From Prolixibacteraceae bacterium (lineage in GTDB: Bacteria; Bacteroidota; Bacteroidia; Bacteroidales; Prolixibacteraceae), in NCBI GenBank assembly GCA_947475715.1, contig CANJNY010000013.1, positions 1 to 64,000 of the forward strand: DNA of 64,000 nucleotides, given 5' to 3'. Both the position numbers and the translations under genes were made by a program. Positions 1 through 64,000 of this stretch are shown here, in pieces; positions within the stretch are counted from its first letter, which is position 1, and the number at the start of each line of letters is the position of its first letter. The notes beneath the pieces are model-generated. The model was not told the DNA's origin, made no database searches, and saw nothing but the letters and a program-made list of their open reading frames with translations.

Positions 1-306
1 CCTGCCGATTTCGAAACCGAGGAGCCTTATCTGGTTGTGAATTTAAACGATGCCTGTCGTCGTCAACAACTCGGCGAAGGGTGGTTTGCAACCTTTGAGG
101 ATGTTCCCCAAAAGGCAATCAGTATGTCAATCAGGCAGATTATGAAATCAAAATCGATTATCTGTAGTGTTCCTGACGCGCGAAAGAGCCAGGCGGTTTA
201 CAATACCCTAAATAGTGAGATTACACCTGACTGTCCTGCTTCAATTATGAGGAATCATCCGGATACTATTTTATATCTGGACCTGCAATCCTCATCACTA
301 ATTTAA
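1..306 (+). CDS. Glucosamine-6-phosphate deaminase-like protein (NagB family), 3' end only
   Basis: The gene enters from the left edge; about 101 C-terminal residues are present, in frame from base 1. The segment carries the family's C-terminal blocks: [22 protein letters not shown], a VPDARK motif and [16 protein letters not shown]. NagB-type enzymes convert glucosamine-6-phosphate to fructose-6-phosphate and ammonia in the cytoplasm; Bacteroidota also carry paralogues of less certain substrate, so the exact reaction is inferred. A GH92 gene follows 31 bp downstream on the same strand, which fits a role in breakdown of glycans containing mannose and N-acetylglucosamine. The N-terminal part lies outside the window. 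Confidence 0.85.
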
Positions 307-337
307 ATTTTCCAAAGAAAAAACAACTAAACTATTT

Positions 338-2593
338 ATGAATAAGCATCTTAAAAAAGCCTTCTCCGCATTCACTATCTGGCTATTTGTGTGCGGATTT
401 ACACCGGTTGACACCAAAAAGACAAACCTCGATTACGTTGACCCTTACATTGGAGGAATGGGGCATCTGCTCCACCCGACACGTCCCAATGTGCAGCTGC
501 CAAATCAGATGATCCGAATGCACCCGCTGCGTGCCGACTTCCTTGATGACCAGATCAGCTTTTTCCCTTTATCGATCATCTCTCACCGCAATGGAGAACT
601 CTTTGGGGTTCTTCCCGGAACAGGCAAACCGGAAGTAGGAACCTGGAAAGAGCGCCAGACCTACGATCATGATCTTGAAATTGTTCGTCCCTACTATTTC
701 TCAACATATCTGATCGACGAAGATATCAAGGTTGAATTTACCCCGGGAAGCAAGATCGGCTTTTTCCGGTTTAGCTTCCCTGTTCATAGCGAAAAAACAC
801 TAAGGCTTCAGATTAATCAGGAGGGGCATTGGGATGTAATCTCAAAAAACAGCATCGAAGGCGAAGAACAATTTAACGGGATGAAGGGGTACGTTTATGG
901 CGAGTTCAACCAGGATTTTAAAGCTGTGATAAAAAAAGAATCCCGGCTTATCAAAAAGAGCAATAAAACAAAGCAGGAGCCAACAGCCTGGATTGAATTT
1001 TCAAAAGATGAGCCAAAACCCGTCGAATTCAAATATGCAATCTCCTATATCAGCCCCGAACAAGCCAGAATAAACCTCAAAAATGAGATTACAGACTGGG
1101 ATTTTGAGGCACTCAAAAATAAGGGGGAACAGGTTTGGGCCAATACCGTAGACCAGATCAGCATTAAAGGGGCAACCGATGCACAGCGCCGCTCCTTCTT
1201 CACCTCGTTGTACCGCACGTACGAACGAATGGTAAACATCAATGAATATGGCAGTTACTATAGCGCTTACGACCATCAGGTTCACAAAACCGACCGCGAT
1301 TTTTATATTGACGACTGGGTCTGGGACACCTACCTTGCCAACCACCCCTTACGGATGATTCTTCAGCCGCAAAAAGAGGCCGATATGCTTAATTCATATA
1401 CTTTAATGTACGAGCAAGGGGGGTGGATGCCACAATTCCCGCTACTTTATATTGATAATCCTGCGATGAACGGATTCCATTCCACCATTGTTTTTCTCGA
1501 TGCATGGAGAAAAGGGATCCGCGGTTACAATGTGGATAAAGCATACGAAGGGGTAGCGAAAAATGGATACCAGGCAACTTTGCTTCCCTGGAGAAATGGT
1601 CCCACTTGCTCACTTGACACCTTCTACCGCGAAAAAGGATATTATCCGGCCCTCATGCCCGGAGAAGCAGAAACCGTAAAAGAGGTCGACAGCTTTGAAA
1701 AGCGGCAGAGTGTTGCCATCACCCTCGGCGCGAGTTATGACGACTGGGCCCTTTCGGAGATGGCCAAAGAGCTGGGGCACAAAAAAGACCAGGAATATTT
1801 CCACAAACAATCGACCAATTACCGTAATTTATACCGCCCCGACAAGAAACTCATGTGGCCTAAAAATGGCAAAGGGGAGTGGATCGATATCGACCCGAAG
1901 TTTGATGGCGGTCCCGGTGGACGTGACTATTATGACGAGAATAACGGATACACCTATCAGTGGCAGGTACAGGAGGATATCCATGGATTAATTAAACTTA
2001 TGGGTGGGCGCGAGAAATTCACGGCCAATCTCGATCAGCTGTTCCGTGAAGACCTTGGCCGTTCAAAATTCCAGTTCTGGGCCAAATTTGCCGATGCTAC
2101 CGGAATGGTTGGGCAGTTTTCGATGGGCAATGAACCGAGTTTTCATATTCCATGGCTGTATAATTATTCAGGCGAACCGTGGAAAACTCAAAAAAGAGTT
2201 CGGTTTTTACTCGATGTCTGGTTCCAGGATAATATTTTCGGAATCCCCGGAGATGAAGATGGCGGAGGTATGACAGCCTTTGTAGTCTTTGCATCAATGG
2301 GTTTCTATCCGGTCACCCCCGGACTGCCGGTTTACAATATCGGAAGTCCCGTTTTTGAGGAGGTCAAAATAAAACAGAACAACGGCAAAACCTTCACAAT
2401 CGTTGCGCATAATTATGCAAAGGGAAATAAATATATCCAGTCGGCTAAGTTAAATGGCCAACCGTTAAACCGTCCGTGGTTTACACACACAGACCTGATA
2501 AACGGAGCAACGATCGAGCTTGAGATGGGGGCCTATCCGAACAAGAAATGGGGATCATCTGCAGAGGATGCACCACCTTCTGCAATTGAATAG
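338..2593 (+). CDS. GH92 family alpha-mannosidase-like glycoside hydrolase
   Basis: A 751-residue exported protein with an N-terminal hydrophobic signal segment (residues ~5-22); a Cys near residue 19 gives only a weak lipobox. The body matches the GH92 family of calcium-dependent exo-alpha-mannosidases, with DPYIGG near the start, EDIHGLIKLMGG, GNEPSFHIPWLYNY and GFYPVTPG. Glu534, in a DENNGYTYQW context, aligns by eye with the family catalytic acid. The usual base motif is GDEDGGGMTAF (residues 638-648), whereas many characterised members have a G-N-[DE]-D-C-G-Q-M-S-A-W form, so this belongs to a divergent subgroup. The likely action is trimming alpha-mannosides from host or fungal glycans in the periplasm or at the surface. 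Linkage preference cannot be read from the sequence. Confidence 0.9.
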   Translation: MNKHLKKAFSAFTIWLFVCGFTPVDTKKTNLDYVDPYIGGMGHLLHPTRPNVQLPNQMIRMHPLRADFLDDQISFFPLSIISHRNGELFGVLPGTGKPEVGTWKERQTYDHDLEIVRPYYFSTYLIDEDIKVEFTPGSKIGFFRFSFPVHSEKTLRLQINQEGHWDVISKNSIEGEEQFNGMKGYVYGEFNQDFKAVIKKESRLIKKSNKTKQEPTAWIEFSKDEPKPVEFKYAISYISPEQARINLKNEITDWDFEALKNKGEQVWANTVDQISIKGATDAQRRSFFTSLYRTYERMVNINEYGSYYSAYDHQVHKTDRDFYIDDWVWDTYLANHPLRMILQPQKEADMLNSYTLMYEQGGWMPQFPLLYIDNPAMNGFHSTIVFLDAWRKGIRGYNVDKAYEGVAKNGYQATLLPWRNGPTCSLDTFYREKGYYPALMPGEAETVKEVDSFEKRQSVAITLGASYDDWALSEMAKELGHKKDQEYFHKQSTNYRNLYRPDKKLMWPKNGKGEWIDIDPKFDGGPGGRDYYDENNGYTYQWQVQEDIHGLIKLMGGREKFTANLDQLFREDLGRSKFQFWAKFADATGMVGQFSMGNEPSFHIPWLYNYSGEPWKTQKRVRFLLDVWFQDNIFGIPGDEDGGGMTAFVVFASMGFYPVTPGLPVYNIGSPVFEEVKIKQNNGKTFTIVAHNYAKGNKYIQSAKLNGQPLNRPWFTHTDLINGATIELEMGAYPNKKWGSSAEDAPPSAIE

Positions 2594-2675
2594 ATGATTA
2601 AAAATAAATATATTGACAACGACGTAAAGACAAGGCATGCTTAGAGATAAGGCAAGCTTTGTCTCTGTAATCACC

Positions 2676-2709
2676 ATAAAATCAAATCGATTAATTGATT
2701 TGATTTTAT
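2676..2709. terminator. 34-bp near-perfect palindrome, probable bidirectional terminator
   Basis: Arms ATAAAATCAAATC and GATTTGATTTTAT (13 bp each) flank an 8-base AT-rich centre. It lies downstream of the GH92 gene on the plus strand and just past the end of the decayed toxin gene on the minus strand. T-rich sequence follows on the plus strand. A weaker imperfect hairpin (around 2628-2672) precedes it. Confidence 0.5.
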
Positions 2710-2740
2710 GTTTTTGGGAAGGAATATTAAAGGTAGAATA

Positions 2741-3037
2741 CTATCCCTTCATCTTATCAACATCTTGTCTGGAATCAAAAATATCAGTGACATAAATGCA
2801 ATCACCAATAACTCTATAAATTATTTTAAAATGGCTTTCAATAATACGCCAATGACTTTCCTAAATGCTCCAAGAATGGTTCTTTCTGGCCTTTGAGAGG
2901 ATTTAATCACAAACTATCTGCCTTATCTAAGATCCGATCACGGATTGCTATCAATTTTCATGTGAGATTTACGGGCCAATAAAATCCAATAATTCCTCAA
3001 GGCTTTCAAGTGCTTGTTCAGTATTTACAAGCTTCAT
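2741..3037 (-). pseudogene. Decayed ParE/RelE-type toxin gene
   Basis: Reading the minus strand across frames recovers a ParE-like toxin of about 98 residues. It starts MKLVNTEQALESLEELLDFI (ATG at 3037), then hits a stop. It continues in other frames with RDRILDKADSL, a stop, NPLKGQKEPFLEHLGKS, a frameshift, and then a long clean tail, WRIIESHFKIIYRV followed by YVTDIFDSRQDVDKMKG and a stop at 2741. The order of blocks and the RxxY...DxRQ tail are typical of the family, whose members inhibit gyrase or cleave mRNA. At least two in-frame stops and two frameshifts show it is dead. Its start overlaps the antitoxin stop (ATGA), as expected for an original bicistronic TA operon. Confidence 0.75.
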
Positions 3038-3249
3038 TTCCAATTTTTGTCATTTATTACCCGCTCAATATCATCTCTTGAAAATACCTTTCACGCCAAA
3101 ATATCATTTTCTGATTTTTTGGCTCTGGTTATCAGTATTGTCTTTAAAACTTCCTCTTTGCGGAGGGTTTCATAAAACTTGTTAATTAAGCTCTCATCTA
3201 ATTGGTCCAAATGACTATGGATAAAATCTCTTTTTTCAATTATATTCAT
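3034..3249 (-). pseudogene. Decayed type II antitoxin gene, one in-frame stop
   Basis: On the minus strand an ATG at 3249 opens a 71-codon frame ending in TGA at 3034. It is interrupted by a single TGA at codon 52. Before the stop it reads MNIIEKRDFIHSHLDQLDE and ILITRAKKSENDILA; after it, KVFSRDDIERVIND. This layout, a short protein with a RAxxSExDI-[stop]-xVFSRDDIE tail, is typical of small antitoxins paired with ParE/RelE toxins. The stop sits where a glycine codon (GGA) would be expected, so one substitution could explain it. The truncated 51-residue product may still be made, but its partner toxin is more badly broken. Confidence 0.7.
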
Positions 3250-3272
3250 AATTTCAACCTATTAATCTCCAA

Positions 3273-3280
3273 CAAATTTA
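3273..3280 (-). promoter_or_regulatory. -7 box candidate for the decayed toxin-antitoxin operon
   Basis: TAAATTTG on the minus strand matches the Bacteroidota -7 consensus TAnnTTTG, 24 bases upstream of the antitoxin ATG. No convincing -33 TTTG is found at the right spacing. Confidence 0.3.
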
Positions 3281-3434
3281 ATAGTTTTGACTAATTTAAG
3301 AAGATGATATGGTAAAATTATTCAAATTACTTAATTTCAGGATTAGCGATGTGCTGATTCAATAAACACGAAAAAGGTGTAACAAATTATTTGACAGAGA
3401 ATTAAATAAATCCGATCAGCAAAACAGAATCCGT

Positions 3435-5219
3435 ATGACTAACCGCAGAGACTTCCTTAAGAAAAGTGCCTTAACAGGAATCCTTTTATCAGGAGCTACA
3501 GGTTTGAGTAGTGATCTGGCAGCCAGGGACAAATCTGAATTAATGATCGTGCCGGAAAGTAAGAGTTCCAGGCCGATTTTTAATTCAATAACCTTTATCA
3601 CCGGGGAAAGTCCGGGACAACTTACTGTAAAAGCAACACAGATCTTCCTGAGAATTCTGACCGAACGAACAGGACTCAATTTCAGCGGGAATGGGGATAG
3701 CCAACTAACCATCCGGCTAAGAATCGTATCCCAGTCGATGCCCGCTGAAGCCTTCCGGATTGAGAAACCGAAGGAAAACTTCATAATCCTCTCGGCCAGC
3801 GATTCAAATGGCATCCTCTATGGTCTGGGAAAAGTGCTGCATTCATCGGTCATCACAGAGAAAGGATTTGCAACAGGAAACTGGCAGGGATTATCGGTCC
3901 CGGAAAAACCGATCCGCAACATCTATTTTGCAACTCATTTTCATAATTTCTACCACACGGCACCCGTTGAAAAGGTGACCAACTATATTGAGGAGCTTGC
4001 CTTCTGGGGATATAACAACATTGAAGTTTGGTTCGATATGCACGGTTTTGAAGGGATTAATGACCCAAAGGCGGTGGCCATGCTCGACAGACTCGCCCTC
4101 ATCCTAAGGGGAGGCAAAGATGCAGGTATGAAAGTTACGATCTGTATGCTCGGAAACGAAGGGTACAACTCATCGCCAAAGGAATTACGGGCAAAACCTC
4201 CCAGGCAGATCAGACTGCGCGGATGTTACGGAGTTGAGATATGTCCTTCACAACCGGGAGGGACAGAATTGATTCTAACACAGGTTGCAGATGAATTGGA
4301 CGCATTCAACCATCGGGGGGTCATCGTTGATTATATCGTGATATGGCCTTATGACCAGGGTGGCTGCGGGTGCGACAGATGTACCCCTTGGGGAAGTAAC
4401 GGTTATTTAAAATTATCGAAGAAAATAGCTGAACTCGCCCACCAAAAGATCCCCGGTATAAAAACCATCCTCTCCACCTGGCTTTTTGACTGTGTTGAAG
4501 ATGAAGGTGAATGGTCCGGGCTGACAGATGCCTTTGCGAACGAAAAACCCTGGGTCGATTATATCCAGGCCGATTCGCATGAGGCATTTCCAAAATATCT
4601 GAAAGCAAATCCGGTACCTGGAAATTTGCCGCTTCTGAACTTTCCTGAAATCAGCATGTGGGAGTCGTGGCCATGGGGCGGATTCGGAGCAAACCCCTTG
4701 CCTTGTAGGTTTCAGAGGTTATGGGATGAGGTTAAGGATAAAACCGCAGGTGGCGCTCCTTACTCAGAAGGGATCTTCGAAGATATCAATAAGGTGATTT
4801 ATAGCCAGTTTTACTGGTCACGTGACAAACCTGCCACGGAGACAATCAGGGAATATATCGGATTCGAATTCTCACCGGACTATGTCGATGAAATTAGTGA
4901 AGCAATTACCATATTGGAAAAAAATCATGGATTAAGGGGCACATTTAAAGCAGGATCAGTCGTAAAGTTCAATGTCCCCAAGGCTGATTTTGGTGCAGGA
5001 AAGGCTTTTAATCTGCTTAAGTCTGTTGACGAAAAACTTTCCGAAATGATCAAAAATGGGTGGCGGTGGCGTATCCTGCTGCTGCGTGCCATGTTTGATT
5101 ATGAACTACGTAAAAGTGGAGGCATACCCAATGAAGTTGTAGAAAACGGATTTCGGGAGTTATCAGCGATGTATTATGCAGAACATGCGGATGATTCGGT
5201 TCGACCACCGGCAAATTAA
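3435..5219 (+). CDS. Tat-exported TIM-barrel glycosidase-like protein, family not assigned
   Basis: A 594-residue protein opening with a twin-arginine signal (NRRDFLKKS, then a hydrophobic stretch to ~residue 30), so it is folded before export. Residues ~45-150 resemble the alpha/beta N-terminal domain found before GH20, GH67 and GH84 barrels (SDSNGILYGLGKVL). From ~155 a TIM-barrel-like region begins (PIRNIYFATHFHNFYH, WGYNNIEVWFDMHG). A CGCDRC cluster (residues 311-316) is a possible metal site, of a kind seen in DUF4838-like proteins. I do not recognise a characterised family. Its position beside GH92 and NagB-like genes suggests action on an amino-sugar or mannose-containing glycan, but this is inference only. 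A second exported enzyme (18323-19213) also carries a Tat-type signal. Confidence 0.85.
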   Translation: MTNRRDFLKKSALTGILLSGATGLSSDLAARDKSELMIVPESKSSRPIFNSITFITGESPGQLTVKATQIFLRILTERTGLNFSGNGDSQLTIRLRIVSQSMPAEAFRIEKPKENFIILSASDSNGILYGLGKVLHSSVITEKGFATGNWQGLSVPEKPIRNIYFATHFHNFYHTAPVEKVTNYIEELAFWGYNNIEVWFDMHGFEGINDPKAVAMLDRLALILRGGKDAGMKVTICMLGNEGYNSSPKELRAKPPRQIRLRGCYGVEICPSQPGGTELILTQVADELDAFNHRGVIVDYIVIWPYDQGGCGCDRCTPWGSNGYLKLSKKIAELAHQKIPGIKTILSTWLFDCVEDEGEWSGLTDAFANEKPWVDYIQADSHEAFPKYLKANPVPGNLPLLNFPEISMWESWPWGGFGANPLPCRFQRLWDEVKDKTAGGAPYSEGIFEDINKVIYSQFYWSRDKPATETIREYIGFEFSPDYVDEISEAITILEKNHGLRGTFKAGSVVKFNVPKADFGAGKAFNLLKSVDEKLSEMIKNGWRWRILLLRAMFDYELRKSGGIPNEVVENGFRELSAMYYAEHADDSVRPPAN

Positions 5220-5323
5220 TTTGAAAATAAATTAGGATTAACCTGAAAACTTCGGTCTTTTGGACTATATTCCCGAATTATTGTATAAACCCATTTTTTA
5301 TACTAAATCTTAACGAAGCCAAA

Positions 5324-6070
5324 ATGATCCTTAAAATCTTTTATACAATTCTCCCGCTATTTATGGGAATCCTTGTAATCCTATTAATAAATTTCGTAAA
5401 AAAAGGAAGGCTCGGTAAATTAGGAGACTTACAACCTCCTTATATTATGGTGATTGCACTTCAATTTGCGCTTTTCTCAAGCCTTATTTATACTGAAGTA
5501 TGGCAACGAAGTAACCGGGTTAATGCCTTACTTATTCAGGAAGCAAGCATGTGCCGCGGTTTATTGCGGATAACCGAATCTTTACCGGAAGCAGCAACTC
5601 TGAAAATTTGTATTCGAAAATTACTAAATGACATCAAAAAACAGGAGTTAGGAGACACTATTCTGGTTGAAAAATTGATTTTAAATAGCGAAACAGATGT
5701 ATTCTCAAAAGCAATCTGGAGTGATATCTATCGTATTGCGTCAAGCAGAGATTCGATGTTTAATGGTAATACAACAACTCAAATGGTATTTTATAATTTA
5801 GTAGAATCTCTTCGACAATCATGGTTTGAACGAAAACAACTTCGAAAAGCGCATCTCCCTAAACAAAAATTATACTTTTTATTTCTTTTTGGGCTTTTTA
5901 CTCAAATTTCAATTGGGTTTGCATTTTTCTCGGATTCAGGAAAGCGATTTGTGGGAATTATATTATTTAGCCTGGTTTTTGCTTCCGCAATCGGAGTTCT
6001 GACTGTTGCCGATGACCCCTTTTCAACCTCGTATCTAATTAATGCTTCCTCGTTTGAAGATGTGCGATAA
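5324..6070 (+). CDS. DUF4239-like (bestrophin-like) membrane protein
   Basis: A 248-residue protein with four predicted membrane segments in two pairs (about residues 3-25, 40-60, 183-203 and 207-228). They are separated by a soluble loop of ~120 residues containing conserved polar helices (WQRSNRVNALLIQEAS). The two-plus-two layout and the DDPFSTSYLI tail resemble DUF4239 proteins, which are distantly like bestrophin anion channels. The function in bacteria is not established. It lies alone, 104 bp after the Tat-exported gene, and ends before a strong bidirectional terminator that separates it from infB. Confidence 0.6.
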   Translation: MILKIFYTILPLFMGILVILLINFVKKGRLGKLGDLQPPYIMVIALQFALFSSLIYTEVWQRSNRVNALLIQEASMCRGLLRITESLPEAATLKICIRKLLNDIKKQELGDTILVEKLILNSETDVFSKAIWSDIYRIASSRDSMFNGNTTTQMVFYNLVESLRQSWFERKQLRKAHLPKQKLYFLFLFGLFTQISIGFAFFSDSGKRFVGIILFSLVFASAIGVLTVADDPFSTSYLINASSFEDVR

Positions 6071-6118
6071 TAAATTCAATGGGATAATAATCCAGGATAA
6101 CTCATAATGAAAGTATAA

Positions 6119-6149
6119 AAAAAGCCCCATTCGGGGAATGAGGCTTTTA
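6119..6149. terminator. Bidirectional rho-independent terminator
   Basis: A hairpin with outer arms AAAAGCC/GGCTTTT and inner arms CATTC/GAATG around a GGG loop. A-rich sequence precedes it and T-rich sequence follows. It sits between the convergent membrane-protein gene and infB, and serves both. Confidence 0.8.
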
Positions 6150-6170
6150 ACTATATTTATTTTACAATTC

Positions 6171-9100
6171 TTAATCCAGTGTTTTGGCAACAGATACCTG
6201 TTCGAAGGCTTCGATAAAGTCTCCCTCCTTAAGGTCGTTGTAACCCCGGATATTCAGACCGCACTCATAACCTTTGGCAACATCCCTGACGTCGTCCTTG
6301 AAACGTTTTAATGATTCAAGATCGCCTGTGAACACTACGATACCGTCGCGGATAAGGCGAACTTTGGAGTTCCTGGTAATCTTACCATCCCGGACAATAC
6401 ATCCGGCAATGGTGCCCACCTTGGTGATATTAAAGACGTTAAGAATTTCGGCAGTACCCTTGATCTCCTCCTTGATTTCGGGAGCAAGCATCCCTTCCAT
6501 CGCCGATTTAACCTCGTTGATTGCATCATAGATGATTGAGTAGAGCCGGATATCGATCTCCTCCTTCTCTGCAAGTTTTCTTGCACTAAGCGAAGGACGA
6601 ACCTGGAAGCCAACAATAATTGCATTCGATGCAGAGGCAAGCATGACATCCGATTCGGTAATCTGACCAACTGCCTTATGAATTACATTAACCTGAATCT
6701 CACCAACCGAGAGTTTGATTAATGCATCAGCCAAGGCTTCGATAGATCCGTCAACGTCACCCTTGACAATAATATTAAGTTCCTGGAAGTTACCGATCGC
6801 AATACGACGGCCAATTTCATCCAGTGTAATATGTTTTTGAGTACGCAAGCCCTGCTCACGTTGCAATTGTTCCCGTTTATTGGCAATCATTCGTGCCTCA
6901 CGTTCATTCTCCATTACGTTGAACTTATCGCCAGCCTGAGGAGCTCCGTTCAATCCAAGAATAAGCACCGGTTCTGCCGGACCTACCTTGTCGACACGTT
7001 GATTTCGTTCATTAAACATCGCCTTGACGTGACCAAAATGTGGTCCGGCGAGGATTACATCCCCAACACGTAAAGTTCCGTTTTGCACCAGTATTGTGGC
7101 GACATATCCACGACCCTTGTCCAGTGAGGATTCGATTACCGAACCAACAGCCCGTTTGTCCGGATTTGCCCTCAGTTCGAGCATATCGGCTTCAAGCAGT
7201 ACCTTTTCAAGTAACTCCATAACACCTTGTCCACTCTTGGCCGAGATATCCTGTGACTGATATTTACCACCCCAGTCTTCGACCAGGAAGTTCATTGTGG
7301 CAAGTTGTTGTTTGATTTTCTCCGGGTCAGAGGAATGTTTATCAACCTTATTAATCGCAAAAATGATCGGAACCCCTGCCGCAGTTGCGTGATTAATGGC
7401 CTCAACAGTCTGCGGCATCACGTCATCGTCTGCTGCGACAATAATAATTACAATATCGGTAACCTGAGCACCACGTGCACGCATTGCAGTAAACGCTTCG
7501 TGGCCCGGAGTATCGAGGAAGGTAATCTTTCTGCCACCCTCAAGGGTTACATTATAGGCACCGATGTGCTGGGTAATACCTCCTGCCTCACCGGCAATAA
7601 CGTTTGCTTTTCTGACATAATCGAGTAACGATGTTTTACCATGGTCGACATGCCCCATTACGGTAACGATAGGTGGTCTGGCCACAAGTTCAGATTCAAG
7701 ATCCAGTTCTTCAACAATTGCCTCCTGCACCTCAACGGATATGAATTCAACCTTGAACCCAAATTCGTCGGCTACAACAGCCATTGTTTCTGCATCGAGC
7801 CGTTGGTTGATCGAAACGAAAAGCCCCAGCGACATACAGGTGGCAATAATCTTTGTAGGAGGAACATCCATCATCGAGGCAAGTTCATTGACCGATACGA
7901 ATTCGGTTACCTTGATGATGCTCTTGTCCATTTCGTCGCGGGCACTTTGTTCCGCCATTTTCTCACTGAAGGCTAAACGCTTATCCCTGCGATATTTAGA
8001 TCCTTTGGTTTTTTGACCCTTTGTGGTCAGACGGGCCAATGTTTCCTTAATTTGTTTTTGGACATCCTCATCCTTAACCTCCTGTTTAGCAGGAGATTTT
8101 TTCTTAACAACCAGGGAGATCTTCTTCTTTAGTTTATCCGATTTCTCAGGTTTAACTGCATCCTTGCTAAGAGTTAACTCTGCCTTCTTTTCGGGCAGAT
8201 CAACCCTTTCCTTGATATCTTTTGGAACACGCTTGCGTTTCTTCTTGTTTCGCAACAGATTTTCATCAACGCGTGCAGGTTTCTTCTTCTCTTCAACCGG
8301 CAAGTCAATTCTTCCAATTACGGTTGGGCCAGTAAGCTGTTTCCGATCGAGTTTAAATATTTCATCAGGAGCTTCCGCATCATTTGGAATAACATCCCTT
8401 GCACGTATAATCTCAACTCTGGCGGGTCTTTCACGTTCTACCTGCGGTCTGTTTGTTTCCTCTGAGGCTTTACGGGTAATTATCTTCTTTTTAATAATCT
8501 CTCTGGCAGGCTTTTCCGGAGTCCTTACCGGATTAAGATCGATTTTCCCGATTACCTTAATATTATTTTCAATCTGAGAACGGTTAGAGACCATTTCAGG
8601 TTTATTTTCCTCTTTTTCAGCAACTACAACAGGAGCAGCTACCGGAGCGACAGGTTGAGCCTGTTCAATAACTTCAGCAATGGGTTTTAAATCGACAACC
8701 GGAATTTTGGTTTCAGCCGGAACCGTTTCATCAACCTTCTCTGCCGCGGGCTTCTCTTTTTTAACGGGGATTTCGGTTTTTTCCTCTTTGGCCTTTGGTT
8801 TACGGTTAAGACTATCCAAATCAACTTTTCCAACAACCGTTATCTGGGGTCTATCCTCCGGTTCGGTTAAAAGTGTCTGAGTGATTACTGGTTTGGGAAC
8901 CTCGGCAACAGGCTTTGGTGGTGCAACAGGTTCCGCAGTACGGATGTTAAAAACCGGTTCTGACCGTTTTTCTTCCTTGTAATGATGAAGGCTGTGATCC
9001 TTAATCAAAATAGAATCGTCATCACCCTCAGATTCGTCAATCTCTTTTTTTACTGTTTGCACATCGGAAATTGATACCGCCTCATTTTTGGCATGGTGAT

Positions 9101-9314
9101 GTCGAAGATTGAGCTTGTCGGCTTCCATTCTGGCTTCATGATCTTTCCGGAATTGCTTCTCAAGAAGCTCATGCATGTCAGCTTCAATTTTCGTGTTTGG
9201 ATCAGTCGAGATTTTAAAACCCTGCTTTTGAAGGAAATCCACCAATGTAGTGATTCCCACGTTAAGCTCGCGTGCTATTTTACTTAATCTTGATCCTTTT
9301 TCCCCTGTAATCAT
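6171..9314 (-). CDS. infB: Translation initiation factor IF-2
   Basis: A 1047-residue GTPase that brings initiator tRNA to the 30S subunit and promotes subunit joining. An IF2_N domain lies at the N-terminus (residues ~5-50, KIARELNVGITTLVDFLQ). A long charged and proline-rich linker follows (~55-460), then a second IF2_N-like domain (~470-535) and the G domain with GHVDHGKT (554-561), DTPGHEAF and NKVDK. Domains II, III and C2, which binds fMet-tRNA, follow. The large disordered linker is normal for Bacteroidota IF-2. It is the last gene of a rimP-nusA-infB operon, 66 bp after nusA. Confidence 0.98.
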   Translation of the reverse strand: MITGEKGSRLSKIARELNVGITTLVDFLQKQGFKISTDPNTKIEADMHELLEKQFRKDHEARMEADKLNLRHHHAKNEAVSISDVQTVKKEIDESEGDDDSILIKDHSLHHYKEEKRSEPVFNIRTAEPVAPPKPVAEVPKPVITQTLLTEPEDRPQITVVGKVDLDSLNRKPKAKEEKTEIPVKKEKPAAEKVDETVPAETKIPVVDLKPIAEVIEQAQPVAPVAAPVVVAEKEENKPEMVSNRSQIENNIKVIGKIDLNPVRTPEKPAREIIKKKIITRKASEETNRPQVERERPARVEIIRARDVIPNDAEAPDEIFKLDRKQLTGPTVIGRIDLPVEEKKKPARVDENLLRNKKKRKRVPKDIKERVDLPEKKAELTLSKDAVKPEKSDKLKKKISLVVKKKSPAKQEVKDEDVQKQIKETLARLTTKGQKTKGSKYRRDKRLAFSEKMAEQSARDEMDKSIIKVTEFVSVNELASMMDVPPTKIIATCMSLGLFVSINQRLDAETMAVVADEFGFKVEFISVEVQEAIVEELDLESELVARPPIVTVMGHVDHGKTSLLDYVRKANVIAGEAGGITQHIGAYNVTLEGGRKITFLDTPGHEAFTAMRARGAQVTDIVIIIVAADDDVMPQTVEAINHATAAGVPIIFAINKVDKHSSDPEKIKQQLATMNFLVEDWGGKYQSQDISAKSGQGVMELLEKVLLEADMLELRANPDKRAVGSVIESSLDKGRGYVATILVQNGTLRVGDVILAGPHFGHVKAMFNERNQRVDKVGPAEPVLILGLNGAPQAGDKFNVMENEREARMIANKREQLQREQGLRTQKHITLDEIGRRIAIGNFQELNIIVKGDVDGSIEALADALIKLSVGEIQVNVIHKAVGQITESDVMLASASNAIIVGFQVRPSLSARKLAEKEEIDIRLYSIIYDAINEVKSAMEGMLAPEIKEEIKGTAEILNVFNITKVGTIAGCIVRDGKITRNSKVRLIRDGIVVFTGDLESLKRFKDDVRDVAKGYECGLNIRGYNDLKEGDFIEAFEQVSVAKTLD

Positions 9315-9380
9315 ATGTTCCCAAACAGTTAATTATGCTATTGTTCCAACCGAGTTCAACTCATTTTTTCACAAAAATAA

Positions 9381-10619
9381 TTATTCAAACTCAGCTCTAA
9401 ATATCCGCAACACGTCGTCGATTGTTTCTTCTTCGAGATCGGTGCGTTTAATAAGGTCTTCACGCGAAAGGCTTAACACGTTTTTGGCCGTATCACAACC
9501 TATTGCTTTTAGTTCATCGATGATCCAACCATCGATTTCATCCGAGAATTCATCCAGGCTGACATCCTCTTCGTCCACGGCCTCACGGTCGCGATAAACA
9601 TCAATATCATAGCCGGTAAGCTGGCTGGCCAGTTTAATATTTAACCCACCCTTGCCAATAGCCAGCGAAACCTCTTCCGGTTTTAGAAACACTTCAGCGC
9701 GATTCTCATTGGCATATAATTTTATGGATGATATCTTGGCCGGATTAAGTGCCCGCTGGATATATAATTGTAAATTATTGGTGAAATTGATAATATCAAT
9801 ATTTTCATTACGCAATTCGCGGACAATGCCGTGAATTCGTGATCCTTTCATTCCAACACAGGCTCCTACCGGATCAACCCGTTCGTCATAGGATTCAACG
9901 GCTACTTTTGCTCGCTCACCGGGGATACGGACAATCTTCTTTATGGTAATTAATCCGTCAAAGATCTCAGGAACTTCCAATTCGAAGAGTCGTTCAAGGA
10001 AAATGGAAGAGGTGCGTGAAAGAATAATGTAAGGCGAGTTATTTCGCATCTCAACGCGAATAATTACCGCACGCACACTATCTCCCTTACGAAAGAAGTC
10101 AGTTGGGATCTGCTCTACTTTAGGAAGTAAAAGTTCATTACCTTCATCATCAAGCAGAAGTAGTTCACGTTTCCAAATCTGGTAAACCTCTCCGGTAACG
10201 ATTTCACCGATTTTATTCTTGTATTTTGTATAAACATTATCCTTCTCAAGCTCCAGGATACGGGTAGCCAGATTTTGACGCAGGTTCAGAATTGCCCGTC
10301 GGCCAAAATCGGAAAATTTAACCTCGTCAGTTACCTCTTCGCCAATATCATAATCCGCTCCAATCTTACGTGCTTGTGAAAGGGTAATCTGCAGGTTGGG
10401 ATCGGTAAATTCGTTGTCCGCTACCACGGTTCGGTTACGCCAGATTTCAAAATCTCCTTTATCAGGGTTAATGATAACATCGAAATTCTCATCCGTACCA
10501 AACTGTTTTTGAAGAACACTTCGGAAAGAATCTTCCAGAACACTCATCATGGTTGCCCGGTCGATGCTCTTCAGATCTTTAAATTCCGAAAACGTGTCAA
10601 TCAAGTTCAGGTTGTCCAT
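9381..10619 (-). CDS. nusA: Transcription termination/antitermination factor NusA
   Basis: A 412-residue protein that binds RNA polymerase and nascent RNA. The N-terminal polymerase-binding domain lies at residues ~1-125, an S1 RNA-binding domain at ~130-200 (IGEIVTGEVYQIWKRELLLL), and two KH domains at ~200-345 (RVDPVGACVGMKGSRI, EVSLAIGKGGLNIKLA). A short acidic helix-hairpin-helix-like tail follows. It is shorter than E. coli NusA because the second C-terminal acidic repeat is missing, as is usual in this phylum. It lies between rimP (17 bp upstream) and infB. Confidence 0.97.
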   Translation of the reverse strand: MDNLNLIDTFSEFKDLKSIDRATMMSVLEDSFRSVLQKQFGTDENFDVIINPDKGDFEIWRNRTVVADNEFTDPNLQITLSQARKIGADYDIGEEVTDEVKFSDFGRRAILNLRQNLATRILELEKDNVYTKYKNKIGEIVTGEVYQIWKRELLLLDDEGNELLLPKVEQIPTDFFRKGDSVRAVIIRVEMRNNSPYIILSRTSSIFLERLFELEVPEIFDGLITIKKIVRIPGERAKVAVESYDERVDPVGACVGMKGSRIHGIVRELRNENIDIINFTNNLQLYIQRALNPAKISSIKLYANENRAEVFLKPEEVSLAIGKGGLNIKLASQLTGYDIDVYRDREAVDEEDVSLDEFSDEIDGWIIDELKAIGCDTAKNVLSLSREDLIKRTDLEEETIDDVLRIFRAEFE

Positions 10620-10636
10620 ATCTTCAGGATTTTATT

Positions 10637-11104
10637 TTAAAAAGAAATTACTATTTTAACTGTCTTAATTTGATCAAAATCATAAGCCAACAATTGGGAT
10701 GTGACCACCTTTTTTCCGTCGACTTTTCCTTTTACCTCTATTTCTATCTCAAAACCGGTCGTGCTGGCAGATTTCAAGATCCCCTTTTGTTTTTCACCAC
10801 TTATCAGAACAACCTCCACTTCACGGCCGATGTTCTTAGGGTATTGACGGGCCACCTTAAAAGGAAAGGAGAGCCCCGGGGATGATACTTCAAGTGAAAA
10901 ATCTTCCACCTCGCGGTCAAAACTATTTTCAAGATGGCGGCTGATTTCAACACACTCACCCACACTGATTCCTGCATCACTGTCGACAAAAACCAATATT
11001 GCGTTCCCTAAACCGACAGTAATATCAACAAGAAACTGGTCTCCATACAGCACTTCTTCTACAAGAGACTGAACTTTTTCTTTAGCTATCATTTTTATTA
11101 TCAA
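10637..11104 (-). CDS. rimP: Ribosome maturation factor RimP
   Basis: A 155-residue factor for 30S subunit assembly. It shows the expected two-domain form: an N-terminal alpha/beta domain with the GNAILVFVDSDAGISVGECVEISR block, split here as GNAILVFVDSD and SVGECVEISRHLE, then FSLEVSSPGL, and a C-terminal SH3-like barrel. Two start codons are possible, 11104 (MIIKMIAKEK) and 11092 (MIAKEK). The inner one gives the usual family length and leaves a hairpin in a longer leader; I give the outer one. It heads the rimP-nusA-infB operon. Confidence 0.95.
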   Translation of the reverse strand: MIIKMIAKEKVQSLVEEVLYGDQFLVDITVGLGNAILVFVDSDAGISVGECVEISRHLENSFDREVEDFSLEVSSPGLSFPFKVARQYPKNIGREVEVVLISGEKQKGILKSASTTGFEIEIEVKGKVDGKKVVTSQLLAYDFDQIKTVKIVISF

Positions 11105-11109
11105 TAAAA

Positions 11110-11130
11110 TAGGGGACTTTCCGTCCCCTA
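11110..11130 (-). promoter_or_regulatory. Hairpin in the rimP leader
   Basis: AGGGGAC/GTCCCCT arms (7 bp) with a 5-base loop lie between the proposed promoter and the rimP start. On the minus strand a U-rich run follows, so it could act as an attenuator or simply shape the leader. Confidence 0.4.
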
Positions 11131-11152
11131 ATCCTTCGATTATTCTCCGCTA

Positions 11153-11184
11153 CAAAACTAAACATTTTGTGTTAAATAAACAAA
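11153..11184 (-). promoter_or_regulatory. Bacteroidota-type promoter for rimP-nusA-infB
   Basis: On the minus strand a TTTG at 11184-11181 and a TAGTTTTG at 11160-11153 are separated by 20 bp. This matches both the -33 and -7 elements of the primary sigma factor of Bacteroidota. It is the best promoter match I found in the window. Confidence 0.65.
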
Positions 11185-11265
11185 TAAAATTGTTCCCTAA
11201 TTTGAATATGATTTTTTAAATGAGCAAGTTGTATCAAATCAGGGTGAAAAAAGGTGAACATTTGT

Positions 11266-11273
11266 TAGATTTG
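11266..11273 (+). promoter_or_regulatory. -7 box candidate for the HD phosphohydrolase gene
   Basis: TAGATTTG matches TAnnTTTG exactly and lies 28 bp before the TTG start. No -33 element is seen at a standard distance. Confidence 0.35.
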
Positions 11274-11301
11274 GACAATTTATTTTTTAAAGCTATTTAA
11301 T

Positions 11302-12552
11302 TTGAAAAGTTCAAATAACAAGATTGTAAATGATCCGGTTTGGGGATTCATTGAACTGGACTCAAATCTCTATGTCGAACTTATTGAACATCCCTATTTT
11401 CAAAGACTTAGAAGAATCAAGCAATTAGGTCTTTCGTCACTGGTCTACCCCGGAGCTAACCATACCCGCTTTGAACATGCAATAGGAACCATGCATTTGG
11501 TCCGTTCGGCGCTGGATGTCCTGAAAAAGAAAGGAAATGAAATCACCCCTGAAGAAGAAGAGGCGGTAACAGCAGCCCTTTTATTGCATGATATTGGACA
11601 TGGCCCTTTTTCACACGCACTCGAGCAGAGCATTGTTCAGGGGATTTCGCACGAAGAGTTATCACTGATTTATATGAATGAACTGAATCAGCAGATGGGT
11701 GGGAGGCTTAGCCTGGCTATTGCGATCTTCCTGAATCAGTATCACAAAAAGTTTCTGCATCAATTGGTAAGCAGCCAATTGGATATGGACCGGCTCGATT
11801 TTTTAAAACGAGACAGCTTCTATTCCGGAGTATCAGAGGGGGTTGTATCTTCGGAGCGAATTATAAAGATGCTTAATGTCTCTGATGACAAGCTTGTTGT
11901 CGAAGTAAAAGGGATCTACTCGGTGGAGAAATTTCTGATCGCACGTCGGTTAATGTATTGGCAGGTTTACCTTCACAAGACAGTTATTTCGGCTGAATTC
12001 ATGATGATTAAACTACTGCAGCGGGCATCAGAGCTTGCAGTTGCCGGGCATGATATCTCAGCGACAGAAACGTTACACCTATTCCTTAACCGGAAGATCA
12101 AAGCAGAAGATTTTCGTTCAACGGACCAGATTGTCAGCAACCGGGCGATTACCCATTTTTCCGATCTCGATGATTCAGACCTGCTTTGCTCCCTTAAAGG
12201 GTGGATCGGACATTCAGATACTGTCCTTTCAATGCTGTCGTACGCATTGATCAATCGTAAATTATTTAAAATAAAGCTTGCCAATAGTGCTATCGCTGAA
12301 CATAAACTAAAAAATTTAAAACAGTTAACGGCAAAAAAATTTAAAATAACTGAACAAGAAGCCGATTTCTTTGTAATAGATGGAGAAATAACTAACAGCG
12401 CCTATGATGCAGAGTTGGGAAGTATTCAAATTCTTTATAAAAACGGAAAATTAAAAGATATCAAAGAGGCCTCGGACATTAATTTAGAGGGACTTACAAA
12501 GACTGTTCGCAAACATTTCGTGTGTTATCCGGAAGAAATCTTAACAAGGTAA
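11302..12552 (+). CDS. HD-domain phosphohydrolase (dNTPase-like)
   Basis: A 416-residue cytosolic protein of the HD superfamily (COG1078 type). Metal-binding motifs are visible: His54/His59 in HTRFEHAIGTMHL, His96-Asp97 in LLHDIGHGPFSH, His100 and His105. A later Asp in SQLDMDRLDFLKRD completes the site. Relatives act as dNTP triphosphohydrolases or on other nucleotides; the true substrate here is unknown. The start codon is TTG. It lies 43 bp upstream of lpxD, but lpxD appears to have its own -7 box, so co-transcription is possible rather than certain. A second, canonical dGTPase is encoded at 21277-22623. Confidence 0.9.
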   Translation: MKSSNNKIVNDPVWGFIELDSNLYVELIEHPYFQRLRRIKQLGLSSLVYPGANHTRFEHAIGTMHLVRSALDVLKKKGNEITPEEEEAVTAALLLHDIGHGPFSHALEQSIVQGISHEELSLIYMNELNQQMGGRLSLAIAIFLNQYHKKFLHQLVSSQLDMDRLDFLKRDSFYSGVSEGVVSSERIIKMLNVSDDKLVVEVKGIYSVEKFLIARRLMYWQVYLHKTVISAEFMMIKLLQRASELAVAGHDISATETLHLFLNRKIKAEDFRSTDQIVSNRAITHFSDLDDSDLLCSLKGWIGHSDTVLSMLSYALINRKLFKIKLANSAIAEHKLKNLKQLTAKKFKITEQEADFFVIDGEITNSAYDAELGSIQILYKNGKLKDIKEASDINLEGLTKTVRKHFVCYPEEILTR

Positions 12553-12561
12553 TTATTTTAT

Positions 12562-12569
12562 TATTTTTG
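12562..12569 (+). promoter_or_regulatory. -7 box candidate for the lpxD operon
   Basis: TATTTTTG, followed by C, matches TAnnTTTG in the gap between the HD gene and lpxD, 26 bp before the lpxD ATG. No clear -33 element. Confidence 0.4.
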
Positions 12570-12595
12570 CAGCGTAAATTTTAAAGATATTAGGC

Positions 12596-13633
12596 ATGGA
12601 GTTTTCGGCAAAAGATATCGCAACCTTACTAAATGGTGAAGTTGAAGGTAATGGCAATACTAAAGTGAATAGTATCTCCAAGATAGATCAGAGCCTGCCC
12701 GATACACTAACCTTTCTCTCTAATCCGGCTTACACAAAATATATCTATACAACCACTGCATCGATAGTGATTGTAAATAAAAATTTCAAGCCCGATTCAA
12801 TCCTCTCATGTACCCTGATACGGGTTGAAGATCCATATATTGCGTTGGCTACGCTTCTTGATTTCTATGTAAAATCAAAACCTTCGAAATTGGGGATTGA
12901 GCAGCCTTCCTTTGTAAGTGGTTCTGCAACCCTGGGTGAGCAAATCTACCTGGGTGCTTTCGCCTATATTGGAGAAAAGGTGGTGATAGGTAAGAATGTG
13001 AAAATATATCCCCATGTTTATATTGGAGACAATGTAAAGGTTGGTGATGATACAATTCTCTATTCGGGAGTAAAAGTTTATTCTGATTGTGCAATTGGGA
13101 AATCTTGTATCATTCATTCGGGTGCAGTCATCGGAGCTGATGGCTTTGGATTTGCCCCTAATGCCGGAGAAGCATTCACCAAGATCGAGCAGATCGGGAA
13201 TGTGATTATTGGCAATAATGTTGAGATAGGTGCAAATACCACCATCGACCGGGCCACTATGGGGTCAACATTTATTCGTGACGGGGTCAAACTCGATAAC
13301 TTAATTCAGATTGCCCATAATGTTGACTTAGGAGAAAATACGGTAATGGCTGCTCAGGCCGGAGTTGCAGGTTCAACAAGTATTGGAAAAAATTGTTTAT
13401 TTGGAGGCCAGGCAGCAATCTCAGGCCATATTTCAATTGGTGATGAGTCTAAAATAGGCCCTCAATCAGGGGTAATGTCTACACTTAAGCCCAATTCGGT
13501 TGTCTTAGGAACACCTGCCAATGATTTCAAAGCAACAATGAAATCCTATTCAATAATCAGGAACCTTCCACAATTACGTGAAGATGTTATCCAGCTTCAG
13601 AAGAAAATAAAAACAATCGAAACTAACGAATAA
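12596..13633 (+). CDS. lpxD: UDP-3-O-acylglucosamine N-acyltransferase
   Basis: A 345-residue enzyme for the third step of lipid A synthesis, adding an N-linked hydroxyacyl chain from acyl-ACP. The N-terminal uridine-binding domain spans ~1-95. A left-handed beta-helix of hexapeptide repeats follows (~100-310, for example [20 protein letters not shown]), and a short helical tail completes a trimer-forming acyltransferase. [20 protein letters not shown] contains the conserved catalytic-region His. It is the first of three clustered lpx genes, 18 bp before lpxC-fabZ. Confidence 0.96.
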
Positions 13634-13651
13634 TAAAGAAAATTTCGTGTA

Positions 13652-15049
13652 ATGAACAGTATTAAACAAAATACAATTGAAAGGGAGGCAACCATTTCGG
13701 GTAAAGGCCTTCATACCGGTGTTGAAGTTACCTTAACCTTTAAGCCCGCTCCTGAAAACTTCGGGATTAAATTTAAACGGATTGACCTTGAAGGTGAGCC
13801 GGTAATCGAAGCCAATGTTTCAAAAGTAAAAGGGACATCACGCGGAACAGTCTTAAAAGATGGCGATGTGATCATTAGTACCATTGAACATGTGATGGCA
13901 GCACTGGTTGCCATGGGAATCGATAATGTACTGATGGAACTCAACGGCCCTGAAGCACCAATCCTGGATGGCAGCGCTGCCGGATATGTCAAAACACTTA
14001 CTCAGGCAGGATTAAAAGTTCAGGATGCAAACCGTGAATATTTTGAAATCAAACGAAAAATTGTTTATAAAAATGCAGAAACCGGAACTGAAATTATCGC
14101 TTATCCGGATGATGATTTCAGCATTGATGTGATGATCTCCTATAACTCTTCTGTTCTTCACAATCAATATGCCACCTTTGACAGCAAAACAAAGTTTGCC
14201 GAAGAGATAGCCCCTTGCCGCACCTTTGTATTTGTCAGAGAACTGGAAACTCTGCTCAAAAACAATCTCGTTAAAGGGGGAGATGTCGACAACGCGATCG
14301 TAATTATGGATCAGCCAATGGAGCTTGAAGAGTTAAACCGAATCGCAGATCTGTTCAACCAAAAACATATTGAAGTTAATAAAATTGGGATTCTGAACAA
14401 CCTAACCCTCCATTTCGATAATGAATGTGCACGCCACAAGTTACTGGACGTGATTGGAGATCTTGCCTTAATCGGAAAAAGAATTAAAGGACGTATCGTA
14501 GCCAAAAGGCCGGGACATGGTCCAAATACTGAATTTGCAAAATTACTTCAGAAAGAGTACCTAAAGGGAATCTCTGAAAGTACTGCCCCTGAATATGACC
14601 CAAATAAGTTGCCTTTGTATGATGTAAATCAGATCAAGAAAATGTTGCCTCATCGCAATCCTTTTCTGCTTTTAGATAAAGTGATTGAAAAAGGGGTTGA
14701 TTATATTATCGGGGTGAAAAATGTAACGATGAATGAGCCATTTTTCGTAGGTCATTTCCCCGAAGAACCCGTTATGCCGGGAGTACTGATCATCGAGGCA
14801 ATGGCCCAGTGCGGAGGGGTATTTGTGATTAGCTCACAACCTTCGGATGGCGATTATTCGACCTATTTCATGACAATGGACAGCATCAAGTTTCGTAAAA
14901 AGGTGGTACCTGGCGATACGTTAGTGTTCCGACTTAAATTACTCAGTCCTATCCGGCGTGGGATAGCCAACATGAGAGCAATCGCTTTTGTTGGTGACAC
15001 GGTAGTTTGCGAGGGGGAATTTATGGCTATAATTGCAAAAACCAAATAA
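13652..15049 (+). CDS. lpxC-fabZ: Bifunctional UDP-3-O-acyl-GlcNAc deacetylase / 3-hydroxyacyl-ACP dehydratase
   Basis: A 465-residue fusion. Residues ~1-310 form LpxC, the zinc deacetylase that commits UDP-GlcNAc to lipid A. Zinc ligands appear as His80 (STIEHVMAAL), His262 and Asp266 (HKLLDVIGDLAL). Residues ~320-465 form FabZ, a hot-dog-fold dehydratase of fatty acid synthesis, with catalytic His368 (GHFPEEPVMPG) and Glu382 (IIEAMAQ). The fusion is characteristic of Bacteroidota and joins two enzymes that compete for the same hydroxyacyl-ACP pool. It lies between lpxD and lpxA. Confidence 0.97.
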   Translation: MNSIKQNTIEREATISGKGLHTGVEVTLTFKPAPENFGIKFKRIDLEGEPVIEANVSKVKGTSRGTVLKDGDVIISTIEHVMAALVAMGIDNVLMELNGPEAPILDGSAAGYVKTLTQAGLKVQDANREYFEIKRKIVYKNAETGTEIIAYPDDDFSIDVMISYNSSVLHNQYATFDSKTKFAEEIAPCRTFVFVRELETLLKNNLVKGGDVDNAIVIMDQPMELEELNRIADLFNQKHIEVNKIGILNNLTLHFDNECARHKLLDVIGDLALIGKRIKGRIVAKRPGHGPNTEFAKLLQKEYLKGISESTAPEYDPNKLPLYDVNQIKKMLPHRNPFLLLDKVIEKGVDYIIGVKNVTMNEPFFVGHFPEEPVMPGVLIIEAMAQCGGVFVISSQPSDGDYSTYFMTMDSIKFRKKVVPGDTLVFRLKLLSPIRRGIANMRAIAFVGDTVVCEGEFMAIIAKTK

Positions 15050-15097
15050 ATAAAAGTCCTGACAGTTCGGGATAAAAGTTTCTTAAAAATTTGAACA

Positions 15098-15880
15098 ATG
15101 AATCAACCATTAGCGAATATTCATCCAAGTGCACAGATTGGCGTCGGGGTAATTATCGAGCCTTTTGCGACTGTTTCGAGTGATGTTATTATTGGTGACG
15201 GAACATATATTGGACCTACCGCTGTAATCTTACCGGGTTGTCGAATTGGCAAAAACTGCAAAATCCATTCAGGTGCTGTGATCGGTGGAGAACCGCAAGA
15301 CTTAAAATTCAAAGGAGAATACACTACCGTTGAAATTGGGGATAACACAACCATCAGGGAGTGCGTCACGGTTAACAGAGGGACAGCTGCTCACGGGAAA
15401 ACAGTGATCGGAAGCAACTGTCTGATAATGGCCTATGTACATATAGCACATGACTGTGTGGTCGGAGACAGTGTTATTCTTGTTAATTCGGTTGCCCTTG
15501 CAGGCGAAGTAATCGTTGATGACTTTGCCATTATTGGAGGTCACACCGGTATTCATCAGTTTTGTCATATCGGAAAACACGTCATGCTTTCAGGAGGATC
15601 GCTGGTGCGTAAAGATGTTCCTCCTTACATTAAAGCGGGACGCGAGCCGTTATCCTATGCAGGAGTTAATAGTATCGGGCTACGCCGCAGAGGATTCTCC
15701 AACGAGGTGATTTGTCAGATCCAGGATATCTACCGGATTATCTACCAAAAGGGATACAATAACACCCAGGCACTCGAGGTAATTGAAGCAGAGATGCAGG
15801 CCTCCCGCGAGCGTGATGAAATCCTCCTCTTTCTCAAAGATTCAAAAAGGGGAATTATTAAAGGGTATTTTCCGGATTGA
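15098..15880 (+). CDS. lpxA: UDP-N-acetylglucosamine O-acyltransferase
   Basis: A 260-residue cytosolic acyltransferase performing the first step of lipid A synthesis. A left-handed beta-helix built from hexapeptide repeats fills residues ~5-190, followed by a C-terminal helical domain (RRRGFSNEVICQIQDIYRII). His118 in the HIAHDC motif corresponds to the catalytic His125 of E. coli LpxA, and His115 to His122. The length is typical. It is the last gene of the lpx cluster and ends 11 bp before a strong inverted repeat. Confidence 0.96.
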   Translation: MNQPLANIHPSAQIGVGVIIEPFATVSSDVIIGDGTYIGPTAVILPGCRIGKNCKIHSGAVIGGEPQDLKFKGEYTTVEIGDNTTIRECVTVNRGTAAHGKTVIGSNCLIMAYVHIAHDCVVGDSVILVNSVALAGEVIVDDFAIIGGHTGIHQFCHIGKHVMLSGGSLVRKDVPPYIKAGREPLSYAGVNSIGLRRRGFSNEVICQIQDIYRIIYQKGYNNTQALEVIEAEMQASRERDEILLFLKDSKRGIIKGYFPD

Positions 15881-15891
15881 TTAACAAAATC

Positions 15892-15942
15892 GTATAATTT
15901 AAACCCTCAAGGTTTTAAAAACCTTGAGGGTTTAAATTATAC
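15892..15942. terminator. Perfect 25-bp inverted repeat, bidirectional terminator
   Basis: Two 25-base arms (15892-15916 and 15918-15942) are exact reverse complements around a single A. The inner part has a CCCTCAAGG stem with A/T tracts outside it. It lies between convergent lpxA and the DUF6427 gene, and overlaps the stop codon of the latter. Confidence 0.85.
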
Positions 15943-16926
15943 ATAAAACACCAGCACCACCACCGCCGTTAAAACATAAATCCAGGTGAGCACCTCTTTT
16001 AAAATCGTGCGTTGATCGGAAAGCAAATAGTGTGTAATAAAATAAGCCACCGGAATGGTTGATAAAGCCACAATCTCGATGCTGATAGTGATTAACCCTA
16101 GTGCAGAAACAATTACCAATCCAAGCGTCCAGTAACAAATTACAAAGTATTTTCTTGCACTCACTTTAATCCGACGGTAAACCCCCAGGACCGATAAACT
16201 TCCAAGTATTGTTAAAATAGCCACAACGGATGTAAATGCAAGAAAATAAGGTTCAAAAAGATATTGATTGTGCCTCGTCCAAAGCATTGTGATCAGCTCA
16301 CTCCACAACAAGTTATGAGTGTCTGTTAAATAAGAATAGACCCACATAAAGAGCCATGGCACGCCAAACCCCAGAATAGGAATAGCCAATAATCTCCAGT
16401 TATCGTCTTTTTGCAGCACAAAAATAGAGATCCAGACCAACGGAAAGAGCACGACCACCGGAATATAAAATAGTGAGGCGATAGCCAAAAAGAAAGAGGC
16501 ATTAAAAGTGTAGGTTATTTCTACCTTTTTATGAAAAGTATCAAAAATAAAATAAATCGAAATAAGTACAAAAAGGGTTGCCAGATGAACAGGCAAAAGA
16601 GCATGTAATACCGGGAAAGCCGATACCGTAATCAAATAAATGATCCCGGGAAGGTAAGATCGTTGTTTCAAAAACAAAAAAGCAGATCCCAGCTGCGCAA
16701 CAAAATAGGAATTGATAACCACCAGACAAAAAGCGATAAAAACCTGCCAGAAGCTCTGTTCCTTTATGGAGTTATAAACCAGATAAAAAAGTGGCATAGC
16801 ACCGTTTGCCAGGCTAAGATCAAGCAAAACCGGAGCACGAAGGTTGTGGATCCAGAAAAAAACCCCGACAAATGGGATCAACAACGCACTTAACAGCGTA
16901 TTACTCTTTAAGATGCGTAACAACAT
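15937..16926 (-). CDS. DUF6427-like polytopic membrane protein
   Basis: A 329-residue, very hydrophobic protein with about nine to ten membrane segments and almost no soluble loops. It resembles DUF6427 proteins, which in Bacteroidota are often found beside purD, as here (6 bp after the purD stop). No catalytic motif is apparent. The short loop SARKYFVICYWTLG and a QKDDNW loop are the main hydrophilic parts. A role in envelope lipid or polymer metabolism has not been shown. The stop codon is embedded in the terminator repeat. Confidence 0.75.
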   Translation of the reverse strand: MLLRILKSNTLLSALLIPFVGVFFWIHNLRAPVLLDLSLANGAMPLFYLVYNSIKEQSFWQVFIAFCLVVINSYFVAQLGSAFLFLKQRSYLPGIIYLITVSAFPVLHALLPVHLATLFVLISIYFIFDTFHKKVEITYTFNASFFLAIASLFYIPVVVLFPLVWISIFVLQKDDNWRLLAIPILGFGVPWLFMWVYSYLTDTHNLLWSELITMLWTRHNQYLFEPYFLAFTSVVAILTILGSLSVLGVYRRIKVSARKYFVICYWTLGLVIVSALGLITISIEIVALSTIPVAYFITHYLLSDQRTILKEVLTWIYVLTAVVVLVFYV

Positions 16927-16932
16927 TATGGT

Positions 16933-18207
16933 CTATTTAAGTAAATCAAATCCAAGGTCACTGCGAAAGAACTTATTCTTAAACTGAATCTTCGCAGCAT
17001 TGCGGTACGACAATTCCAAAGCCTGCGGAATATCTTTCCCCCTGGAGCTTATCGCGATCACCCTTCCCCCGTTAGTCACCACATCGTCTCCCGAAAATTT
17101 AGTGCCTGAATGGAAAAGAATGCTTCCGGTAACTTTATCCAGATCGGCAATAACATCACCCTTTTTATAGTCGCCGGGATACCCGCCTGCCACTAACATG
17201 ACAGTAGCAGCGCAATCATCGTCAATTTCAAGGTCACGATCAGCCAGATTTCGCTGAGCTACCCCTTCGAACAGATCCACAAGGTCTGAGTTAATTCGCA
17301 GAATAACGGCCTCTGTTTCCGGATCACCCATCCTTACATTATATTCAATAACAAATGGTTCCGAATTTACACTGATGAGCCCAAAGAATATAAATCCGCG
17401 ATAATCAATTCCATCCAGTTGAAGTCCATTAACTGTTGGAATTATAATCCGTTCCTCCACCTTTTTCATGAAAACCACGTCGGCAAACGGGACAGGCGAA
17501 ATAGCTCCCATTCCTCCCGTATTCAAACCGGTATCCCCCTCTCCAATCCGTTTATAGTCCTTTGCAACGGGAAGGATTTTATAATTCTTTCCATCAGTGA
17601 GTGCAAATACAGAACACTCAATTCCCGAAAGGAACTCTTCAATTACCACCGTTTTGCTGGCCTGACCAAACATGCCGCCAAGCATCTCCCTCACCGCCTG
17701 TTCTGCTTCGGCAAGCTCTTCGATAATCAGAACCCCTTTCCCTGCTGCAAGCCCATCGGCTTTAAGCACATAAGGCCCTGATAAAGTTCTAAGAAAAGCA
17801 ATTCCCGACTCCAGATTCTCTTTGGTAACAGAAAAATAGGCAGCCGTAGGGATATTATGACGAAGCATAAACTGCTTTGCAAAATCTTTACTTCCTTCAA
17901 GCCTCGCACCACTGCTTAGCGGTCCGATAACCGGAATATTTTCAAGCTGCTCATCAGCAAGAAAAAAGTCGTGAATCCCTTCAACCAGTGGAACTTCAGG
18001 TCCCACAACCACCATTTCAATCTGATGCTCAAGGACAAGTTTACGTATTGCATGAAAATCGGTTACCCCAATTTCAACATTCGTTCCAAATTCTGAAGTC
18101 CCTGCATTTCCGGGAGCTATAAAGAGTTGACCGATTTTAGGACTCTGGCTGATTTTCCAGGCAAAAGCGTGTTCCCGTCCTCCGGAGCCAACAATAAGTA
18201 TATTCAT
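16933..18207 (-). CDS. purD: Phosphoribosylamine-glycine ligase
   Basis: A 424-residue ATP-grasp enzyme that joins phosphoribosylamine and glycine in purine synthesis. It opens with MNILIVGSGGREHAFAWK, the family signature, so I place the start at ATG 18207 rather than a longer in-frame start at 18243. Other signatures are GPEVPLVEGI, VLKADGLAAGKGV (ATP-grasp), LNTGGMGAISPVP and RMGDPETEAV. It is followed 6 bp later by the DUF6427 gene, so the two are likely co-transcribed. Confidence 0.97.
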   Translation of the reverse strand: MNILIVGSGGREHAFAWKISQSPKIGQLFIAPGNAGTSEFGTNVEIGVTDFHAIRKLVLEHQIEMVVVGPEVPLVEGIHDFFLADEQLENIPVIGPLSSGARLEGSKDFAKQFMLRHNIPTAAYFSVTKENLESGIAFLRTLSGPYVLKADGLAAGKGVLIIEELAEAEQAVREMLGGMFGQASKTVVIEEFLSGIECSVFALTDGKNYKILPVAKDYKRIGEGDTGLNTGGMGAISPVPFADVVFMKKVEERIIIPTVNGLQLDGIDYRGFIFFGLISVNSEPFVIEYNVRMGDPETEAVILRINSDLVDLFEGVAQRNLADRDLEIDDDCAATVMLVAGGYPGDYKKGDVIADLDKVTGSILFHSGTKFSGDDVVTNGGRVIAISSRGKDIPQALELSYRNAAKIQFKNKFFRSDLGFDLLK

Positions 18208-18322
18208 TTTTAATAATTTGTAATCAAAGTGCAAAATAAACAAATTTTCGGGCTACATTTCGTTTTAAAAACGGGAATGTCTATCTTCACCCCTTCAGAA
18301 TACAAAATTAACCCTGAAAATC

Positions 18323-19213
18323 ATGGAAAGAAATCTTTCGAGACGCAACTTTATTCATAAAAGCCTCATTTCGGGAGCAGGACTTGCCACCCTTCCGTCA
18401 TTTTCGGCCTGGGCAGGAGAAAAAAAACATCCAATGAAGCTTGGACTTGTTACCTATCAGTGGGCCAAGGATTGGGATTTGCCAACGTTGATTTCAAATT
18501 GTGAAAAAACAGGAGTTCTGGGAGTCGAACTAAGGACTGAACATGCCCATGGTGTGGAGAGTAAATTAAATGCCACTCAGCGTGAAGAGGTAAAAAAGAG
18601 GTTTGCTGACACCCCTGTCACCTGTCTGGGTTACGGTTCAAATTTTGAATTTCACAGCCCCGATCCGGTTAAGCTACGATGGAATATCAACATGTCCAAA
18701 GAATACATTAAACTTTGCAAAGATATTGGAGCCTCCGGCATAAAGGTGAAACCGAACGGGTTCCCCGACGGAGTAGAAAAGGAGAAAACAATCGCGCAAA
18801 TTGCAGCCTCATTCAACGAAGTGGGTAAATTTGCCCGGGATTTTGGTCTGTTGGTTAGGGTTGAAGTGCATGGGAATAAGACGCAGGAGTTGCCCAATAT
18901 GAAGGCAATTTTTGACCAGGTCACCGAGAAAAATGTAAAAATGTGCTGGAACTGCAATGAGCAGGATCTGCTCCCTCCCGGACTGGAAGGTAATTTCAAC
19001 AGCGTGAAAAAATGGTTTGGAGATACAGTCCATGTTCGCGAATTTAATGTCGGGGATTATCCATACCAACAGCTTTTTGACCTTTTTTCAGGTATGAACT
19101 ATCCCGGATGGATACTCATGGACGCGCGGACCGATCCTTCGGATAAAGTAGCGGCTCTGAAAGAACAGCTCGTACTGTTCAACCAACTGGTTGCAAATTC
19201 GCAGAAAGGGTAA
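18323..19213 (+). CDS. Exported sugar phosphate isomerase/epimerase-like TIM barrel protein
   Basis: A 296-residue protein of the xylose isomerase-like TIM-barrel superfamily (AP endonuclease 2 fold). It begins with a Tat-type signal (NLSRRNFIHKSLISGAG, then a hydrophobic run to SAWA at ~residue 30). Barrel segments such as TCLGYGSNFEFHSPD, GASGIKVKPNGFPDG, RVEVHGN and CWNCNEQD contain the acidic and His residues that usually bind a divalent metal. Such exported proteins are common in Bacteroidota and probably act on free sugars or sugar acids in the periplasm; the substrate is unknown. It is transcribed divergently from purD. Confidence 0.85.
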   Translation: MERNLSRRNFIHKSLISGAGLATLPSFSAWAGEKKHPMKLGLVTYQWAKDWDLPTLISNCEKTGVLGVELRTEHAHGVESKLNATQREEVKKRFADTPVTCLGYGSNFEFHSPDPVKLRWNINMSKEYIKLCKDIGASGIKVKPNGFPDGVEKEKTIAQIAASFNEVGKFARDFGLLVRVEVHGNKTQELPNMKAIFDQVTEKNVKMCWNCNEQDLLPPGLEGNFNSVKKWFGDTVHVREFNVGDYPYQQLFDLFSGMNYPGWILMDARTDPSDKVAALKEQLVLFNQLVANSQKG

Positions 19214-19237
19214 TCGCATAAATCAGAGGAACTTTTC

Positions 19238-19978
19238 ATGCCAAATAAAGAGCTGTTTGTAGAACATATAGGTGCAGTAACCATCAGTCGGAATCGCCAG
19301 GCTATCCGGTTTAAAATTATGATCCGACCGGATGGCCGGATCAGGGTAACCATTCCCTGGCTCGCCTCATTCCGAAGCGGAGAGGAATTTGTTAAACAAC
19401 ACCAGAAATGGATCACCGAAACCAAAGAAAAACTTGCCCAACGACCCGTTAGTCCCAAGTTGATTCAAGCAGGTCCTCTATTCACTACCAGAAATTATCA
19501 GTATCATATTACTCCCGGTGAAGTTACAAAACTACGCATAAGATACGCCCGTAAGGAGAACCAGGTACACTTTGAATATCCCCAAAATCAAAATATTGAA
19601 TCGAAAGAGATCCAGGAAAAACTCACCGTAATGATAGAGCATGTGCTCCGTTTCGATGCTAAGATGTATCTCCCGGGAAGAATCACGGAATTGGCAAAAA
19701 ATCTGGGCTACTCTTTTCAAAAAGTGACCATTAAGAATAACAAAACAAACTGGGGCAGCTGCTCATCACTCAAAAATATCAATCTGAATTTGCATTTGAT
19801 GAGGTTAAACGACAGGCTTATCGACTACATTATTGTACACGAGCTGGTTCATACCAAAATTCCTAATCATGGCCCCCATTTTAAAGCCACCATGCTCAAC
19901 CATTTTCATGACATGGCCGAACTGGACAAAGAGCTGAAGCAAACCACGACAGTATTTGGCTCCTTATCGAAGATGTAA
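19238..19978 (+). CDS. YgjP-like zinc metallopeptidase (M48/SprT-like)
   Basis: A 246-residue cytosolic protein with the YgjP family signature. The zinc site HELVHTKIPNHGPHF has His201-Glu202...His205 and His211/His214, preceded by the conserved TNWGSCS block (~residues 170-176). The N-terminal half is beta-rich with RPDGRIRVTIPWLAS. The family is widely kept but its biological substrate is poorly known; it is often found near restriction or DNA-processing genes, which is not the case here. Its 3' end overlaps the convergent phosphate transporter gene by 15 bp. Confidence 0.85.
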   Translation: MPNKELFVEHIGAVTISRNRQAIRFKIMIRPDGRIRVTIPWLASFRSGEEFVKQHQKWITETKEKLAQRPVSPKLIQAGPLFTTRNYQYHITPGEVTKLRIRYARKENQVHFEYPQNQNIESKEIQEKLTVMIEHVLRFDAKMYLPGRITELAKNLGYSFQKVTIKNNKTNWGSCSSLKNINLNLHLMRLNDRLIDYIIVHELVHTKIPNHGPHFKATMLNHFHDMAELDKELKQTTTVFGSLSKM

Positions 19979-21010
19979 CATCCCTGCCTGATCTGCCAAA
20001 AGAGTGAGGAAATATGAAAGGGAGAATGAAACCAACGGAGCAATAAACCAGATCAGCCATAACCGCTTAACGACCTTATTTTCAAAGGTCTCCTTCCACC
20101 CTTTTTGGGAAACACTAAGCGCAAGAATCGCAAATGTATTTAGCTGAACAAGCGAGGTGGGGATTCCCTTGCTTATCGAAGCTGTCAGCAGTAATGTTGC
20201 CGTAATAACCGATATGATGGAAGCCTCCACCTTTCCAATAGCTGTGATCTCAGTCCCTGTTTTCACAATCAGTTTTCGTCCAAATACCGAGCTTCCTATG
20301 GCAAACGAAGGGGCAATAATAAGGGTTCCAAGAATCATGATCAAGACAAAATTCCCACTGGTAGGATCAATGTGCAATTCATTGGTAATCATCGAAGTAA
20401 TTGGACCTGATGCATTCGCAACATTATTCGATCCAATTGAAAAGGCAACATAACAACTGGTAATTATTACCACCCAACGAAAAAACGATTGCCTCTTAAT
20501 GGTATGAAAATAACCCGGGTGTTTGAGATCAAATCGCCGAATAGGAACCATGGATATTAAATACATCATTCCAAAAGAGACAAGAGGTAACACAACCCAT
20601 GTGGGGATAATCTCGGTGAAGAGTTTCGTGGAGTTTAATTGGCCCATATAGAATGCTGGTGCTGCCAGGGCGAGCACCGTTGACTGTGAAGTTGACTGAG
20701 GAACTCCCAGCAAATTTGCAAATAAAAGTGACAGCGCTACCGAAAAAAGGATAATCGTAGTCAATACATAATTCAAGCTTTCTGCAGGAATAATCCCTTT
20801 GCCCAGCGTTATGGCAGTATTCTTGCCTGCCAGTAAAGCACCCAAAAGAACACATAATCCAAATAACCCAGGTATCAGATCCCTTCGTAACATACCTGAT
20901 CCGTATGCCGTTGCAAAAGATGGTGAGGTACCGCTTCCTCCCATATTAATCGCCAGAAACATAGCAACTAAAAATGGAAGAAGCAAGCCATTAAGCATTG
21001 GTGAAATCAT
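19964..21010 (-). CDS. PiT-family inorganic phosphate transporter
   Basis: A 348-residue polytopic protein with about ten membrane segments. It has the two inverted PiT signature repeats: an N-terminal NMGGSGTSPSFATAYGSG, a degenerate form of GANDxANAxGT, and SIGSNNVANASGP in the second half. PiT proteins import metal-phosphate complexes by proton or sodium symport. The degenerate first repeat suggests altered specificity, with sulfate or another anion possible. It is convergent with the YgjP-like gene and divergent from dgt. Confidence 0.85.
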   Translation of the reverse strand: MISPMLNGLLLPFLVAMFLAINMGGSGTSPSFATAYGSGMLRRDLIPGLFGLCVLLGALLAGKNTAITLGKGIIPAESLNYVLTTIILFSVALSLLFANLLGVPQSTSQSTVLALAAPAFYMGQLNSTKLFTEIIPTWVVLPLVSFGMMYLISMVPIRRFDLKHPGYFHTIKRQSFFRWVVIITSCYVAFSIGSNNVANASGPITSMITNELHIDPTSGNFVLIMILGTLIIAPSFAIGSSVFGRKLIVKTGTEITAIGKVEASIISVITATLLLTASISKGIPTSLVQLNTFAILALSVSQKGWKETFENKVVKRLWLIWFIAPLVSFSLSYFLTLLADQAGMLHLR

Positions 21011-21113
21011 ACTTTACATAAAAATTCCTGCGAAGTTATCCAATATTGAGTTAGGAACAAAGTAATTTTTAAATCCTCAAAAAATGATGAACTTTGGGGC
21101 AGTAAAATTTGAG

Positions 21114-21160
21114 GGAGAGATGGAAATATGGAGCGATGGAGCGATGGAGAGCATGGGAGA
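21114..21160. repeat. Short GATGGA-rich tandem repeat
   Basis: An 8-base unit GGAGCGAT is repeated twice in direct succession (21130-21145), followed by a further GGAGAGCATGGGA variant, within the gap between the phosphate transporter and dgt. No coding potential is seen. Confidence 0.4.
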
Positions 21161-21276
21161 AGAGTCAGGGTACTTAATTCAGGTACTTGCCAGTTCCAAG
21201 CAGCAGGCACCCAATCACAAATACCCGGAACAATCTCTTTTATTCACCATTGAGCATTAATAAATTTACAATAAAG

Positions 21277-22623
21277 ATGATAAACTGGGATACACTGATT
21301 GCCGACCTACGGCTGGGACTTGAGGATCGGATTTTTCAAAATGATGACGACATTCGTTCTATTTTTCAGCGTGATTACGATCGGATCATCTTCTCCTCCC
21401 CGTTCAGGCGGCTTCAGGACAAAACGCAGGTTTTTCCCCTTCCGGGAAGTATTTTTGTGCACAACCGCTTAACCCATTCACTCGAAGTTGCAAGTGTCGG
21501 GCGTTCATTGGGTAATCTGGTCGCATCGGCCATGAAAAACAGTCAGGATCCGCAGTTGCAAAATAGATTCGGAGAGATTGGTTCAATCGTATCTGCCGCT
21601 TGCCTGGCACATGACCTGGGAAATCCGCCGTTCGGACATTCGGGTGAGTATGCAATTGCCGACTTTTTCAAAAGAGGAGGTGGAGCAAAATACCAACATG
21701 AGGTTTCGGAGGAACAATGGTCCGATTTCACCTGTTTCGAGGGAAATGCTAATGCCTTCAGAGTGCTTAGCCATCAGTTCACAGGCAAAAGAAATGGAGG
21801 TTTCGCCTTAACATACAGCACCCTGGCCAGCATTGTGAAGTATCCCTTTGAGTCCTCGCTCGCAGGAGGAAAACCCAAATTCGGATTTTTTCAAAGTGAA
21901 AAAGAGCTCTTTCGGAAAATTGCGACCCAACTCGGAATGGTTCAACTTTCAGAATCGCCGTTGCATTATATGCGCCATCCGTTAGTCTATCTGGTCGAAG
22001 CCGCGGATGATATCTGCTACCAGATTATGGATGTTGAAGATGCCCATAAACTCAAAATCCTAACCTATTCAGAAACAGAAGCTCTATTTCTGAATTTCTT
22101 CCATCCCGTTCAGGACAAAGCCACCCTTGACAATATCGCAGCCAATTTAACGCTGGTCAGTGATGCAAACGAAAGGATTGCATACTTCCGCGCAATGGTT
22201 ATCGGAAAACTCACCCGCGAATGTGCTACCCAATTTATTTCACGAATCAACCAGGGGACGGAGGATGAAAGGATAATACCATTATTTTACACCTTACCTG
22301 AACCATCAAAAAGTGCAATGAACCTTGTAAAAGAGGTCTCGCTCGAAAAAATATATAACGACAGAGCAGTTGTCGAGATTGAGATTGCAGGTTATAAAAT
22401 ACTTGGAACATTACTCGAAGCATTTATAACTGCGGTGGTTGAGCCCGATAGTTTCCTCTCCAAAAAGCTGGTCTCTCTGATCCCTTCGCAATATCTAAGC
22501 ACCGATGAGACGATGTATGGAAAAATTCAGTCTGTTGTCGATTTTGTCGCAGGAATGACCGATCTGTTCGCACTAAACCTTTACCGAACCATTACCGGAA
22601 TGGAATTGCCGGGAATAGCATGA
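21277..22623 (+). CDS. dgt: Deoxyguanosinetriphosphate triphosphohydrolase
   Basis: A 448-residue HD-domain enzyme that splits dGTP to deoxyguanosine and triphosphate. The start is ATG 21277 (MINWDTLIADLRLG), where similarity to the family begins; an upstream in-frame start at 21187 would add 30 unrelated residues. Signatures include YDRIIFSSPFRRLQDKTQVF, His67 in HNRLTHSLEVA, His112-Asp113 in LAHDLGNPPFGHSGE, and a later ADDICYQIMDVEDAHK. It controls dNTP pools. It is divergent from the phosphate transporter and alone in its operon. Confidence 0.93.
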   Translation: MINWDTLIADLRLGLEDRIFQNDDDIRSIFQRDYDRIIFSSPFRRLQDKTQVFPLPGSIFVHNRLTHSLEVASVGRSLGNLVASAMKNSQDPQLQNRFGEIGSIVSAACLAHDLGNPPFGHSGEYAIADFFKRGGGAKYQHEVSEEQWSDFTCFEGNANAFRVLSHQFTGKRNGGFALTYSTLASIVKYPFESSLAGGKPKFGFFQSEKELFRKIATQLGMVQLSESPLHYMRHPLVYLVEAADDICYQIMDVEDAHKLKILTYSETEALFLNFFHPVQDKATLDNIAANLTLVSDANERIAYFRAMVIGKLTRECATQFISRINQGTEDERIIPLFYTLPEPSKSAMNLVKEVSLEKIYNDRAVVEIEIAGYKILGTLLEAFITAVVEPDSFLSKKLVSLIPSQYLSTDETMYGKIQSVVDFVAGMTDLFALNLYRTITGMELPGIA

Positions 22624-22642
22624 CCTATTGATTCTTCAAAAT

Positions 22643-22665
22643 AATCCCGGACTTTTATCCGGATT
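22643..22665 (+). terminator. Probable terminator after dgt
   Basis: An AATCCCGGA/TCCGGATT stem with one bulge and a short AT-rich loop, 19 bp after the dgt stop, followed by a T-rich run. Confidence 0.4.
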
Positions 22666-22729
22666 CATTCTTTATTGAATAAATAAGGTATTACCTCTTT
22701 TGATCAACCTATTAAATAATTTAATCTGC

Positions 22730-22737
22730 TACTTTTA
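22730..22737 (+). promoter_or_regulatory. -7 box candidate for cassette 1
   Basis: TACTTTTA, one mismatch from TAnnTTTG, lies 55 bp before the GTG start of the first receptor. The second cassette has TACTTTTG at 56 bp from its GTG, so the placement is conserved. Confidence 0.4.
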
Positions 22738-22784
22738 CCCAATAATTCTTCACCCTTCATCCATTTCCAAGTCATTTTCTAATT

Positions 22785-25514
22785 GTGAAATCTATTCATT
22801 CCAAATACTGGTATAAGACTATTATTCTGATTATTACAATCCTGATCACCGTTCAGTCGGGGCAATCTCAGAATTTTGAGCAGATCAAAATTACCGGAAG
22901 TTATTCGCATGTTACGGCACCGGATTTTTTCAGTTCACTTGAGAAATCCTACGGCATCAATTTTTACTATAAAAAAGATTGGATCAATACGGCTGAGATT
23001 ACCTGCACGTTTAAGGATACACCGCTGATACAAGCCCTAAATCAGGCATTTAAAGGGCAAAAATTAAATTTTAAAATCTTTCAGGAGAATTCCATCATTG
23101 TTTATCCAGGAACTACGGAACAGATTCAGGAATTGGGATCAGAGGATGCCCGGGTTCTTGTTATTGGTGATCCCATTAATCGGGGGCGTTTTCAACGGGC
23201 AAAGGTGAGCGGAAGAGTCCTCGAGGGAAAAACCGGAGAACCACTTTCAGGGGCAATTGTCTTTAGTCCGGAATCCAAAACCGGGGTGGCAACAGATGCC
23301 CACGGGAGATATACCATTGAAATGCCAACGGGTGACGGGCATCTTGAAATATCGTTTCTTAGTTTCGAAAAACAAATTCAAAAGATACGGCTGATTCAGG
23401 ATGGGAATGCCGATTTCGAACTCTTTGAGCAGACTCATTCCATTTCGGAAGTTACGGTGGTGAGTGAATCTTCGAAAGGCTCCAAGGCGCAAATGAGCAT
23501 GGTGAAAATGAATGCGATCATGATCAGGGAGTTGCCTGTATTGATGGGTGAGGCTGATCTGATCAAGAGTCTGGTCCTGATGCCCGGAGTGCAGAGCGTG
23601 GGAGAGATGTCATCCGGCTTTAACGTGAGGGGGGGAAATACCGACCAGAATCTTGTCTTATTAAACGGAGCTCCTGTTTTTAATACTTCCCACATGTTTG
23701 GCTTCTTTTCGATGATTAATCCCGATAATGTTGAGGATGTCACCCTCTTTATGGGGGGTATTCCTTCATCTTATGGTGAGCGAATATCCTCGGTGATGGA
23801 TGTTCAAATGAAAGATGGAAACGATAAATCGCTTCGGATAAATGGCGGTCTTGGCCTGGTTAACAGTCGACTCACCATTGATGGACCGTTTGCTAAAAAG
23901 AAAAAAAGCTCATTTATGATCGGCGGACGCAGTACCTATTCCGATTGGATGCTCGCCAGGACTAAAAACGCTACCTTTATGAATAGTGTCGCCCATTTTT
24001 ATGATATCAACGGAACCGCCAATATCGAAATCAGCCCAAAAAATCATCTGAAATTAATGGGATACTTAAGCTCCGACCTCTTTAACCTCAATACCAGTTC
24101 ACTTTATAATTATGCCAACTCTCTGGGTTCGCTGAACTGGAAATTGAACCTTTCCGAAAAACTTGTCTCTAATCTGTCACTGGCCTACTCAAAATACGAT
24201 TTGAAAGTCAATCAAAAAGAGCCGTTGCACCCCCAGGACGACTATATCCTCAAATCAAATATTCAGTATAGCACTCTTAAGTATGCATTATCCCTTTATC
24301 CCAATGACAAACATCGCACCAGCAGCGGTTTACAGGCCATTGGATACCGGATCAACCCCGGTGAAATTGGCCCGTCACGGACAATCACCAACATCGTAAA
24401 ATTAGCAATGCGCCGGGAACAAGCTGCTGAAATGGCTCTGTTTGTGGATGACAATTTTGATCTCTCGGATAAATTTGCGTTTGATCTGGGATTACGTTAT
24501 ACCCACTTTATCAATTACGGGCCGGGAACCGTGTATAACTATGCAGCCGGAATAATCAGAAGCGAAAGCTCAATAACGGACTCCACCGTTTTTAAATCCG
24601 GAGATATCATCAAATCATACGGGGGTTTTGAACCCAGATTGTCGGCCAAATATAACCTTCATAACGGAGGATCTTTAAGATTAAGCTACCAGCGTATTCA
24701 CCAGTTTATCAGTCAGATCTCGAATACCGCGGTAATCTCTCCTGCAGATTACTGGAAGTCTGCCGATCAAAATATTGCCCCGATGATCAACGACCAGCTT
24801 GCTATCGGATATTTCAAAAGCCGAACCAATAGTATGTTTGAAACCTCGGTCGAAGTCTATTACAAGAAACTGCAAAATCTTACGGAATATGTCAACGGAG
24901 CACGGCTTCTGATGAATAACCATATCGAAACAGACCTGATCAATGCCAATGGATATTCTTACGGCATCGAATTGCTTGCGAAAAAGAGTATGGGACGTTT
25001 GAACGGATGGCTGAGCTATACCTACTCCAGAACCTTTCGAAAAGCTCAAAGCACCTTTGCAGAACAGCAAATCAACGGGGGAGGTTATTACCCTTCGGTT
25101 TACGACAAACCACACGATCTGACTGCCGTTATGAATTACAAAATCAGCCGGCGCTGGCGTTTCTCAGGAAACTTCGTCTTCTCCTCTGGCAGACCAATCA
25201 CACTGCCGGAAGAAAAATATTATTATGGCGGCAATGAAATTGTGATTTATTCCGACCGGAACAAATACCGAATGCCCCCCTATCACCGGATGGATCTCTC
25301 GATTACGCTGGACGAAAATCTGCGTAAAAAAAGGGTATGGAAAGGGAGCTGGACTTTCTCAATATACAACCTTTACGGGCGGAAAAATCCTTACTCAGTC
25401 TTTTACCGAAAGGAACCATCACTGCAAAGTGCGGATAAATCAGAGTATGCAATCTATAAATTATCAATCATTGGTGTCCCGATCCCTTCAATCACCTATA
25501 ATTTCAAGTTCTAA
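22785..25514 (+). CDS. STN-domain TonB-dependent receptor, cassette copy 1
   Basis: A 909-residue outer-membrane receptor with GTG start and signal peptide (~1-28, ending QSGQSQ). An STN domain at ~30-105 (SLEKSYGINFYYKKDW) is typical of receptors that signal to FecR anti-sigma factors. A carboxypeptidase-regulatory-like domain lies at ~140-215 (GRVLEGKTGEPLSGA), then a plug at ~235-345 (FNVRGGNTDQNLVLLNGAPV) and a beta-barrel ending in a family-like YNFKF. It imports an unknown ligand using TonB energy. It overlaps the next gene by one base (TAATG). No FecR or ECF sigma gene is adjacent. The second cassette (28998-31727) holds a close paralogue. Confidence 0.93.
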   Translation: MKSIHSKYWYKTIILIITILITVQSGQSQNFEQIKITGSYSHVTAPDFFSSLEKSYGINFYYKKDWINTAEITCTFKDTPLIQALNQAFKGQKLNFKIFQENSIIVYPGTTEQIQELGSEDARVLVIGDPINRGRFQRAKVSGRVLEGKTGEPLSGAIVFSPESKTGVATDAHGRYTIEMPTGDGHLEISFLSFEKQIQKIRLIQDGNADFELFEQTHSISEVTVVSESSKGSKAQMSMVKMNAIMIRELPVLMGEADLIKSLVLMPGVQSVGEMSSGFNVRGGNTDQNLVLLNGAPVFNTSHMFGFFSMINPDNVEDVTLFMGGIPSSYGERISSVMDVQMKDGNDKSLRINGGLGLVNSRLTIDGPFAKKKKSSFMIGGRSTYSDWMLARTKNATFMNSVAHFYDINGTANIEISPKNHLKLMGYLSSDLFNLNTSSLYNYANSLGSLNWKLNLSEKLVSNLSLAYSKYDLKVNQKEPLHPQDDYILKSNIQYSTLKYALSLYPNDKHRTSSGLQAIGYRINPGEIGPSRTITNIVKLAMRREQAAEMALFVDDNFDLSDKFAFDLGLRYTHFINYGPGTVYNYAAGIIRSESSITDSTVFKSGDIIKSYGGFEPRLSAKYNLHNGGSLRLSYQRIHQFISQISNTAVISPADYWKSADQNIAPMINDQLAIGYFKSRTNSMFETSVEVYYKKLQNLTEYVNGARLLMNNHIETDLINANGYSYGIELLAKKSMGRLNGWLSYTYSRTFRKAQSTFAEQQINGGGYYPSVYDKPHDLTAVMNYKISRRWRFSGNFVFSSGRPITLPEEKYYYGGNEIVIYSDRNKYRMPPYHRMDLSITLDENLRKKRVWKGSWTFSIYNLYGRKNPYSVFYRKEPSLQSADKSEYAIYKLSIIGVPIPSITYNFKF

Positions 25515-26566
25515 TGGCTAAAGCACTCCTATATTTATCGTTGATCGCGGCCATCCTTACCTCTTGCGAAGATATCTATCACCCTGCGATTGATATTGTT
25601 CAGGGACATTTAATTGTTGAATCACTTATTACCAACGATCCGAATCAGAATTATGTACATCTCACCAAAGGGACAAGTTTTTACAGTTTGAATCAATCCG
25701 ATGAAGTTACCGGAGCCACGGTAAACCTGATCGACGGTGGAGGAAAAATCATCAGGGGAAGTGAAAGCAATGCCGGAAATTTCCACTTCGATTTAGTCCC
25801 GGTGACGGGTCAGGATTATAAACTTCAGATTCTATTTAATAACGACACCTATGAATCGGAACCGGTGACGATGCCTCCACTCCCGTCGGTTACCAAATTC
25901 TACACCGAACGCATTGAACGGACCGAATATCAGAATGACGGATTCGGAAATCCTGTTCCGGTAAAAGTAATTGCCCGTGAGCTTTACCTCGATGCTCCAA
26001 ACACACCGGCACTCTCAAATTACCGGTTTGGAATGCGCAGTATTCTGGAATGGTATTATACTCCACCATTGAATGGGCCTTCCAGTCCACCTGTTTTTGG
26101 ATGGTTATCAGTATTCTATACTAAAAAATTCACCCTGGCCGGGCCGAAAAAATTCAGTCAGTCGGACCTCATCGAAAAGCAACCGCTCGTAACACTGAAA
26201 TACGGGACCGAAGGGTACATTCTACCCGACTCCACATTTACCGGTTGGATCTTTATCCTTGATCAATATGGTACATCAGCGGGTTCATACGATTATCATG
26301 AGAAACTGAACAGTCAGTTTTCGGCCAATGGAACTCTTTTTGATCCGATTCAAACCCAGGTTACCGGAAATATATTGTGTAAAACAAATCCTTCAAAGAA
26401 GGTCTACGGATATTTCGATCTGAACTCATACCGGCAATACCGTTATTATTTATATTTCACAGATCCAACCCCCGAGGGTAGCGTAACGCAACGGGAGATA
26501 ACCCGCTACCCCTATATTCCGGATGAAGGTCTTACAGCCTATTATCCTCCTGCCTGGTGGGAATAA
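25514..26566 (+). CDS. DUF4249 outer-membrane lipoprotein, cassette copy 1
   Basis: A 350-residue lipoprotein with lipobox ILTSC (Cys18). It is of the DUF4249 type usually found directly after TonB receptors in Bacteroidota, and it likely sits on the receptor as an accessory surface component, in place of SusD. Conserved features shared with its paralogue at 31727-32809 include HPAIxxxxGxLIV, a MPPxPxxxxFY block, a WIxIxDQYGTS block, FDPxQTQVTGNILCK and YGYFDLNSY. Its start codon overlaps the stop of the receptor, implying translational coupling. Ligand unknown. Confidence 0.85.
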   Translation: MAKALLYLSLIAAILTSCEDIYHPAIDIVQGHLIVESLITNDPNQNYVHLTKGTSFYSLNQSDEVTGATVNLIDGGGKIIRGSESNAGNFHFDLVPVTGQDYKLQILFNNDTYESEPVTMPPLPSVTKFYTERIERTEYQNDGFGNPVPVKVIARELYLDAPNTPALSNYRFGMRSILEWYYTPPLNGPSSPPVFGWLSVFYTKKFTLAGPKKFSQSDLIEKQPLVTLKYGTEGYILPDSTFTGWIFILDQYGTSAGSYDYHEKLNSQFSANGTLFDPIQTQVTGNILCKTNPSKKVYGYFDLNSYRQYRYYLYFTDPTPEGSVTQREITRYPYIPDEGLTAYYPPAWWE

Positions 26567-26598
26567 ATGATCAACGTGTGTATTAAACTGAATTTAAG

Positions 26599-28212
26599 GT
26601 GAAAAGAAAATTTGTCATACTTTTATTGCTCTTCGTAGCTCTTGCGGGATATAGTCAGGAGAAGGAATGCTTCGCGCTTTATACAGACCACGACCTCTGT
26701 ACAAGTGGCGAAACCCTTTTGATTAAAACATTCGCACCCTCCAACGAACAAACCGGGATGGTCACCATTGACCTTGTCAATTCCGAAGGCAAAATAATCA
26801 CAAAAATAAATCTGGAGCTAATTGATCATCAAGCCGATGGCTGCCTGTATCTGCCCGACTCACTGAGTTCAGGATACTATATGCTTCGAACCTCAACCAG
26901 GTCTTCCAGATCACAGACAATCAAAGAGTTATTTATCGCAAGCCGGTTTACGGGTGTATTGGAACTGAATGAAGTCTTGCGGCCTGCAAAAAAATTACCG
27001 ACCTCTGAACTTCAGATTCAGACGATCCGGATAAACGGAATCATGAATAATTATAAACAGAGGGAAAAAGGTATTGCCTCAATACAGATACCTGATGATC
27101 TGCTCCAACAAATTGAAGGAAATATCCATGTCAATATTGCAAGAGCAGTTCCTCAATATCATGGCAATTCATTTATCGTAAATACAAAATTACCCCCCGA
27201 CCAGATTATCGAAAAAGAGGGGATCATCCTTGAAGGAATTGTGACAGATCTCAAAACCGCACAACCTTTCAGGAATGCCGTTGTTTATCTCTCAATTTCC
27301 GATTCGATACCCGTTTTGAAATACTACCTTACCCGCGATGATGGCCGGTTCTATTTTCAGATAAAGGGGTGCTACGGAAAAATACCAGTTGTTATTCAGT
27401 GTATTGACAGGATAAATAATCGACTTCTGAAGATAGCACTCACCGATTCAGAAACTGGAAGAAGTGGATTACACTCCTTTGAAAAAAGCACGTTACCGGC
27501 TGAACTTAAGCGTGAAATTGCAAAAAACAGAGAAGCAGTTACAATCCGTAAGATATTTAATCAGCAGGAAATTGCGCTCCATCCGGCGACTCCGCTAAAA
27601 CCGGATTTCTATCCATTTTATGGCATCCCCAACACGATTGTATACCCCAAACTATATACCGATCTTCCCGATTTCAGTGAGATATCACGGGAGCTCTTAC
27701 CCGGTGTGAAATTCAGAACCTATAACAGGCTGCCATCCTTACAGGTTGTAAATTCGGCCACACACACCTTTTTCAATACCCCACCATTGGTTCTGCTTGA
27801 TGGCATTCCGGTTACGGACCTTAATGTGATTAAGAATATGGGATCCGTAAAAATCGAAAGGATAGAAATCTGCACCGGTGAACGATTTTTCGGTGATCTG
27901 ATTTTCCAGGGTGTTGTGGCAATCTACTCTGCAAAACCGATCGAAACGCTTCTTCCTGACTCTGACGATCTGTTCAAAATTAATGTGGAGGGGATTCAAC
28001 CTCAGGCAAAACTTAATCTCCCTCCTGAACCTTTATCGACAGAACCAGACCTGCGCAATACATTACTTTGGGAGCCCTCGTTAAAACCAAACCAAACAAT
28101 CCAATTAAATTTTCAGGTATCGGATATTAAGGGGAGTTATAAGGTGATTATACGTGGAAAAACCACTGAAGGTAAGCTCTTCTTTCAGGAACAAATTTTT
28201 GAAGTAAATTAA
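26599..28212 (+). CDS. MG2-like / TonB-plug-like secreted protein, cassette copy 1
   Basis: A 537-residue protein with GTG start and signal peptide (MKRKFVILLLLFVALAGYSQ). Residues ~25-115 resemble alpha-2-macroglobulin MG2-type domains of Bacteroidota (TDHDLCTSGETLLIKTFAP, YLPDSLSSGYYMLR). Residues ~210-290 look like a carboxypeptidase-regulatory beta-sandwich (EGIVTDLKTAQPFRNAVVYL). Residues ~355-450 resemble a TonB plug (PLVLLDGIPVTDLNVIKNMG, then GVVAIYS), but no barrel follows; the C-terminus is another beta-rich region. A block EISRELL.GVKFRTYNR is shared with its paralogue. Function unknown; possibly it docks to the receptor or its TonB system. It is followed 2 bp later by the 237-residue gene. 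Confidence 0.8.
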   Translation: MKRKFVILLLLFVALAGYSQEKECFALYTDHDLCTSGETLLIKTFAPSNEQTGMVTIDLVNSEGKIITKINLELIDHQADGCLYLPDSLSSGYYMLRTSTRSSRSQTIKELFIASRFTGVLELNEVLRPAKKLPTSELQIQTIRINGIMNNYKQREKGIASIQIPDDLLQQIEGNIHVNIARAVPQYHGNSFIVNTKLPPDQIIEKEGIILEGIVTDLKTAQPFRNAVVYLSISDSIPVLKYYLTRDDGRFYFQIKGCYGKIPVVIQCIDRINNRLLKIALTDSETGRSGLHSFEKSTLPAELKREIAKNREAVTIRKIFNQQEIALHPATPLKPDFYPFYGIPNTIVYPKLYTDLPDFSEISRELLPGVKFRTYNRLPSLQVVNSATHTFFNTPPLVLLDGIPVTDLNVIKNMGSVKIERIEICTGERFFGDLIFQGVVAIYSAKPIETLLPDSDDLFKINVEGIQPQAKLNLPPEPLSTEPDLRNTLLWEPSLKPNQTIQLNFQVSDIKGSYKVIIRGKTTEGKLFFQEQIFEVN

Positions 28213-28214
28213 CG

Positions 28215-28928
28215 ATGACCTACAAAATAGTATATCTCACAGCCCTTTTGAGCCTGTTGGCAACAAGATCGCTCATTGCACAGGAAACCGTAAACAAAGA
28301 CTGGAATATTGAAAAAATAAGGGGATCGCGCCTGATTCCTTACCTTACATTAAACGGAAATCCATACCTCACCGATAAATTTGTAACGGGAGAGATTGAA
28401 TTTGCTGACGGGGAGAAAATCACAAACCTAAGTCTGCGTTACAGCACTTTTCAGGATGAGGTTATTTATTACAATAATGTTTTAACGGCCCGGATAATCA
28501 TTGATAAAAGGAGTCTTCACAGCTTCTCATTTATTGACGCCGATGGCAGGTTAAGGAGATTCAGACAACAATATTACAATGGCTTTCTTCCTGAAAACCG
28601 CTATTTTGAAGTGTTAAGCGAGGGTGATTTCTCGCTTCTGGCATTCCGTAAAGTGATTATGCAGACCTGTCCGGTATATACCGATCTGTCGGGATCTCCT
28701 AAAAATATGGAGTACCAGAAAAGCTATACCTATTTTATATACAATCCCAAAACAGGGTATGAACAGATCAAAATCGGGAAAAATTCCCTGCTTTCGAAAT
28801 TCGATAAATCAAATCAAAAACTGGTAAAGAAAATTCTCCGAAGCAACAAAGTTGTTATAAAAGATGAATCCGATTTCATAAAAGCCTGGAACATGATCAG
28901 AAAGAATGGTATTGCAATGACCTTTTGA
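28215..28928 (+). CDS. Secreted protein of unknown family, cassette copy 1
   Basis: A 237-residue protein with signal peptide (MTYKIVYLTALLSLLATRSLIAQ). It is beta-rich, with WNIEKIRGSRLIPY, LSLRYSTFQDEVIYYN, and FRKxxxxTC in the middle. The C-terminus has the block SNQKLVKKILRSN followed by a short helix. It is paralogous with 34495-35196, sharing these blocks in order. I do not recognise the family. It starts 2 bp after the MG2-like gene and is the last gene of the first cassette, so it probably acts in the same process. It has no lipobox, so it is probably periplasmic. Confidence 0.75.
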   Translation: MTYKIVYLTALLSLLATRSLIAQETVNKDWNIEKIRGSRLIPYLTLNGNPYLTDKFVTGEIEFADGEKITNLSLRYSTFQDEVIYYNNVLTARIIIDKRSLHSFSFIDADGRLRRFRQQYYNGFLPENRYFEVLSEGDFSLLAFRKVIMQTCPVYTDLSGSPKNMEYQKSYTYFIYNPKTGYEQIKIGKNSLLSKFDKSNQKLVKKILRSNKVVIKDESDFIKAWNMIRKNGIAMTF

Positions 28929-28941
28929 ATTAAAAATTCAC

Positions 28942-28949
28942 TACTTTTG
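28942..28949 (+). promoter_or_regulatory. -7 box candidate for cassette 2
   Basis: TACTTTTG matches TAnnTTTG, 56 bp before the GTG start of the second receptor, and overlaps an in-frame TTG at 28947. This argues that TTG is part of the promoter and not the start codon. A TTTG lies 14 bp upstream, too close for a standard -33 element. Confidence 0.45.
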
Positions 28950-28997
28950 AAAAACTGCATTTTATCATTTTTATCATTCTCAAGAACACGCCTCATT

Positions 28998-31727
28998 GTG
29001 AAGCATCTTCAGTTTAAGTATTTATACAAGGCTATCTTTCTGTTTATTATAATTCTTCTTTCAATCCAGAATGTTCAGTCACAAGAGATTCAGGAGATGA
29101 AAATCACCGAAAGCTTCACCAATACTCCGCTTGAGCAGTTATTGAATTCGCTTGAGAAAAAATATGGAATCAGGTTTTTCTATAAGGCAGAGTGGATTAA
29201 GACGGTTGAAGTTACTGGCTCATTCAAAACCGTTCCGCTGGTTCAGGTTTTGAATCAAACTTTAAAAGGCACCGAGCTGAGTTTTAAATTCTTTCAAAAC
29301 AGATCGGTATTCGTTTTTCCAAAGGCTTCGGAATCAACCTCGGAGTCCGGCAAGGACGAATCGAAGCTTTTGACTATTGGCGATCCAATTAATGAGGGGC
29401 GATATCAGCGGGCAAAAATCCGAGGCAGGGTAGTTGAGGGTAAAACAGGTGCTCCCCTTTCAGGTGCAGTGGTTTACAATTCCGAGACAAAAGCAGGCGT
29501 TGCCACTGATTCAAAAGGACGTTATACAATCGACCTGCCAACAGGTGAGATGCATTTAAGGGTCTCTTTTATGAGTTTTGAGCTTCAGAATGAGAAGATC
29601 AGGCTGATTCAGGATGGGAATGCCGATTTTGAATTGTTTGAAGAGACCCATAATTTAAATGAGGTAACCGTTATCAGCGAAAATTCCAAAGCCACCAAGG
29701 CACAGATGAGCATGGTGAAGATGTCTGCAATCACCATAAAAGAGCTTCCTGTCCTGATGGGAGAGGCTGACTTAATCAAAAGCATCGTGATGATGCCCGG
29801 TGTTCAGACCATTGGAGAGATGTCATCCGGATTCAACGTTCGGGGTGGCAATACCGATCAAAACCTTGTTCTGCTGAATGGTTCACCGGTTTTCAATACA
29901 ACCCATCTGTTTGGTTTTCTTTCGATGGTCAATCCCGATGCCATTGAAGAGGTAACCCTTTTCAAAGGGGGTATTCCCGCCTCCTACGGCGAGCGGATCT
30001 CTTCGGTCATGGATGTCCAGCTTAAGGATGGGAGTAATAATAACCTGCAAATAAACGGAGGCATTGGGCTAATTAACAGCCGATTGCTTATTGAAGGACC
30101 ATTTGCGAAAAAGAAAAAAAGCACATTCTTAATCGGTGGGAGGAGTACCTACTCTGACTGGTTGCTCAAGCAAACAAAAAATGCCACTTTTATGAACAGC
30201 GTGGCCCATTTTTATGACCTTAACGGAAGTGCAAACTTCGTATTTAATCCTAAAAATCATTTGAAATTAACCGGTTATTTAAGCGGTGATGTTTTTAACC
30301 TTAATTCAAGTTCACTCTATAACTATGCCAATTCTTTGGGTTCCTTAAACTGGAAATTGAATCTCTCTGAAAAACTGGTTTCCAGCTTAAGTCTGGCCTA
30401 CTCCAAATACAATCTGAAGGTTGATCAGAAAGATCCAATTCTTACGGCAAATGACTATACCCTGAGTTCCAATATTCAATACGGGAGCCTCAAATATGCA
30501 CTCTCATTTTATCCGAATGACAAACACCGCATAAGCACCGGTTTTCAGGGAATCGGATATTGGATCAACCCCGGCAAAATCACCCCTTCAACAGCCATTT
30601 CAAACGTAATCTCCTCAGCAATGCGGCCGGAACAATCTGCCGAGATGGCCCTCTTTGCAGACGACGATTTCAACCTTACCGATAAACTGTCATTTAATAT
30701 CGGATTGCGTTACTCCTATTTCATGAATTACGGACCGGGGATGGCCTATAATTACGCTCCCGGCTTTTCGAAAAGCGTCACAACAATCACTGATTCAACA
30801 AGCTATAATTCAGGAGCAACAATTAAGTCCTATCAGGGAGTTGAGCCTCGGCTGGCAGTCAAATATAATCTGGAAAATGGCGGGTCATTGCGTCTGAACT
30901 ACCAGCGAATCCATCAATACATTAGTCAGGTTTCGAATACCGCGGTAATTTCACCCGCAGATTACTGGAAATCTGCAGATCAGAATGTGGCACCATTGAT
31001 AAACGACCAGATTGCGCTTGGCTTTTTCAAAAATCCAGCCAATGGAAAGTTTGAAACCTCAGTGGAGGTCTATTACAAGAAATTACAAAATATCCTCGAT
31101 TACAAAAATGGGGCTCAACTGGTAATGAACAAACACATCGAAACAGATCTTTTGCAGGCAAACGGTTATGCCTACGGATTTGAACTGCTGGCCAGGAAAA
31201 ATACAGGAAGGCTAAATGGCTGGATCAGTTATACCTATTCGCGCTCTTTTCAAAAAGCTGATGGTCAATATTCTGACCAGAAGATTAACAAAGGGGCCTG
31301 GTACCGTTCTGTTTACGACAAACCCAATGATTTTTCGGCTGTAATGAATTATAAAATCAGCAGACGCTGGCGTTTTTCCGGAAACTTCGTCTATTCAACA
31401 GGAAGGCCGATTACATTACCTGAGCAAAAATATATGTATGACTCGTATCAGGTGGTGGTTTTCTCCGAAAGGAATAAATACCGCATGCCATCCTATAATC
31501 GCCTCGATATTAGTATTACCCTGGACGAAAATCTGCGTAAGAGACGGATGTGGAAAGGGAGCTGGACCTTCTCAATCTACAATGTTTACGGGCGAAGCAA
31601 CCCATATTCGGTTTTCTACCGCAAAGGGACGATGATCCAGGATTCAGGTCAAAGCAGTTACCAGATCTACATGATGTCAATCATTGGGGTACCCGTTCCA
31701 TCGATCACTTATAATTTTAAATTCTGA
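28998..31727 (+). CDS. STN-domain TonB-dependent receptor, cassette copy 2
   Basis: A 909-residue receptor paralogous to 22785-25514. I place the start at GTG 28998, which gives a signal peptide aligned with copy 1 (VKHLQFKYLYKAIFLF...VQSQ). A longer TTG start at 28947 would add 17 residues and overlap the -7 box. Domains run in the same order: STN, carboxypeptidase-regulatory-like, plug, barrel ending YNFKF. Several blocks are identical to copy 1 over 15 or more residues (SLYNYANSLGSLNWKLNLS, MSSGFNVRGGNTDQNLVLL). The variable parts include the region after the STN domain and a stretch near ADGQYSDQKINKGAW. It overlaps the next gene by one base. Confidence 0.92.
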   Translation: MKHLQFKYLYKAIFLFIIILLSIQNVQSQEIQEMKITESFTNTPLEQLLNSLEKKYGIRFFYKAEWIKTVEVTGSFKTVPLVQVLNQTLKGTELSFKFFQNRSVFVFPKASESTSESGKDESKLLTIGDPINEGRYQRAKIRGRVVEGKTGAPLSGAVVYNSETKAGVATDSKGRYTIDLPTGEMHLRVSFMSFELQNEKIRLIQDGNADFELFEETHNLNEVTVISENSKATKAQMSMVKMSAITIKELPVLMGEADLIKSIVMMPGVQTIGEMSSGFNVRGGNTDQNLVLLNGSPVFNTTHLFGFLSMVNPDAIEEVTLFKGGIPASYGERISSVMDVQLKDGSNNNLQINGGIGLINSRLLIEGPFAKKKKSTFLIGGRSTYSDWLLKQTKNATFMNSVAHFYDLNGSANFVFNPKNHLKLTGYLSGDVFNLNSSSLYNYANSLGSLNWKLNLSEKLVSSLSLAYSKYNLKVDQKDPILTANDYTLSSNIQYGSLKYALSFYPNDKHRISTGFQGIGYWINPGKITPSTAISNVISSAMRPEQSAEMALFADDDFNLTDKLSFNIGLRYSYFMNYGPGMAYNYAPGFSKSVTTITDSTSYNSGATIKSYQGVEPRLAVKYNLENGGSLRLNYQRIHQYISQVSNTAVISPADYWKSADQNVAPLINDQIALGFFKNPANGKFETSVEVYYKKLQNILDYKNGAQLVMNKHIETDLLQANGYAYGFELLARKNTGRLNGWISYTYSRSFQKADGQYSDQKINKGAWYRSVYDKPNDFSAVMNYKISRRWRFSGNFVYSTGRPITLPEQKYMYDSYQVVVFSERNKYRMPSYNRLDISITLDENLRKRRMWKGSWTFSIYNVYGRSNPYSVFYRKGTMIQDSGQSSYQIYMMSIIGVPVPSITYNFKF

Positions 31728-32809
31728 TGCAAAAAGAACTATATTATCTGTTAGCGATATTGGTTCTCTTCGTCTCGTGCGAACGGATTTACCACCCTGC
31801 TATCGAAAAGGTTGAAGGGCAGCTTATCGTTGATGCAAAAATTACCAATGACCCCGCTAAAAGCCTAGTCCATCTCTCAAAGACCCGCAGTTTTTATGAC
31901 GTGGAACGACCGATTGAAATCTCAGGAGCAAAGGTAGAGCTGGTCCAAATGGGTGGCGTTGCAGGATTTGCCGTTCAGGCATCTGAACGAAATACCGGCT
32001 ATTACACCTTTAATACCGCTCCGCAAAGCGGTAACCGGTATTATTTGCGTCTCACCATCGGTAGTGACGTTTATGAATCATTGGCCGTTACAATGCCCCC
32101 AATACCTGCGTTGACTAATTTCTATACAATTGATAAGGTGAGCAAAATTTATGTTGCCGATGCTCAGGGCAACCCAAAACCGTTTGAGAAACGGGGACGG
32201 GAAATTGACGTAGATTTACCCGTAAACGAATCACTCTCCCACTATCGCTTTGATGTGCGTTCTCTTTTAGAGTGGACCTGGGATTCAATTCCATCGGCAT
32301 ATTCGATTTATCCTACAGCATACGGCTGGCAATCGTATTTCCAACACCAAAATTTCAACCTGGCCGGCCCCACCGGGTTCAATCAGGTTGATCAGATTAA
32401 AAATCATCCCCTTTTATTGATTTCCTATGAGGTAAAAGATTACCTCTACACCGATACTCTGGCCTCCAAAGGATGGATTCTGATAATCGATCAATATGGC
32501 ACCTCCACTGAATCGTATGAATTTCACCAACAACTGAATAACCAGTTTGCCGCAACCGGTAGTCTTTTCGATCCGGTACAGACTCAGGTCACCGGAAATA
32601 TCCTTTGCAAAACCGATCCGACACAGATTGTTTATGGCTACTTCGATCTGAACTCATATCAGCAGTACCGTTATTATTTCAATGTGTTTAGCCCCTCTGT
32701 TGCACCTGTAATCAGGCAACTCTATCGTTTCCCTGATATTCCGGATTACGGATTTGTGAAGGCAGTTAATAAAAAACCAATTGTCAAACCCTCCTGGTGG
32801 GAGGAATAA
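31727..32809 (+). CDS. DUF4249 outer-membrane lipoprotein, cassette copy 2
   Basis: A 360-residue lipoprotein (lipobox LFVSC, Cys18) of the same DUF4249 family as the copy-1 gene. Conserved blocks include HPAIEKVEGQLIVDAK, a WILIIDQYGTSTES block, FDPVQTQVTGNILCK and YGYFDLNSYQQYRYY; much of the middle has diverged. It begins inside the receptor stop codon and likely forms the surface partner of that receptor. The C-terminus ends PSWWEE, paralogous to the PAWWE of copy 1, so that short Trp-rich tail is under constraint. Confidence 0.85.
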   Translation: MQKELYYLLAILVLFVSCERIYHPAIEKVEGQLIVDAKITNDPAKSLVHLSKTRSFYDVERPIEISGAKVELVQMGGVAGFAVQASERNTGYYTFNTAPQSGNRYYLRLTIGSDVYESLAVTMPPIPALTNFYTIDKVSKIYVADAQGNPKPFEKRGREIDVDLPVNESLSHYRFDVRSLLEWTWDSIPSAYSIYPTAYGWQSYFQHQNFNLAGPTGFNQVDQIKNHPLLLISYEVKDYLYTDTLASKGWILIIDQYGTSTESYEFHQQLNNQFAATGSLFDPVQTQVTGNILCKTDPTQIVYGYFDLNSYQQYRYYFNVFSPSVAPVIRQLYRFPDIPDYGFVKAVNKKPIVKPSWWEE

Positions 32810-32882
32810 TTGAGAATATTCTAAATTTTTTAATCAGAAAATAAGCAGCACCATTCAGAAAATTAAAAACGGAGCTATTAAC

Positions 32883-34493
32883 GTGAAAAGAAAACTAATT
32901 ATAGTGTTACTTCTGATTGTTGTAATCACCGGCAAAGCACAGGATAACAACCATTTCACTCTCTTTACTGACCGCGATCTCTATGCCAGTGGTGAAACAC
33001 TTTTGCTAAAGCTATTTGCACCTAACAAGGAGAATTCAGGAATCGTCAATGTTGATCTGATAAACTCAACCGGAAAAGTAATCCTGGGCATAAACAAGAA
33101 AATAATTGATCAACAGGCAGATGGATTTATGTATCTACCTGATTCACTAAGCTCGGGATGCTATTTTCTTTGTTTGTCAACCAAAATCGGTAAAGAATAT
33201 ACCATTAAAGAGATCTACGTTGCAAACCGATTTACAGGAATACCCGAATCGGGGGGAGCATTACGAGCCTCCGGAACCAACCCAATCATTACCATACCCG
33301 CAGGTGACCTGCAAACCGAAGGACTGAACAAAATATACAAAACAAGGGATAAGGTAAAAGTAACCCTTCGTTTGCCATCCGAATTTCTATCACGATTAAA
33401 CGGTAATCTGCTTGCAAGCATTTCCAAAGCAACTCCGGAATACAATCCGGCACCTTTTACCAAAAGTGTTGGCTCCAGAAACCTCATTGTTGAGCATGAA
33501 GGGGTTGTTCTTGAAGGTAAAATTACCGATCTTAAAACCGGAGAACCAGTTAATAAAGGGGTTGTTTTCCTCTCGATTCCCGATACCGTTCCACGATTTA
33601 ATTTTTTTATTACCGGAAAAGATGGACGGTTTAACTTCCAGCTTGACAATTACTATGGTAAGACTCCCGTTGTGGTTCAGGGGTTTGATGGAGACGGAAA
33701 AAAACTTGTTAAAATAGCTGTAAATGAAGGAGATTCATTAAAAAGCATCCTCCCTGATTTTGAAACATGGATCATTCCAACTGAACTGCGCAAGAGTTCC
33801 GAACAAAATACCGAAGCTGTAACCTTCAGTAAGATCTTTAATCAACAGGAGCTTGCCGTTCAACCGGTTCTTCGTCCCAAAGCTGAGCCTTTACCATTTT
33901 ACGGAATTCCTCCAACCGTGGTTTACCCGAAACTTTTTATTGATCTTCCTGATTTTACTGAAATCTCACGCGAACTGTTAACAGGGGTCAAATTCAGGAC
34001 CTATAACAGAATCCCAACTTTACAGGTATTTAACACTTCGCAACGTTCCTATTTTAACGAACCTCCTTTATTATTACTCAACGGCATACCTGTCAGAGAT
34101 CTAAGTACTATCAAAAATCTGGGATCAGCATCGATATCAAAGGTTGAAATAAGTATGAGCGAAAGGTATTATGGGAATCTGCGCTTTCCCGGAGTAGTTG
34201 TCATTAACACGACAAAACCTGATTATTCACCTGTCGTTGAAGCTGATGATTTAATCAAGCTAAACCTTGAAACCATGCAACCCGATGCCACGGTAATTAC
34301 CCCAGGTGAAACACCATTAAACGTTCCTGATCTTCGGAAAGTATTGCTTTGGAAACCCTCCTTAAAACCCGCCAAGACAATCCATCTTGATTTTGGAACA
34401 TCTGATATTTTAGGCAATTATAAAATGATTATTCGGGGAACAACCAATGACGGATCTGTTTTTTATAAAGAACAACTATTTGAGGTAAATTAA
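32883..34493 (+). CDS. MG2-like / TonB-plug-like secreted protein, cassette copy 2
   Basis: A 536-residue paralogue of 26599-28212 with GTG start and signal peptide (MKRKLIIVLLLIVVITGKAQ). It has the same order of regions: MG2-like (~25-115; TDRDLYASGETLLLKLFAP, YLPDSLSSGCYFL), carboxypeptidase-regulatory-like (~210-285; LEGKITDLKTGEPVNKGVVF), and plug-like (~360-450; PLLLLNGIPVRDLSTIKNLG, GVVVINT). No barrel is present. Here the MG2 domain matches the family form TDRDLYxxGE better than copy 1. A 73-bp gap separates it from the DUF4249 gene. Function unknown. Confidence 0.8.
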   Translation: MKRKLIIVLLLIVVITGKAQDNNHFTLFTDRDLYASGETLLLKLFAPNKENSGIVNVDLINSTGKVILGINKKIIDQQADGFMYLPDSLSSGCYFLCLSTKIGKEYTIKEIYVANRFTGIPESGGALRASGTNPIITIPAGDLQTEGLNKIYKTRDKVKVTLRLPSEFLSRLNGNLLASISKATPEYNPAPFTKSVGSRNLIVEHEGVVLEGKITDLKTGEPVNKGVVFLSIPDTVPRFNFFITGKDGRFNFQLDNYYGKTPVVVQGFDGDGKKLVKIAVNEGDSLKSILPDFETWIIPTELRKSSEQNTEAVTFSKIFNQQELAVQPVLRPKAEPLPFYGIPPTVVYPKLFIDLPDFTEISRELLTGVKFRTYNRIPTLQVFNTSQRSYFNEPPLLLLNGIPVRDLSTIKNLGSASISKVEISMSERYYGNLRFPGVVVINTTKPDYSPVVEADDLIKLNLETMQPDATVITPGETPLNVPDLRKVLLWKPSLKPAKTIHLDFGTSDILGNYKMIIRGTTNDGSVFYKEQLFEVN

Positions 34494-34494
34494 T

Positions 34495-35196
34495 ATGGCC
34501 AACAGGATCCTTTTGACAATCATCTTTTTGGCGTTGGTCGCGGCAACATCGCTCACCGCCCAGGAAACGCAACAGAAAAACTGGAATACAGAGAAAATAA
34601 AAGGGATGCGATTTATTCCTTATCCTCCTTATTCCGGAACACCTTATTTCAATGAAAAATTCATTCTTGGAGAAATTGAATTTACCGGGGGATCTACAAT
34701 AAAAAATATTGGATTACGCTACAGCTCCTTTCGCGATGAGCTGATCTATTACAATACAGATATCTCTACCCAGATTGTAATCGACAGGATCACACTCAAA
34801 GGATTTTCATTCACCGATGAACTTGGGTTAAAACATATTTTTCGCCGGCAATATTTCGACCTCATATCCCATGAGGAACGTTTCTTCGAGGTATTAAGTG
34901 ATGGCAAAATTGCACTCCTTGCTTTTCGGAAAGCAGATCTCGAAACCTGTGATACCTCCTTTAGCAAATATGGACTGGCGTATCAGCCAAGCTCTTACTA
35001 TTATATCTATCATACCGAAAGAGGTTATTCTTCAATTAAAATAAACCGCAGTTCATTACTCACAAAATTTACTAAATCCAATCAGAAACTGGTAAAAAAG
35101 CTACTTCGCAAAAACAGTGTACAGATCGCTGACGAACAGAGCTTTATCGCTGCATGGGATCTGGTGGTCAAAAACGACATTCCTGTAAACTTTTAA
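34495..35196 (+). CDS. Secreted protein of unknown family, cassette copy 2
   Basis: A 233-residue paralogue of 28215-28928 with signal peptide (MANRILLTIIFLALVAATSLTAQ). It shares WNTEKIKGMRFIPY, LRYSSFRDELIYYN, FFEVLSDGKIALLAFRK and SNQKLVKKLLRKN with copy 1, so these blocks mark the family's core. The start is 1 bp after the previous stop. It is the last gene of the cassette and is followed by an imperfect hairpin. Family not recognised. Confidence 0.75.
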   Translation: MANRILLTIIFLALVAATSLTAQETQQKNWNTEKIKGMRFIPYPPYSGTPYFNEKFILGEIEFTGGSTIKNIGLRYSSFRDELIYYNTDISTQIVIDRITLKGFSFTDELGLKHIFRRQYFDLISHEERFFEVLSDGKIALLAFRKADLETCDTSFSKYGLAYQPSSYYYIYHTERGYSSIKINRSSLLTKFTKSNQKLVKKLLRKNSVQIADEQSFIAAWDLVVKNDIPVNF

Positions 35197-35208
35197 TGCT
35201 CATCCTGA

Positions 35209-35255
35209 ATCCGTGTCATCTGTGTTCAAAAAACAAGAACGCGGATGACGCAGAT
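35209..35255 (+). terminator. Imperfect inverted repeat, probable terminator of cassette 2
   Basis: Arms of 19 bases (35209-35227 and 35237-35255) are complementary apart from four positions that form G-U pairs in RNA on one strand. It lies 13 bp after the cassette stop. The sequence, of the CCGTGTCATCTGTGTTC type, resembles dispersed noncoding repeats of this phylum; a similar fragment lies near 35636-35660. Confidence 0.4.
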
Positions 35256-35417
35256 CTGACGGATGGGCACCTGGCATCGCTTACCCCGGGCTATTTAGAT
35301 TAAATCCCTTCAGGATTGTTATTGATGTGAACCTACTTAATGCGGCTATCTATATTTATTCAATCCAGCGATTGTTCGTTTACAAACTCTTATAATTATT
35401 TAATTTATAGATCCGGA

Positions 35418-35597
35418 TACTACAAAGTGGTTGAATCGAACAACACTCTGTGAAGCTTGCGAAACCGGCGGAAAACCCAAGGCACATATAACACCAGCCA
35501 CGAAGTGGTTAAATATGAATAACCCCCGGTGAAGCTTGCGCAACCGGGGGTAAAAACAGACACGCTCATAACATCAGCCACGAAGTGGTTGAATAGT
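35418..35597. repeat. REP-like direct repeats, about 80 bp unit, 2.2 copies
   Basis: An AAGTGGTT core occurs at 35425, 35503 and 35583 (spacing 78 and 80). GAAGCTTGCG occurs at 35452 and 35531. The second unit holds a clean hairpin, CCCCCGGT (35523-35530) against ACCGGGGG (35543-35550); the first unit has a decayed version. The stretch from 35197 to 35780 contains no gene besides these repeats, so it is a repeat-bearing spacer. Confidence 0.6.
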
Positions 35598-35744
35598 CTA
35601 TTCGAATGAAAATAATAATCAATGAACTATAATTCCGATCTGTGATAATCTGTCCGTTGTAGCAGTCAAATGATCGAGATCCCATTCTGAAGCAACGCAG
35701 TTGCAAAACCTTAATTGTCCTTCATTTTAATCGTAAAACATCGC

Positions 35745-35752
35745 TATTTTTG
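35745..35752 (+). promoter_or_regulatory. -7 box candidate for the acetolactate decarboxylase gene
   Basis: TATTTTTG followed by C, 28 bp before ATG 35781, matches TAnnTTTG. It falls inside the longer in-frame extension that would start at 35715, supporting the later start. Confidence 0.4.
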
Positions 35753-35780
35753 CACTACATTTTATCCAAAAACATTACAA

Positions 35781-36575
35781 ATGAGAAACTCCGTCTTTAA
35801 CCTCATAATTAGTGGTGCACTCTTTTCCATATATGCCTTTTCACCCAAATCCAACACAGAAAAAAAACAAATTTCAATCTATCAGTATTCCACCTTAAGC
35901 GCACTGCTGGAAGGGATTTATGATGGTGAAATGACCATTGGGGGACTTAAAAAACAAGGTGATTTTGGAATTGGAACTTTTAATGCGCTTGATGGCGAGT
36001 TAATCATGTTTAAAGGGAGGTGTTACAAAGCAACCTCCGATTCGAAAATAATAACGATGAACGACACGGTAAAGACCCCCTTTGCCGCAATCTGCAACTT
36101 CAGATCGGATACTGTCATCAGGATAAACCACCGGGTTAAAATCAAGACACTTGAAAGCTATCTGGATAGTATAATCTCAAAACCGAATCTGATCTTTGCC
36201 TATCAGATTACAGGGAAGTTTGATACCATTGTAATTCGGAGTGTTCCGAAGCAGGAGAAGCCTTATAAAAGATTGATTGAGGCCTATAAAAAACAAGGGG
36301 TTTTTACTTTAACGGACCAGGAAGGGGTCCTCTTAGGGTATAAATTCCCCAAATACCTCAAAGATGTGAATATGGACGATTACCATTTCCACTTTCTTTC
36401 GAACGACAAAACAAAGGGGGGACACCTATTGAATTGCTCCATCTTAAGTGCAGAGGTTTCGGTAGCCTATATCCGGAATTATAATCTGCAGCTTCCGGAT
36501 AATTCCTATTTTAACCACACGACATTTTCAAATAAAAAATCGGAGCTCAAACAGGTTGAGGGGGCTGAAAAATAA
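35781..36575 (+). CDS. Alpha-acetolactate decarboxylase, exported
   Basis: A 264-residue enzyme of the BudA/AlsD family, which converts acetolactate to acetoin. Family blocks are present in order: QYSTLSALLEGIYDGEMTIG, FGIGTFNALDGELIM, TPFAAICNF, and the zinc site YHFHFLSNDKTKGGH with His202, His204 and His215. I start at ATG 35781 (MRNSVFNLIISGALF), giving a signal peptide or membrane anchor, because a -7 box lies inside the longer frame starting at 35715. An exported version is known in a few bacteria, but the role outside the cytoplasm is unclear. No acetolactate synthase or acetoin reductase gene is next to it. Confidence 0.85.
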   Translation: MRNSVFNLIISGALFSIYAFSPKSNTEKKQISIYQYSTLSALLEGIYDGEMTIGGLKKQGDFGIGTFNALDGELIMFKGRCYKATSDSKIITMNDTVKTPFAAICNFRSDTVIRINHRVKIKTLESYLDSIISKPNLIFAYQITGKFDTIVIRSVPKQEKPYKRLIEAYKKQGVFTLTDQEGVLLGYKFPKYLKDVNMDDYHFHFLSNDKTKGGHLLNCSILSAEVSVAYIRNYNLQLPDNSYFNHTTFSNKKSELKQVEGAEK

Positions 36576-36622
36576 GGAGTTCACACCCTGCAGATACAAT
36601 CACGAAACAAAAAGGTTGATTT

Positions 36623-36853
36623 CCTGCCTCAGACATGAGATACTGCACCTCAGACATAAGATACCGCACCCCGGAAATGCGATAATGCAGCTCAGAGCTA
36701 CGACAATTCATCCAAAAGATGTAATTGCGCGACTATGACATGTGATACTTGATTACGACTATGCGCTCGCGCACCATGCATATGCAGTTAGGTACCATTT
36801 AGTTGTAATCCATCACGTTTGACAGGTGATCACGCAGTTTGGTAAATGACATG
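36623..36853. repeat. 21-bp degenerate tandem repeat, 11 units
   Basis: Eleven units of 21 bases run without gaps from 36623 (unit starts 36623, 36644, 36665, 36686, 36707, 36728, 36749, 36770, 36791, 36812, 36833). A consensus near [CT]GCACCTCAGACATGxGATA is clearest in the first four and the sixth units; the others have drifted. In one plus-strand frame the period is seven codons, giving an LRHEILH-like heptad, with stops from 36736 onward. No gene is present from 36576 to 37078, so this repeat, a degenerate tail and a terminator fill the spacer. Confidence 0.6.
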
Positions 36854-37011
36854 CATTCTGCAGTTCCCAGGCATAAGGCAATAGATAATCGGTTATGTAA
36901 GAATATTTGCAGACAACCCGGAATACCAACTCCTTCATCTTTTTAATAATGAATACCTTAAATACCTCAGAATTGCTGCTATTTAGTTAACTGTATGCTG
37001 AAATTCACGAC

Positions 37012-37052
37012 CGCACTGGGTGCGGAGATTAAAAATCTCCGCACCCAGTGCG
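37012..37052. terminator. 19-bp perfect inverted repeat between convergent genes
   Basis: CGCACTGGGTGCGGAGATT (37012-37030) and its exact reverse complement (37034-37052) flank an AAA loop. It lies between the acetolactate decarboxylase region (plus) and the 3' end of the GH3 gene (minus). The flanking A and T tracts are short. Confidence 0.7.
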
Positions 37053-37078
37053 ATTAAAAATGGCATCACCCGATGAGA

Positions 37079-39367
37079 TCATCTCTGCCAATTCACCTTA
37101 GCCATTTTCAGATCCCGCGAGTTCCCCCCGACCATAATCACAAAATCACCCGCCTCCCAATCGTATTTAAGATCGCCATTATAGAATTTCAGATCTTCGG
37201 GAGTAATTTTGAACGTTACCGATTTGGTTTCCCCTGCCTTTAAGAAGATTTTCTGAAAACCCTTCAGCTCTTTTAACGGACGTGTAACCGATCCAACTAC
37301 ATCCCGGATATAAAGTTGAACTACCTCTGCCCCATCGTATTTGCCCGAGTTGGTTAATGGGATTGTTGCTGTAAGCGAAACACTTCCCTTTAACTGCGAA
37401 GCACTTAATTTCAGATCGTCATATTGAAAAGAGGTATAGCTTAAACCATAACCAAATGGATATACCGGTTCGTTGGAAACATCGAGGTAGTTGGAACGGA
37501 ACTTGGTAAACCACGTCCCTTCAACCAACGGTCGTCCGGTGTTTTTGGAATTATAATAAAGCGGAATCTGACCTACATTCTGAGGAAAGGTTGCAGTCAA
37601 TTTTCCGGAAGGATTAACCTGTCCAAAAAGGACATCCGCGATTGCATTGCCCGCCTCAGTTCCGGAGAACCAAACATCCAGAATAGCCGGAACATTTTCA
37701 TTCTCCCACGGTAAAGCCAGCGGTCTGCCGTTAAAAAGGATCATTACCACCGGTTTACCGGTTGCAATCAACGCCTTTAAAAGTTCTTTCTGGTTTTCAG
37801 GCAATCCAATATCCGATCTGCTTGAACACTCTCCGCTCATTTCGGCGCTCTCCCCCATTGCTGCCACGATCACATCCGATTTTTTGGCAACCTCAATGGC
37901 CTCTTCAATCATCTCCTTCTGGGAACGGTTCTGCCTAAATGTCGGTTTCCCGAAAATACTAACCCGCGAATCGAGGATAGAATCATTCAGAATGTTGGTC
38001 CCCCAGGCACTTAATATTTTGGCATCATCTCCAACCGCAGTTTTAATTCCGGTAAGGAGCGAAACACATTTTGAAAAATCCCCGGCAACACTCCAGGTAC
38101 CGGTCATATTCAGTTTATTATCAGCAAGAGGTCCAATTACAGCAATCGTCCCCCCTTTTTTTAGTGGCAGAATCTGGCTCTTATTTTTCAAAAGAACAAG
38201 TGACTGAGCTGCAGTTTCACGCGAAATCTGACGATTCTCCGTGGTGAAAACCTCTGTTCTGGCACGGTTTTCATCACAATACCGGTATGGATCTTCAAAA
38301 AGTCCTAACGTATATTTAGCCTCAAGAACTCTCCGACATCCCTGTTCTATATCCAATTTAGTAACCTTCCCCTCTGCCAGAGATTTTTTTAAAGTTGTCA
38401 AAAACCCCTCACTTACCATATCCATATCGGTACCGGCATGAAGCGCCCGGGCTGAAACCTCATTTAAATCACCTATTCCATGTTCAATCATTTCAGAGAT
38501 ACCGGTATAGTCAGTTACCACAAAACCTTGAAATCCCCACTGTTTGCGAAGCACGTCGGTCAATAACCACCTGTTGGCCGTGGCTGGTATACCATCCACC
38601 TCGTTAAATGATGCCATCGCGCTACCGGCACCTGCGTCAATGGCAGCCTTGTAGGGTGGAAAATATTCGTTATACATCCTGATCCTGCTCATATCCGTTG
38701 TGTTGTAATCACGACCGGCCTCTGAGGCGCCATATAGCGCAAAGTGTTTCACGCAGGCCATGAGCGTATTATTCTTCCCAAGGTCATCCCCCTGAAAACC
38801 GACAACCATTGCCCTGGCGATCTGAGCTCCGAGGTAAGGATCCTCTCCCGAGCCTTCTGACATCCTGCCCCAGCGCGGATCGCGTGAAATATCAACCATG
38901 GGTCCAAAAGTCCAGCAAATACCATCGGCAGTGGCCTCCTGAGCCGCAACCCTGGCCGAACGCTCAATCAGCTTCATATCCCAGCTGCATGACAGTCCCA
39001 GCGGAATCGGAAAAATAGTCTGATAACCGTGAATCACATCCATACCAAAGAGGATCGGTATTTTTAAACGGCTCTCTTCGACGGCAATTTTCTGAACTTC
39101 CCGAATCTTACCTGCCGATTTCAGATTCAAAATTGCCCCGATATTCCCTTCCCTGATTTTTTTGCTGATCCCGGAGCTCTTAGCCTGACCAGTTACGATA
39201 TCACCTGCCCCGGACAAATTTAACTGACCGATCTTTTCATCCAAAGTCATCTTATTCAAAAGATTCGTAATGAATTGATTCATTTTCGGATCTGAAATTC
39301 GTTGAGCAAAAGAATAGACAACCAGAATTTGGAATAAGATCGAAAAAAGAATAGATTTTGCGCTCAT
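37079..39367 (-). CDS. GH3 beta-glucosidase, last gene of the polysaccharide locus
   Basis: A 762-residue exported enzyme with signal peptide (~1-21, MSAKSILFSILFQILVVYSFA). An N-terminal TIM barrel carries the GH3 nucleophile Asp286 in GFVVTDYTGISEM. An alpha/beta sandwich domain follows (~390-600, NGRPLALPW), and a C-terminal Fn3-like domain (~660-755). Family members release terminal beta-linked glucose or xylose. Paired with two GH144-type genes in the same locus, a role on sophoro-oligosaccharides from beta-1,2-glucan is plausible (inference). It is the 3'-most gene of the SusC-SusD operon. Confidence 0.93.
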   Translation of the reverse strand: MSAKSILFSILFQILVVYSFAQRISDPKMNQFITNLLNKMTLDEKIGQLNLSGAGDIVTGQAKSSGISKKIREGNIGAILNLKSAGKIREVQKIAVEESRLKIPILFGMDVIHGYQTIFPIPLGLSCSWDMKLIERSARVAAQEATADGICWTFGPMVDISRDPRWGRMSEGSGEDPYLGAQIARAMVVGFQGDDLGKNNTLMACVKHFALYGASEAGRDYNTTDMSRIRMYNEYFPPYKAAIDAGAGSAMASFNEVDGIPATANRWLLTDVLRKQWGFQGFVVTDYTGISEMIEHGIGDLNEVSARALHAGTDMDMVSEGFLTTLKKSLAEGKVTKLDIEQGCRRVLEAKYTLGLFEDPYRYCDENRARTEVFTTENRQISRETAAQSLVLLKNKSQILPLKKGGTIAVIGPLADNKLNMTGTWSVAGDFSKCVSLLTGIKTAVGDDAKILSAWGTNILNDSILDSRVSIFGKPTFRQNRSQKEMIEEAIEVAKKSDVIVAAMGESAEMSGECSSRSDIGLPENQKELLKALIATGKPVVMILFNGRPLALPWENENVPAILDVWFSGTEAGNAIADVLFGQVNPSGKLTATFPQNVGQIPLYYNSKNTGRPLVEGTWFTKFRSNYLDVSNEPVYPFGYGLSYTSFQYDDLKLSASQLKGSVSLTATIPLTNSGKYDGAEVVQLYIRDVVGSVTRPLKELKGFQKIFLKAGETKSVTFKITPEDLKFYNGDLKYDWEAGDFVIMVGGNSRDLKMAKVNWQR

Positions 39368-39479
39368 TGTATTAATATTTTGAAATTTAAGATGTTTTCT
39401 TTATTGAATTATTTTATGCTTTACATTGCCAGGGTTGCAGCCAATATTTATTATACTTTCCCTGCCGGATAACAATTCC

Positions 39480-41219
39480 TTATTCCGATTTAATAACCTT
39501 TGAAGGAATAGAAACCCCGTTTTCATTAATTGCCTCAATGGTAAAGAAGTATGGAATTGTTCTATCCATTGCTTTGAACCAGTATTCATTGGCACCATGA
39601 ACCATGATGCAGTTATATAACTTATCCGGAGCGGTGCCTACATAAATGTTGTAGGCAAAGGCATTATCAACGGTCTGCCATTTTATCCAGGCGCTCCGTT
39701 TATCTTTTTCAGTTCTCAGCACCACGAATTTTTCAACCGCCTCTGGTTTATTCCCGTGGCCGTTTCCAAAAACGCGTAAGCCGCTAACTGCAAATTTTCC
39801 TGTCGGGACATGGATATTCTCCAATTTGATATACCGGGCCTCAACAGGTTGAGGTAATTCAATATAATCATGTGGGACATCCGTGACATTCTTACTTTTA
39901 TCGGTCAATAGGTTCCACTTTTTCCCATCCAAAGAGTACCAGAGTTTGTATTGATGAAAGATATTGGTTTGCTTACCCAGAAAGGTGGCATCCTGATCAG
40001 CATAATTGATCTGGATCGCCCGAACAGTAGATCGTTCACCCAGGTCAGAAGAGATCCACTCACCGGGATCTGCTGAGGCTGCCGACCAGTAACTCCTGAT
40101 ATTTTCATCGACTGCATAATTTGCCTGGTAACCTCCATACGAAGAGGATACAGCCACCGGTTTATTGTAGTTGAGCATCATCCATCCGGTGAATCGGCTT
40201 TCAAGATGGTCGGTTTTACCATCAGCCAGATAAGTGGGATAATCCCCAAATGCGGTATTGCAATACATGATATCATCCTTGTCAAATCCGGCAGGCCAGA
40301 GTCCGATTCTGCGTTCAAAATTGTTCTTAACCGATATCGTCATAGTGCTCACATGCCAGTAATTATCCCATTTATCCTGAAAAGTTGCCCCATGACCCGC
40401 GCCTCTGGCAAAGCCACCCGGTTTATAGGAGAACGGCATCGATTGATGAGTAAACCAACCCAACGGACTGTCAGATACCGCTACCCCATCGGCATAGCCA
40501 CTAAACTCGGTACCCGGGGCGCTGTATTGCAGGTAATATTTCCCATGATGTTTGGTCATCCACGACCCTTCAAGAAAGGGATCGAGGAAAGTATTATCCA
40601 GATATTCACCAAACCGCTGCCATCCAAAGCGATCATCATTCAAAAGCAAAAGCTCCTTCCGCGTACCCACAGGTGCAAAAGTTTTGCGGTTTAGTTCAAC
40701 ACCATAGGTCGGATAGGTATTACTGCTACCGTTATACATATACAGCTTTCCATTATCATCAAGGAAAAAATCGGGATCCCAACCACCAATTGCGAGCGAA
40801 TCTATCGCCTCCTTCCAATCGTTTGATTTAGGATTAGTGCTCATCCAAATTGGGAAATTAGATCCATAGGTCGATCCAAAAACAAGCATGGTATCGTTCT
40901 GCACCCACACAGCGGGGGCGCACAGGTCGTCATAAACTTTATGCCAGGGTTTTAGGAAAGATTTCGACACAAAATTCCAGTTACTCAAGTCTGAACTCCA
41001 CCAGTAACCCCATTGATTAGTAGAAAAGAGATAATAATCTCCTTTATAGGTGACAACTACAGGGTCAGCAGTAGCCCGGTGTTTTCCCGATTGGGTAAAA
41101 TTAGGGATTGGACAATAACCATAATCGATATTTATCGGATTGCAATAGGTTTTTTGCCGGGCAATAACAAGGTTCATTCCCAACGTGATCCCGATCAGGG
41201 TAAATAGTATTTTTTTCAT
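39480..41219 (-). CDS. GH43 family glycosidase with F5/8-type carbohydrate-binding domain
   Basis: A 579-residue exported protein. The signal is MKKILFTLIGITLGMNLVIA. A five-bladed propeller of GH43 type spans ~25-330: the catalytic base is Asp52 (ATADPVVV), a modulating Asp lies in WDPDFFLDD (Asp148/150), and the acid is Glu217 (FLEGSWM). Residues ~350-480 resemble an F5/8 type C (discoidin) domain (DENIRSYWSA, EARYIKLENIHVP), and an Fn3-like tail ends the protein. GH43 members act on arabinans, xylans or beta-galactosides; the target here is unknown. It lies 112 bp upstream of the GH3 gene in the same direction. Confidence 0.9.
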   Translation of the reverse strand: MKKILFTLIGITLGMNLVIARQKTYCNPINIDYGYCPIPNFTQSGKHRATADPVVVTYKGDYYLFSTNQWGYWWSSDLSNWNFVSKSFLKPWHKVYDDLCAPAVWVQNDTMLVFGSTYGSNFPIWMSTNPKSNDWKEAIDSLAIGGWDPDFFLDDNGKLYMYNGSSNTYPTYGVELNRKTFAPVGTRKELLLLNDDRFGWQRFGEYLDNTFLDPFLEGSWMTKHHGKYYLQYSAPGTEFSGYADGVAVSDSPLGWFTHQSMPFSYKPGGFARGAGHGATFQDKWDNYWHVSTMTISVKNNFERRIGLWPAGFDKDDIMYCNTAFGDYPTYLADGKTDHLESRFTGWMMLNYNKPVAVSSSYGGYQANYAVDENIRSYWSAASADPGEWISSDLGERSTVRAIQINYADQDATFLGKQTNIFHQYKLWYSLDGKKWNLLTDKSKNVTDVPHDYIELPQPVEARYIKLENIHVPTGKFAVSGLRVFGNGHGNKPEAVEKFVVLRTEKDKRSAWIKWQTVDNAFAYNIYVGTAPDKLYNCIMVHGANEYWFKAMDRTIPYFFTIEAINENGVSIPSKVIKSE

Positions 41220-41259
41220 GACTGCTATTCTTTATTCATCCTTTTAATCTGTTTTTAAA

Positions 41260-43788
41260 TCAGTTGAACTGCACCTTAAAAGCCTTCTCAGAAATCAAAA
41301 ATGTAACCGTTTTTTGTGTTGCTTTTATTCGCTCTCTTTTTATTTTCAACATAAAATTCTTATCGTAATAATCTTCAAGATCTGCCAGGGGATCGATCAT
41401 CCGTTCAGTGACTTCGCTAACTCTTTCCCATTTTCCATTGAGAAGAAGGTCAGTCATCGATTCGGGAAAGCCATGCATGATAAGCCTGACAACCCGAAAA
41501 ACCGAATTATAGGAACCTTCCTTTTCACCGATCAAGAGTTGATTTTCAGCAGGAAGATAGCTGATCACTCTTTTGCAATAAACGCCGCCAGAATAGGCAA
41601 AACTATTCCCGTCATCCTCATAGTAGACAAAATCATTTTTCTCCCGTCCGTAAAAAAGATGCAACTGAAGGGTATCGGTTGGTTTTTGTTTGGAAGACTG
41701 GATTAACGATTCCATCGGAATCACGGATGAGGCTTTTACATAAAGGGGAATCTGGTATGACGGAATCTCCTGGAGCACTTCCCGGTTACCTTCAACTTTT
41801 TCGTCCGTGAACAGGTCGTACCAATCACCGGGTGGAATAAATACTTTTTTTACTTTCTCCACGCTGGTCACCGGAACCACCAACAGTGCATCGCCGAAAA
41901 GAAACTGAGATTGGTACCGTACATCATAGACCCTTGATTCGAATGGGAAATTGAGGCTAAGACTTCGGGCTACAGGAATACCTGTTTGGGAAGTTTCGTA
42001 AAATTTAGAATAAATATAAGGTAACAGCCGGTAGCGGAAACCGATGTACGTTTTAGAGATAGCCTCAGCTTCCTCACCATAAGCCCAGGGTTCGGAAGCG
42101 GCGCCAAAAAATTCGCGGTGGTTGCGTAAATAGGGTGAGAATACCCCTGCCTCGATCCAACGTTTATACAGTTCCTTATTTCCGTCGCCAATGTATCCTC
42201 CAAGGTCTGGACCTACAAAGGGAATACCCGATAATCCCAGCTGATTATTGAGTAAAAATCCCAGCAACAGGTGCTCATCATTTGCCTGATTATCACCGCT
42301 CCACATCGCAGCATAACGTTGTACACCGGCAAACCCGGAACGTGTGAGTACAAAAGGTCTTCTCCCTCCCCCATAAGCCAGTGCAGACTCATAACTGCTG
42401 CGCGCCATTAACATGCCATAGACATTTTTAGCTTCCGGAGTGATGGCACCATGTCCGTCAAAATCGAAATGGATATTATCGGGAAGATAACTTCCAACCA
42501 CAGCGGGTTCGTTCATGTCGTTCCAATAACCATGAATCCCATTTTCAGGGAGAAACTTCATCTTTCCGATCCACCACGCCCTCCCTTTGGGATCGGTAAA
42601 ATCGACAAAATGGTTGATGCTTGGTTCAATCGGTGCAACAAACAGACGGCCACTGGTATATTTCAGAAACACATTATTTTTAATTCCATCCGCGGAAGCT
42701 TCATAACTGCTGTCCAATTTTATCCCCGGATTTACAGAGGCAGTGACCTCCAGATCCATTCCCAGCAACGTTTTGGTCAGCCCCGGCATATCAGGAAACC
42801 GGCTTGTATTTATCCTGAAGGGTTCATAATCCTGGAGATAATCGGCATCCAAAACGATACAGTCAACGGGGATCTTCTTTGAACGAAAGGTTTCAGCAAT
42901 GCCAACAACCTTATTTTGAGGATAGTAACTACATCTCGATTGATGATAGCCGAGACTCCAAAGGGGGGGGACCGGCATGCGGCCTGTAAGTGAGGTATAA
43001 TGTTCTATGACCTTTGCCACTGAATTATCGGTCATGAAAAAATAATCCAGATCGCCGCCCGCCATACTTACCGAAGAAAATTCGGAGGTTGACAACCCAA
43101 AATTAAACCACGAGGGATAACTGTTATTATAAAAAAGTCCGTAAATCAGCTGATGATGAATACCTATAAAAAAAGGGATACTACTGTACATCGGCACACG
43201 CGGATCGCCATACTTATAATTATCTGTATTATTTAGTGTGACTCCTGATCCCCGACGATCAAGATTCCCCAAAGCCTCCCCTAATCCTATAAATCTTTCG
43301 CCTTCCTGTAAAACTCTCGTAGAGGTTACTTTGTCACCCAGAAAACTCGTCCCAAATCCATCCCCGGGCATATCTTCACTAATAAGTTCCCCACTGGCAT
43401 TGCGGATCACAAGGCGAAAAAATGGTTTTTTTTCAAGTGTAACAGTAACCGAGTGTGTAGAGATGGTAATATTATTTTTTTCATCTTTAATGTTTACTCC
43501 TTTAAATACCGGAATAATGGTGTCGGCAAGAGCATATGAGAAATCATTTAACCTCCCATTCCTGGATAATCTGACACGAATTATCTGATCGGAATAAGCC
43601 CTTATTTCAAAAATCGTGTTTGAAGTTTTCCCTGCTATTCCCCCCTCTGTTTTTTGATATGAAATAACAGGACCGGCATTGTTTATCTGAGCTACATTGG
43701 AATTTGGGATGAGCACCATAAGCAGAAGCAGCAACAAAATCGCCCAATACCGCCTTAAGGTTAACAATTTATGATAATTAGCTCCCAT
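41260..43788 (-). CDS. GH31 family alpha-glycosidase
   Basis: An 842-residue exported enzyme with a hydrophobic signal (~12-33). It has the GH31 N-terminal beta-sandwich, a barrel with nucleophile Asp424 in YWNDMNEPAV and acid/base Asp499 in MWSGDNQA, and proximal and distal C-terminal beta-sandwiches (~640-842). Family members hydrolyse alpha-glucosides or alpha-xylosides. Specificity cannot be read from these motifs. It suggests that the locus target carries alpha-linked side groups, or that it processes a mixed substrate. It lies between the GH43 and GH144-type genes. Confidence 0.92.
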   Translation of the reverse strand: MGANYHKLLTLRRYWAILLLLLLMVLIPNSNVAQINNAGPVISYQKTEGGIAGKTSNTIFEIRAYSDQIIRVRLSRNGRLNDFSYALADTIIPVFKGVNIKDEKNNITISTHSVTVTLEKKPFFRLVIRNASGELISEDMPGDGFGTSFLGDKVTSTRVLQEGERFIGLGEALGNLDRRGSGVTLNNTDNYKYGDPRVPMYSSIPFFIGIHHQLIYGLFYNNSYPSWFNFGLSTSEFSSVSMAGGDLDYFFMTDNSVAKVIEHYTSLTGRMPVPPLWSLGYHQSRCSYYPQNKVVGIAETFRSKKIPVDCIVLDADYLQDYEPFRINTSRFPDMPGLTKTLLGMDLEVTASVNPGIKLDSSYEASADGIKNNVFLKYTSGRLFVAPIEPSINHFVDFTDPKGRAWWIGKMKFLPENGIHGYWNDMNEPAVVGSYLPDNIHFDFDGHGAITPEAKNVYGMLMARSSYESALAYGGGRRPFVLTRSGFAGVQRYAAMWSGDNQANDEHLLLGFLLNNQLGLSGIPFVGPDLGGYIGDGNKELYKRWIEAGVFSPYLRNHREFFGAASEPWAYGEEAEAISKTYIGFRYRLLPYIYSKFYETSQTGIPVARSLSLNFPFESRVYDVRYQSQFLFGDALLVVPVTSVEKVKKVFIPPGDWYDLFTDEKVEGNREVLQEIPSYQIPLYVKASSVIPMESLIQSSKQKPTDTLQLHLFYGREKNDFVYYEDDGNSFAYSGGVYCKRVISYLPAENQLLIGEKEGSYNSVFRVVRLIMHGFPESMTDLLLNGKWERVSEVTERMIDPLADLEDYYDKNFMLKIKRERIKATQKTVTFLISEKAFKVQFN

Positions 43789-43843
43789 TATGATTTACGG
43801 TAATTAGAATAATATTTTTCCGGATTAGAATTTTCATTATAAA

Positions 43844-45217
43844 TTACTTTTTTATCCAGGGGGATTGAAAACCCAGCTTTTGTAAACCTTTCTGAACCTC
43901 AGGGCAACTCATAAAAAGTTTCCAGAGGAGGCCTGTCCTGTTATTCTCAATCATAACACCAATCGGACCCTGGTCTATGGCCAGATATTGTTGAGGATAC
44001 CAATTGCCCTGAATTGAAAATGCATCATAAAAACCGTACTTACCCCAGATTTTGTTTCCCAAATCATAATAGAAGAATTTCATAGCATCCATCGAATATT
44101 CAGGAGTATAAGGGAAAGAAGATAACGCTGCTGTCGGAGAGATGACCCCCAAATCATTCAGGGAGTCAGGAGCATGTGCCGAATAACCATTAATGGAGTA
44201 GCTGGCTGTCAACCCCCAGCATTTTGGTCCGTAACCGGCCATTTTTTTCGGATTTTGAACACACCATTCCCTGTTGATCAAGGTCTGATTTTTGTTCTCT
44301 TCCCAATAGTTCGCATATTTATCCTGAAGTCCGTGGGGATCAAGACCAAGGAAAGAGTAGTGAGCCCAAAAAAGTGGTCCTCCCGATTGTTCCGCATAAT
44401 TATGATTTAGATTAAGGGTGTACCCATATTTTTGATGTTTCCCTTTTATAGCACCACTTCTTGCCCACCCTTTGTGATATATAGTAGGATCGGCGCCAAA
44501 TGTTGGGGATGAAACAGCCAGGATATATGCAATCAGACATTCGTTATAACCTGTAATTGGAAAGTTCATTTCCCATAAATAGTTGGGAGACCAATGCCAG
44601 TACAGAACATCCTCACCCCTGGTAAACCATTTCCATTCCACGCCTCTCCAGAGCTTATCGATATCAGCACTCAGGATTTTCTCCGGCTCTGTACCGTTTG
44701 CAAAATACTGACGGGCAGTCAATAGTCCCTGGATTAAATAGGCCGTTTCAACAATATCCCCACCATTATCCTTGGTTCCAAACGGTTTAACTTTTCCGGT
44801 TTCACCGTAAATCCAGTGGGACCAGGCGCCATGAAACCGGTCTGCTGTTGAAAGGTAGCTGACCAAATGACGCAATCTCTTAAAGCCTTGTTCTCTGGTA
44901 ATAAACTTCCGCTCAATCCCTGTCAGTATTGTCATGATTCCAAACCCGGAACCACCTGTAGTGACCACTGATTTATCATTCTGCGGATATATTCCGTCAG
45001 TATGGATCCTTTCACAGGCAAGGCCCGAGACAGGTTCGGCACCTTCCCAAAAATATTGAAACGTATTATACTGAATCAGTGTAAGCAATGAATCATTTGA
45101 AATAGTAGGTCTGTCAGATATTTTGTGGGAATCAACCCTGCTATTTTCGGGATAAGGAAACCAACTGCAGAAAATAAATAAGCATGCAAGTATAAGAAAA
45201 GGGGTATAATTTTTCAT
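43844..45217 (-). CDS. Glucoamylase-like / GH144-type endo-beta-1,2-glucanase, copy 1
   Basis: A 457-residue exported protein (signal ~5-22) of the PF10091 glucoamylase family, which contains the GH144 endo-beta-1,2-glucanases first described from Chitinophaga. Typical blocks are TFQYFWEGAEPVSGLACERI, GGSGFGIMTILTGIER, WSHWIYGETG, NGYSAHAPDSL and SIQGNWYPQQYLAIDQGPIG, all arranged in an (alpha/alpha)6 barrel. The family-wide Asp/Glu residues can be seen but not assigned safely without an alignment. It is followed by the GH31 gene and preceded by its paralogue. Its product would split long beta-1,2-glucan for uptake. Confidence 0.8.
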   Translation of the reverse strand: MKNYTPFLILACLFIFCSWFPYPENSRVDSHKISDRPTISNDSLLTLIQYNTFQYFWEGAEPVSGLACERIHTDGIYPQNDKSVVTTGGSGFGIMTILTGIERKFITREQGFKRLRHLVSYLSTADRFHGAWSHWIYGETGKVKPFGTKDNGGDIVETAYLIQGLLTARQYFANGTEPEKILSADIDKLWRGVEWKWFTRGEDVLYWHWSPNYLWEMNFPITGYNECLIAYILAVSSPTFGADPTIYHKGWARSGAIKGKHQKYGYTLNLNHNYAEQSGGPLFWAHYSFLGLDPHGLQDKYANYWEENKNQTLINREWCVQNPKKMAGYGPKCWGLTASYSINGYSAHAPDSLNDLGVISPTAALSSFPYTPEYSMDAMKFFYYDLGNKIWGKYGFYDAFSIQGNWYPQQYLAIDQGPIGVMIENNRTGLLWKLFMSCPEVQKGLQKLGFQSPWIKK

Positions 45218-45251
45218 CGTCTAACTTTCTAATAGATTAAAGCAAACATGC

Positions 45252-46910
45252 TTATAAATTAGGGCCCTGAAACCCCAGATTTTTCATTCCCGTTTTTATC
45301 TCCGGTGAACTCATGAATAATTTCCATAATAACCCGGTGCGGTAATTTTCGATCATCCCGATTTGTGGACCCTGATCGATGGCCAAAAATGAATCGGCAA
45401 ACCAGCCATTGTCAAGATTGAATGCATCGACAAAACCATATTGACTCCAGATCTTATCTCCCAACTTATAATAGAGGAAATTTAAAGCCTGCAAAGACTC
45501 GATCGGGGTAAATGGCATAGCCGAGATTGCTGCAGTAGGAGCTATAAATCCCTGATCATTGGTCGGAGAACTGGCTGTATATCCATCCTTGATATCACTT
45601 GCTGTCAAACCCCAGCATTGACTGCTATATCCGTAGTATTTTCGTGGATTTTGCTTACAATATTCAAAGTTGATTTTGGTATGATTCACCGCCTGCTGCC
45701 AGTAATTTGCATAGGCATCGGTCAATTCGGCAGGATTTATACCCAGAAATGAGTATTGCTCAAAAAACAGCGGTCCACCATAAGCCTCTCCCAATGGCAA
45801 TTGATAACCGTAATAGCTGCCATTGTTTTTCATCGCTCCATTGCGGGCAAAACCATTGTCATAAACATTTTTTGAAATCGCATGGGTATTGGATGAAGCA
45901 GCCAGAACATAGGTAATCAGACATTCATTCCATCCCTGTATCGGCATGTTCATGACAAAATTTTTTGTCGGGCTCCAATGCCAGTAAAGTTTATTCCCGG
46001 CGTCTTTATTGAAGAAGTCCCATTCAACACCGTTCCAAAGTTCGTTAATATCGTTGCGCAAGGTCGTCTCATCGATAGCCGAACCGTCAAAATACTGGCG
46101 CAGTGTCAATAATCCCATCATCAGGTAGGAGGTTTCAACCAGATCGGCACCATCGTCATTTGGCGAGAAAGGGATCACAGCGCCCGTTGCTCCGTTTAAC
46201 CAGTGCGGATATGCACCATGAAAATGTTGCGCTTTATTTTTAAGAAAGGTCACCATTTTTTGAGCTCTGATCAGACCATCACCTCTTGCAATAAAATACC
46301 TGTTTATGGCAACCGGAATAGCCATCATTCCAAATCCGGAACCACCTGAAGTGACAACATCACCCGATGAATTTCTTTCGCGGGCTAACCCGGAAACTGA
46401 ATGTCCGAAATCCCAGAAATATTTAAAGGTTTGCTTTTGAACAAGGGTCAACAATGCATCGGAAGTGATCGCCTGAAATTTATCTGTTGAATCAATTGCT
46501 GTTGTTAATTTTACAGTAACCGGGGTTATCAGAAAACCGCCTGCTTTTGATTTTAAGGTACTTGAGACTGTCAGCAAGTATGCCGATAAAAAACTCATCG
46601 GAGATGCCGGTTGGATAGTAACAGCACTGTCTTTATTTACAAATATCAGATTGACCGGGAGTGCGGTTCCATTTTTATCTGTCAAAGATATCGCTGTTTT
46701 GGCTGAACTCTGGTCTAAAACAGATCCAAAAGCGACTTTAATAACAGAATTATTACTCACCCCTTTGTATTCAAAACCGGAGAATTTTCCATTTACTTCC
46801 AGTGACGAATAATTAAACGGGAGATTAACCGGTGGCGTGTTAACCGGTTTATCTTTTTTACAATTCCACACCAAAAAAAGCAGTAAAATGGGGAGTAATA
46901 ATTTCAACAT
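45252..46910 (-). CDS. Glucoamylase-like / GH144-type lipoprotein with N-terminal Ig-like domain, copy 2
   Basis: A 552-residue lipoprotein (lipobox LVWNC at ~residues 13-17). Residues ~30-145 form a Big_5-like immunoglobulin fold (AISLTDKNGTALPVNLIF, TVQPASP-type strands). Residues ~150-552 form a PF10091/GH144-type barrel with YFWDFGHSVSGLARERN, GGSGFGMMAIPV, YPHWLNGATG and SFLAIDQGPQIGMI. The Ig domain and lipid anchor suggest a surface-exposed endo-enzyme, while copy 1 acts in the periplasm. The two share an order of blocks and are probably an old duplication within the locus. Confidence 0.8.
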   Translation of the reverse strand: MLKLLLPILLLFLVWNCKKDKPVNTPPVNLPFNYSSLEVNGKFSGFEYKGVSNNSVIKVAFGSVLDQSSAKTAISLTDKNGTALPVNLIFVNKDSAVTIQPASPMSFLSAYLLTVSSTLKSKAGGFLITPVTVKLTTAIDSTDKFQAITSDALLTLVQKQTFKYFWDFGHSVSGLARERNSSGDVVTSGGSGFGMMAIPVAINRYFIARGDGLIRAQKMVTFLKNKAQHFHGAYPHWLNGATGAVIPFSPNDDGADLVETSYLMMGLLTLRQYFDGSAIDETTLRNDINELWNGVEWDFFNKDAGNKLYWHWSPTKNFVMNMPIQGWNECLITYVLAASSNTHAISKNVYDNGFARNGAMKNNGSYYGYQLPLGEAYGGPLFFEQYSFLGINPAELTDAYANYWQQAVNHTKINFEYCKQNPRKYYGYSSQCWGLTASDIKDGYTASSPTNDQGFIAPTAAISAMPFTPIESLQALNFLYYKLGDKIWSQYGFVDAFNLDNGWFADSFLAIDQGPQIGMIENYRTGLLWKLFMSSPEIKTGMKNLGFQGPNL

Positions 46911-47039
46911 TCTTTGGTTGTGAATTTATTATCGTAATTTTCCTATGTAGGTTGCCCGGAAATATATCCGGGCAACCATAATAAGAAAAGATGATACCTT
47001 AATGATCGTTTAAGAACAAGCTAATTATAAATCAGCATA

Positions 47040-48776
47040 TTACTTTTCATCATTCATAATCGCATTTACCTCCCCTTCAGTAAGAGCCTTATTGAAGATA
47101 CGAAGTTCGTCGATTAAGCTTAGGTCTGAAAGATGACCCCAGTCAATAAATGTAGGAGCGCCTGATCCTATTGACATTGATGAACATCCTGTCCAGTCAA
47201 CACCACCGACAAAAGTGGATGCGGCGCGTGTTAACACGCCATTAATATAAATCTTACTCTCAGTAGTAGAGATCGTATAGGCAACATGAACCCATTCAGC
47301 TAACCTTGGATCGGCTAACCCACCATCGTTCCAGCTTTCACCAGATCCAATCCCGACATTTAACTTAAACCGCTGAGCGGCTGCATCTCCTTCACGGAAA
47401 ATCCGTAATCCCTTTGTCCTCATAGCATCAAAGTTCGCAGCACCAGTAGGGCTAATCGCAATAATCCCGGATCTGTCAGGAGAGGCATTTACCTTCATCC
47501 AGAAGACGGAACTAAATTGGTTGGATTTTACGATTTCGGTAGTTGGAAAAGTGATATATGAATCAGTTGCTCCTGCAAATGCCTTCCCTTTTTTACCATC
47601 GGCAAAATCCGGTGTTCCAACCTTTCCAGCTATTGTATTAGTCACTATATCTTTATAGTTACCTTCAAAAGGCATATATAAGATCTCACCACTATATTTA
47701 GGAACATAGGGAGAGTCATTCTGAATGATTGTTAGAATTTCAGATTGAGATAACGCCCTGTTGAAGATTCTTAATTCATCAAAGAAGCTTAGGTCCGCCT
47801 TATGATCCCAATAGGAGAAATTTGGCTGACCCGAAGCGAAAGACATTGTTTCGCATCCCGTCCAGTCTATTGCAGCTCCTGTATTTACGGAATTTACAGC
47901 CGCTCCATTGATGTAGATAATACATTTGGATTGAGAAATTGTAAAAGCAAGGTGAACCCATTCGCTGAATGGAGCATTTACCACACCCCCATCATTCCAG
48001 ACTTCACCGGCACCTATTCCGACATTGAGTTTAAAGCGCTGAGAAGTACCGCTTCCTTCGCGGAAAAAACGTACTCCTTTTGATCGATCTTCACCGGCCG
48101 GGCTGATTGAGATTATTCCGGAACGGTCAGGAGTTGCGTTTAATTTGACCCACATCTCGGCTGAAAATTCGCTGTTTTTCAATGATGCAGCAGGGAATGT
48201 CAGATAACCATCGGTAGCACCTGCATACGAATTTAAGCCTTTAAGACTTGTTCCTGCAAATCCCGGGGATCCAACTTTGCCGGCAGTTACAAAATTAATT
48301 TTCTCCATATAATCGCCATCAAAAGGCATATAGAAAATCTCGCCGTTGTACATTGGGACATAAGGGGGTTTCTTCTCAAAATTCACATCCTTATTGGTTA
48401 TTTTGCCAGCCAGATCGGTAGCTCTAACAGTTAGAATATGAGCACCATTAGTAACTTTATCATAGGTAAACATTTCTACTGCACGACGGTAATCCTTAAA
48501 GCCACTATAGCTCTTCAATTCAGTACCATCCATCAAAAGAGATACTGATTTGAGTTCGATGTCGTCGGTTACTTCAAACTGGATATCGATTGTAGCCAAC
48601 AGTGTAGGAACCTGAATCTTAACCCCTTCCGAAGGGTATTTAACAGTCACTAGTGGGGCTGTACCATCAGCCCCAGGTTTTAAAGCGGTAATCGGGTCTA
48701 TCCCTTTATTACACGAAACGGCCATAAAGACACCCACTAAAAAAACCAATATATACGTTATCTTTTTCATTTTCAT
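47040..48776 (-). CDS. Surface glycan-binding lipoprotein with two LamG-like domains
   Basis: A 578-residue lipoprotein (lipobox AVSC at ~residue 22). An Ig-like domain lies at ~40-135 (IQFEVTDDIELKSVSLLMDG). It is followed by two tandem LamG/concanavalin-like domains (~145-345 and ~350-578), similar to each other: GEIFYMPFDGDY with GEILYMPFEGNY, and FFREGSGTSQRFKLNVGIG with IFREGDAAAQRFKLNVGIG. This layout is that of the third surface protein in SusCD loci, which binds polysaccharide beside SusD. Its ligand cannot be inferred. It lies directly downstream of susD. Confidence 0.85.
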   Translation of the reverse strand: MKMKKITYILVFLVGVFMAVSCNKGIDPITALKPGADGTAPLVTVKYPSEGVKIQVPTLLATIDIQFEVTDDIELKSVSLLMDGTELKSYSGFKDYRRAVEMFTYDKVTNGAHILTVRATDLAGKITNKDVNFEKKPPYVPMYNGEIFYMPFDGDYMEKINFVTAGKVGSPGFAGTSLKGLNSYAGATDGYLTFPAASLKNSEFSAEMWVKLNATPDRSGIISISPAGEDRSKGVRFFREGSGTSQRFKLNVGIGAGEVWNDGGVVNAPFSEWVHLAFTISQSKCIIYINGAAVNSVNTGAAIDWTGCETMSFASGQPNFSYWDHKADLSFFDELRIFNRALSQSEILTIIQNDSPYVPKYSGEILYMPFEGNYKDIVTNTIAGKVGTPDFADGKKGKAFAGATDSYITFPTTEIVKSNQFSSVFWMKVNASPDRSGIIAISPTGAANFDAMRTKGLRIFREGDAAAQRFKLNVGIGSGESWNDGGLADPRLAEWVHVAYTISTTESKIYINGVLTRAASTFVGGVDWTGCSSMSIGSGAPTFIDWGHLSDLSLIDELRIFNKALTEGEVNAIMNDEK

Positions 48777-48802
48777 TTCATTTTAATGATCAGTACTTGC
48801 GA

Positions 48803-50335
48803 TTATTTCCCTCTCAAACCTGGTAACTGGTCTACCTGAGCCTGCGGATAAGGTAAAAATGCTTTATCAGCAGTAAAGGTTCTCCCCTCGTAACTTAATT
48901 CGGAAGTTTTCCCCAGCCTTACCATATCGTAGAAACGGGTACCCCACTCCATGCCCAATTCAGCAAATTTCTCATCCATTACCGTTTGATTATTTACACC
49001 CGAAACATTAGGTAATCCGGCTCTGGTTCTAACTAAATTAACAGCAGCATCGGCGGTGAGTGCAGAACTTGTTCCACCCTGTGTTAACGCTTCTGCATGC
49101 ATCAGCAAGATCTCGGCATAACGGATAATGGTAAAATTCTTGTTGGTTCCATAATCGGTACGTCCCGGAGTAAGCTGATCGGAAGGAAGGTAGTGTTTTC
49201 CGCTGGCAAAAAGGGCACGTGCATAATCATTAAACCTGTCACCTGATCTGGTCGTATTGGAGATCCATGATGGCAGGGAGGCATATTTGGCATCTTTTTG
49301 AATCTCCGCAATACCTCTGTTTGTAAAACATACACTGGTCTCCAGACGAACTGTTTCACCCCTGTCGATCATGAATTTTACATATTTAAGACTTGGCTCA
49401 TAAAATCCCCAGCCGTCACCTGCGCCGGTAACCTTTGGTGTCCAACCCTGTGGTCCAAAGAAAGCCCATAAATAGCTCTTATTATCACCCGAGCCCTGAC
49501 CAAAATCAGAAAACTGAAACTCGAGGAGGTTTTCGCTATTTAATTTCCCTTTTATTTTGAAAAGATTATAATAATCACTTTCCAAAGAAAATTTACCTGA
49601 AGTGATGATTGCCGAAGTTGCATCAGCCACCACCTGGTAATTCTTAAGTTCAAGGTTTGCAAGCGCTTTAATTGCCAGAGCTGTATATTTGGTAATACCG
49701 CCGCGAATATCATTGCGTTGATTTGGATTCATATCCGGAAGATTCGGAATTGCTTCGTCCATTTGCGCAGAGATGTGCTTCATAACATCATCTTTAGTCG
49801 CTAATTTAGCCACCAGTAATGCGGATGGATCAGAGCTTTCAGGAATAAAGATATTTCCCCACATCCTCGAAAGAATTAGTAAAGACCAGCCGCGGAAAAC
49901 CTTTGCTTCTGCAATATATTGGTCACCCGGCGCTTTATTTGCAGCAAATTTCTGGTATAAAGCAACCTGTTCCATTGCCGAATGGGCGGTAAAAACATTC
50001 TTGTAAAAATTCTGCCACAGCGCATTAACCATCCAATAGTCCTTATTGTAGTTATACTTGTCCGCTTCAGCATAATCCTGCTGATCACCAAGTCCGCCGG
50101 CATTCACATCGTCACCACGCGTGGCGATAAGCGGGTAATTTTCCCAGTAGAGATCATACATTACCGAATAGAGCCCGGTAAGTGGCTGGATCATATTGGA
50201 TGTAATGGTATAATCTGTTCCAGCTGTAAAAGATTTATTTTCTGCCAGTTCATCCAATCGGTTCTGACATGATGTTGCTCCCAAAAGAGCGATTACAAAC
50301 AAGGCAGCCTTTATATTTATATGTATAAATTTCAT
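48803..50335 (-). CDS. SusD/RagB family glycan-binding lipoprotein
   Basis: A 510-residue lipoprotein (signal ~5-22, lipobox GATSC). It has a tetratricopeptide-rich N-terminal half (~60-290, including AKVFRGWSLLILSRMWGNI) and a RagB/SusD C-terminal region (~330-505: YAEILLMHAEA, DAAVNLVRTRAGLP, WGTRFYDMVRLG). It forms the lid of the SusC porin and captures glycan at the cell surface. It lies 20 bp after susC and 26 bp before the LamG protein, and probably shares one transcript with them. Confidence 0.95.
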   Translation of the reverse strand: MKFIHINIKAALFVIALLGATSCQNRLDELAENKSFTAGTDYTITSNMIQPLTGLYSVMYDLYWENYPLIATRGDDVNAGGLGDQQDYAEADKYNYNKDYWMVNALWQNFYKNVFTAHSAMEQVALYQKFAANKAPGDQYIAEAKVFRGWSLLILSRMWGNIFIPESSDPSALLVAKLATKDDVMKHISAQMDEAIPNLPDMNPNQRNDIRGGITKYTALAIKALANLELKNYQVVADATSAIITSGKFSLESDYYNLFKIKGKLNSENLLEFQFSDFGQGSGDNKSYLWAFFGPQGWTPKVTGAGDGWGFYEPSLKYVKFMIDRGETVRLETSVCFTNRGIAEIQKDAKYASLPSWISNTTRSGDRFNDYARALFASGKHYLPSDQLTPGRTDYGTNKNFTIIRYAEILLMHAEALTQGGTSSALTADAAVNLVRTRAGLPNVSGVNNQTVMDEKFAELGMEWGTRFYDMVRLGKTSELSYEGRTFTADKAFLPYPQAQVDQLPGLRGK

Positions 50336-50355
50336 AATTATAACTTTTTAAAATA

Positions 50356-53300
50356 TTAGAAATTGATATTCAGACCAACCGTATAAACTGCAGGAATAGG
50401 ATAGGTTTGGTTATCAAAACCGTCAGCAACTTCAGGATTGAAGCCATGGTACCGGAACATGGTTAACGGGCGGTCAGCAGTTAAAGAAACCCTCATATTC
50501 GGTAACTTAGTTCCGAATAACTCCTTATTTCTGATATTATAAGCCAGTTGTACATTCTGAATCCGGAAAAACGAACCATCTTCGACAAAGTAGTTGGACA
50601 TTTTCTGATTCCATCCCCTGCGTAATCCCGATGAGGAGGGATATTTATTCGAAGTTCCATCACCATGCCAGCGATTATTCGCCAGATCAGCATCCATATT
50701 ACCATCTGCAGTCCAGATCACTTCACCACGTTTGCGATTCAAAATCTTGTTACCTGACTGACCCAGCATGTTGGCAGAGAATTCAAAGTCCTCATAAGTT
50801 AATCCAAGATTAAAACCATACATCATCGTTGGGAAATAGGAGCCTAAAACCACCCGGTCATCATCATTGAGTATCTTGTCACCATTCTGATCTTTATATT
50901 TTAAATCTCCGGGAACCAAATTATTGGCAACCGCAATCGGATCAGCAGCTATCTCGGCAGCATTCTGATAAACACCAACTACTTCGCGGCCAAAATAAGA
51001 CAATAATGGTTGACCAACTATCGAACGTTGACGGAATTCTGCGGTACCTCCGTCAATATAAGGCTGTCCGTAAAGATTCCTTACCTCATTTTTTAGCGTA
51101 GAGATATTTCCACCAATGGTGTATCGTAATTTATCGGTTATTTTATCATTCCAGTTAAGGGCGAGCTCAAAACCTGAATTCCGGATAATTCCCACATTTT
51201 TCAAAACGCTTCCCCCAATTGCGGGGATAGTCACACTAATTGCAGCGTTCTTTGTATCACGAACAAAGTAATCCGCATCAACACTTAGTCTGCTTCGAAG
51301 CAACTTGGCCGTAATCCCAAGATTCTTCTCCTCTGTTACTTCCCATTTAAGTGATGAGAAAGTACTTGATGTTACCGTTCCCGGTACCAACACCCCATTA
51401 ATCGCGGTGTTGACCACTGATGTCGTAGTCGCACCATCGCTGGCCTGAATTTTATCATTTCCTAATTCACCCCAGCTGGCACGCAGTTTAAGAAAATCAA
51501 CAACCTTATTGCCTTTTAGAAAACTCTCTTCAGACATTACCCAGCCGGCACCTACGGTAGGGAAATACCCCCATTTTTCCTGATATTTTGAACTGCCGTC
51601 TGCTCTCATCGTTCCATAAAGGAGATATTTCTCTTTGAAATTATAGGAAATACGTCCAAAATAAGAGAGGCCATAAACATGAGCACCGTCATCTCCAACA
51701 CCTGCTTCGACAATTTTACCAGCCTGATTGATATACCATGACTGCTGATTTTCGGTCGGGAAATTAAGACCTTGTGCAAAAAGTTTATTATAAGCCTCGT
51801 CACGATAGGATGTTCCTGCCATAACGGTTATGTTATGATCACCATAACTATTATTAAAGGTTAGCACGTTATCCCAAATCTGATCAAAATAGGTAGAGGC
51901 AATTTTATTGATCGATGCATCAGGCCGTTGAAAGCTGTTACCAATAAAATATGGCAAATCAACCGTCCGTTCATCCAAACCGGAATAGGCATTATTATAG
52001 GTTGTTTTAAAGGAAAGCTTCTTCGGAATAAGGTCCACCGTTGCATAAAAGTTAGCAAGTAGTTTACGGATTTTTAATTGTCCCTTTGTATAATTGAGTG
52101 TTGGAAAAGGATTTTCACCACTTCGGTAACCTAAATCCTGCGCATTTGCATACCTGATTGGCCTTGCAAGGGTATTTGATTCATCCATAACCGGCATAAT
52201 TGGTACTGCAAAATAGGCATCTTTCCATGCTGATGAATTTGCATTATCTTTTAATGCATTGCTGAAATTCATATTGCCACCAATTGTTAACCAGTCAGTT
52301 GCCTTAATATCGAGTTTCGCACTCATATTCATACGTGTATAACCATTATTCATATTCAGGATACCGTCCTGAGCAAAATAATTAGTCCCAATATGATATG
52401 AAGTCTTATCGCTTCCCCCCGAGACATCAAGGCTGTGATTTTGAATTGCTGCAGGGCGAATAACCTCTTTATACCAGTCGGTGTTTACATCCGGAACATT
52501 TGGATTGATCCGGCTTCTGCCATAACGTTGCATAGCGTTCAAAACAAATAAGGCATCGGGTGCAGAACCTGACTCGTTGGCCATGGTTGTGAATTGTTCT
52601 GCATTAGCCATTTTCAATACATTCTGTGCATTCTGGGTACCATAGTAACCACTGTAACTTATCTGTGTTTTCTGGTTGAAGCCACCCGATTTGGTTTCAA
52701 TCAATACCACTCCGTTTGCGGCTCTAACTCCATAAATGGCAGCGGCAGAGGCATCCTTAAGTACCGAAATTGAGGCAATCTCCGAAGTATTCAGGAAATC
52801 AATATTAGAAAAAAACATTCCGTCCACCACATAGAGCGGAGCTTCGTTGTTTGCTCCCGGATAGGAACCGATACCCCGAACGCGGATTGTTGGCGAATCT
52901 CCGGGTGCACCACTGCTGACAACCTGAAGTCCGGCCACTTTCCCTTGTAAAGCCTGCATGGCCTGACCTGTAGGTGTTTTAACCAACTCGTCCGATTTAA
53001 CGGTAGTTATTGAAGAGGTAAGGTCTTTCACCTTTTGGGTACCATAACCAACAACAACAACCTCAGAGACATCAATGGTCTGATCCTTTAATTGTACATT
53101 AATAGTGGAACGATTATTTATGCTCACTTCCTCGGGTATCATTCCCACAAAGCTAAAAACCAGCGTTCCATTTCCGGCAGCTTTAATGGAATAATTCCCG
53201 TTTAAATCAGTAATCACACCTGTAGTGGTCCCTTTAACTATAATTGTCACCCCAGGAATAGGATCACCATTAGCAGCATTACTTACTTTCCCCGATATTG

Positions 53301-53370
53301 CTGCGCTCTGCTGAGCGTAAAGAAAAGTAACTGATAAAAATAGATTCAACAGAAAGATTAGTTTTTTCAT
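50356..53370 (-). CDS. SusC/RagA family TonB-dependent outer-membrane transporter
   Basis: A 1004-residue transporter. A signal (~1-20, ending YAQQ) is followed by a carboxypeptidase-regulatory-like domain at ~22-110 (ISGKVSNAANGDPIPGVTII), a plug at ~115-235 (VVVVGYGTQKVKDLTSSI, GIGSYPGANNEAPLYVVDG), and a 22-stranded barrel. It imports oligosaccharides released at the surface together with SusD. It is the first gene of the operon. The 373-bp gap upstream to the divergent regulator is AT-rich and likely holds the promoters of both, though I found no consensus match. Confidence 0.96.
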   Translation of the reverse strand: MKKLIFLLNLFLSVTFLYAQQSAAISGKVSNAANGDPIPGVTIIVKGTTTGVITDLNGNYSIKAAGNGTLVFSFVGMIPEEVSINNRSTINVQLKDQTIDVSEVVVVGYGTQKVKDLTSSITTVKSDELVKTPTGQAMQALQGKVAGLQVVSSGAPGDSPTIRVRGIGSYPGANNEAPLYVVDGMFFSNIDFLNTSEIASISVLKDASAAAIYGVRAANGVVLIETKSGGFNQKTQISYSGYYGTQNAQNVLKMANAEQFTTMANESGSAPDALFVLNAMQRYGRSRINPNVPDVNTDWYKEVIRPAAIQNHSLDVSGGSDKTSYHIGTNYFAQDGILNMNNGYTRMNMSAKLDIKATDWLTIGGNMNFSNALKDNANSSAWKDAYFAVPIMPVMDESNTLARPIRYANAQDLGYRSGENPFPTLNYTKGQLKIRKLLANFYATVDLIPKKLSFKTTYNNAYSGLDERTVDLPYFIGNSFQRPDASINKIASTYFDQIWDNVLTFNNSYGDHNITVMAGTSYRDEAYNKLFAQGLNFPTENQQSWYINQAGKIVEAGVGDDGAHVYGLSYFGRISYNFKEKYLLYGTMRADGSSKYQEKWGYFPTVGAGWVMSEESFLKGNKVVDFLKLRASWGELGNDKIQASDGATTTSVVNTAINGVLVPGTVTSSTFSSLKWEVTEEKNLGITAKLLRSRLSVDADYFVRDTKNAAISVTIPAIGGSVLKNVGIIRNSGFELALNWNDKITDKLRYTIGGNISTLKNEVRNLYGQPYIDGGTAEFRQRSIVGQPLLSYFGREVVGVYQNAAEIAADPIAVANNLVPGDLKYKDQNGDKILNDDDRVVLGSYFPTMMYGFNLGLTYEDFEFSANMLGQSGNKILNRKRGEVIWTADGNMDADLANNRWHGDGTSNKYPSSSGLRRGWNQKMSNYFVEDGSFFRIQNVQLAYNIRNKELFGTKLPNMRVSLTADRPLTMFRYHGFNPEVADGFDNQTYPIPAVYTVGLNINF

Positions 53371-53743
53371 ACGTTAAATTTTTTAAAATATTTGATGCGA
53401 ATATACAACCTCAATATTCCGATAATTAGAAAAGGGATACACTTCTGTCACTCCATCTCTTTTCTATAAATTAAATCACCTCATCATTATCTCATCATAA
53501 TTATATAAAAATTACTATATAATTATTAATCAGATATATATATATTAATAAATATTATATTATTTTATCTCCGCTTGTTTTTAAAAATCTTAAAAGTGAG
53601 TTAAAAATAGGATAAAACAGACAATCCGGACGATATTGCATAGCCTTTTAAAAATATTATTCTTAAATTTACGAATTAATTAATTAATAAAAGATGAAAT
53701 AAATGTTAATTTTTTACAGGTAATTCAGAAAAGCCCAATCATA
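53371..53743. promoter_or_regulatory. Divergent control region between susC and the regulator
   Basis: A 373-bp noncoding gap, with very AT-rich runs between ~53496 and 53590. It separates susC (minus) from the sensor regulator (plus), so both promoters should lie here. I found no TAnnTTTG match and no convincing operator repeat. No gene is evident in it. Confidence 0.5.
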
Positions 53744-56575
53744 ATGAATCTTAATCTTATCAACTATATTTTTGCTCCGGGAGTCCTGTTTTTGATTTTG
53801 CTTACCCATAACCCGATCATGGCGACAGAATATGAAAATCCGGCAGTAAAAAACTTTTCAAAATCGGATTATAATGCAGACAATCAAAATTGGTCTGTTG
53901 CTGAAGACTCCATTGGAAACGTATATTTTGCAAATAATAAAGGGCTCCTTGAGTTCAACGGTATATCATGGAAGCTGTATCCCTCGCCCAAAGGAAATGT
54001 GATACGCTGTGTAGCTATCGGTCCCAACAACAGGATCTACACAAGTGGTTACCGGGAGTTGGGCTACTGGGAACGGAATCGCTCGGGGGAGCTGAATTAT
54101 ATTTCACTAAAAACCTATGCTGAAAAGAATTTTCTCGCCAACGAGGAGTTTTGGAAAATTATTCCGTTAGGTAATAAGGTCTATTTTCACTCTTTTGGGC
54201 AAATGACGATTTGGGATGGCAAGCAGACGATTCAAATCAGGTACCCCTTCTCAAATACCATGTATCAGATTAATGGAAAAATTATCATTGATCAAACCGA
54301 TGGTTTATATTCTGTTGAAAATGATCACATAGCACCCTTTCTTACAGGATCTTTTTTTAATCAGAAACAGATCAGGTTTTTCTTTCAGGATAAGGATAAA
54401 AAAATGGTTATCGGAACTTTCTCGGACGGAATTTTCAGTTATGACGGACTAAATTACAACGTTTTAAATCCTGAATGGAATCAATATTTCATAAGAAACA
54501 AGGTTAACCAGGCTGCAAGGTACGCAAATGGGAATATTATTATCGGCACTCACCTGAACGGGATTATTGCTTTTGACAACAAAGGGAAGGTGATTTTTAA
54601 GCTAAATACTCAAAATGGATTGCAAAATAATACCATATTAGGTCTGGCAATTGACAAAAACCAGAATATCTGGCAGGCTCTGGACAAAGGAATTGATTTT
54701 CTGACTTTTCGCAATAGGGGATCCTATGAACTGCATCCCGTAAAGGATATCGGGGCAGTCTATTGTGCTGCAATTCTAAACGGCAATATGTATCTTGGAA
54801 CGAATCAGGGATTATATTCAAAAAAGACAACCGATCCGGATGAGAATTTCAGGATCATTCCACAATCGGAAGGACAAGTATGGAGTTGCAATGTTTTCAA
54901 AGGAAAACTTCTTGCCGGACTGAATAACGGAACTTTTGTTGTAACAGAAAAGGGATTAAAAAAAATATCCGGTGTTAACGGAGTTTTTGCGATAACTCCA
55001 GACATAAAGATGCCGGGATTCCTGGTCCAATCCACCTATTCCGATATCGTCTCTATCGATTTCACCGCAAGCGAGCCCAAATGGTCGAAGAATCTTCGGA
55101 ATTTTAACGATCTGATACAGTTTATTGAGGTCGATCTCTATGGAAATATCTGGGCAGGTCATATGCACCGTGGAATTTACCGGCTCAAACTTTCGGAGAA
55201 GCGGGATGAGGTGGTTGAGACGACCTATTATGGCGAGAACTCCTCATTTAAAAAAGATCATGGTATTCATCCCTTTAAAATCGAAGACCGTATCGTTTTT
55301 ACAACAGGGGAAAATCTGTTTACTTATGATGAATTAAAGGATTCAATCGTTGATTACCATGATCTGAATAACCACCTGGGACCTTTTGCACATGCACACC
55401 GGATCTTTGGCGCCCCAAATCACCATTATTGGTTTGTAACCAATGAATCAATCGGATTATTTCAAATCAATGATAATTCGGTCCGATTAATCAAGACTTA
55501 CCCGTCGACACTCTTCCTGAACCAGATGATTGAGAATTTTGAAAGTATTATTCCCACCTCGGAGAATCAGGCCATCCTTTGCCTGGAGAATGGATACGCC
55601 ATGCTAAATGCCGGTCAGCCCGAATTCGAAACGCAGATTAAAAATAAGAACTTAACCTTAAGAGAATTCCTCTCAGTCGATCAACACGGCAACGTGGATA
55701 CACTCGCTGCGAAACATTCCACCTATACCTTAAAATTCAACCAAAGTAATGCACAAATAAAATTCTCATTTCCCCTGTTTACTACCGATAAAATTGTTTT
55801 TCAGGCTTTCCTTGAAGGAATTGATCCCACATGGCGACAACCGGTTTCCCTGCCCGCTTTTAAATTCGAACGGCTTCCTGAAGGGACTTACACCTTGCGG
55901 ATAAAAGCAATCGATCCATGGGGTTCGGAGAGTAAAACAAACGAGACCAAAATCGTTGTCCTTCCTGCCTGGTATCAAAGCACCTGGGCAAAGGCTGGAT
56001 ATTTGATTCTTTTTGTATTGCTTCTTTTGTCATTCCGCAGGAGGGTTATCATCCTTACCCGTCGCAAAGAGCAACGCAAAAGAGCAAATAAAGAGAAAGA
56101 ACTGATCCGCCTGCGAAACGAAAAGCTTCAGGATGAGATCTCATTTAAAAGCCAGGAACTTGCAAATTCAACCATGCTGATCATCAAAAAGAATGAGTTT
56201 TTGATCGATTTAAAACGTGACTTGAAGTTGCAGAAGAACCAACTCGAATCTCGCTTTCCGGATAAATACTACCTTCAGCTGGTAAAAAAAATCGATGAAA
56301 ATATTGCCAGTCATGATGATTGGAAAACCTTCGAAACGAACTTTGAAAGGGCACACGAAGAATTCATTAAGAAGTTAAAAGCCGGGTTTCCTAAACTTAC
56401 GCCACACGATCTTCGGTTATGTGCATACCTGCGAATGAATCTCTCATCGAAAGAGATTGCTCCCCTACTTGGAATCTCGGTACGCGGACTCGAAAACCAT
56501 CGTTACCGATTGCGAAAGAAAATGGAACTGGACGTGGATGCCAATCTCAATGAAGTAATGATGAACACCAATTAA
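53744..56575 (+). CDS. Y_Y_Y sensor with LuxR-type helix-turn-helix, polysaccharide-locus regulator
   Basis: A 943-residue membrane regulator. A signal segment (~8-27) precedes a long beta-propeller sensor region (~35-630, many repeats of DKNQNIWQALDKGI type). A Y_Y_Y-like domain follows (~640-735, including FAFKFERLPEGTYTLRIKAI-like blocks). A membrane segment lies at ~745-765, a coiled coil at ~765-840 (KEKELIRLRNEKLQDEISF), and a C-terminal LuxR/GerE-like helix-turn-helix at ~875-935 (LRMNLSSKEIAPLLGISVRG). No kinase or receiver domain is present, unlike hybrid two-component sensors. It probably senses a periplasmic oligosaccharide and binds DNA directly, divergent from susC. Confidence 0.9.
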   Translation: MNLNLINYIFAPGVLFLILLTHNPIMATEYENPAVKNFSKSDYNADNQNWSVAEDSIGNVYFANNKGLLEFNGISWKLYPSPKGNVIRCVAIGPNNRIYTSGYRELGYWERNRSGELNYISLKTYAEKNFLANEEFWKIIPLGNKVYFHSFGQMTIWDGKQTIQIRYPFSNTMYQINGKIIIDQTDGLYSVENDHIAPFLTGSFFNQKQIRFFFQDKDKKMVIGTFSDGIFSYDGLNYNVLNPEWNQYFIRNKVNQAARYANGNIIIGTHLNGIIAFDNKGKVIFKLNTQNGLQNNTILGLAIDKNQNIWQALDKGIDFLTFRNRGSYELHPVKDIGAVYCAAILNGNMYLGTNQGLYSKKTTDPDENFRIIPQSEGQVWSCNVFKGKLLAGLNNGTFVVTEKGLKKISGVNGVFAITPDIKMPGFLVQSTYSDIVSIDFTASEPKWSKNLRNFNDLIQFIEVDLYGNIWAGHMHRGIYRLKLSEKRDEVVETTYYGENSSFKKDHGIHPFKIEDRIVFTTGENLFTYDELKDSIVDYHDLNNHLGPFAHAHRIFGAPNHHYWFVTNESIGLFQINDNSVRLIKTYPSTLFLNQMIENFESIIPTSENQAILCLENGYAMLNAGQPEFETQIKNKNLTLREFLSVDQHGNVDTLAAKHSTYTLKFNQSNAQIKFSFPLFTTDKIVFQAFLEGIDPTWRQPVSLPAFKFERLPEGTYTLRIKAIDPWGSESKTNETKIVVLPAWYQSTWAKAGYLILFVLLLLSFRRRVIILTRRKEQRKRANKEKELIRLRNEKLQDEISFKSQELANSTMLIIKKNEFLIDLKRDLKLQKNQLESRFPDKYYLQLVKKIDENIASHDDWKTFETNFERAHEEFIKKLKAGFPKLTPHDLRLCAYLRMNLSSKEIAPLLGISVRGLENHRYRLRKKMELDVDANLNEVMMNTN

Positions 56576-56660
56576 CGGTAGATGGTTTAATGGTTAATGG
56601 TTAATTTACGAATATGAACCCGGGGGAATTTAACAACCTTCGGTATAAAACAGGTTTAAG

Positions 56661-58457
56661 TTAAGATTCTGATTCCGAGAATAACCTGGCCAGCAAGGTT
56701 GTATCATTTAACTCTTTCAACAACGATTCGATGGTTGATTTCGGAACTTTAAAGATGTCAAGCACCAATAATCCGTCGATGCAATCATTAAATTTAGGGT
56801 CCACATTAAAGGCTACTATTTTTGCATTCAAGCCCAGATATTTTTTCAACAAGACTGGTAATCCACTATTATACTGATCGATATCTCCGATAAACTTATC
56901 CAGCGAGTGCAAATCAGGGGTCATGTTTTCAAGTGCTGTATTCAGATGCTGATCATCAGTGGTTACTTTAAACTTGTTGCGGGGTTTTACAAAGGCAGCT
57001 CGTTTATAATCAAAGAAATTTGCCATTATATATTGAATTATCAACTCCTTTGATATCCCGGAATAGGTATTGCTGATACTGACCGGACCGATTAAATAAC
57101 GATATTCCGGATTTTTCAATAAAAAATAGAGAATCCCCTTCCAAAGCAAAAACAGAGGAAGCGGCTTCCGTTGATACTCCTTAACAATAAACGAACGTCC
57201 AAGTTCAAGAGATTGTTTTAAGGTATCGACAAATCCACGCTTCATTTTAAACAGGCTTTGCGTATAAAAACCTTTAATTCCGAATTGATCATAGATCTCA
57301 TTACCTTTACCAATACGATATCCACCAACAATCTGTTCTCCTTCATCATCCCAGATAATTAACTGGTCATAATAAAGGTCAAACTCGTCAACATCAGTTG
57401 GCTGATTAGTCCCCTCACCCACTTCGCGAAAAGTAATCTCCCTTAATCGACCCAGCTCATTCATAATAACAGGAATTCGGGAGGAGGGAACGCAGAATAC
57501 CGCATAATTCTTAATGGTGAACAGATGATGTGAACTGCGAAGGCTATTAATCTCATTAACAATCTGATCTGAAGACTGAGGTTCCACAATAGGTTGTGGC
57601 AAAGGCTGACTCTTTAGTGAATAATCAAAAAACCGTTTCACCTCGATGCCCGAATCCAGGCAGTAGGTCTTGGAGCGCAGGTAACGTCCAAGCTGGTGAA
57701 CATCGGCAAACTTGTCCTGATCTTTTACCGAAATCGGACTGCCAATCCTTATTTTAATCGTTTTGTTTTTCTTATTTAAAACTTCCGATGGAAGCTTTGC
57801 TGTCCTCAACGAGGGATGAATCCTTCCAAGAAGGTGAAAAAGCCGACTGTTGCTCCCGTGGAAATAGATCGGAACAATTGGAACATGTGCCTTTTTAATG
57901 AATCGCAGTGCAGAGATCAGCCATTCGCGGTCAGTAATGGTTTTGGAGCTATAACTCGTGGAAACTTCCCCCGCAGGAAAAAAGCTCAGCACACCACCAT
58001 TGTTCAGATGATCCAGGGCCGTTTTCAAACCACCGATACTCGAAGGTGCATTTGGCTGATTTTCGAACGGATTTACCGCCAGAAAATAATCGGAAATAGG
58101 CTCCACTTTCTTTAGAAGGAAATTGGCAATAACCTTATGATCCGGCCGCGCCAAAGAGAGCAACTTGATAAGTAAGATACCATCAATTCCACCATAGGGA
58201 TGATTCGAAACAGTTATAAAACTACCGTTGGCCGGAAGCTTTTTCAAATCCCTTTCATCAAACTCAAGGGTGACATTGAGGTATTTTAAAATGCCATCGA
58301 TGGATTCTATCCCCTTTTTATCACTGATATTATCGTATAATTTATTGATCTGATTAAATTGCAATAAGTGCATAAGTAAACGGGCAAAATATTCACCTCC
58401 CAAATATTGCATATAAGGACTAACCTTCAGTAGATCCTGTGGTTTGACTAGCTTCAT
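56661..58457 (-). CDS. OlsF-like bifunctional acyltransferase (amino-acid lipid synthesis)
   Basis: A 598-residue protein with two domains. Residues ~1-280 form an OlsA-like O-acyltransferase, with the NHPYGGIDG motif (His86, Asp92) and FPAGEVS (160-166). Residues ~290-598 form an OlsB-like N-acyltransferase of the hemolysin/GNAT type, with QIVGGYRIGKG and LGRSFIVKEYQRKPLP. Together these two reactions build ornithine or glycine lipids; in this phylum single fused enzymes are known (OlsF type), while others use two genes. Which amino acid is used cannot be read from the sequence. A -7 box lies at 58481-58488. Confidence 0.85.
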   Translation of the reverse strand: MKLVKPQDLLKVSPYMQYLGGEYFARLLMHLLQFNQINKLYDNISDKKGIESIDGILKYLNVTLEFDERDLKKLPANGSFITVSNHPYGGIDGILLIKLLSLARPDHKVIANFLLKKVEPISDYFLAVNPFENQPNAPSSIGGLKTALDHLNNGGVLSFFPAGEVSTSYSSKTITDREWLISALRFIKKAHVPIVPIYFHGSNSRLFHLLGRIHPSLRTAKLPSEVLNKKNKTIKIRIGSPISVKDQDKFADVHQLGRYLRSKTYCLDSGIEVKRFFDYSLKSQPLPQPIVEPQSSDQIVNEINSLRSSHHLFTIKNYAVFCVPSSRIPVIMNELGRLREITFREVGEGTNQPTDVDEFDLYYDQLIIWDDEGEQIVGGYRIGKGNEIYDQFGIKGFYTQSLFKMKRGFVDTLKQSLELGRSFIVKEYQRKPLPLFLLWKGILYFLLKNPEYRYLIGPVSISNTYSGISKELIIQYIMANFFDYKRAAFVKPRNKFKVTTDDQHLNTALENMTPDLHSLDKFIGDIDQYNSGLPVLLKKYLGLNAKIVAFNVDPKFNDCIDGLLVLDIFKVPKSTIESLLKELNDTTLLARLFSESES

Positions 58458-58480
58458 TTAGTTTTTAATGTATCAAGGTT

Positions 58481-58488
58481 CAAAAATA
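58481..58488 (-). promoter_or_regulatory. -7 box candidate for the OlsF-like gene
   Basis: TATTTTTG on the minus strand, 24 bp before the start at 58457, matches TAnnTTTG. No well-spaced -33 element was found. Confidence 0.35.
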
Positions 58489-58606
58489 GAAAAATGGAGT
58501 AATAAAACACTATTTTCAATTTATTTTAATGTTGAAATATTGCTATTGATCAATCTTTTTGAACAAGATGAGCCTCCTGTTGTTGTAATCACAAACAGTT
58601 ATCAGG

Positions 58607-59404
58607 ATGAAAGGAATATTTCAATCAATTGCAAAGGGAATAATGGTTATGGCATGCTGCGCTATTTTTTCTTGCTTTAATTCGGCATCGGCTCAACCCA
58701 ACACTACAAATAAAAAAAATAAAAAAATTTTATTCGTAGTAACCAGTCACGATAAATTGGGAAACACAGGCAAAAACACAGGATATTCATTAACCGAAGT
58801 TGCAGGATGCTGGAATCCACTTTTCGATTCAGGATACGAGATTGATTTTGTCAGTCCTCAAGGGGGTAAAGCACCACTTGACAATTACGGTGTTGATTTG
58901 GAAAATGCGGACAACAAGAAATTTTGGAATAATTCGATCTATCGCGCCAGGATCGAAAATACATTGAAACCTTCTGAAGTGAATATTGAAGATTATTTAG
59001 CAATTTATTATGCGGGAGGACACGGAGCAATGTGGGATTTTGCAGATAATAAGGAATTAGCCAACATCGCTTCCAGGATATATGAGAGAAAGGGTGTGGT
59101 AAGTTCGGTCTGTCACGGTGCAGCCGGATTATTAAATATCACCCTGAATAATGGCACTTTTTTAGTGAAGGATAAAAAGGTAAATAGTTTTACGAATAAA
59201 GAGGAAAATGCTATTCATTTACAGGATGTTGTACCATTTTTATTAGAAACGGAATTAGTTCATAAAGGGGGTATTTTTGAGAAGTCAGGGAATTGGCAAA
59301 ATCACGTCGTAACAGATCAACGAGTTGTGACAGGACAAAATCCTGCTTCTGCCAAGAGTGTTGGATACGCAATTTTAAAACTATTAAAAACCGATTTGGA
59401 ATAA
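58607..59404 (+). CDS. DJ-1/PfpI family protein (type 1 glutamine amidotransferase-like), exported
   Basis: A 265-residue protein of the Hsp31/DJ-1 group. The signal segment (~8-29) is followed by the core fold: ILFVVTSHDKLG, EVAGCWNPLFDSGYEIDFVSP split here as EVAGCWNPLFDSG and YEIDFVSPQGG, YYAGGHGAMWDF, and the catalytic elbow VSSVCHGAAGL with Cys169 and His170. Relatives are glyoxalase III or chaperone-like enzymes acting on dicarbonyls. The signal includes a Cys at ~23 (FSC), which could be a lipid anchor. It is transcribed alone, 149 bp after the divergent OlsF-like gene. Confidence 0.85.
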   Translation: MKGIFQSIAKGIMVMACCAIFSCFNSASAQPNTTNKKNKKILFVVTSHDKLGNTGKNTGYSLTEVAGCWNPLFDSGYEIDFVSPQGGKAPLDNYGVDLENADNKKFWNNSIYRARIENTLKPSEVNIEDYLAIYYAGGHGAMWDFADNKELANIASRIYERKGVVSSVCHGAAGLLNITLNNGTFLVKDKKVNSFTNKEENAIHLQDVVPFLLETELVHKGGIFEKSGNWQNHVVTDQRVVTGQNPASAKSVGYAILKLLKTDLE

Positions 59405-59470
59405 CAGCCACTAACGTTGAAATTGAATAAATTTCCTCAGACTGTTTAAATTATGTAATTTAGCCAATTG

Positions 59471-61315
59471 ATGAAAGATTTGGAAAAATATAGACCCGGC
59501 AGGTGGCTTCCCACCACGGCAAAAGAGATTGAAGCCTTAGGCTGGGATCAGCCCGATGTAATCCTGTTCTCAGGTGATGCGTATGTTGATCATCCCTCAT
59601 TTGGTGCTGCAGTGATTGGCAGGATCATGGAACGTGAAGGATTAAAGGTAGCCATAATTCCCCAACCTAACTGGCAGGATGACTTACGTGACTTTAAAAA
59701 GCTGGGGAAACCCAAGCTCTTCTTTGCCATTACAGCCGGTTGTATGGATTCGATGGTGAATCATTACACAGCAAACAAACGGAAGCGTTCAAATGATGCC
59801 TACACACCAGATGGACGCCCTGGTGCCCGCCCCGATTACGCCTCGGTGGTCTATTCAAATATCCTGAAGAAAATCTATCCCGATATGCCCGTTCTGATCG
59901 GAGGTATTGAGGCCTCTCTTCGCCGGGTTACCCACTACGACTATTGGTCTGATCAGCTCAAACCATCCATTCTGGTAGATACAAAGGCCGATTTGCTGGT
60001 CTATGGAATGGGTGAAAAATCGATCGTCGAATTTATTCAGAAACTGAAGGGTGGTAAACCATTTAACGAAATTACTGACGTTCCGCAAACCGCATTTATT
60101 GTAGATAAAACTGCAAAATATAAGACAAATAAGGAATGGGAAGAGCTCGAACTAAATTCGCATGAAGCCTGTTTGAAGGAAAAAATAAATTACGCTAAAA
60201 ATTTCCGCCATATCGAAGAGGAGTCAAATAAGATGGCTTCACGCAAGTTAATTCAGGCATATAAGGATAAGCAGATCATTATTAATCCATCGTATCCGCT
60301 ATTGACAACAAGTGAATTAGATAGTTACTACACCCTTCCATTTACCAGAACTCCTCATCCCCGCTATAAAAACAAGGGGCCCATACCGGCTTACGAAATG
60401 ATCCGTCATTCGGTAAATACCCATCGTGGTTGTTTTGGTGGCTGTACTTTCTGTACAATTTCGGCCCATCAGGGTAAGTTTATTGCTTCCCGCTCGGAAG
60501 AGTCGGTACTGGCAGAGGTGAAGGAAGTGACTCAGATGGATGATTTCAAGGGATATATCTCTGATATTGGCGGACCTTCGGCCAATATGTACAAAATGGA
60601 AGGGAAGCATCTGGTAATGTGTCAGGCATGCCGGCGTCCATCGTGTATTTTCCCCGATGTTTGTTCCAATCTCGATACCGACCACCGTGGGATGACCTCC
60701 CTTTACCGGAAGGTCTCGGCCGTTCCGGGGGTGAAAAAAGCATTTGTAAGTAGTGGCATCCGGTATGATATTATTTTTCACAAGACCCGGGATGAGAAAA
60801 TAAACAAGGGAAATGAAGAATATCTGGAGAATGTTATCATAAACCATGTTCCGGGCAGATTGAAAGTTGCCCCGGAGCATACCGCAGATAAAGTGCTCGA
60901 TATCATGCGGAAACCATCATTTAATATCTTTTTTAAACTGAAAAGTTTTTTTGATAAGGTAAACGCAGCAAACGGACTAAGACAGCAACTAATCCCCTAT
61001 TTTATTTCAAGTCATCCGGGAAGTACCAATGCCGAGATGGCAGAACTGGCAGCCGAAACCAAAGGGCTCGATTTCAAACTTGAGCAGGTTCAGGATTTCA
61101 CCCCGACACCCATGACACTGGCCACGGTTATTTATTATTCAGGATATCACCCATATACGCTCGAGAAAATCAGCACGGCAAGGGAGGCAAACAAGAAACT
61201 CACGCAACGAAAATTCTTCTTCTGGTACAAACCCGAAAATCGCAGTGAGTTGATTGGAGAATTAAGAAAGATGAACCGGCCGGATCTGGAGAAGAAGTTA
61301 TTTGGGAAGAAATAA
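59471..61315 (+). CDS. ygiQ: YgiQ family radical SAM protein
   Basis: A 614-residue radical SAM protein of the YgiQ family. I start at ATG 59471, one codon after an in-frame TTG. An N-terminal B12-binding-like domain is followed by the radical SAM core, with the iron-sulfur motif CFGGCTFC (Cys321, Cys325, Cys328), DISDIGGPSAN-like residues (GYISDIGGPSANMYKM), and a C-terminal helical region ending KKLFGKK. The substrate of the family is unknown despite wide distribution. It is single, with a strong terminator just after it at 61373-61410. Confidence 0.93.
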   Translation: MKDLEKYRPGRWLPTTAKEIEALGWDQPDVILFSGDAYVDHPSFGAAVIGRIMEREGLKVAIIPQPNWQDDLRDFKKLGKPKLFFAITAGCMDSMVNHYTANKRKRSNDAYTPDGRPGARPDYASVVYSNILKKIYPDMPVLIGGIEASLRRVTHYDYWSDQLKPSILVDTKADLLVYGMGEKSIVEFIQKLKGGKPFNEITDVPQTAFIVDKTAKYKTNKEWEELELNSHEACLKEKINYAKNFRHIEEESNKMASRKLIQAYKDKQIIINPSYPLLTTSELDSYYTLPFTRTPHPRYKNKGPIPAYEMIRHSVNTHRGCFGGCTFCTISAHQGKFIASRSEESVLAEVKEVTQMDDFKGYISDIGGPSANMYKMEGKHLVMCQACRRPSCIFPDVCSNLDTDHRGMTSLYRKVSAVPGVKKAFVSSGIRYDIIFHKTRDEKINKGNEEYLENVIINHVPGRLKVAPEHTADKVLDIMRKPSFNIFFKLKSFFDKVNAANGLRQQLIPYFISSHPGSTNAEMAELAAETKGLDFKLEQVQDFTPTPMTLATVIYYSGYHPYTLEKISTAREANKKLTQRKFFFWYKPENRSELIGELRKMNRPDLEKKLFGKK

Positions 61316-61372
61316 GTCAGTGGGTTTTATCCCTTCCACTCTGGGACTTGTGGAGAAATGGTTGATCGCCTA

Positions 61373-61410
61373 TTTTCTACCCATCCGCGATCTGGCGGAT
61401 GGGTAGAAAA
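61373..61410. terminator. Perfect 16-bp stem terminator between convergent genes
   Basis: TTTTCTACCCATCCGC and GCGGATGGGTAGAAAA flank a GATCTG loop, with T and A tracts on the outside. It lies between ygiQ (plus) and the CorC/HlyC-type gene (minus) and can stop transcription from both sides. Confidence 0.85.
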
Positions 61411-61482
61411 ACAGCGTTGAATGAAACTGATAATCCGGGAACGGACAAAATAGTAAAAACTCAGGATTTAATTCGTCAAAAA

Positions 61483-62781
61483 TCAAGCATGCTGATTCAT
61501 ATCAACCAGTTGAGCCAGTATGATCGAGTTCTTATGTCTTTTGATAATCGTAAATTCGTAATCATCAAAACTGACTTTCTCATTCATATTCGGAATTCTG
61601 CCCAATTTAAGAATCAGGTAGCCGGCAAGCGTTTCATATTCCTCATTGACAGTTAACGGATGAGGGAGCAATTCGTTAATATCATCGAGTGAGGCAGAGG
61701 CCAGGACTATATAGCTGTTCTCCCCTTTTTTTTCAACAAAGGGGAGTTCATTATCGTACTCATCCTGAATTTCACCAACCAATTCCTCAAGGATATCTTC
61801 CATTGTTACAATCCCCTGAGTACCTCCATATTCATCAACGACGATTGCAATTTGCTGATGCTTACTCTGAAACTCTTTAAGGAGCTGAGCGATATATTTT
61901 GTCTCAGGGACTATCAATATCGAACGCATTATAGAGGATATCTTAATTGGCTCATTTTTTTGGAGTTTAATCAGGATATCCTTCAAATAGACAACACCCA
62001 CAATATTGTCGAGCGATTCGGCATAGCATGGAATCCGTGAATAGTTCTCTTCAATCAGCCTGTCGACCATAGTGAGTTGAAAATCTTCTACATCAATGGC
62101 CATCACCTGAGTTCTTGGAATCATAATTTGTTTGGCAATACGCTCTGAAAATTCAAAGGCATTTTTGATGATATCATAGTCAGCCTGTTCGATCTCACCG
62201 CTCTCCTTACCCTGTTTAACCAGATATTTCAGCTCATCACTACTGTGGATGTCCTGCCCCACAACATTGGGGATGCCGATAGCTTTTAAAACCAGATTTG
62301 CAGTCCCATTCAACAAATAGATAAATGGCCGGAAAATAAAGAAGAAGAATTGGAGAGGTAAGGCAATTACCATCACCGTTCGCTGGGACCGTTGAATGGC
62401 AATTGATTTTGGTGCCAGCTCTCCAAAAATAATATGCAATACTGTAATAATCAAAAATGCAACCGGAAGGGCCACATGATGAGCTACTTCAGGTTCCATC
62501 TGAACTCCCATCGCAGTCATTAAATTTAAGATTATTTTAGCCACTACAGGTTCACCGATCCATCCAAGACCAAGACTTGCCAATGTAATTCCAAGCTGTG
62601 TAGCGGCAAGGTATCTGTCAAGTTGCGAAACAATTCGCTTTGCAACAATCGCAAAATGATTCCCACCCTTTACCTTCAACTCGAGCTGTGAGGCTCTTAC
62701 CTTGACAATCGCAAATTCTGCTGCGACGAAAAATCCATTGAAAAAAACCAGTAAAAATGTGATCAGTAGGTCTGTGAGCAT
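61483..62781 (-). CDS. CorC/HlyC family (CNNM-like) transporter
   Basis: A 432-residue membrane protein. A DUF21/CNNM membrane domain (~1-190, four helices) is followed by a CBS-domain pair (~205-330, MIPRTQVMAIDVEDF and YLKDILIKLQ). A CorC_HlyC domain closes the protein (~345-430, YIVLASASLDDINELL). Homologues are linked to magnesium or cobalt transport and, in HlyC relatives, to haemolysis. A -7 box lies at 62805-62812. The next gene on the same strand is a DUF2721 protein beyond a 207-bp gap. Confidence 0.92.
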   Translation of the reverse strand: MLTDLLITFLLVFFNGFFVAAEFAIVKVRASQLELKVKGGNHFAIVAKRIVSQLDRYLAATQLGITLASLGLGWIGEPVVAKIILNLMTAMGVQMEPEVAHHVALPVAFLIITVLHIIFGELAPKSIAIQRSQRTVMVIALPLQFFFFIFRPFIYLLNGTANLVLKAIGIPNVVGQDIHSSDELKYLVKQGKESGEIEQADYDIIKNAFEFSERIAKQIMIPRTQVMAIDVEDFQLTMVDRLIEENYSRIPCYAESLDNIVGVVYLKDILIKLQKNEPIKISSIMRSILIVPETKYIAQLLKEFQSKHQQIAIVVDEYGGTQGIVTMEDILEELVGEIQDEYDNELPFVEKKGENSYIVLASASLDDINELLPHPLTVNEEYETLAGYLILKLGRIPNMNEKVSFDDYEFTIIKRHKNSIILAQLVDMNQHA

Positions 62782-62804
62782 CTGTTTTGTATTATACTAA
62801 TTCA

Positions 62805-62812
62805 CAAATATA
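62805..62812 (-). promoter_or_regulatory. -7 box candidate for the CorC/HlyC-type gene
   Basis: TATATTTG on the minus strand, 24 bp before the start, matches TAnnTTTG. A TTG at 62837-62835 lies 22 bp further upstream as a weak -33 element. Confidence 0.4.
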
Positions 62813-62988
62813 GGTAATTTGAAGATTTAATCCCCAATATTTATCAGACATAGATCGTATTGGAACAGCAATAAAGTGGTGCAAACGCATCATAATCATC
62901 TAAAAAGAGAATAATTCACCTCAAATTATATTCCTATATTTTAATATCCTTAACCACAAATCTATAACAGAACAGGCAACAACCGTGA

Positions 62989-63396
62989 CTATCCGTGTCT
63001 GTTGACCTCCATATCGCCAAGATGAAGGTTCAGTGCCTTGACCGAAATATGGATTTCGAGAATAGAAATCCCCAAGGATGCAATCAGCAGAAGAAGTGCA
63101 ACTCCAAATGTCCAAATGGCAGGAATCTGACTTCCAATAAAAATCAGAAACATCGTTAAAACACAAAGGAAGAGACTTGAAACGCCAAGAATCTGCATAT
63201 ACTTGGTTAAATAGAGCCGCTTCCTTAAGTTTGCAATCTGTCCAAGTAAAACCTCATTGGGGTTTACCTTAAATTTCTCATGAAGCGTCCTGATCAGGGT
63301 GGCATAACTCATAAAACGGTTGGTATAGGCCAGCATAATCAACGAAATCGCTGAAAACAGCAACGCAGGAGTGGTAAGGGTGATTTGTTCGTTCAT
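62989..63396 (-). CDS. DUF2721 membrane protein
   Basis: A 135-residue membrane protein with about three hydrophobic segments (residues ~8-27, ~68-87 and ~92-114) and a polar loop containing TNRFMSYATLIRTLHEK. It matches the small DUF2721 family, whose members have no established role. The gene is flanked by the CorC/HlyC-type gene downstream and by the small muconolactone-isomerase-like gene upstream, all on the minus strand. Confidence 0.75.
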   Translation of the reverse strand: MNEQITLTTPALLFSAISLIMLAYTNRFMSYATLIRTLHEKFKVNPNEVLLGQIANLRKRLYLTKYMQILGVSSLFLCVLTMFLIFIGSQIPAIWTFGVALLLLIASLGISILEIHISVKALNLHLGDMEVNRHG

Positions 63397-63468
63397 TACG
63401 TTTGGCAGCTTGCTGTTCGGTTTTTTTCTTCAAAAACTGACACCAGGCTGCTGTTATTATAGCTAGTG

Positions 63469-63741
63469 TTATTGATTAATACTGTTAGTCACCCTCACAG
63501 GAATAATTTCAATTTTCATATAAGGGTAATATGGCAAAGTTGAAAGTTTTGAATGCACATCCTCAGAATCAGTCGCCATAATTACAATAAAAATACCAGA
63601 CATATCAAGTTTAATAAAGTTATCTACAATAGTCCCATTTTGTTCCAACTCTTTTACAACCTCCTGTTCTCTTGGGAGTAGTTTCATTCTTGTTTCGTTG
63701 TCCAATCCTTCTAATTGGATATTAAGCATGAATTTTTTCAT
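63469..63741 (-). CDS. Small muconolactone-isomerase-like (ferredoxin-fold) protein
   Basis: A 90-residue cytosolic protein with the beta-alpha-beta layout of dimeric alpha/beta-barrel proteins similar to muconolactone delta-isomerase. Recognisable features are MKKFMLNIQLEGLDNE, LLPREQEVVKELEQNG, IFIVIMATDSEDVHSKL, and LPYYPYMKIEIIPV. No catabolic cluster surrounds it, so a true isomerase role is unlikely; it may be a general ligand-binding or monooxygenase-like protein. It is followed by the DUF2721 gene. Confidence 0.6.
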   Translation of the reverse strand: MKKFMLNIQLEGLDNETRMKLLPREQEVVKELEQNGTIVDNFIKLDMSGIFIVIMATDSEDVHSKLSTLPYYPYMKIEIIPVRVTNSINQ

Positions 63742-63790
63742 TTCTTTAGTCTTTTGTGTTTAATTAAAAGTGTTAGATCAAGACTTTCAT

Positions 63791-64000
63791 TTACACGTCA
63801 CAAATCAGCACCGATTTACGTAATGAATCTAATTTATCTGTCTGCGTTGGGACAAATTCCTGACCTACAAAACCTTTATAACCCGCGGCCAGAAGTGCTT
63901 TCATAATAGCAGGATAATAGAGTTCCTGTGTATCATCCAGTTCGTGTCTGCCCGGAACACCGCCGGTATGGACATGTCCGATATACTTAATATTCTTTTT
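63791..64000 (-). CDS. Hydroxypyruvate isomerase-like protein, 3' end only
   Basis: The minus strand reads in frame for 70 codons from the right edge to a TAA stop at 63791. The translated end contains YIGHVHTGGVPGRHELDDTQ, an ELYYPAIMKALLAAGYKGF block, VGQEFVPT and LDSLRKSVLICDV. This is the C-terminal part of a TIM-barrel hydroxypyruvate isomerase (Hyi type), which interconverts hydroxypyruvate and tartronate semialdehyde. The His and Glu (HVH, GQEF) that bind the metal are in view. The gene continues beyond the window. Confidence 0.8.
   Translation of the reverse strand, partial: KKNIKYIGHVHTGGVPGRHELDDTQELYYPAIMKALLAAGYKGFVGQEFVPTQTDKLDSLRKSVLICDV

What the first reader, a model, noticed from the sequence alone, without database searches (positions are those of the whole stretch)
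22785..35196. Tandem duplication of an uncharacterised four-gene receptor cassette
The same four gene types occur twice in a row: STN-TonB receptor, DUF4249 lipoprotein, MG2/plug-like protein, and a ~235-residue secreted protein. In both copies the receptor overlaps the lipoprotein by one base, the third gene starts with GTG, and the fourth starts 1-2 bp after it. Receptor plus DUF4249 pairs are common, but I do not recognise the four-gene unit as a described system. The conserved spacing suggests the four products act together at the outer membrane, for example in import or surface assembly of a shared substrate.
Basis: partly seen in the sequence, partly recalled or inferred. Interest (0 to 1): 0.75.

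Follow-up and report, generated by a model that had tools for sequence, protein, structure and literature searches.

The report
Receptor-lid cassette with two secreted partners
Two side-by-side copies of a four-gene outer-membrane uptake module, found in many Bacteroidota, in which a receptor's periplasmic signalling-type domain travels with two unstudied secreted proteins instead of its usual anti-sigma partner.

Summary
Two tandem four-gene cassettes fill 22785-35196: a TonB receptor with an STN-type domain (T), a DUF4249 lipoprotein (D), a macroglobulin-fold/plug-like protein (P3) and a secreted protein of about 235 residues (P4). Copies are 69, 48, 49 and 51% identical. The unit recurs across Bacteroidota, mostly as P4-T-D-P3 or T-D-P3-P4.

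New here: DUF4249 receptors fall into three architectures: (A) no STN, receptor-DUF4249 pair only; (B) STN receptor with FecR, usually an ECF sigma factor, and D; (C) STN receptor with D and P3, usually P4, without FecR of its own. In the receptor-seeded sample 48 of 48 scorable STN receptors have P3; 21 of 22 without STN lack it. B and C are separate clades. Three near-complete genomes of one genus carry class C genes but no detectable FecR (STN seen in two of them).

Best reading: a lid-gated, TonB-powered importer whose STN domain has been re-partnered to P3/P4. Import is inferred from family knowledge; the STN contact from gene association and weak co-variation, resting on few evolutionary events. 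Substrate unknown. P4 is modelled confidently (pLDDT 92.9) and matched no solved fold.

The parts
22785..25514 (+). T1: TonB-dependent receptor, 909 aa, STN-type N-terminal domain, CarboxypepD-like, plug, barrel
   Evidence: (STN below Pfam cut-off)
22878..23114 (+). STN-type domain of T1 (about residues 32-110)
   Evidence: Pfam STN/FecR_C matches; class C extension matches class B STN by profile
25514..26566 (+). D1: DUF4249 lipoprotein, proposed lid
   Evidence: 82.2 bits, cut-off 28.5
26599..28212 (+). P3-1: macroglobulin-fold protein with CarboxypepD-like and plug-like regions, 537 aa, GTG start
28215..28928 (+). P4-1: secreted protein, 237 aa, fold without PDB match
28998..31727 (+). T2: second receptor, proposed GTG start, 909 aa (ORF finder start TTG 28947)
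31727..32809 (+). D2: DUF4249 lipoprotein
   Evidence: 80.0 bits
32883..34493 (+). P3-2: homologue of P3-1, 536 aa, GTG start
   Evidence: 49% identity
34495..35196 (+). P4-2: homologue of P4-1, 233 aa
   Evidence: 51% identity

Best explanation
Each cassette encodes one outer-membrane uptake complex. T is a TonB-dependent transporter and D its surface lid or capture lipoprotein (inferred from published work on receptor/DUF4249 pairs). T also carries a periplasmic STN domain. In other STN receptors of this family that domain sits beside FecR (anti-sigma), usually with an ECF sigma factor. Here that place is taken by P3, a secreted macroglobulin-fold protein with a plug-like region, and P4, a secreted protein with a confidently predicted fold that matched nothing in the PDB. 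Proposed mechanism: in the periplasm P4, with P3 as scaffold, docks on the STN/linker of T and either receives the imported substrate or senses that the receptor is occupied, instead of signalling through FecR. Shown: the anatomy, the conserved linkage, the three architectures, and FecR-free genomes with class C cassettes. Inferred: the location of P3/P4 (only from their N-terminal signal-peptide-like stretches, read by eye), the physical contact, and import as the function.
For: Conserved unit: 39 P4-T-D-P3, 30 T-D-P3-P4 and many variants among 117 distinct STN receptors, linkage persisting when order or strand changes; P4 changes side at least 4 times on the receptor tree. STN and P3: in the receptor-seeded set 48 of 48 scorable STN receptors have P3 and 21 of 22 scorable receptors without STN lack it; the exception (L153) counts the P3 of a neighbouring STN receptor; 10 of 80 receptors were not scorable, and receptors already counted in P4-seeded loci were left out as duplicates. 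FecR instead of P3: of 20 DUF4249 loci picked for having no co-located P3, 6 have STN receptors, each with FecR immediately upstream; 11 have receptors without STN and none of these has FecR; 3 are unclear. FecR within four genes of STN receptors in the window and L038-L231: 1 of 117, namely L186, where a separate sigma-FecR-receptor-D operon follows the cassette. In 14 cassette genomes no FecR match lies within 20 kb of a four-gene cassette (coordinates). Class B (7) and the main class C group (55) are separate clades with support 99 each. G241, G032 and G146 (96-98% complete) have no FecR or FecR_C match, while cassettes in G241 (L045, L068) and G146 (L224) have STN extensions. STN covaries with P4 after receptor-core divergence is removed (r 0.186, p 0.001; 0.138 and 0.181 in the two gene-order groups), with P3 not significantly. 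Literature: BT2172/BT2173 receptor/DUF4249 operon with similar mutant effects (PMC11003636, passages); STN acts with anti-sigma factors (PMC7782687, passages).
Against: Few evolutionary events lie behind the STN-P3 association: 4 changes of class on the tree, 3 independent pairs on supported branches, sign test p 1. P4 is not obligatory: three basal class C receptors (L122, L125, L139) and a few others have P3 but no P4, and 22 of 60 P4 are unlinked. Co-variation does not follow likely contacts: D-P3 (0.293), P3-P4 (0.279) and D-P4 (0.262) exceed STN-P4, although D should be outside and P4 inside; in one gene-order group STN also covaries with D (0.252, p 0.002). STN in T1/T2 is below Pfam's cut-off. 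Sigma-profile hits lie within about four genes of class C cassettes in L041/L117 (one organism) and L075, and directly after D in class A loci L164 and L251, so sigma genes alone do not separate the classes; FecR does. Most genomes with cassettes do have FecR somewhere (13 of 14; 12 of 16). The FecR profile used on the loci was built from six class B proteins and not calibrated. No direct evidence of interaction, location, expression or substrate.
Confidence: 0.5

Rival explanations
1. Plain importer with periplasmic helpers: P3 and P4 handle the substrate or stabilise the receptor, and the STN serves something else and does not touch them.
For: The scanned flanking genes show no common regulator or enzyme; D is multiplied in some cassettes (5 in L066; 3 in L099, L103 and L124), which points to substrate capture; D-P3 and D-P4 co-variation exceeds STN-P4.
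Against: Receptors of the same family without STN lack P3 in 21 of 22 scorable cases, the other being a neighbour's P3; on this view that needs another reason.
Confidence: 0.25
2. The STN signals to a FecR encoded elsewhere in the genome, and P3/P4 have nothing to do with it.
For: 13 of 14 cassette genomes have FecR genes, 19 matches in the window's genome.
Against: G241, G032 and G146 have no FecR or FecR_C match, with STN cassettes verified in G241 and G146; FecR sits directly beside the STN receptors of class B.
Confidence: 0.1
3. Surface assembly or protection: the macroglobulin-like P3 works as scaffold or trap beside the receptor rather than in import.
For: The P3 model matches bacterial alpha-2-macroglobulins and complement chains.
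Against: Only about 200 of 537 residues align, with low Foldseek TM-scores (0.24 or less in the rows shown); P3 follows the receptor type closely.
Confidence: 0.1

Closest known systems
TonB receptor/DUF4249 pair (BT2172-BT2173 type)
   Same: Receptor plus DUF4249 lipoprotein as an operon; receptor cores of one family.
   Different: Class A pairs found here lack the STN extension, P3 and P4. Whether BT2172 itself has an STN was not tested.
SusCD/RagAB lid-gated importers
   Same: Receptor with a CarboxypepD-like N-terminal domain plus a lipoprotein encoded next to it.
   Different: The lipoprotein is DUF4249, not SusD; two extra secreted proteins.
Cell-surface signalling (STN receptor, FecR, ECF sigma)
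   Same: STN-type domain on the receptor; class B DUF4249 receptors have FecR beside them.
   Different: Class C has no FecR of its own; it has P3/P4; its extension is longer (median 137 against 103 residues) and an IG motif precedes the CarboxypepD-like domain in 48 of 58 class C, 0 of 8 class B and 1 of 38 class A receptors (regular expression chosen after seeing the sequences).
Bacterial alpha-2-macroglobulins
   Same: P3 model shares MG-type domains (Z up to 15.6); MG2 in 16 of 25 relatives.
   Different: P3 is far shorter, has a plug-like region and sits in a receptor cassette.

Membership tests
TonB-dependent receptor (T) | Plug and beta-barrel domains | tested here: met
   both above Pfam cut-off in both copies
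TonB-dependent receptor (T) | TonB-dependent transport | not testable with these tools
   needs mutants
DUF4249 (D) | PF14054 above cut-off | tested here: met
   82.2 and 80.0 bits against 28.5
Cell-surface signalling system | STN domain on the receptor | tested here: met
   below Pfam cut-off in T1/T2; profile-profile match of class C extensions to class B STN 97.8%, E 1.3e-12
Cell-surface signalling system | FecR encoded beside the receptor | tested here: not met
   none of the 19 FecR matches of the window's genome is on its contig C13; 1 of 117 STN receptors has FecR within four genes, from an adjacent operon
alpha-2-macroglobulin family (P3) | MG domains | tested here: met
   by model (Z 15.6) and in 16 of 25 relatives; no MG2 hit in the two window copies themselves
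alpha-2-macroglobulin family (P3) | thioester domain and protease trapping | not tested
   not searched for specifically
Any described family or solved fold (P4) | match to a family or PDB fold | tested here: inconclusive
   single-member stray hits among 35 relatives; Foldseek best E 0.082; no Z of 2 or more among 993 chains

The most novel reading that the evidence does not exclude
A second kind of STN transducer: in class C receptors the signalling-type domain has been re-partnered from FecR to a periplasmic two-protein module, with P4 (possibly a new fold) as the STN contact and P3 as a macroglobulin-like scaffold, giving a FecR-independent way to sense or relay receptor occupancy.
Probability: 0.35. 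Interest if true: 0.8.

Novelty: new variant of a known kind. Interest (0 to 1): 0.6.

Why it matters
STN domains are known mainly as partners of FecR-type anti-sigma factors. A widespread receptor class that keeps the STN but carries two other secreted proteins instead, also in genomes without detectable FecR, makes it directly testable what else an STN can bind. P4 is a clear target for a first structure, and the cassette ties an orphan macroglobulin-like protein to outer-membrane uptake.

Tried and rejected
Conserved neighbours: 61 of 109 flanking genes from 33 loci were scanned; the commonest Pfam family was in 3 of 61, 25 of 96 families were shown. Promoter-like sites: 30 found, 31.2 expected; terminator-like sites 18, 12.7 expected; uninformative. 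PDB sequence hits of P4 (YTH domain, best E 0.0058) taken as chance. Crossing-over between tandem copies as origin of the single cassette of L098: distinguishing sites nearer copy 1 / copy 2 are 89/112 in T, 63/31 in D, 71/71 in P3, 25/42 in P4: suggestive only. An STN profile alone missed many extensions (18 receptors with P3 and P4 but no profile hit); extension length was then used. Not searched: Rfam, PHROGs, PADLOC, and the viral, phage, plasmid and E. coli collections. Apart from macroglobulin/complement chains, one adhesin repeat (6xi3) was among the 50 Foldseek rows shown for P3. Absence from print is not claimed; full-text searches were made, in a library without the preprint on lids that PMC11003636 cites.

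Full report
WHAT IS THERE. Two tandem copies of a four-gene cassette lie on the + strand: T1 22785-25514, D1 25514-26566, P3-1 26599-28212, P4-1 28215-28928; T2 (proposed GTG start 28998) to 31727, D2 31727-32809, P3-2 32883-34493, P4-2 34495-35196. Copy identities are 69, 48, 49 and 51%. T has CarboxypepD-like, plug and barrel domains above Pfam cut-off and an STN match below it; D is DUF4249; P3 and P4 have no match above a cut-off.

THE UNIT IS CONSERVED. In 247 genomes of the order, a P4 match was found in 39, a P3 match in 80 (weak matches to longer relatives included) and DUF4249 in 209. Simple ORF calls were labelled with profiles. Among 117 distinct STN receptors the commonest arrangements are P4-T-D-P3 (39) and T-D-P3-P4 (30); others repeat D or put D and P3 on the other strand. 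P3 is linked to T or D in 74 of 83 cases, P4 in 27 of 60. P4 changes side at least 4 times on the receptor tree yet stays linked. Named carriers include Draconibacterium orientale, Pontibacter burrus, Mucilaginibacter species, Flavobacterium terrigena and Chitinophaga costaii.

P3 AND P4. Among 25 P3 relatives MG2 matches 16, CarboxypepD_reg 5 and Plug 2 at E up to 0.01. The model of P3-1 (pLDDT 86.2, pTM 0.80) matches macroglobulin and complement chains (Foldseek best E 5.8e-10, 127 chains at E 0.001 or better, low TM-scores; VIA Z up to 15.6 over 209 residues). P4-1 is modelled confidently (pLDDT 92.9, pTM 0.83); Foldseek's best PDB match has E 0.082 and none of 993 chains reached Z 2. Its 35 aligned members have only stray single hits in Pfam and NCBIfam. 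This does not prove a new fold.

THREE ARCHITECTURES. Of the receptor-seeded receptors, 48 of 48 scorable with the STN-type extension have P3 within four genes and 21 of 22 scorable without it lack P3; the exception counts the P3 of a neighbouring STN receptor; 10 of 80 were not scorable. Over all loci, seeded by P3 and P4 as well and so biased, 111 of 111 scorable have P3. For the reverse test I took 20 DUF4249 hits without a co-located P3 from the upper part of the list (not random). Six have STN receptors, each with FecR immediately upstream; an ECF sigma gene was confirmed by Pfam in L232, L233, L235 and L238, a sigma-profile hit lies near in L237, none was seen in L240. Eleven have receptors without STN and no FecR; L239, L244 and L249 are unclear. 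So: class A, receptor and D; class B, FecR with STN receptor and D; class C, STN receptor, D, P3 and mostly P4. FecR lies within four genes of 1 of 117 STN receptors elsewhere, in L186, where a class B operon follows the cassette. Sigma-profile hits alone do not separate the classes: they also lie near class C cassettes in L041/L117 and L075 and after D in class A loci L164 and L251. The class C extension is a relative of class B STN (hhalign 97.8%, E 1.3e-12).

INDEPENDENCE AND LIMITS. On a quick tree of 110 receptors class B (7) and the main class C group (55) are separate clades, support 99 each, with class A around both; one class B receptor (L186) stands alone, and three class C receptors with P3 but no P4 group with class A at support 75. 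That is 4 changes in all, and the independent-pair test has only 3 pairs and p 1: the association reflects few events. The strongest single point is that G241, G032 and G146 (one genus, 96-98% complete) have no FecR or FecR_C match, while cassettes in G241 (L045, L068) and G146 (L224) have STN extensions of 113-121 residues; in G032 the receptor is not on the fetched contig. G052 also lacks FecR but is 85% complete.

CO-VARIATION. Over 76 cassettes, after removing receptor-core divergence, STN correlates with P4 (0.186, p 0.001), not with P3 (-0.043) or D (0.006); but D-P3 (0.293), P3-P4 (0.279) and D-P4 (0.262) are larger. Within gene-order groups STN-P4 holds (0.138, p 0.024; 0.181, p 0.004), and in one group STN-D is larger (0.252). 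A lead, not proof.

DUPLICATION. L098 has one cassette between the same kinds of neighbour as the window's two; it is nearer to copy 2 in T and P4, to copy 1 in D, equal in P3. Gain and loss cannot be told apart here.

LITERATURE. PMC11003636 (passages, outline and part of the reference list; [quoted passage not shown] the lid role of DUF4249 is taken from that title. PMC7782687 (passages): STN domains, in SusCs too, act with anti-sigma factors. PMC11637429 (abstract and outline): the signalling domain of FoxA binds FoxR. PMC12611786: passages only, not used.

VERDICT. A real and conserved arrangement, not found described in my searches; most likely a lid-gated importer whose STN has been re-partnered to P3/P4.

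Noticed in passing
window 37079-53370, - strand: Glycan-utilisation-type cluster just downstream: GH3, GH43, GH31, two putative glucoamylases and a 1004-aa receptor without STN extension.
   Followed up: partly
window 35715-36575: Alpha-acetolactate decarboxylase gene follows the second cassette, and also the single cassette of L098.
   Followed up: partly
L066, L099, L103, L124: Several DUF4249 genes in a row (5, 3, 3 and 3) in one cassette with a single receptor.
   Followed up: no
L186: A class C cassette directly followed by a sigma-FecR-receptor-DUF4249 operon.
   Followed up: partly
L098 9001-15171: Single cassette that is nearer to window copy 1 in D and to copy 2 in P4, mixed in T and P3.
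   Followed up: partly
L096 (own genome, contig C72): A further receptor (772 aa) beside a DUF4249 match near a contig start.
   Followed up: no
L094 (own genome, contig C126): A solitary 832-aa relative of P3, longer than the cassette form.
   Followed up: no
L101 and L038, downstream of the cassette: A protein of about 255 aa (weak outer-membrane barrel match in L101) and a LVIVD-repeat protein follow the cassette in both.
   Followed up: no
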